Below are positions 1-21,221 of a stretch of DNA of 21,221 nucleotides, one piece after another; position 1 is the stretch's first letter, and every line of letters starts with the position of its first letter. This stretch comes from a bacterium (lineage in GTDB: Bacteria; BMS3Abin14), in contig JALHUC010000002.1 of assembly GCA_022865845.1 (NCBI GenBank), forward strand, positions 1 through 21,221. The letters are read 5' to 3'. A program made the translations under genes and the position numbers. The notes under the pieces are model-generated. The model searched no databases and had not been told where the DNA came from. It saw only the letters and a list, made by a program, of their open reading frames with translations.

Positions 1-20
1 AGTTCGGGGGAGGCTGTAGA

Positions 21-527
21 ATGTTGGAAAAGTTGACCAGTAGCGCGTCTGCAGCAGTGGAGAGCCCCGGTCCTGATCCGAAGATCGACCTGCGAGTCGC
101 GTCAGGAGCAGCCGAAATAGAGGCACACTTTAAGATACGCAGACAGGTTTTTGTGGAGGAGCACGGTCTTTTCGAAGGTACGGACCGTGACACCCATGAC
201 GACGAAGGGATCCATATCGTCGCCTGCCTGAGCGGGAAGATCGTTGGTGCCGTCAGGTGCTATCCGGAAGGTGAAGGAGTCTGGTACGGAGGGCGACTTG
301 CAGTCCATCCTGATTTCAGGAAATACGATCTGGGTGCCCGTCTTGTCCGGAAGGCTGTCGAAACCATGGAAGGCACTGCCGGTGTCACTCGTTTCCTTGC
401 CAATATTCAGATTCAGAATGTACGATTCTTCAAGAGGCTGGGATGGATCAGGATCGGCGAGCTTTTCCTGTACCGGGGAGTGCGTCACCAGGTCATGGAG
501 AAGGTCCTTGGCCGGTGTGCTGAATGA
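21..527 (+). CDS. GNAT N-acetyltransferase, MSMEG_0567 N-terminal / Sll0786-like family
   Basis: A 168-residue GNAT-fold protein expected to move an acyl group from acyl-CoA to an unidentified amine in the cytoplasm. Residues 38-60 (RRQVFVEEHGLFEGTDRD) and 125-142 (FLANIQIQNVRFFKRLGW) are the pattern I recognise from the nitrogen-starvation acetyltransferases of the Nit1 cluster (MSMEG_0567 N-terminal domain, Sll0786). Motif A lies at 90-109 (GGRLAVHPDFR, then KYDLGA). The usual Gly-rich pyrophosphate loop is weakened here, with only the second Gly kept, so CoA binding may be atypical. About 20 N-terminal residues precede the fold. The start has a GGAGG at 9-13, spaced 7 bases. The stop overlaps the OsmC start by 4 bases (ATGA), so the two are translationally coupled. 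An AIR-synthase-like gene, the usual partner of this family, lies eight genes downstream. Family assignment is good; the substrate is unknown. Confidence 0.88.
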   Translation: MLEKLTSSASAAVESPGPDPKIDLRVASGAAEIEAHFKIRRQVFVEEHGLFEGTDRDTHDDEGIHIVACLSGKIVGAVRCYPEGEGVWYGGRLAVHPDFRKYDLGARLVRKAVETMEGTAGVTRFLANIQIQNVRFFKRLGWIRIGELFLYRGVRHQVMEKVLGRCAE

Positions 528-919
528 AGGTCCAAGCAAGGTTCCTGGAAAACTACAAGTTCGAGTTAACCTCCGGAGAGTCTTCTATCATTTCCGACCA
601 GTCCCCGAAATACGGGGGCGACGGTGCCGGGCCCATGCCCAGCGAACTCTTCCTCTGGGCTATTGCCTCATGCATGGGTCAGGCCATCGTTCATATCAGT
701 GGGAAACTCCATGAGGAGATAGGCGAGCTGAGGCTGACCGTCGAGGGGATGAAACACCCCGAGGAGTTTAGATATTCCAGGATAATCATCAGAGTCCAGG
801 GCGATTGCCAGGGAGACCGTCTCAGGGAGATAGTAACAATAGCGAGCACTCACTGCTTCATCTCTAATTCTCTCAGGGATGACATCGAAATCGAGATAAA
901 GACAGGTATCGACACATGA
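524..919 (+). CDS. OsmC-like protein
   Basis: A 131-residue OsmC/Ohr-fold protein. The family reduces organic hydroperoxides or reacts with persulfides through two cysteines, and works as a cytoplasmic dimer. Both expected cysteines are present: C50 in the SELFLWAIASCMG segment on the central helix, and C111 in the STHCFISNSL segment. The length is close to the YhfA/OsmC family norm. It starts on the ATGA shared with the acetyltransferase stop, and its own stop (ATGA, 916-919) is shared with the next gene, so it is embedded in the operon and not a stray stress gene. That suggests it serves the pathway, for example by protecting thiols or removing a reactive by-product of the flavoenzyme, but this is inference. 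Whether it is OsmC, Ohr or the sulfur-handling YhfA branch cannot be decided from motifs alone. Confidence 0.88.
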   Translation: MKVQARFLENYKFELTSGESSIISDQSPKYGGDGAGPMPSELFLWAIASCMGQAIVHISGKLHEEIGELRLTVEGMKHPEEFRYSRIIIRVQGDCQGDRLREIVTIASTHCFISNSLRDDIEIEIKTGIDT

Positions 920-2319
920 CGGATCTCAACCAGGAAGTGAAGGTTGTTAACATCGGTTTGGAGGGTTTCTCCGACGAGCTGCGGTCCCTGGACGTTCCGG
1001 TTGTCCAGGTCCAGTGGCAGCCTCCCGCGGGCGGGGACAAGAGGCTCATCGGCGCTCTGGCCCGGCTCAGCGGCAGGAAATACGACAGGGCCAACGAGCT
1101 TACGGTGGCAAGGATGCTAAGAAGCCGTCCCATCTGGGTGGACGTGGACAGTGCCGGGAAGGTTATTCCTGGAATGCAGCCGAACCATATCCTGCATTCC
1201 GGCCCTCCAATCTCCTTCGAGGAGATGTGCGACCCGCAACAAAGGGCGGTGGAGGGTGCGGCAGTTTTCGAAGGGTGGGTTAAAAACAAGGCACAACTGA
1301 GAAAAAAGCTGCACAGTGGTGAACTGGTGCTCGCGCCCAACTACATCCTCAACAGCGTCGGACCAATGTGCGGGGTCATCACCCCGTCCATGGCAGTGAT
1401 CGAAACCCGGAACGCGGCTTTTCGGAACAGGTCATGGTCCACCTTCAACGAAGGCAAAGGGAACGTCCTCTGGATGGGGACCTACGATGACGGGACCATC
1501 GAAAGGCTGAAGTGGATGGCCACCGTCCTTGGCCCCGGGCTGAAGGAGGCCCTGAAGCACAGTAAGGGCGGGATCGACCTGTTCGGCATCCTTTCAGAGG
1601 GCACACAGATGGGAGACGAGGCCCACGCCCGGAGCGCCGCGTGCAGCTCCCTGCTGCTCCAGCGTCTCTACCCGCTGCTCCTGAAGACAAGCCTGGACAA
1701 GAAGACGATCCTGGAGATCGTGGAATTCATCATCAGCAACAACCATTTTTTCCTCAACCTGACCCTCACCGCCTGCAAGGTGACGGCCGATGCGGCCCAC
1801 GGGGTCAAGAATTCCACAATCGTTACGGGTATGAGCAGGAACGGCGTGGATTTCGCTCTCAGGGTGGGCGGTGCTGCCGACAAGTGGTTCATCTCCGGGA
1901 CCGCCCCCATGGACGAAGCCATATACTATTCAGGCTACTCCCTCGAGGATGCGGCCGGTGACATCGGCGACAGCGCCATCATCGAGACCGTGGGCCTGGG
2001 AGGGATGGTCATAGGGGCTGCCCCCACCATCAGTTCCTTCGTCGGTGGGACCATGAAGGACTCCCTGCAGGCCATGAAGTCGATGAAGAGCATATGCCAG
2101 GGAGTGAACCCGAAATTCGCGCCGGCGGCAGTGGACTTCATGTCAGCCCCTGTCGGCATAGACATCCGCAAGGTCATCAAAACCGGGGTCACGCCTATTA
2201 TCGACACCGGAGTTATCCACAAATCCTCCGGGATCGGCCAGATCGGCGCCGGTATCGCCAGGGCGCCCATGGGAGTGTTTGTCAAAGCCCTTAACTACAT
2301 GGAGAAAAACAGTGAATAA
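916..2319 (+). CDS. allG: DUF1116 protein, AllG/YlbE-like oxamate carbamoyltransferase subunit
   Basis: A 467-residue member of the DUF1116 family (E. coli YlbE, renamed AllG; about 420 residues there). In E. coli it acts with FdrA (AllF) and YlbF (AllH) in oxamate carbamoyltransferase (oxalurate + phosphate giving oxamate + carbamoyl phosphate). Recognition rests on the N-terminal DVPVVQVQWQPPAGGD segment, the central SVGPMCGVITPSMAV and DEAHARSAACSSLLL segments, the late APMGVFVKALNYME ending, and above all on the neighbours: carbamate kinase, FdrA and DUF2877 all follow. No signal peptide or membrane segment is evident. The start overlaps the OsmC stop (ATGA). The 3' end overlaps the carbamate kinase start by 8 bases. 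Substrate identity is inferred from E. coli; other ureido acids are possible. Confidence 0.9.
   Translation: MTDLNQEVKVVNIGLEGFSDELRSLDVPVVQVQWQPPAGGDKRLIGALARLSGRKYDRANELTVARMLRSRPIWVDVDSAGKVIPGMQPNHILHSGPPISFEEMCDPQQRAVEGAAVFEGWVKNKAQLRKKLHSGELVLAPNYILNSVGPMCGVITPSMAVIETRNAAFRNRSWSTFNEGKGNVLWMGTYDDGTIERLKWMATVLGPGLKEALKHSKGGIDLFGILSEGTQMGDEAHARSAACSSLLLQRLYPLLLKTSLDKKTILEIVEFIISNNHFFLNLTLTACKVTADAAHGVKNSTIVTGMSRNGVDFALRVGGAADKWFISGTAPMDEAIYYSGYSLEDAAGDIGDSAIIETVGLGGMVIGAAPTISSFVGGTMKDSLQAMKSMKSICQGVNPKFAPAAVDFMSAPVGIDIRKVIKTGVTPIIDTGVIHKSSGIGQIGAGIARAPMGVFVKALNYMEKNSE
2301..2304 (+). promoter_or_regulatory. Ribosome binding site fixing the carbamate kinase GTG start
   Basis: GGAG at 2301-2304 lies 7 bases before GTG at 2312. 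The open frame extends upstream to an ATG at 2279, but only the GTG gives a normal carbamate kinase N-terminus (VNKPVAVVAFGGNA) and has a Shine-Dalgarno at proper spacing. The site sits inside the last codons of the DUF1116 gene, implying coupled translation. Confidence 0.7.
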
Positions 2320-3262
2320 ACCGGTTGCAGTAGTAGCTTTCGGCGGAAACGCTATTTTGAATTCCAACGAGGACATGTCCTTCGAGACCCAACTGAAGAA
2401 CGCCCAGGAGACCTGCCGCCAGCTGCTGGCTATCCTGCACAAGAGGTACGAAATGGTCTTAGTGCACGGCAACGGTCCCCAGATCGGGAACCTGCTCTTA
2501 CAGTTTGAGAACGCGCGGGACCTCCTTCCCGTGCCCCCCCTCGACATGGCCGTCGCGTCGTCCCAGGGTCTCCTGGGGCACATGCTTCTCATCAGTATGC
2601 GCACGGTGCTGGAAGAAGAACGCCTCCAGAAGGAGGTGACCGCCATCCTCACCCAGGTGGTCGTGGACGAGAACGATCCCGCCTACCTGAAGCCCACCAA
2701 ACCCGTGGGGCCCTTCTACACCATGGAGCGAGCTGAGGAACTGAGGAGGGAGAAAGGGTGGCACATAGTGGAGGATTCCAATCGGGGTTTTAGGAGGGTG
2801 GTCTTTTCACCCCGCCCGAGGAAAATCCTCGCCCTCAACACCATCAAGCAGCTCCTCGAAGCTGGAACGATTGTCATCGCCTGCGGCGGCGGGGGGATCC
2901 CCGTGAACTACAAGACGGGGCAAGTCATAGGAACCGAGGGTGTCATCGACAAGGACTTCACCGCCTCCCTCCTGGCATACAACCTCAACGCCGAGCTTTT
3001 CATGATCCTGACCGGGGTTGATACTGTCAGCGTAGATTTCGGGAAATCCACACAAAGGTCGGTTGCCGAAATGACGGTGACGGAGGCCAAAGGGTGGCTG
3101 GAAGAAGGGCAGTTCCCCGCCGGCAGCATGGGTCCCAAGATCGCGGCCGCGGTGGAGTTCATCGAAAGGGGCGGCAAAGAGGTTATCATCGCCGGTACGA
3201 GGAATGTGGTGGAGGCCCTGAACCATGGCAAGTGCACCAGGATAATCGCCGATAAACAGTAA
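2312..3262 (+). CDS. arcC: Carbamate kinase (catabolic, AllK/ArcC-like)
   Basis: Carbamate kinase of about 316 residues, the usual family length. In this direction it converts carbamoyl phosphate + ADP to ATP, ammonia and CO2, so it is the energy-yielding step after the carbamoyltransferase. Visible family motifs with the GTG start as residue 1: AFGGNA at 9-14, VHGNGPQIGN at 51-60, SQGLLGH at 84-90, the ACGGGGIPV loop, DKDFTASLLA, TGVDTVSVDFGK, and the GSMGPKIAAAVEFIE C-terminal segment that binds nucleotide and phosphate. GTG is chosen over an ATG 33 bases upstream because of the ribosome binding site and because the extra residues are not family-like. It overlaps the DUF1116 gene by 8 bases and is followed after 22 bases by fdrA. 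E. coli has the same association (ybcF/allK beside fdrA-ylbE-ylbF). Confidence 0.96.
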   Translation: MNKPVAVVAFGGNAILNSNEDMSFETQLKNAQETCRQLLAILHKRYEMVLVHGNGPQIGNLLLQFENARDLLPVPPLDMAVASSQGLLGHMLLISMRTVLEEERLQKEVTAILTQVVVDENDPAYLKPTKPVGPFYTMERAEELRREKGWHIVEDSNRGFRRVVFSPRPRKILALNTIKQLLEAGTIVIACGGGGIPVNYKTGQVIGTEGVIDKDFTASLLAYNLNAELFMILTGVDTVSVDFGKSTQRSVAEMTVTEAKGWLEEGQFPAGSMGPKIAAAVEFIERGGKEVIIAGTRNVVEALNHGKCTRIIADKQ

Positions 3263-3284
3263 CACCTTCATCAGGGGCTAGCCC

Positions 3285-4784
3285 ATGTCATTCAAAACAA
3301 CCGTAAGAAAAAACCAGTACCATGATTCCGTCCGCCTGATGAACATCTCCAGGGAGGCCAGCTCTCTGGAAGGCGTGAGCAGGGTCCTGGCTCTCCTTGG
3401 AACGGAAGGCAACAAAAAGATCCTGAGAGACCTGGGATTCGCAGACGAAGCGGTGGAGGCCTCTACCCCCAGCGACTTAATCATCTGCGTGGAGGCTGGC
3501 AGTGATGGCGGTTTCGAAGCCGCTGTGCAGGAGGTGGATCGACTGCTGAACGAGGCCTCACACGCCTCATCGGAGCAGATGCCCGCCCAATCCCTCGACG
3601 AGGCCGTTCAGGAGATGCCCGACGCCAACTTCGCCCTTGTCTCCATCCCCGGAGAGTTCGCCAGGCTCGAGGTGACGGAAGCCCTGGAGAGGGGGCTGAA
3701 CGTAATGCTCTTTTCCGACAACGTCTCCATCGAGGACGAACTGTTCCTCAAGGATCTGGCCCTCAGCAAGGGCCTGCTCATGATGGGCCCCGACTGCGGG
3801 ACCGCCATAATCAACGGGGTGCCGCTCGCCTTCGCCAACGTGGTGCCCAGAGGGGGAATAGGGATCGTCGGAGCCTCCGGAACAGGCATCCAGGAGATCA
3901 CCTGCCTCATCGACAGAATGGGCGGAGGAGTTTCCCACGCCATCGGGGTGGGTGGTAGGGATCTGAGCGAGAAGATAGGCGGCAGAATGATGGTATCTGC
4001 CATCAGGATGCTTGGGGAGGATCCGGCCACTAAATCCTTGATCCTGATCTCCAAACCGGGAGCACCTGACTCAACCAGGAGGGTTCTCAGAGAGGCGCGT
4101 AAAACTGGCCTTCCCACGGTGGTCTGTCTCCTGGGGAAGGGTGAACTGCCCAGGGGAGGAAGGAGCCTCACCTTCGTGAAGTCCCTGGAGGAGGCAGCGC
4201 TGGCCGCCATGGGGGAAAAAACCTTTGCCGAACCCCGTTCCGAGGAACTGACCCGGCGTATCCGTGAGATGCCTGCCGGCAGGAAATATTTGCGCGGACT
4301 CTTTTCAGGGGGCACGCTCTGCTACGAGGCCCTTCTGCTCATGGATGGGGCCATGAAGGTCAAGTCCAATATTGGCTTTGGAGGAAGATTCAGCGGTAAA
4401 GCGACCTACAAGGGGCACTACTGTTTAGATCTGGGGAGCGACGAGTTTACTCAGGGACGGCCCCACCCCATGATCGATTCAACGCTGCGGCAGGAATACC
4501 TTGTGGATGCCTATCGGGATCCGAGCAGCAGGGTCATTCTCCTGGATGTGGTGCTGGGGTACGGTTCCACTGCTGACCCCGCAGGTGACATGGCGACCGC
4601 ACTGGTCGAGGCCAGGAAAACAGTGGCGGGGGACGGCCCCATCGTCCTGGCTCACGTTTGCGGCACCGAGGGGGATCCTCAGTCCATGGAGCTGCAGGAA
4701 GCTAAATTGAGGGAGGCAGGTGTGTTCCTCTTCCCAACCAACGCTGAAGCGGTTCGCGCCGCCCTGGACGCTTTTCAGGTTTAA
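3285..4784 (+). CDS. fdrA: FdrA (AllF), succinyl-CoA-ligase-like subunit of oxamate carbamoyltransferase
   Basis: A 499-residue FdrA-family protein, built like a succinyl-CoA synthetase alpha/beta fusion but dedicated to carbamoyl transfer in E. coli (AllF). Motifs seen: NVMLFSDNVSIEDE at 139-152, MGPDCGTA at 167-174, the Rossmann-like IGIVGASGTGIQE at 192-204, GVGGRDLSEKIGG at 221-233, and LILISKPGAP at 252-261. The C-terminal half carries a VILLDVVLGYG and VLAHVCGTEGDPQ pattern typical of the second CoA-ligase-like domain. It is slightly shorter than E. coli FdrA (about 555), mostly at the ends. AGGGG at 3273-3277 lies 7 bases before the ATG. Together with the DUF1116 and DUF2877 proteins it should form the oxalurate-cleaving complex; the substrate is inferred from E. 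coli. Confidence 0.93.
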   Translation: MSFKTTVRKNQYHDSVRLMNISREASSLEGVSRVLALLGTEGNKKILRDLGFADEAVEASTPSDLIICVEAGSDGGFEAAVQEVDRLLNEASHASSEQMPAQSLDEAVQEMPDANFALVSIPGEFARLEVTEALERGLNVMLFSDNVSIEDELFLKDLALSKGLLMMGPDCGTAIINGVPLAFANVVPRGGIGIVGASGTGIQEITCLIDRMGGGVSHAIGVGGRDLSEKIGGRMMVSAIRMLGEDPATKSLILISKPGAPDSTRRVLREARKTGLPTVVCLLGKGELPRGGRSLTFVKSLEEAALAAMGEKTFAEPRSEELTRRIREMPAGRKYLRGLFSGGTLCYEALLLMDGAMKVKSNIGFGGRFSGKATYKGHYCLDLGSDEFTQGRPHPMIDSTLRQEYLVDAYRDPSSRVILLDVVLGYGSTADPAGDMATALVEARKTVAGDGPIVLAHVCGTEGDPQSMELQEAKLREAGVFLFPTNAEAVRAALDAFQV

Positions 4785-4845
4785 GCGTCCCTTGCCGTGG
4801 AGCTGATCCGGCACACCGGCATATTCAAGGAAAACAGGAGGAAGA

Positions 4846-6294
4846 ATGAACCAGAAGGCCCGCGAACGTCTGGAGGAAAGCCTCGGGAATAAGGTTTCTT
4901 TCGATAAACAAATCCTCGCAGCCTATGACCATGACATAGGCGAAATGCCGGCCCTGGTCATGTCCATGGTCGACAACACCCCGGAGGCAGTGGTTGCCGC
5001 CGATACTGTGGATGACGTTCGGAACTGCCTTAACGCGGCTCGCGAGTTAGGGATCCCGGTGACCCCCAGGGGCCAGGCCAGTTCGGGGTATGGCGGAGCG
5101 ATCCCCACCAGGGGAGGCATCGTCCTGGACATGACCGGCATGAACCGCGTCATCAGTATGGACAAGGATAACCTTACCGTTGATGTGGAGCCGGGGGCGG
5201 TGTGGGATGAGCTGTCCCGGCAGCTCAACAAGTCTGGCATGGACAACTGTATTGTCCCCACCAGCGCCCCTTCTTCCACCGTGGGTGGATGGTTCGCCAT
5301 GGGCGGGGTGGGGCTGGGCAGCCTGGCCTACGGAAGCATCAGGGACGTAGTGCAGGAGATAGATGTGGTGGCCCTGGAGGGCGAAGTTGCGACCTTGTCC
5401 GGAGAGGAAATGGACCTGCACTACCAGACGTGCGGCATCCTCGGCGTCGTAACCAGGCTCCGTCTGACTTGCCGTATCGCCGAAGAGATGCGCCCCTTCG
5501 CCGTCGCCCTTTCGGACGCCGCTGCTGTGCAGGCGTTCTCCCAGGCGGCTTGCGAAGAACTGACACCATATGCCATCTCGGTCCACTCCCCGGGATATGT
5601 CGGGATGAGGAAGGAAATGGGTGAGGATGAGGCGGTGCCGGGGGACTCCTTCCTGGTGATAATTGCCATCCCCGTCGGGTCCTCCGACGAGGGCGCCCTG
5701 AGGAGGGTGGCCGTGGCTCACGGCGGAGAGGTCCTGGCTGATGAGATCGCTCATCACTCCTGGAACGACCGTTTCTATCCCATGCGCATCAAGAAGCTGG
5801 GACCGTCGATCCTGGTGGGCGAGTTCTACCTTCCCCTGGACAGCTTCAGCAGTGTGGTGGAGGAGATCCAGACAGATCTCCAAAGGGACCTGCTGGGAAT
5901 GGAGATCTTTGTCCTGAAGGGCGGACGGGTTGCTGTCCTGGTTTACATACTGGACGATGCTGGCAGCTTCTTTTACCAGTTCCGTATGGCCAAAGCCCTC
6001 AGGCCCGTTCGGGCCGCGGAACGCGGCGGTGGTTCCCTTTACACTGCCGGCCTGTGGTTTGCGTCCCGCTCGCGGGAGATACTGGGCTCGAAGAAGTACG
6101 ATGCGGTGACACGCCGCAAGAAGGTCGTCGATCCCAAAGGACTTCTCAATCCGGGGAAGATCGTTTCTCCCAGGGTGAGGTTCCTGCCTTTATTTGATGT
6201 CAGCACCATGGTGGATCTTTCGTCAAGACTTGCGTCTCCGTTAGCGAAGCTCCTCATCTACAAACGGCCTCACAGGGAAAGGGTGGAAAGCTAA
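4846..6294 (+). CDS. GlcD-like FAD-binding 2-hydroxyacid oxidoreductase subunit
   Basis: A 482-residue FAD-linked oxidase of the GlcD / D-lactate dehydrogenase type. The PCMH FAD-binding domain spans roughly 45-220, with the pyrophosphate loop TPRGQASSGYGGA at 73-85, GIVLDMTGMNRV at 91-102, the VEPGAVWDEL strand-helix at 114-123, and the SSTVGGWFAMGGVGLGSLAYGS segment at about 143-164. The C-terminus ends in the family signature for the FAD cap (DAVTRRKKVVDPKGLLNPGKIV). AGGAGG lies just upstream of the ATG. The Fe-S partner starts 1 base after the stop (TAA, one base, ATG). Family members oxidise glycolate, D-lactate or other 2-hydroxy acids. In this operon, ureidoglycolate is the attractive substrate (inference), giving oxalurate for the FdrA complex. 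Membrane or quinone coupling would go through the partner. Confidence 0.92.
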   Translation: MNQKARERLEESLGNKVSFDKQILAAYDHDIGEMPALVMSMVDNTPEAVVAADTVDDVRNCLNAARELGIPVTPRGQASSGYGGAIPTRGGIVLDMTGMNRVISMDKDNLTVDVEPGAVWDELSRQLNKSGMDNCIVPTSAPSSTVGGWFAMGGVGLGSLAYGSIRDVVQEIDVVALEGEVATLSGEEMDLHYQTCGILGVVTRLRLTCRIAEEMRPFAVALSDAAAVQAFSQAACEELTPYAISVHSPGYVGMRKEMGEDEAVPGDSFLVIIAIPVGSSDEGALRRVAVAHGGEVLADEIAHHSWNDRFYPMRIKKLGPSILVGEFYLPLDSFSSVVEEIQTDLQRDLLGMEIFVLKGGRVAVLVYILDDAGSFFYQFRMAKALRPVRAAERGGGSLYTAGLWFASRSREILGSKKYDAVTRRKKVVDPKGLLNPGKIVSPRVRFLPLFDVSTMVDLSSRLASPLAKLLIYKRPHRERVES

Positions 6295-6295
6295 G

Positions 6296-7477
6296 ATGGG
6301 AAATAATAGGGCTGGATCTTCCGGAAAGACCAACATAACCGGCGACCTATCGTATTCCGTTGATACCTGTGCCAGGTGCGGGTTCTGCAAGCCGGTGTGC
6401 ACCACTTATCCCTTCGGGAACGGGTTCGAGGCTTTCTCGCCCCGTGCCAAGGTGCACTACATCAAACAGGTACTGGAGGGCAAACAGAAGCTGACCCCCG
6501 AGTGGGTGGATCGCCTCTACCAGTGCACCACATGCGAGAGGTGCGTGGAGAACTGCCAGACCGAGATATCCCTTGTCCACCTCTGGGAGGCGCTCAGGGC
6601 CGAGACGGTGCGGCAGGGGATAGGTCCCATGCCTATGCACGCCAAGATGCGTGAGGCTGTGGATGAGTACAACAATCCCTACGGCGAACCAAAAGAGGAG
6701 CGGAATAAATGGATGCAGCCCGATCACAGCCCCACAGAGGGGGCCGAACTCCTTGTTTTTGGAGGCTGCACAGGCTCCTACCGGATGACGGCCATGCTCA
6801 GGACCGGGGTCACAATCCTTCAGCGAATGGGCATACCCTACGCCTACGCGGGGCCGAATGAGATGTGCTGCGGGAGTCCCATTCTCCGGACGGGACAGCT
6901 TGAATCGGCCAGCCGCCTCATCGGCACCAACCTGGACCTTTTCGAGGAAATGGGTATCAAGGAGATCGTCTCACCATGCAGTGGTTGTTCCAAGACTATT
7001 AAGCATGACTATCCGAAATGGGCTGAAAAACTCAACAAGAATTGGTCGGGCAAGGTCCAGCACTTTTCTGAGCTATACGTCGAACTGCTTCGTGACGGAA
7101 GGATAAAGCCCACCAGGAGGATCGAGAAAACGGTCACTTATCACGACCCTTGCCACCTGGGGCGGGCACAGAGGATCTTCGACGAACCAAGGGAGATCCT
7201 CAGGGCCATCCCCGGTCTCAAGCTGGTGGAGATGGAGTTTAATGCTGAAAACGCCCGGTGTTGTGGCGCCGGGGGCGGTGTCAAAGGTCACTATCCTGAG
7301 ATGGCGGCGCAGATTGCGGACAAGAGGGTCCTGGAGGCTGTGGAAACAGGTGCGGATTTACTCGTTACGATGTGTCCCTTCTGCCAGGCGAGCTTCACCC
7401 AGTCTATTGATAAGCTGGGCGTGAATATTGAACTCATCGGTGTAGAGGAACTGCTCCTCCAGTCCGTGGAGGGTTGA
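6296..7477 (+). CDS. GlcF/HdrD-like iron-sulfur (4Fe-4S, double CCG domain) protein
   Basis: A 393-residue electron-transfer partner of the preceding flavoprotein. Two ferredoxin-type clusters are visible: C25xxC28xxC31xxxC35 and C77xxC80xxC83xxxC87. Two CCG domains follow, the first with GGC (156-158), CCGSP (191-195) and CSGC (228-231), the second with HDPCHLG (283-289), CCGAGGG (322-328) and CPFC (360-363). In GlcF, LldE and HdrB/D relatives these bind Fe-S clusters and hand electrons to quinone or another carrier. No transmembrane helix is seen, so it is probably peripheral. It is separated by a single base from both the FAD gene and the DUF2877 gene, so the redox pair is inserted inside the carbamoyltransferase set. 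It could alternatively feed an HdrD-like thiol/disulfide acceptor. Confidence 0.94.
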   Translation: MGNNRAGSSGKTNITGDLSYSVDTCARCGFCKPVCTTYPFGNGFEAFSPRAKVHYIKQVLEGKQKLTPEWVDRLYQCTTCERCVENCQTEISLVHLWEALRAETVRQGIGPMPMHAKMREAVDEYNNPYGEPKEERNKWMQPDHSPTEGAELLVFGGCTGSYRMTAMLRTGVTILQRMGIPYAYAGPNEMCCGSPILRTGQLESASRLIGTNLDLFEEMGIKEIVSPCSGCSKTIKHDYPKWAEKLNKNWSGKVQHFSELYVELLRDGRIKPTRRIEKTVTYHDPCHLGRAQRIFDEPREILRAIPGLKLVEMEFNAENARCCGAGGGVKGHYPEMAAQIADKRVLEAVETGADLLVTMCPFCQASFTQSIDKLGVNIELIGVEELLLQSVEG

Positions 7478-7478
7478 G

Positions 7479-8339
7479 ATGGAAACAGGTTCCATCGGAT
7501 GCGCCGTCTACGAAGCGGCGAAATCAGGAATTGAGGGGAAGGTAACCTCCGTTTTTGAGCGCTCCGCTCACCTCGAGTCCGGGGCGATGATAATCACCCT
7601 CGGCGGCCTCGACCTGCCCGCCCACCCCTTCACCATCCGCTGTCCCAACCCGCCCGGAAGGTTGCGCTCTGGACAGGAGTTCATGCTGGGGGAGGGGACC
7701 CTTTCCATGCCGGGTTCCTGCGTTCTGGAAGTCCGGGATTACGAAGTCTTCAGTCCTGCCATGAAGGTCGAGACAATGGCCGGAACCCAGGAGATGCTCC
7801 GTGCCCTTCAGGCTGCAAGGATCGTTGTCGCCACCACCTCCTTCAGGGATGGTTTTCACTCTTTCGTCATGGGAGGGCCCATGCACGGTATGATAACCCA
7901 GGCAGTCCTTCCCCTCATCCAGCGGATGGGGGATGCCCTTTGCGACAGGGATTGGGAGGGGATGGTTTCAGTGGGGACTGACCTTGGCGGGGTGGGCGAG
8001 GGCCTGACCCCTTCCGGGGACGACTACCTGGTGGGGCTCACGGCTGCACTCCATTTTCATCGTGCCAGCGGAGGAATCGGGCCCGACGCGCGCCATCTCG
8101 AAGCCCTGGCGGAGAGGGCCGCAGAACGTACGTCGCCTTTCTCCGGCCAGAACATCAGAGCCGCCGCCGGCGGCTGGGTTGCCGATGTGGTTGCCCAATG
8201 GCTCACTTCCCTTCATCTGGGCGACTTCGAGGGGGTGAAGGTGGACACCCGCGCCCTTCTCTCCTTCGGCCACTCGAGCGGTGTGGACACCTTCGCCGGG
8301 ATGGTGATGGGGCTTTCATCCGTCCTGGAGGAGAGATGA
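7479..8339 (+). CDS. allH: DUF2877 protein, AllH/YlbF-like oxamate carbamoyltransferase subunit
   Basis: A 286-residue DUF2877 protein (E. coli YlbF/AllH, about 270 residues). The family signature GEGLTPSGDDYLVG at 173-186 and the C-terminal GHSSGVDTFAGM at 264-275 are clear, and HSFVMGGPMHGMI lies at 127-139. It has no transmembrane segment. With FdrA and the DUF1116 protein it completes the three-subunit oxamate carbamoyltransferase described in E. coli. Here it is separated from fdrA by the FAD/Fe-S pair, an order that differs from the compact fdrA-ylbE-ylbF arrangement. It begins 1 base after the Fe-S gene and ends in an ATGA overlap with the AIR-synthase-like gene, so coupled expression is likely. 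Confidence 0.9.
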   Translation: METGSIGCAVYEAAKSGIEGKVTSVFERSAHLESGAMIITLGGLDLPAHPFTIRCPNPPGRLRSGQEFMLGEGTLSMPGSCVLEVRDYEVFSPAMKVETMAGTQEMLRALQAARIVVATTSFRDGFHSFVMGGPMHGMITQAVLPLIQRMGDALCDRDWEGMVSVGTDLGGVGEGLTPSGDDYLVGLTAALHFHRASGGIGPDARHLEALAERAAERTSPFSGQNIRAAAGGWVADVVAQWLTSLHLGDFEGVKVDTRALLSFGHSSGVDTFAGMVMGLSSVLEER

Positions 8340-9301
8340 AAGAACGAGCCCGCCTTTCTGAGCTGGTGGAGTACCTCAGAAACTCTCAGCAGTTCCTTCA
8401 CAAAAAGGAGATATTCTCCGTCACGGGAGGGGTGGGGTCCAGGGTCTCCGAGGGGGGAATCCTCAACGGTGACGACGCCGCAGCTATCCCTGACGGTGAT
8501 GGATTCCTGCTGTTTGCCGCTGAAGGGGTCCTGCCGTCCCTGGTGAGGTCCGACCCCTTCTTCGCGGGAAGGAGCGCGGTGCTGGCCAACGTGAACGACA
8601 TCTATTCCATGGGTGGACGTCCCCTGGCCATCGTGGATGTGATCTGTGCCGAGGAAAGTGCCATGGCCTCGGAGATCTACCGTGGCATCGTGGATTTTTC
8701 CCGGCGCCTTCAGGTTCCGGTGGTCGGGGGACACACCCATTTGGATGAAGGTCCGCCATCGGTTTCTCTCGCGATTCTGGGCAGGGCCAAAAAGATCATA
8801 ACAAGTTTCGGTGCCTGTCCCGGCCAAAGCCTGGCCCTCTTGTACAACCCCGATGGGAAATGGATGAACGAGTACGGGTTCTGGAACTGTCTGCCGGGCA
8901 GGACCGGTTCCGAACAGGTAGGGGATCTGGAGCTCCTCCCCCTGGCTGCCGAAGCTGGTTTTGTGACCACGGGTAAGGACGTGAGCATGTCCGGCATAGC
9001 CGGGACCGCACTCATGATGGTGGAGGCCTCGGGAGTGGGCGCTGAGATAGACCTGGATAGGGTCCCGGTCCCCGACGGGATCCAACTGGACCGGTGGCTG
9101 CTTGCCTACAACTCCTTCGGGTTTCTGCTGGCGGTGGAAGACAGGCATTGGGAGAACCTCGTGGATATGTCGGTTTCGCGTTCGTTGGAATTCCTGCGGA
9201 TCGGGACAATCATTGAGGGGTCAGAGCTCGTCCTGTCCAGAGGGGGGCAGAGTGAGGTGCTGTGGGACTGGGCGAAGGAGCCGTTCCTTGGGTTCAAGTG
9301 A
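8336..9301 (+). CDS. AIR-synthase-related (PurM/SelD/ThiL superfamily) protein, Sll0787-like
   Basis: A 321-residue PurM-like ATP-binding protein. Superfamily features are GDDAAAIP at 45-52 (metal and ATP phosphate binding), the NVNDIYSMGGRPLAIVD segment at 85-101, and VVGGHTHLD at 129-137. The sequence around FAAEGVLPSLVRSDPFFAG (60-78) resembles the Sll0787 family rather than true PurM, HypE or SelD, and no SelD-type reactive Cys/Sec loop is present. Such proteins usually activate an amide or carbonyl oxygen with ATP. The start is set by the ATGA overlap with the DUF2877 stop; a longer frame exists upstream but its residues are the antisense-like shadow of that gene. In cyanobacteria and mycobacteria this family is paired or fused with the GNAT family found at 21-527. 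The reaction is unknown. Confidence 0.88.
   Translation: MKERARLSELVEYLRNSQQFLHKKEIFSVTGGVGSRVSEGGILNGDDAAAIPDGDGFLLFAAEGVLPSLVRSDPFFAGRSAVLANVNDIYSMGGRPLAIVDVICAEESAMASEIYRGIVDFSRRLQVPVVGGHTHLDEGPPSVSLAILGRAKKIITSFGACPGQSLALLYNPDGKWMNEYGFWNCLPGRTGSEQVGDLELLPLAAEAGFVTTGKDVSMSGIAGTALMMVEASGVGAEIDLDRVPVPDGIQLDRWLLAYNSFGFLLAVEDRHWENLVDMSVSRSLEFLRIGTIIEGSELVLSRGGQSEVLWDWAKEPFLGFK
9275..9280 (+). promoter_or_regulatory. Ribosome binding site for the methyltransferase-like gene
   Basis: AAGGAG at 9275-9280 lies 7 bases before a TTG at 9288 and 22 bases before a GTG at 9303. Spacing favours the TTG, which would overlap the preceding gene by 14 bases. The GTG has no clear Shine-Dalgarno of its own. 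Confidence 0.5.
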
Positions 9302-10076
9302 CGTGAGCCGAAAGGGACCATCCTGGGGGATCGAGAGCCGGTTCTTCCTGCCTAACGAAGACGCAGGGATGGTGCGTGAGGCGATCTGCTTGCTGGAAAG
9401 CGATCCGGTCTCGGCGGTTTTTGTAGGTGGTTCAGGGCTCCTGGTCGCGGAGGTGGCAAGGTCACTGCCCGAGACGTCCAGGGCCACATTTGTGGACATA
9501 TCCTCCTCCCAGGTCGAGTACTTCAGGGAGTTTCTGGAGGCCCTGGAGGCGAGCGACTCTCCGGAGCAGCTCAGGGGGTGGTTTTCAAAGACGGTCTATC
9601 CGCGGCTTAAGGACCACTTTCTGGAGGTCCGAAATAGCTTGTATAGAGAGGACCAGGTCTTCATGGCGATGGAGTCGCTCTTCCAGCTGAAGTTCTTTTT
9701 CGAGGCAGAGCCCTTCCATCAGACAAAGAGAGCGATGAGGTCTATCGAGGTGGTGCATGATGACATCGCCAACTTCCTGGAAAGAGGGGTGCGGAGGCAC
9801 GATTTTGTTTACCTGAGCAACGTGCTGGACTATATTCCGCCCGAAATGCTGGATAGTCTTCTGGGCCAGTGCAAGTTGACAGATGCGGCGGTCTATGCGC
9901 TGCTAACGGAAGCATGCGGGGACCGTGAAGCCGTGTTCGGCGCCACTGACCGTGCCGGCTACACTGTGCACCCCGGGAGTGCTGAACTCTCGGCCAGGAA
10001 CAGAGGGCTCGGGTCCCGGACGCTGGATCGACCCTGGAACCGGAAGGGCGAGATCATGGTGCTTGTTCCTGGATAG
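9288..10076 (+). CDS. SAM-dependent methyltransferase-like protein of unknown role
   Basis: About 262 residues from the TTG, or 257 from GTG 9303. I do not recognise a named family. Counting from the GTG, residues 37-47 (AVFVGGSGLL) resemble motif I of class I SAM-binding folds and ATFVDIS (61-67) resembles motif II with the ribose-binding acid D65. A later DFVYLSNVLDYIPPEML segment resembles the motif IV region of methyltransferases, or of the BtaA-like 3-amino-3-carboxypropyl transferases (DUF3419). The long linker between motif II and this segment, rich in aromatic and acidic residues, is unusual. There is no signal peptide or membrane helix. The upstream part of the open frame overlaps the AIR-synthase gene in another frame and is not real coding. 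Close coupling to the operon implies a role in the same pathway. Coding status is firm; function is weak, and the start is uncertain. Confidence 0.8.
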   Translation: MGSSDVSRKGPSWGIESRFFLPNEDAGMVREAICLLESDPVSAVFVGGSGLLVAEVARSLPETSRATFVDISSSQVEYFREFLEALEASDSPEQLRGWFSKTVYPRLKDHFLEVRNSLYREDQVFMAMESLFQLKFFFEAEPFHQTKRAMRSIEVVHDDIANFLERGVRRHDFVYLSNVLDYIPPEMLDSLLGQCKLTDAAVYALLTEACGDREAVFGATDRAGYTVHPGSAELSARNRGLGSRTLDRPWNRKGEIMVLVPG

Positions 10077-10112
10077 GGTTTCCGGGGATAGGGTATCCGG
10101 CCGAAGAGGCCG
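10070..10112 (+). repeat. Short tandem repeat and small hairpin after the methyltransferase-like gene
   Basis: Two 15-base units (10070-10084 and 10085-10099) match at 13 of 15 positions around GGATAGGGT. They lead into a 5-bp stem (CGGCC 10098-10102, GGCCG 10108-10112) and a repeated GCCGAAG. It lies at the end of the gene and the start of the 178-base gap before the transporter. There is no T-run, so it is not a classical terminator. The rest of the gap up to 10254 shows nothing I can identify, apart from the ribosome binding site. Confidence 0.45.
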
Positions 10113-10254
10113 AAGTCGCTGTTCTTCAGGTGTCTTAAAGCGATTTGCGGTCCCTCCAAAGGGGTGGCCCAGAGTGTCGTGGTAAAGAGGACAACAAGAT
10201 GGTGATAGAGGGATGAGTTTCTCCCTGGTCAGCCAGCAGGAGAGAGGAAGTTCG

Positions 10255-11244
10255 ATGAAAAACAGGCTTGTTTTGGTTGCCCTCACAGTGGGGGCAATGA
10301 TGTTGGCATTCTCCGCATGTAACCGGTCTTCCCCAGTTAAGGGTGCTGCGCCAGAACCGGTGAGGATGGCCTACCTTCAGAATGACATCCACCATCTTGC
10401 CCTCTGGGTTGCCCTGGAAAAAGGGTTTTTCCAGGAGGAAGATGTTGAGGTGGAGATAGCAGGAATATTCAGGGCAGGGCCGGAAGTGATGAGTGCTTTC
10501 GTTGCCGGAGCTCTGGACATGGCATATGTAGGGGAAGCCCCCACAACTTTTGCCGCCGCTAACGGGACCGCCGATGTGAAGGTGGTAGCACAGGTTAACA
10601 CCGAGGGCTCGGCTCTGGTCGTATCGACTGGGCCAGAGGCGATAACTCGGGTTTCAGATCTGAAGGGAAAGACCATCGGGGTGCCCGGCCACGCTACCGT
10701 TCAGGATTTTCTAGTCAAGAAGGCGCTCGTGAAGGCCGGGATCGATCCCTCTAACGTCAACATTCTCATCATCAAGCCCCCCGAGATGATAAGCGCGCTG
10801 CGAACGGGCCAGATCGACGCCTTCATCGCCTGGGAGCCGTACCCGGCCAAGGCCTTCGAGATGGGAGTGGGCAGAAATCTGGCCACCTCAAAAGACATCT
10901 GGGCCGACCACCCATGCTGCGTGCTTGTCACCGACTCGACCTATCTCAAGTCCGATCCTGAAAAGGTGAAGAAGGTTCTCAGAGCCCACGTCAGGGCAAC
11001 CGAATATATCGGTGACCACCCCGAGGAGGCGGTCCTCATCGGGGTCAAGTACACAGGCATGGACGAAGCTTCGGTCCGGCGGGCCCTCCAGTCCGTGACT
11101 TACACCTACGTTCCCAGCGTGGAGGGAGAGATGGAATATGTGCGCTTCCTGTCGGACCTGGGATATATTACCGTCGACGACCCTGAGGCCTTCGTCTCCA
11201 ACCTTATCGTTGGGGAGTTGGTGGATAAGATAGGAACCAGATGA
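10255..11244 (+). CDS. ABC transporter substrate-binding lipoprotein (SsuA/TauA/NMT1-like)
   Basis: About 329 residues. The N-terminus (MKNRLVLVALTVGAMMLAFSAC) is a lipoprotein signal: basic start, hydrophobic stretch, then a FSAC lipobox with the lipidated Cys at 22. The mature part has the periplasmic binding fold of the nitrate/taurine/sulfonate type: VRMAYLQNDIHHLALWVALEKGFFQEEDVEVEI near the start, then AGALDMAYVGEAPTTFAA, LKGKTIGVPGHATVQDFLVKKAL, and ALRTGQIDAFIAWEPYPAKA. ATG 10255 is preferred to an ATG 42 bases upstream because GAGAGGAAG (10242-10250) lies at the right distance and the signal peptide begins there. The stop shares ATGA with the permease. The ligand cannot be read from sequence; by context a ureide, hydantoin-like or nitrogen-rich organic acid is plausible. 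Confidence 0.93.
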   Translation: MKNRLVLVALTVGAMMLAFSACNRSSPVKGAAPEPVRMAYLQNDIHHLALWVALEKGFFQEEDVEVEIAGIFRAGPEVMSAFVAGALDMAYVGEAPTTFAAANGTADVKVVAQVNTEGSALVVSTGPEAITRVSDLKGKTIGVPGHATVQDFLVKKALVKAGIDPSNVNILIIKPPEMISALRTGQIDAFIAWEPYPAKAFEMGVGRNLATSKDIWADHPCCVLVTDSTYLKSDPEKVKKVLRAHVRATEYIGDHPEEAVLIGVKYTGMDEASVRRALQSVTYTYVPSVEGEMEYVRFLSDLGYITVDDPEAFVSNLIVGELVDKIGTR

Positions 11245-11996
11245 GAGGAAAGCGGCTCATTCCGCCCCTCGTAGCCATTGCCGTCTGGCAGATCATTACA
11301 ACGGTGGGGGGGGTTCCATCCTACAAGTTACCATCCCCCCTTCAGGTGCTTGGTGGCTTGAAGGACCTGGCTGTGGTGGGCCTTCCGCCGGGGCATCTGC
11401 TGCACACTCACGCCCTGTACAGCCTCAAGAGGGTCTTCCTGGGCTACTCCCTGGCGGTCTCGGTGGGAATACCCCTCGGGATAGCGGTGGGCTGGTCCAG
11501 GAGGGTTCGTTTCGTGGTGGAACCGTTCATCGAACTGCTGCGGCCCATTCCGCCCCTGGCGTGGATACCCATCGCCATCCTCTGGTTCGGCATCGGCATC
11601 AAATCCGCTGCTTTTATCATCTTTCTTGGAGCGTTCTTTCCAATCCTCCTCAATACCTCAGCGGGAGTCCTGGCGGTGGACCCCCTGCTCATCGAGGCAA
11701 TGAGGACGCTAAACGGCAAGCCCAGGGATATTATTTTTAAGGTGCTCATACCCGGTTCCATACCCTCCATCATAACCGGTATGAGGATCGGAGTGGGCCT
11801 TGGCTGGATGACCCTGGTGGCGGCCGAGTTCTCGGGGGTCAAGCAGGGTTACGGACTGGGTTACATGATAATGACGGCGAGGGACATTCAGCGTCCGGAC
11901 GAGATCCTCGCCGGGATGTTCTTCATCGGTGTCGCGGGGTTTGTCATCGACGGGTCACTGCGGCTATTGGAAAAAAGTCTGATCAAATGGCGATAG
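11241..11996 (+). CDS. ABC transporter permease (SsuC/TauC-like)
   Basis: A 251-residue inner-membrane permease of the BPD_transp_1 family with about six hydrophobic segments. The cytoplasmic EAA loop that contacts the ATPase is visible at roughly residues 150-190 (LIEAMRTLNGKPRDIIFKVLIPGSIPSIITGMRIGVG). The RPIPPLAWIPIAILWFGIG segment at about 101-119 is characteristic of the nitrate/sulfonate/taurine subfamily. It starts in the 4-base overlap with the lipoprotein gene and is followed after 16 bases by the ATPase. It presumably works as a homodimer with the two neighbours. Confidence 0.95.
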   Translation: MRGKRLIPPLVAIAVWQIITTVGGVPSYKLPSPLQVLGGLKDLAVVGLPPGHLLHTHALYSLKRVFLGYSLAVSVGIPLGIAVGWSRRVRFVVEPFIELLRPIPPLAWIPIAILWFGIGIKSAAFIIFLGAFFPILLNTSAGVLAVDPLLIEAMRTLNGKPRDIIFKVLIPGSIPSIITGMRIGVGLGWMTLVAAEFSGVKQGYGLGYMIMTARDIQRPDEILAGMFFIGVAGFVIDGSLRLLEKSLIKWR

Positions 11997-12012
11997 AGGG
12001 CAGAGTATTTAT

Positions 12013-12768
12013 ATGGCGGTGAATCTGAAACTATCCAGGATAACGAAAACCTTCCCCGAGAACGGCTCCCTCAGCCAGGTGCCGGTTCTGGACAACCTCG
12101 ACTGCATTATCGAAAGCGGGCAGTTCTTCTCCATTGTCGGCCCCAGCGGCTGCGGCAAGACCACCCTGCTGAGGATAATAGCCGGTCTGGAGAAGGCCTC
12201 GGAGGGGCAGATCCTCCTCAACGGTGACGCCATAACGGACAATGACCGACGGGTGGGGCTGGTGTTTCAGGAGTTCGCCCTCTTCCCCTGGAGGACTGCT
12301 CTCCAGAACATCGAGATAGGCCTGGAGATCAACGGTGTCCCCAAAGCCGAAAGACGTGAGGAAGCCCTGAAATACGTGCGGGAGTTCGGACTGGAAGGCT
12401 TTGAGAACACCTTCCCGAAGATGCTGTCGGGTGGGATGAAGCAGAGGGTCGCCATTGCCCGCACCCTTATATCCAACCCGGAGGTCGTTCTGATGGACGA
12501 GCCCTTTGGCTCTCTGGACAGTAAATCACGCATCGATATGCAGAATTTTCTCCTGGATGTCTGGGAGCAGCGGAAGATGACGGTGGTGTTCGTCACCCAC
12601 AGCGTGGACGAGGCTGTCTACCTGGGTGACAGAGTGCTGGTCCTGGGCAAGCGGCCCTCCAGGATAATGGAAACCTTCGATGTGGAGATATCCAGGCCTC
12701 GGGATCGGGCAAATCCTGCCCTGTTGGAAATGAGGGAGAGGATCTTCGGGCTGTGTGCGAGGGCATAA
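12013..12768 (+). CDS. ABC transporter ATP-binding protein (SsuB/TauB-like)
   Basis: A 251-residue ATPase with a complete motif set: Walker A GPSGCGKTT at 43-51, the Q-loop in GLVFQEFALFPW, the signature LSGGMKQRVAIA, Walker B VVLMDEPFGSLDS, and the H-loop VFVTHSVDEA. This matches the nitrate/sulfonate/taurine importer class and the preceding permease and lipoprotein. No strong Shine-Dalgarno is seen near the ATG (an AGAGGG lies about 15 bases upstream), so translation may depend on the upstream gene. It is the last gene of the + strand operon; a hairpin-rich element begins 18 bases later. Confidence 0.96.
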   Translation: MAVNLKLSRITKTFPENGSLSQVPVLDNLDCIIESGQFFSIVGPSGCGKTTLLRIIAGLEKASEGQILLNGDAITDNDRRVGLVFQEFALFPWRTALQNIEIGLEINGVPKAERREEALKYVREFGLEGFENTFPKMLSGGMKQRVAIARTLISNPEVVLMDEPFGSLDSKSRIDMQNFLLDVWEQRKMTVVFVTHSVDEAVYLGDRVLVLGKRPSRIMETFDVEISRPRDRANPALLEMRERIFGLCARA

Positions 12769-12786
12769 CGATACAATTTTGATAAC

Positions 12787-12943
12787 CTCGCAAAAAGTCT
12801 CTTCGAGCCGTTTTGCAAGGCGGTCACGCCTTGGCGTGATCCCTTTTCTCACGAAGTGAATCCGCCCCACGCCGCAGGCGTGGCCCCCACCCCAGTCCCG
12901 CCGATGGCGGGACTGCTTGATGGACTTTTTGCGAGTCCATCAA
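12787..12943. repeat. Hairpin-rich intergenic element bounded by inverted repeats
   Basis: A perfect 13-bp inverted repeat bounds the element: CTCGCAAAAAGTC at 12787-12799 and GACTTTTTGCGAG at 12923-12935. Inside are successive stems: TCACGCC/GGCGTGA around 12827-12842, CCACGCC/GGCGTGG (12867-12873 and 12877-12883), and a 10-bp CAGTCCCGCC/GGCGGGACTG (12893-12902 and 12906-12915). The right end forms a 10-bp stem, TTGATGGACT (12917-12926) with AGTCCATCAA (12934-12943). No coding frame is credible here. It may end transcription of the transporter operon, or be a copy of a dispersed non-autonomous repeat; copy number cannot be judged from one window. Confidence 0.7.
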
Positions 12944-12998
12944 TTTGGCCCAGGGACCGTAGTGTTCGCACCGGATGACTGTTAGAGGGCAGGATGAA

Positions 12999-13637
12999 AT
13001 GACATCTACGATCCCGAACCTCCATGTCCTTAGCCCCGGTTTTCTTCGCAGAGCCCCGAACGGCGCTATTCTTGAAGCCAGGTCATCCGTAACCCTGATC
13101 TGTACGGGGCGGATGAATATTATCATCGACACGGGGTTCCCAGGTGACGGAGACATCATCCTGGAAGGGCTGGAGGGGGTTGGTCTGAAGCCGTCAGGTG
13201 TGGATGTGGTGGTCAATACCCATGATCACAAGGACCATACCGGCGAGAACCGACTCTTCACCGGGGCCAGGATCATCTGCGGATACAGGGGGCTGGAAAA
13301 GGATGGTGGCAAGATCCAGGTAGCGCCTGCCGGGATCATTCCGGCTCCGGAGCACCGGATGGTGCTGGACTCCAACGTCCATGTGATCCGTACCCCCGGC
13401 CACACCAGGGATTCCATCAGTGTTGTAATAATGGACATCAATTCGGATTTCGCGGGACCCACCGAGACGCTGATAGCCGCGGGTGATGCGTTGCCGACAG
13501 AGGCGAACCACCTCAAGGGAGTGCCGCCCGCAATTTCCTATGACAGCAATGTCAGCCTCCAGAGCATGGCCATGATCACCGAAATGGCCGACTGGGTGAT
13601 CCCGGGCCACGACAAGCCGTTCAGGATCATGGGCTGA
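12999..13637 (+). CDS. Metallo-beta-lactamase-fold hydrolase (MBLAC1-like)
   Basis: A 212-residue MBL-fold protein, probably a dinuclear metal hydrolase in the cytoplasm. The full metal ligand set is present: H75-D-H77-K-D79-H80 (THDHKDH), H135 in RTPGHTRDS, D163 in AAGDALP, and H204 in IPGHDKPF. The overall pattern resembles short MBLAC1-type or glyoxalase II-like hydrolases. ATG 12999 is chosen because AGAGGG (12984-12989) sits 9 bases upstream; an in-frame ATG at 12975 has no such site. It stands alone between the hairpin element and the reductase gene. The substrate is unknown, and membership of the upstream operon is unlikely given the 230-base gap with strong hairpins. Confidence 0.9.
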   Translation: MTSTIPNLHVLSPGFLRRAPNGAILEARSSVTLICTGRMNIIIDTGFPGDGDIILEGLEGVGLKPSGVDVVVNTHDHKDHTGENRLFTGARIICGYRGLEKDGGKIQVAPAGIIPAPEHRMVLDSNVHVIRTPGHTRDSISVVIMDINSDFAGPTETLIAAGDALPTEANHLKGVPPAISYDSNVSLQSMAMITEMADWVIPGHDKPFRIMG

Positions 13638-13699
13638 ACCATCCTCCCTCGACAGTGCCCAGTCGATCGATTTCCTCCGCCCTTCGCACTGAACTTCAA

Positions 13700-13714
13700 G
13701 ACACTAGACACCAG
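13700..13714 (+). repeat. Short direct repeat, left copy flanking the AcuI-like gene
   Basis: GACACTAGACACCAG here recurs as GACACTAGAAACCAG at 14881-14895 in the same orientation (14 of 15 identical). The two copies bracket the quinone reductase gene and its terminator. They look like fragments of a dispersed intergenic word repeat. Confidence 0.5.
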
Positions 13715-13776
13715 CCACCAGATTCTTTATTCTGTTTTCCCACTAAAATGATCGTAATCGTAAAGGAGACACCCCA

Positions 13777-14778
13777 ATGTCCGAAATAACCTTTTCCTGC
13801 ATGCTGGTGGAAGAGACCGAATCCAAGGCCTTTACCAGAAAGATCACAACCAGAAGTGTTGATGACCTGCCCGAAGGCGACCTTCTGGTCAGGGTTCAAT
13901 ACTCTTCTCTCAACTATAAGGATGCCCTGTCAGCCTCAGGCAACAAAGGTGTATCACGGAAGTTTCCCCACACCCCGGGGATCGACGCGGCCGGGGAGGT
14001 CGTCCGGTGTGGTGACGGGGTCTTTGAAGAGGGAGAAAAGGTCCTCGTCACCGGGTACGATCTGGGAATGAACACCCCGGGAGGGTTCGGGCAGTATATT
14101 CGTATCCCATCCTCATGGGCAGTGAGGCTCCCTCCTGGGCTCACCCTCAGGGAGGCGATGGCCCTGGGCACCGCAGGGTTTACCGCAGCACTTTGCATCC
14201 TGGGGCTTGAAAAGGGAGGAGTCAGACCGGGTGATGGAGAGGTGATTGTCACGGGGGCCACCGGAGGGGTGGGCAGTGTGGCGGTCTCCATCCTGGCTCA
14301 GGCTGGATATAACGTCACTGCTGTGACAGGCAAACCGGAAGCTGAAGAGTATCTTGGATCTCTCGGGGCGAAAAATGTTGTGGACAGGGCTGCTGTACTG
14401 GAAGGATCCGACCGTCCCATGATGAAGGAACACTGGGCAGGTGCAGTTGATGTGGTGGGAGGTGATACACTGGCCGCCCTTATAAAGGCTACCCGGTATG
14501 GAGGTGTGGTCACATGCTGCGGCCTTGTTGGTTCACCTGATCTTTCCATGAGCGTCTTCCCTTTCATCCTTAGAGGGGTCAGTCTCATCGGGATCGATTC
14601 GGTACAGGTCCCCATGGAGCCGAGAAAGAAGGTCTGGGAGCGGTTAGCCGGTGAATGGAAACCGGACCACCTGGAAAGCACGGTGACCGAGGTGGGCCTG
14701 GAGGAGCTGGACGGCAAGATCAACGATATTCTCGCCGGGAAGGTTACAGGCAGGACGGTGGTAAGACTTTGGGAATAG
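13777..14778 (+). CDS. acuI: AcuI/YhdH-family zinc-independent NADPH:quinone / acrylyl-CoA reductase
   Basis: A 333-residue medium-chain dehydrogenase/reductase of the YhdH/AcuI/YhfP type. YSSLNYKDALSASG at 42-55 is the family hallmark near the N-terminus. HTPGIDAAGEV follows at 65-75, GTAGFTAALC at 131-140, and the NADPH-binding VTGATGGVGSVAV at 158-170; the family length (about 325-330) agrees. The GHE zinc-ligand motif of alcohol dehydrogenases is absent, as expected. Members reduce acryloyl-CoA or quinone-like enones with NADPH. AAGGAG lies just upstream of the ATG. It is a single-gene unit with an intrinsic terminator downstream. Physiological substrate is not decided by context. Confidence 0.93.
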   Translation: MSEITFSCMLVEETESKAFTRKITTRSVDDLPEGDLLVRVQYSSLNYKDALSASGNKGVSRKFPHTPGIDAAGEVVRCGDGVFEEGEKVLVTGYDLGMNTPGGFGQYIRIPSSWAVRLPPGLTLREAMALGTAGFTAALCILGLEKGGVRPGDGEVIVTGATGGVGSVAVSILAQAGYNVTAVTGKPEAEEYLGSLGAKNVVDRAAVLEGSDRPMMKEHWAGAVDVVGGDTLAALIKATRYGGVVTCCGLVGSPDLSMSVFPFILRGVSLIGIDSVQVPMEPRKKVWERLAGEWKPDHLESTVTEVGLEELDGKINDILAGKVTGRTVVRLWE

Positions 14779-14814
14779 GGAAGGGTGAATAGGGAAGAGG
14801 GAATTGAAATAATA

Positions 14815-14848
14815 AGAGCCCGGCCAATAGGCCGGGCTCTGCTTTTTT
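14815..14848 (+). terminator. Intrinsic terminator after the AcuI-like gene
   Basis: A perfect 11-bp stem, AGAGCCCGGCC (14815-14825) with GGCCGGGCTCT (14830-14840), has loop AATA and is followed by GC and six T residues. It is 37 bases after the reductase stop. Read on the other strand it has a weaker TTATTATTT tail and may also serve the convergent gene at 14914. Confidence 0.92.
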
Positions 14849-14880
14849 ATTAACGAATCATGATGGATGTTGTTTAGCTA

Positions 14881-14895
14881 GACACTAGAAACCAG
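14881..14895 (+). repeat. Short direct repeat, right copy flanking the AcuI-like gene
   Basis: GACACTAGAAACCAG matches the copy at 13700-13714 with one difference, and a second partial unit (GACACTGGAAAC) follows immediately. It lies between the terminator and the end of the convergent gene. Confidence 0.5.
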
Positions 14896-14913
14896 ACACT
14901 GGAAACTGTTTTT

Positions 14914-16761
14914 TTACCCCGCTGCCTTCGAAATCTTTTCCAGAGGAAAGGAGGTAAAAAGCTGTTCTATGGCTTCCCTCTGGGCTTTCAGATCATCAAG
15001 GAACCTTGTCCGTTTTGTATCCATGAACTCCTCAGCGGTTTTTCGATAATAGTCTATGCTGCTGAGCAGGTTTTCCTTGAATTCCTGGAAGTATTTCGTG
15101 CCGTTGGTAGTGAGTTCCAACTTGTACTTTTCTATTTCGTTTCGGAGGAATTCGATATTCAGGGACATCTCCTTGATGAACATATGGGGTCGGTCAGAGT
15201 TGGTCAGCAGTGAGAGTCTGCCGTAGATGTGTCCAACCATCTCTTCGAGGGAGGAGATCCTGGAAAAGTTTACGATTCCGGGTCCGCAGCAGATGCAGGG
15301 GGTAGCGCTGGTGTCGATCCCGAGTTTGACTGTAGCTCCCCCCGACAGGTCGTGGCAGATGCACAATTTGGCCAGTACATCCTCCTTGAGCCACTCGCGC
15401 TGTTCTTTTGACAGGTCCTTCTTGCCTTTAAGGCTTTGGACCTTTTGCATTATGTAGTTTCGAGCGGAGAGGCATTCGGGGACCTGGGTGAATTCTGTGT
15501 CAAAGATCTTTCCATGCCCTTTGGGGCAAACACTGCCGGGTTTTCCCTCCAGGATGAACTTTCTGCGAGTCTCCTCGCTGGCCGAGGTCCGCAGGCTCCA
15601 GAAGGGGACTTTAAGGGGGGACCCGGAGCTGAGGTAAACGTCATCATCAGTGGCGTCGGCCAATTTTTGAAGGTGTTCATCATCAACGTTGGTCACTTCC
15701 GGTACGAGGAGAAACGGTGTGCCCCAGCCCGCCTTGTCAACATCGTAATATTTGAGCAGAAACTGGTGTTCGTCAGCCGTTCCTATGCCACCGGCTACGG
15801 TGAGGCGGACATCGTGAGGCTCGGTGAGGTTGGGCTGGTATTTGTCGGGCAGCGCCTTCAGGTAGTAATCATAGGTCTGCTCCACCAGTTCATCCTTCTT
15901 TTTCCGAAACTCCTCGAGGATGGGGCCCATAAGATGTCCTTTGGCGGCGAAGGCGTGGCCGCCGCAGTTAAGCCCCGATTCGATGCGGTATTCCGATACC
16001 CAGAGTCCGCGTTTGGCCAGGAACTTTGCCTGTACCTCGGCAGATCTGTAATCGCTGACCTTAAGGACGATCTGTTTCTTGAGTCGGCCCTTTGTGTTGG
16101 GAAAAAAGTCCTCGAAGTGAGCTATGTAGGTGTAAAGCTGGGGGTTAAGACCAGCGGACAGGACTATGGAGGAGCTTAGGGTGCTGTTGGCGTATCCGCG
16201 TAGCGCCGAGCGGGCGTCGGAGTATTCCGGGCCCAGGGCCTCGCCCTTTCGGTAGTTCATGCGGTCCACCTTGGTCATGATGTTGACGTCGATGGTGCCG
16301 GGAACAGCCGCCAGGCGCAGATCGCTCTGAAGTCGCTCCTTCTCGGCCAGACCCTCTGTCTCAATCATTTGTCGGTACTTTGCCTTGAGCTCGGATTGGG
16401 GCAGCAATTCGTAGTAACGGGTTATTTCGCTGCCTGGTTCAAAGGGAGAGGCCTGAAGCTCCTCGACCTGCTTTTTCACCAGCCGATCAACCAGGTTCAG
16501 GTAAGCGGTTATGCGTTTGGCGCGGTAATCTTCCTCCTTGCGCCCGATCTCCTCGAAGGGCTCTCCGATCAGCTCAGTATGGTATTTGCGCATCTGTTCG
16601 ATGAAGGTATCGTCCACCAGAGATATCACTGAAGAAACACCATATCTTGCGATCTTCAAGGGAGTGTCAATGGTAAATCCGATTCCCATGACTGGGATAA
16701 AGAAGGTGTGAGCCGAGCCCTGATTTTCATTTTTGGTGATTTCCATTTTTGTGTTTTCCAT
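14914..16761 (-). CDS. Conserved large Cys-rich protein, possible TIM-barrel flavoprotein relative
   Basis: A 615-residue protein I cannot assign with certainty. Residues 19-50 (TFFIPVMGIGFTIDTPLKIARYGVSSVISLVD), ESGLNCGGHAFA (261-272), and TVAGGIGTADE (321-331) followed by PFLLVPEVTN are reminiscent of TIM-barrel FMN enzymes such as nitronate monooxygenase or glutamate synthase-like domains, but the match is loose. The C-terminal half has cysteines at 412, 430, 467, 469, 489, 491 and 492 (LCICHD and PCICCGPG), which could bind a metal or Fe-S cluster. The last 100 residues are charged and probably helical. There is no signal peptide or transmembrane segment. A good sigma70-like promoter lies upstream, while no strong Shine-Dalgarno precedes the ATG (a second Met is at residue 6). 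The gene looks less GC-rich than region 1 and is monocistronic. Confidence 0.85.
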   Translation of the reverse strand: MENTKMEITKNENQGSAHTFFIPVMGIGFTIDTPLKIARYGVSSVISLVDDTFIEQMRKYHTELIGEPFEEIGRKEEDYRAKRITAYLNLVDRLVKKQVEELQASPFEPGSEITRYYELLPQSELKAKYRQMIETEGLAEKERLQSDLRLAAVPGTIDVNIMTKVDRMNYRKGEALGPEYSDARSALRGYANSTLSSSIVLSAGLNPQLYTYIAHFEDFFPNTKGRLKKQIVLKVSDYRSAEVQAKFLAKRGLWVSEYRIESGLNCGGHAFAAKGHLMGPILEEFRKKKDELVEQTYDYYLKALPDKYQPNLTEPHDVRLTVAGGIGTADEHQFLLKYYDVDKAGWGTPFLLVPEVTNVDDEHLQKLADATDDDVYLSSGSPLKVPFWSLRTSASEETRRKFILEGKPGSVCPKGHGKIFDTEFTQVPECLSARNYIMQKVQSLKGKKDLSKEQREWLKEDVLAKLCICHDLSGGATVKLGIDTSATPCICCGPGIVNFSRISSLEEMVGHIYGRLSLLTNSDRPHMFIKEMSLNIEFLRNEIEKYKLELTTNGTKYFQEFKENLLSSIDYYRKTAEEFMDTKRTRFLDDLKAQREAIEQLFTSFPLEKISKAAG

Positions 16762-16826
16762 AGTTTAATCAAGTCGTTATTGTTTGATTTATTCCGGTTG
16801 AATTAGTGATCGATTCGCACAGGGGG

Positions 16827-16855
16827 TTTATGCCGCCTGATCGCAATTCAGTCAA
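16827..16855 (-). promoter_or_regulatory. Sigma70-like promoter for the 615-residue protein gene
   Basis: On the minus strand TTGACT (16855-16850) and CATAAA (16832-16827) are separated by exactly 17 bases: 5 of 6 and 4 of 6 matches to the -35 and -10 consensus. The ATG follows about 66 bases later through an AT-rich leader. No operator is evident. Confidence 0.55.
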
Positions 16856-16922
16856 CTGGCCAGTATTTAGCGACGGATTATCGCATAACCAGGATAGTGA
16901 AGGCAAATGGAAGAGAAAAAAT

Positions 16923-17015
16923 ATTCCGAATTGAGAATTTAGCATTGAGAGTTAAAAATAAGCATTCTGAGCGCCCATGTCAAAGGGTAAGAGCCTTTAA
17001 TCCTTAATTCGGAAT
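16923..17015. repeat. Intergenic inverted repeat between two minus-strand units
   Basis: ATTCCGAATT (16923-16932) is the exact complement of AATTCGGAAT (17006-17015). Between them lie TTGAGAATT-like words and a 5-bp stem (AAAGG 16982-16986, CCTTT 16994-16998). The stretch is AT-rich and non-coding, directly downstream of the pilin-like gene on the minus strand. It could help end that transcript or be a degenerate dispersed repeat. Confidence 0.45.
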
Positions 17016-17038
17016 CCTCAATTTTCAATCAGATCCTG

Positions 17039-17392
17039 TCATGGCGCCGCAAAATGGACGGAGCAGTAGAGGAAAAAGGGGTTGGCGATCCCCTTGTATA
17101 AAGCGTTGTTCCATATGTAGATCCCTTTGGAGGGGCATGTATCCACCACAGGAAGGAGCCCCTCGGAAACCAGGGTCGCCAGAGTGGGCATGCTGTCATC
17201 CACCTGAACGGAGTTCATTCTGATGTACACGTCAGTGGCGACCTGGATATTTTGCCTGTACAGGAGGCAGGTGGTGGCTTTAGCATTGTTCAGACTGATG
17301 AGGACTGATGGCATGACGAAGGACGCGATTATTCCCAGGATCGACATGGTTATGAGAAGCTCTATGAGTGTGAACCCGGAGTTTTTTTTCAT
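17039..17392 (-). CDS. Type IV pilin-like / pseudopilin protein
   Basis: A 117-residue protein with a class III signal peptide: MKKNSG before the cleavage point, then FTLIELLITMSILGIIASFV, with the conserved Glu at mature position 5. A prepilin peptidase would cut after G6 and methylate F7. The hydrophobic helix spans about 8-30. The remainder is a short globular domain with C42, C86 and C110, enough for one disulfide. It is shorter than major pilins (about 140-170), fitting a minor pilin or general secretion pseudopilin. Its start overlaps the upstream zinc-ribbon protein gene by 4 bases (minus-strand ATGA). No other pilus genes are in the window. Confidence 0.9.
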   Translation of the reverse strand: MKKNSGFTLIELLITMSILGIIASFVMPSVLISLNNAKATTCLLYRQNIQVATDVYIRMNSVQVDDSMPTLATLVSEGLLPVVDTCPSKGIYIWNNALYKGIANPFFLYCSVHFAAP

Positions 17393-18015
17393 TGTTCATC
17401 TCCGGCCAGAGCATAGGGGATCGGAGAGCTTAAGCTGACAGTGAGTTTCGCCAGCCCGTGCTCACTGGGAGTGGGACAGCTGATGATGGTGTCATCCTTA
17501 AGTTCCGTTACTATATACTGCCTGGACGACTTGGGACAAAAGAGCAAAAGGTTCAGCTTCTTGCCCTCCTGAAGGTCTTTGGAAAGCCTCCACATCTGTT
17601 CAATACACTTATCGGTGAGAGAGTCTGTGGTCGCCACTCCCTGTCGAAGGGGTTTGGGAGGCTGGAGCAATGGGGCGATGGTGTAGATGCGGATCAGAAG
17701 GATCAGGATCACTACCCCGAGCAGGCTGATAAGAGCGATGCGCTTGTTCCTTTCCTCCGGGGGCAGAGGAACTTTTCCATCTTCGATCGCGATCATTTTG
17801 CCCGCAGGCTTCAAACTCATTTGCTCAAGTTCAAAGGCGCACTCCCGGCACAGCGGCTTTTCGTCCCGCCATTTGGGTATGACGCCGACGATCCCCGCCC
17901 CGCAGCGACCGCAGTGCGGTTTTTCCTCGTAAACGACCCTTTGGAGTTTTTTGTCTTTTTTGGCCATTTTAATGGCTGGCTCCACGCTTTGATTTAAGGT
18001 CCGGGTATCGGCCAC
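17389..18015 (-). CDS. Zinc-ribbon single-pass membrane protein
   Basis: A 208-residue protein of no family I can name. Near the N-terminus a zinc-ribbon is formed by C35-GR-C38 and C56-RE-C59 (HCGRCGAG and PLCREC). One transmembrane helix lies at about 93-112 (IALISLLGVVILILLIRIYT). About 95 residues follow, probably outside the cytoplasm, with two cysteines (C-I-E-Q-M and F-C-P) and a SRQYIVTELKDDTIISCPTPSEHG segment. The stop overlaps the start of the pilin-like gene, so the two form a translation-coupled pair and may act together in pilus or secretion assembly. An alternative Met at residue 17 (position 17967, MAKKDKK) is a more typical start, with GGAG about 13 bases upstream; I cannot decide between them. 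Confidence 0.8.
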   Translation of the reverse strand: MADTRTLNQSVEPAIKMAKKDKKLQRVVYEEKPHCGRCGAGIVGVIPKWRDEKPLCRECAFELEQMSLKPAGKMIAIEDGKVPLPPEERNKRIALISLLGVVILILLIRIYTIAPLLQPPKPLRQGVATTDSLTDKCIEQMWRLSKDLQEGKKLNLLLFCPKSSRQYIVTELKDDTIISCPTPSEHGLAKLTVSLSSPIPYALAGDEQ

Positions 18016-18110
18016 CCTGACTTCACAGGTAGCAATTATATTACTTTTGAGTAAGGAATTACAATCGTTGTGAGGAAAAACAGGAAGATTAGGGTGTTTT
18101 TATGTCGGGT

Positions 18111-19364
18111 TTAAAGAGCGACAGCTTTAAGAACGAGAAAGATCAGGATTGTAAGGACGCCGGCGGCGGGGATGGTAATGATCCAGGAGTTGACGATACT
18201 GCGGATGACCCCGAGGTTTAAAGCCGCCATTCCCCGGGCCAGTCCCACTCCGATGACCGAACCGACAAGGGTGTGGCTCGTGGACACAGGCAGGCCCAGC
18301 TTGGAGCATACCAGGACGGTGGTGGCTGTGGCGAATTCGGCAGAGAAACCGCGGGAGGGTGTCATGGAAGTTATCTTTTTGCCGATGGTCTCGATGACCT
18401 TGTATCCCCAGGTGCCCAGGCCCACGACGATCCCTGCTCCCCCTAACGCCAGGACCCACATGGGTACCGGGACTTTCATGGCCAGGTCCCCGCTTTTAAA
18501 CACCGATACGACAGCCGCGAAAGGCCCGATAGCGTTGGCCACATCGTTGGCACCATGAGCAAAAGCGACGTAACAGGCGGTCCCAATCTGCAGGTAAGCG
18601 AATACCTTTTCTACCTGAACGAAAGCGTCCGTCCTTTTTCTCGGGGTATCCTTCAGTTTATGGGCCAGAATAATTTTCATGGCGAAATGGGCCAGAACAC
18701 CTACGAACAGGGCTATTGCAAGGGCCTGGTTGAAGGGAACGTCCAGCTTAAGGTTCTTGAGGCCCTTGTACAGCATGGACAGGACGAGGATTGTAGCTAC
18801 AGGGAAGATGAGTATGGGGACTATTTTTCTGGCTGCCCTCACCGGGTTCCAGGAGGTCAGAACCGTCCGCTTTATGAAGGTGAATGTGGCCCATCCCACT
18901 AATCCGCCGCAAAGGGGAGAGATGATCCAACTCATGACCACTGAAAGCAGCTTTCCCCAGTGTATGGCGGAGACCCCGCCCACGAGAAGACCAAACCCGA
19001 CAATGGATCCGATAATGGAGTGGGTGGTGGAGACGGGAAGCCCCAGGTACGTGGCCAGATTCAGCCACACTCCGGCCGCGATGAGTGCCGACAGCATCCC
19101 CAGGACGAAGATCTCCGGGCTGCTCTGGAAAATCTCTGTGGAGACGATCCCCTTGCGGACCGTTTCCGTAACGTGGCCGCCTACCAGGAAGGCACCGGCG
19201 AACTCGAACACCGCTGCCAGCAGGACCGCCTGCTTCATGGTAATAGCATGGGAGCCGACGGATGTGCCCATGGCGTTGGCCACATCGTTGGCGCCGATGT
19301 TCCAAGCCATATAGGCGCAGGCTGCTATGGCGACCCAGAAAACCCAGGCTTCGAGTCCTAACAT
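18111..19364 (-). CDS. pit: PiT-family inorganic phosphate transporter
   Basis: A 417-residue inner-membrane phosphate permease (cation-coupled). The two PiT signature repeats are visible: GANDVANAMG at 24-33 and GANDVANAIG at 271-280, each followed later by a PVSTTHS (110-116) or PVSTSHT (359-365) motif, giving the inverted duplicated topology typical of the family. About ten hydrophobic helices are present, with a soluble loop near 165-180 and another at 235-255. GGGAG lies just before the ATG. The DUF47 gene immediately upstream on the same strand is the usual regulatory partner. Confidence 0.96.
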   Translation of the reverse strand: MLGLEAWVFWVAIAACAYMAWNIGANDVANAMGTSVGSHAITMKQAVLLAAVFEFAGAFLVGGHVTETVRKGIVSTEIFQSSPEIFVLGMLSALIAAGVWLNLATYLGLPVSTTHSIIGSIVGFGLLVGGVSAIHWGKLLSVVMSWIISPLCGGLVGWATFTFIKRTVLTSWNPVRAARKIVPILIFPVATILVLSMLYKGLKNLKLDVPFNQALAIALFVGVLAHFAMKIILAHKLKDTPRKRTDAFVQVEKVFAYLQIGTACYVAFAHGANDVANAIGPFAAVVSVFKSGDLAMKVPVPMWVLALGGAGIVVGLGTWGYKVIETIGKKITSMTPSRGFSAEFATATTVLVCSKLGLPVSTSHTLVGSVIGVGLARGMAALNLGVIRSIVNSWIITIPAAGVLTILIFLVLKAVAL

Positions 19365-19377
19365 TGGCTCCCTGTTC

Positions 19378-19555
19378 TAGCCCGCACTTCTCACCAGCCT
19401 TCTACTGCGGCGGATACGGGCATGTCTCCTGCGTTGCGCTCGGTCGGGCTCCTCGACGTAGTGTCAACTACGCCTGCGGGGCCCTCGGTCGCGCGCCTTG
19501 TATCCACACCCGTCTACACCGCCTCGCGACGAACCCTGATGAGAAATGCGGGCTA
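19378..19555. repeat. 178-bp long imperfect palindrome with 16-bp terminal inverted repeats (MITE/REP-like)
   Basis: TAGCCCGCACTTCTCA (19378-19393) and TGAGAAATGCGGGCTA (19540-19555) are inverted copies matching at 15 of 16 positions. The axis is a hairpin, CGTAGT (19457-19462), loop GTCA, ACTACG (19467-19472), almost exactly in the middle, and the sequence between ends and axis is also partly self-complementary (CGCTCGGTCGGGC-type words against CGACCGAGGGCC). Both ends carry TA. No coding potential is credible. The shape fits a non-autonomous mobile repeat or a large REP-type element inserted between the DUF47 and pit genes. Confidence 0.72.
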
Positions 19556-19630
19556 GGATCTTTCAGTAAAAGCTGCATGTTCAAGTTTTGTAACATCCGG
19601 TGCCTGAATATCTAACTGCAGTAGCATCAA

Positions 19631-19671
19631 CTCTCAAAATAAACAGGGTGCAACCCTGATTATTTTGAGAG
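19631..19671 (-). terminator. Perfect long hairpin over the DUF47 stop codon
   Basis: CTCTCAAAATAA (19631-19642) pairs fully with TTATTTTGAGAG (19660-19671). After an A/A mismatch the stem continues as CAGGGT (19644-19649) with ACCCTG (19653-19658) around loop GCA. The minus-strand stop codon (19662-19660) lies in the stem. There is no separate T-run after it, so it may act as an mRNA 3'-end stabiliser or attenuator between the DUF47 and pit genes instead of a full terminator. Confidence 0.55.
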
Positions 19672-20334
19672 GAAGAGCCTGATCCGGTTACCGACCTTCT
19701 CGGCCCTGTTGGCCATATTTCCGGTAGCTTCCAGGACCTTCATCCACATGACCACATTGAGGGTACCGAGTTCGTCCTCCATGGACAGCAGTTTCCGGAC
19801 AAGCACATACTGGAGCCCGTCAGTCTTGTGCTCTTCCCGGCCAAGGTTGTTGATCATCTCTTCCACTTTTCCCACCTCGGCGCCGCCGAAAGAGGCCTCC
19901 ATGAGTTCGTCCATCTCCTCGTTTATGGTGGCGTACTGTTTGACCGTGATCATAACCTGTTCCAGAAATTTCCAGAACTCATTGCGGATCGTCGCGGGGA
20001 AGGGCAGGGTTTTCATGGAAAGCAGAACGGCCACGTCCTCAGCGTAATCGGAAATGCTGTCCTGGAGGGTAAGGACCTCCAGGAGGTCGTCCCTGTCCAC
20101 CGGGGTGAACATTGTCTTGGGAAGGTCACCGCGAATCTCGTTCTTGATCTTGTCGGCATCGTGTTCAGCCTCTTTGATCTGCTCCGCGATTTTCAGGAAG
20201 GTGTTTTCGTCCTCATCCTCCATCGCGCGATAGAGGTCGGGGATCAGGGACACACAGTCCATTACCTTTCTCATGTGGTCCTGGAGAGGTCCGAAAGGCG
20301 ATTTGGCGAACAGGTCGAAAATGGTCCGTTTCAT
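19660..20334 (-). CDS. DUF47 / PhoU-like Pit accessory protein
   Basis: A 224-residue all-helical protein of the TIGR00153/DUF47 family, PhoU-like in fold. Residues 1-40 (MKRTIFDLFAKSPFGPLQDHMRKVMDCV) and the repeated acidic-helical motifs EAEHDADKIKNEIR, DRDDLLEVLTLQDSISDYAEDVA and WMKVLEATGNMANRAEKVGNRIRLFL match the family pattern, including the metal-binding E/D-rich helices of PhoU. It is thought to modulate PiT transporter activity at the membrane from the cytoplasmic side. AGGAGG lies just before the ATG on the minus strand (20341-20346). The transporter gene is 295 bases downstream on the same strand, separated by a hairpin and a palindromic element. Confidence 0.94.
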   Translation of the reverse strand: MKRTIFDLFAKSPFGPLQDHMRKVMDCVSLIPDLYRAMEDEDENTFLKIAEQIKEAEHDADKIKNEIRGDLPKTMFTPVDRDDLLEVLTLQDSISDYAEDVAVLLSMKTLPFPATIRNEFWKFLEQVMITVKQYATINEEMDELMEASFGGAEVGKVEEMINNLGREEHKTDGLQYVLVRKLLSMEDELGTLNVVMWMKVLEATGNMANRAEKVGNRIRLFLSK

Positions 20335-20459
20335 GGTTCTTCCTCCTGCAGGTAGGCCTTCGTAATCCTTGGCATCCTATCAGAGAGTTGACAAAAAACA
20401 ACATGAAACCATTGGATTCTTGGCCTCAGACCTGATTTATTTCTTCCATTCATTCCAGG

Positions 20460-20479
20460 TTGCCATACCTTTATGGTAA
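20460..20479 (+). promoter_or_regulatory. Possible operator palindrome upstream of the flavoprotein gene
   Basis: TTGCCATA (20460-20467) and TATGGTAA (20472-20479) form an 8-bp dyad with one G/T wobble. It is about 40 bases before the ATG at 20521, in the 186-base intergenic space divergent from DUF47. A convincing -35/-10 pair at normal spacing is not visible, so a promoter is only suspected. Confidence 0.3.
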
Positions 20480-20520
20480 GGTGCTCTAATAAAGAACATG
20501 TTTTCAAAAAGGAGAGTCTG

Positions 20521-21096
20521 ATGAAAGTTGTGGCCATTAATGGAAGTGCGAGGAAGGACGGCAACACCGCCATCCTGGTTAGAAGGGTGTTTGGAGAGCT
20601 CGAAGAGGAAGGGATCTCGACAGAGCTGGTCCAGCTGGCAGGGCAGGAGTTGAGGGGCTGTCTCGCCTGCTTCAGGTGCTTTCAGAACCTGGATCGAAAA
20701 TGCGCCGTGATGGGGGATTTTGTGAACGAATGCATCGGCAAAATGGACGAGGCCGACGGAATAATCCTTGCGTCTCCCACCTATTTTGCCACCGTGACCA
20801 CTGAACTCAAGGCTGTCATTGACCGTGCCGGCCTTGTGGCCAAAGCCAACGGCAACATGTTTGCGAGAAAGGTGGGCGCCGCAGTGGTGTCGGCGAGACG
20901 GGGCGGCGCCGTGACGACCTTTGACACTATCAACCATTTCTTTTTTATTGAGGAGATGGTCGTCCCTGGGTCCTCCTACTGGAACTTCGCCATGGGCCTG
21001 CACCCGGGTGAGGTTGAGGACGACGAAGAGGGTATGAAGACCATGGGCGATCTGGGGAAGAACATGGCGTGGCTGTTGAAGAAAATAAATGGGTGA
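20521..21096 (+). CDS. Iron-sulfur flavoprotein, NADPH-dependent FMN reductase family
   Basis: A 191-residue flavodoxin-like protein. The FMN phosphate loop is at residues 6-16 (INGSARKDGNT). A compact cysteine motif C47xxC50xxC53x7C61 (GCLACFRC, then KC) matches the 4Fe-4S site of archaeal/anaerobe iron-sulfur flavoproteins (Isf). ASPTYFATVTTELKAVIDRAG at 84-104 is the second FMN-binding region. Such proteins pass electrons in anaerobic metabolism or oxygen/peroxide detoxification. AAAGGAGAG lies just upstream of the ATG; an upstream in-frame ATG at 20473 lacks a site and adds non-family residues. It is a single-gene unit, divergent from DUF47, ending in its own terminator. Confidence 0.93.
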   Translation: MKVVAINGSARKDGNTAILVRRVFGELEEEGISTELVQLAGQELRGCLACFRCFQNLDRKCAVMGDFVNECIGKMDEADGIILASPTYFATVTTELKAVIDRAGLVAKANGNMFARKVGAAVVSARRGGAVTTFDTINHFFFIEEMVVPGSSYWNFAMGLHPGEVEDDEEGMKTMGDLGKNMAWLLKKING

Positions 21097-21121
21097 ACCG
21101 CGAACCGTAAATCGTGGACAG

Positions 21122-21153
21122 AAAAAAGCCCGGCCTGGTTGCCGGGCTTTTTT
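21122..21153 (+). terminator. Intrinsic terminator after the flavoprotein gene
   Basis: AAAAAAGCCCGGC (21122-21134) pairs with GCCGGGCTTTTTT (21141-21153) around the loop CTGGTT; the T-run continues to 21154. The A-tract on the left arm makes it usable in both directions. It starts 25 bases after the stop. The remaining bases to the window end show no gene. Confidence 0.93.
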
Positions 21154-21221
21154 TCTCAAATCTCAAAAAGATAAGTGACTTTAATAAAAGCGTCGTTTGA
21201 TGGAACACAAAGTACACGAAG

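Follow-up and report, generated by a model that had tools for sequence, protein, structure and literature searches.

An operon best explained as a nitrilase-free Nit1C variant joined to a carbamoyl-group outlet

We propose that the gene cluster at the start of the 21,221-nucleotide stretch analysed here (the window; contig JALHUC010000002.1) is best explained as a nitrilase-free variant of the Nit1C cluster, joined to an energy-yielding outlet for carbamoyl groups. On our best reading of the sequences, the operon would serve sigma-54-controlled nitrogen scavenging, in which the core feeds an N-carbamoyl intermediate to phosphorolysis and NH3, CO2 and ATP are formed. The architecture of the cluster is well supported; its gene content, its conservation, the swap at the nitrilase position, the sigma-54 sites and the conserved catalytic-type residues are established at the level of sequence. 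Until now the Nit1C core has been known solely in company with a nitrilase and tied to cyanide utilisation; here, in a gene set conserved among anaerobic bacteria, it is joined to a carbamoyl outlet.

The block consists of 13 close-packed open frames, all present on the + strand and translated without internal stops. All products except the methyltransferase-like protein clear a curated family cut-off. The sequence-only reading had counted eleven enzyme genes and two transporter subunits; the total of 13 stands, and the split is really 10 non-transport and three transporter genes. Its four ATGA overlaps are found at 524, 916, 8336 and 11241, and its largest gaps, 61 and 178 bases, are likewise borne out, the latter lying ahead of the binding-protein gene if that starts at ATG 10255. 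If GTG 2312 is the start of ArcC, this gene shares 8 bases with AllG, and the remaining gaps are 22, 1, 1, 1 and, ahead of the ATPase gene, 16. Because the contig begins 20 bases 5' of the GNAT gene, the operon is incomplete in the window, and its 13 genes are the right-hand portion of a larger operon truncated by the contig edge. We found the operon start on another contig of the same assembly (C399), and intact in the sister genome G005: a divergent sigma-54 activator of the GAF/AAA+ type, NitB (MSMEG_0572), an Amidohydro_2 protein (AmdH) and the radical-SAM protein NitD. The system had been called self-contained, which does not hold with three further operon genes and the divergent activator beyond the contig edge. 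On the right, the conserved block stops at the ATPase gene in G005 as well, and the two genes past it (12975-14778) have no match on the G005 stretches compared; a terminator-like hairpin followed by CCTTTTCT (12822..12841, + strand) is weak, with one found against 0.9 expected by shuffling.

Nit1C is a nitrilase cluster of seven genes that Pseudomonas needs in order to use cyanide, and its activator in strain CECT 5344, NitA, is of the divergent sigma-54 type, according to PMC11049912. The account in PMC1199592 (Podar 2005) confines it to some of the subfamily-1 nitrilases, describes all seven genes as preserved, and notes that experiments had by then shown the role of none of them. Our cluster shares with nitABCDEFGH, as given in these two sources, NitB, NitD, NitE, NitF, the divergent sigma-54 activator and the gene order NitB-hydrolase-NitD-NitE. 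The four Nit proteins occur together by TIGR04044, TIGR04043, TIGR04045 and TIGR04049, respectively. In the window's own genome, NitB on C399 is above the cut-off, and NitD is a half protein cut by the contig edge and falls below it; in G005 both are above. The NitE-type GNAT N-acyltransferase (MSMEG_0567/Sll0786 family; 21..527) scores 129 bits with TIGR04045 (cut-off 68) and is 48-58% identical to 12 other AmdH-type members. The NitF-type AIR-synthase-like (AIRS) protein (sll0787 family; 8336..9301) scores 331 bits with TIGR04049 (cut-off 321), and its GDD, ND, GGH and KD-S residues are conserved (21 rows). These two had been taken for extra enzymes; they are present, not as extras but as two of the four Nit1C proteins. 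Sigma-54 -24/-12 sites matching at 10 or more of 11 positions were found in 11 of the 13 loci tested. The cluster differs from Nit1C in having AmdH, encoded on C399 in the window's genome, in the slot of the nitrilase (subfamily-1, Nit6803), an exchange that the first reading missed; neither the nitrilase nor NitG or NitH turned up here, and the additional genes are those of the transcarbamylase, carbamate kinase, GlcDF, OsmC, methyltransferase and ABC importer.

The neighbourhood is not peculiar to this genome, as the sequence-only reading had allowed it might be: the same block occurs in G005, in Desulfovibrionaceae and in Candidatus Anammoxibacter. Recurrence of these genes, with their order conserved, in other lineages of bacteria makes the block more than chance. 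In Anammoxibacter, the AIRS and methyltransferase genes are on a different contig, and 37 kb of the contig carrying the cluster showed no importer. Hosts of the AmdH-type cluster are mainly sulfate reducers, and these offer a test bed. Among 247 Desulfovibrionaceae genomes, NitB is above the cut-off in 8 and a strong AmdH match is present in exactly the same 8 (Fisher p 3e-15); AllG is present in 15, namely 7 of the 8 with NitB and 8 of the 239 others (p 5e-9). The AmdH gene is flanked by those of NitB and NitD in 14 of 15 genomes; in Anammoxibacter it precedes NitB. AmdH had no match in 72,556 plasmid records, 515 of which carry NitB. No nitrilase was found on the stretches compared from the 15 AmdH-type genomes; the best match in the 247 Desulfovibrionaceae genomes had 40% identity, with none higher, and the other seven Nit1C nitrilases are 70-84% identical to the Caballeronia query. 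NitG (MSMEG_0570) and NitH (MSMEG_0569) were likewise found in none of the 15 genomes on the stretches compared with Caballeronia protein queries, which missed Methylocystis as well, so that divergent forms could escape. This four-gene form without nitrilase, NitG and NitH would show which proteins make up the functional core. In our literature search, no printed description of a nitrilase-free Nit1C and transcarbamylase set was found.

The carbamoyl outlet consists of an AllG-like subunit (DUF1116; 916..2319; PF06545, 240 bits), a carbamate kinase (ArcC/AllK-like, GTG start inferred; 2312..3262; TIGR00746, 360.4 bits, cut-off 358.3), an AllF/FdrA-like subunit (3285..4784; PRK06091, 493 bits, cut-off 433; 41% identity to E. 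coli AllF) and an AllH-like subunit (DUF2877; 7479..8339; PF11392, 72 bits, cut-off 25). All three transcarbamylase subunits are thus in the window, and the kinase gene, sitting between those of AllG and FdrA, links the two activities genetically. In E. coli, AllF-AllG-AllH were shown biochemically to interconvert oxalurate plus Pi and oxamate plus carbamoyl phosphate, AllH being one of three genes required for the oxamic transcarbamylase, as reported in PMC11326118; the carbamoyltransferase and carbamate kinase module of the earlier reading is real by family. The cluster shares the three subunits and the kinase with the allFGHK described there, whereas it has no allantoin genes, its module is inserted among Nit1C genes, and its AllG carries at the N-terminus a segment of ~50 aa that in E. 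coli is at the C-terminus of FdrA. E. coli AllF/G/K are 39-41% identical to the cluster proteins and AllH aligns over ~105 residues at 32%, so the carbamoyl acceptor may differ. The cluster AllG forms one clade of its own (100/99), apart from the E. coli and Leclercia AllG and from nine other AllG of Desulfovibrionaceae. Its sister is the AllG of the Methylocystis iwaonis plasmid NZ_CP143315.1 (96/92), whose NitB groups with this cluster's NitB (100/100); both placements speak for the preferred reading but rest on long branches, the Methylocystis FdrA having no resolved placement. That plasmid keeps the nitrilase and has AllG-/FdrA-like and OsmC genes beside its Nit1C genes, and 40 kb of it gave no match to AmdH, carbamate kinase, GlcDF, the methyltransferase or the ABC importer. 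AllH lies between GlcF and AIRS in 9 of the 12 loci spanning that place, and after GlcF also in Anammoxibacter; it is absent there in the other three, being relocated behind the ATPase gene in Dv132, not found on the genome stretches compared in Dv101, and not found in Rum105, where the contig ends.

One could instead read the operon as plain ureide catabolism: a ureide or hydantoin would enter through the importer and be opened or trimmed by AmdH, GlcDF would play the part of AllD in turning ureidoglycolate into oxalurate, and the last steps would fall to AllFGH and ArcC, with the Nit1C-type proteins limited to side-group processing or to serving the enzymes. The AllFGH chemistry known for oxalurate (PMC11326118) fits this. 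In a Leclercia/Citrobacter-type cluster on a Leclercia plasmid, AllH-AllF-AllG-ArcC adjoin a ring-opening amidohydrolase and a nucleobase symporter, with no Nit1C gene annotated in the 15 kb covered, and in nitrifiers allFGHK is reported beside biuret/triuret hydrolysis genes, Nit1C genes having no mention in that part of the source (PMC12625717). These clusters share with ours AllFGH and carbamate kinase, which on the plasmid form the outlet for a different hydrolase and in nitrifiers stand in a non-allantoin setting, and differ in hydrolase and transporter or in the biuret hydrolase context; the module therefore serves other ureide pathways. For the three-subunit transcarbamylase, itself newly found, our cluster would add a second setting, away from allantoin. 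As a substitute for AllD that works without O2, GlcDF is plausible. The GlcD-like FAD subunit (4846..6294) matches PF01565 (FAD_binding_4), the glcD model staying below its cut-off, and the GlcF/TfrB-like subunit (6296..7477) has 4Fe-4S and double CCG regions (PF13183; PF02754 in two stretches). However, a comparison of E. coli AllD with 21 proteins of the window gave no match at E 1e-3, the families called there include none of the allantoinase or allantoate hydrolase type, the AllG clade stands apart, and the conservation of four Nit1C genes alongside is left unexplained. We consider this reading rather unlikely, and the ureide import route proposed earlier loses ground further because the upstream genes put the operon with Nit1C, tied to nitriles and cyanide.

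For the preferred Nit1C-carbamoyl reading we suggest the following scheme, in which we infer every reaction, their order and the substrate (ureide, nitrile or cyanide-derived) from sequence. Under nitrogen or substrate stress, the GAF/AAA+ activator and sigma-54 would turn on nitB-amdH-nitD-nitE-osmC-allG-arcC-allF-glcD-glcF-allH-nitF-mt-ABC. A small anionic or N-rich substrate would be taken up by the importer and converted or carried by NitB, NitD (radical SAM), NitE (GNAT) and NitF (ATP-dependent AIRS fold), with OsmC and the methyltransferase as possible helpers. The intermediate could then be hydrolysed by AmdH, in the nitrilase's place, and oxidised without O2 by GlcD-GlcF to an N-carbamoyl compound of the oxalurate (N-acylurea) type. 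The AllFGH-like complex would phosphorolyse this compound to carbamoyl phosphate, from which carbamate kinase would give ATP, NH3 and CO2. That the first and the last two steps are right, jointly with the Nit1C core acting on the same pathway, seems to us about as probable as the opposite. The variable place of AllH, the Cys loss in OsmC, the low identity to E. coli, the Anammoxibacter cluster seen without the importer and with AIRS and methyltransferase on another contig, and the long branches of the Methylocystis placements are points against the scheme. The carbamoyl outlet itself suggests a possible product of the core.

Anaerobic use of cyanide or nitriles is a further, quite improbable reading: the Nit1C core would trap a cyano group, for instance in an adduct or as a protein thiocyanate on NitB. 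Hydration would turn this group into a carbamoyl group, and phosphorolysis, in place of hydrolysis by a nitrilase, would then yield carbamoyl phosphate. HypF and HypE carry out carbamoyl-to-cyano chemistry, of which this would formally be the reverse, and HypE is an AIRS-fold relative. The shared genes are part of the cluster without which Pseudomonas does not use cyanide (PMC11049912), and a review mentions a sulfate-reducing consortium with Desulfovibrio that degrades cyanide (PMC5778177). In Methylocystis and Acetobacter, nitrilase-type clusters adjoin cytochrome ubiquinol oxidase and DUF2474 annotations, which we read as a cyanide-insensitive oxidase. Against a cyanide route, the cluster has no enzyme known for cyanide or nitriles, HCN needs no importer, and NitB, DsrE-like with an invariant Cys, is cast as a carrier by a weak profile match (3mc3, E 0.0034) and the tentative fold assignment of PMC1199592. 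It is similarly doubtful that the Nit1C core is a general machine that captures a single C-N unit, derived from cyanide or a nitrile, and passes it to outlets that can be exchanged. Aerobes would then have a nitrilase as the outlet, and anaerobes an amidohydrolase, transcarbamylase and carbamate kinase leading through carbamoyl phosphate to ATP; if true, no anaerobic route that conserves energy from cyanide or nitriles would precede this one.

Finally, carbamate kinase and AllFGH might run in the carbamoylating direction, while radical SAM, GNAT, AIRS, methyltransferase and GlcDF make a small molecule that is re-imported, a metal chelator for instance. Radical SAM, GNAT, AIRS and methyltransferase proteins are frequent in small-molecule biosynthesis, and several Nit1C proteins are annotated 'biosynthetic process'. 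The product of 9303..10076 (GTG start inferred), with no Pfam or NCBIfam family above cut-off, is predicted to have a class I SAM-dependent methyltransferase fold, and its best-scoring folds include ovothiol/ovoselenol N-methyltransferases. We would be surprised if biosynthesis were the role, as the 13 genes include no exporter or ligase-type backbone enzyme, the sigma-54 sites and 'nitrogen starvation' families indicate nitrogen supply, and the transporter is of the import type. The OsmC-like protein (524..919; PF02566; ATGA overlap with the GNAT gene) has two Cys (C50 and C111, numbering of the aligned piece), both in at least 95% of 11 rows; in three loci it is divergent, once fused to AllG, and has lost one or both Cys, so it would be no peroxidase there. 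The importer comprises a substrate-binding lipoprotein of the NMT1_2/SsuA type (10255..11244; PF13379, TIGR01728 (SsuA_fam)), a permease (11241..11996; PF00528, BPD_transp_1) and the ATPase that ends the conserved block (12013..12768; PF00005, ABC_tran). PDB relatives of the binding protein include nitrate, bicarbonate, sulfonate, taurine and pyrimidine binders, and this family's many unrelated ligands are a further point against our best explanation. The frame of the binding protein is also open from 10213; starting from ATG 10255, we read a lipoprotein-like signal.

Taking the methyltransferase as a probe, we found the same block in the sister genome (G005), together with methyltransferase relatives in nine named loci. 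In six of these, from Desulfovibrio and Solidesulfovibrio (L005-L010), the block is complete or nearly so; two short contigs of rumen Desulfovibrionaceae (L011 and L012) have parts of it, and the ninth, from Candidatus Anammoxibacter (L004), holds only the AIRS (NitF) and methyltransferase genes, the remaining cluster genes being on another contig. The sequence-only reading would have been refuted had the neighbourhood occurred in a single genome; its recurrence in the sister genome, Desulfovibrionaceae and Anammoxibacter rules this out, and recurrence in other lineages likewise rules out a chimeric contig. Ahead of the block in the sister genome stand NitB (TIGR04044, 218 bits against a cut-off of 110), an Amidohydro_2 protein, AmdH, and the radical SAM protein NitD (TIGR04043, 428 bits against a cut-off of 304), with a sigma-54 activator on the opposite strand. 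In the window's own genome (G000), half of a radical SAM gene, AmdH, NitB and the activator are found at the edge of another contig (C399). Since the missing genes precede the block in the sister genome and sit at that contig edge, the operon has at least 16 genes, and the window is its right-hand part, severed at the contig edge; from the arrangement in the sister genome, C399 and the window's contig (C274) are probably adjacent.

The order of the parts is not the same everywhere. The NitB block lies 5' of AllG in G005, Anammoxibacter, Dv101, Dv132, Rum105 and Rum106, and by inference in G000; seven Desulfovibrionaceae (Dv99, Dv100, Sol102, Dv103, Dv104, Dv263 and Dv186) instead have it after the ATPase and the activator, while the Dv214 stretch is too short to place it relative to AllG. 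In four Desulfovibrionaceae stretches, NitD and the GNAT protein NitE form one fused protein (L006 18218-19801, L029 1139-3037, L030 1724-3304 and L031 6139-7722). The AIRS and methyltransferase genes of Anammoxibacter (L004 9042-10762) stand as an isolated pair on a different contig from the other cluster genes, an arrangement suggesting that these two proteins work together.

NitB, NitD, NitE and NitF belong to the seven-gene Nit1C set of Podar et al. (PMC1199592), according to whom Nit1C is confined to a subset of subfamily-1 nitrilases, with all seven genes kept. The operon studied here is, judged by its sequence, a relative of Nit1C. In a tblastn comparison on the fetched stretches, 15 AmdH-type genomes were set against 8 plasmid clusters of the nitrilase type: AmdH was found in 15/15 of the former and 0/8 of the latter, whereas the nitrilase was found in 0/15 and 8/8. 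NitG and NitH were each found in 0/15 AmdH-type genomes and in 7/8 nitrilase-type clusters with Caballeronia queries; those of Methylocystis escaped these queries, although the annotation of that place shows a small protein and an FAD oxidoreductase. In contrast to nitrilase-type Nit1C, AmdH holds the nitrilase's place (NitB-AmdH-NitD) in 14 of the 15 genomes, the exception being Anammoxibacter, in which AmdH precedes NitB. In trees from which rows below 45% coverage had been dropped, NitD, NitE and NitF split the AmdH type from the nitrilase type with 100/100 support. In the NitB tree, made in the same way, no single branch divides the two labels, since Methylocystis, with its nitrilase, groups with the AmdH type. 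A nitrilase-free Nit1C joined to a DUF1116/FdrA module appears to be undescribed at the level of titles and abstract openings in the open-access literature, where none of the papers listed pointed to Nit1C without nitrilase or with DUF1116/FdrA.

On the Methylocystis iwaonis plasmid (NZ_CP143315.1; L020 5263-23667), a Nit1C of the nitrilase type occurs together with AllG, a 640-aa FdrA relative and OsmC, adjoining genes annotated as cytochrome ubiquinol oxidase and DUF2474. Its NitB groups with that of the present cluster (100/100), and its AllG is the sister of the cluster's AllG clade (96/92, on a long branch). NitB and AllG thus travel together in two Nit1C settings, and we read the Methylocystis cluster as one that links both types of Nit1C.

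Compared with their E. coli counterparts AllF, AllG and AllK, the window's AllF, AllG and carbamate kinase show 39-41% identity. The E. coli AllFGH enzyme interconverts oxamate plus carbamoyl phosphate and oxalurate plus Pi (PMC11326118). After removal of rows with less than 75-80% coverage and of a second, partial AllG of L046, the 12 AllG rows of the cluster form a single clade (100/99); E. coli AllG, that of a Leclercia plasmid and nine further Desulfovibrionaceae sequences fall outside it. The FdrA tree, filtered likewise, also gives one group for the cluster (99/95), with long branches leaving Methylocystis unplaced. AllH is at its place in 9/12 loci and in Anammoxibacter; in Dv132 it follows the ATPase gene instead (PF11392, 74.5 bits), in Rum105 the contig ends, and in the fetched stretches of Dv101 it was not found. 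The AllG N-terminus (window 916-1068) corresponds to the C-terminal ~50 residues of FdrA in E. coli, the window's own FdrA lying at 3285-4784; this FdrA-end/AllG-start segment changes gene between lineages. On the Leclercia plasmid (L040 1746-9387), AllH-AllF-AllG-carbamate kinase stands beside a ring-opening amidohydrolase and a nucleobase symporter, which we read as another hydrolase that may feed the same transcarbamylase/kinase outlet.

The best-supported statement is architectural. As for how the system may work, the Nit1C core together with AmdH and GlcDF would yield an N-carbamoyl compound, from which the carbamoyl group would leave as carbamoyl phosphate, to be turned into ATP, NH3 and CO2. 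Across 13 rows (mean identity 83%), AmdH conserves HxH, additional His and an Asp, the metal ligands of the superfamily, and this would suit a metal-dependent hydrolase or lyase; its predicted structure model is poor (pLDDT 64). The substrate may be a ureide, as the sequence-only reading had it, or a nitrile or cyanide-derived compound. A review (PMC5778177) cites cyanide degradation by a sulfate-reducing consortium that includes Desulfovibrio, in passages that name no genes for it. Conserved motifs are CX9CX2C and, at the C-terminus, CX2CX2C in NitD, and GDD and ND in NitF. One Cys of NitB is invariant across 19 rows, and around it the NitB profile weakly matches a DsrE-like structure (E 0.0034), in agreement with the YchN-like assignment in PMC1199592.

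OsmC is at its place in every locus whose GNAT-AllG stretch was read. It is divergent in Dv132, Rum105 and Rum106 (Pfam 34, 20 and 19 bits; cut-off 27.5), where one or both Cys are missing, and in Dv132 an OsmC-like domain is fused to the AllG N-terminus in one open frame of 586 aa (L029 3047-4807). The loss of Cys in three loci and the fusion in one hint that OsmC acts next to AllG in binding or as a structural part, rather than as a peroxidase.

A -24/-12 sigma-54 match with at least 10 of 11 scored positions was found upstream of NitB (of AmdH in Anammoxibacter) in 11/13 loci, roughly 65-100 bases before the NitB match, in a scan that left out Dv101 and Dv214; equal scores arose in 0-0.8% of 500 single-base shuffles. 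G000 and G005 match at 11/11 positions and Anammoxibacter at 8/11, and Rum105, with only 220 bases available, gave no match. Matches 5' of AllG in four Desulfovibrionaceae loci differ in distance and were set aside as evidence. Together with the adjoining activator, the -24/-12 matches support sigma-54 control of the operon. The Pseudomonas cluster has a divergent sigma-54 regulator and is needed for cyanide assimilation (PMC11049912); in a plasmid search for an ortholog of Pseudomonas NitA, the 10 matches listed were general sigma-54 regulators. Within the window, no Rfam family scored above its cut-off.

The distribution of the system is patchy and it is rare, since NitB exceeded its cut-off in only 3/386 genomes of a random domain-wide sample, two of them from the window's own family. 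It is present in 2/12 genomes of the window's phylum, the two congeners being without it; the methyltransferase was found in 2/98 genomes searched (G000 itself and G005), and NitB in 1/75 genomes of Anammoxibacter's class. At E 1e-50, AmdH was found neither outside the window's family in the 386 genomes nor on plasmids; it has 821 homologues, some at 55-60% among the 120 matches listed, with Dadabacteria, Chloroflexota and Desulfobacterota among the source names. NitB matches occur in 515 of 72,556 plasmid records, 374 of them from Klebsiella.

The gene association is not an artefact of the way in which loci were found, because 247 Desulfovibrionaceae genomes were screened without the methyltransferase as probe. 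NitB exceeded its cut-off in eight (four already seen earlier), and strong AmdH matches fell in the same eight, 14 further genomes having weak partial matches only. AllG was present in 15, seven of which are NitB genomes with both genes within 20 kb on one contig; in the eighth (G214), the 6.7 kb contig that holds NitB lacks AllG, and AllG is nowhere else in that genome. The Fisher p values for co-occurrence with NitB (3e-15 for AmdH and 5e-9 for AllG) are too small, owing to the shared ancestry of the genomes. Nitrilase relatives in this set reach 40% identity at most; the one in the NitB genome G102 (38%) is on a different contig.

Of additional note, 3' of the operon (window 12975-14778) are a metallo-beta-lactamase-fold protein and a YhdH/AcuI-type reductase, neither of which had a match on the fetched G005 stretches. 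On the reverse strand follow a 615-aa protein (14914-16761) that neither Pfam nor NCBIfam matched, a pilin-like protein with a prepilin-type N-terminus that overlaps a 208-aa protein with paired CxxC motifs and no family match (both within 17039-18015), and a PHO4 phosphate transporter paired with a PhoU-like DUF47 gene (18111-20334).
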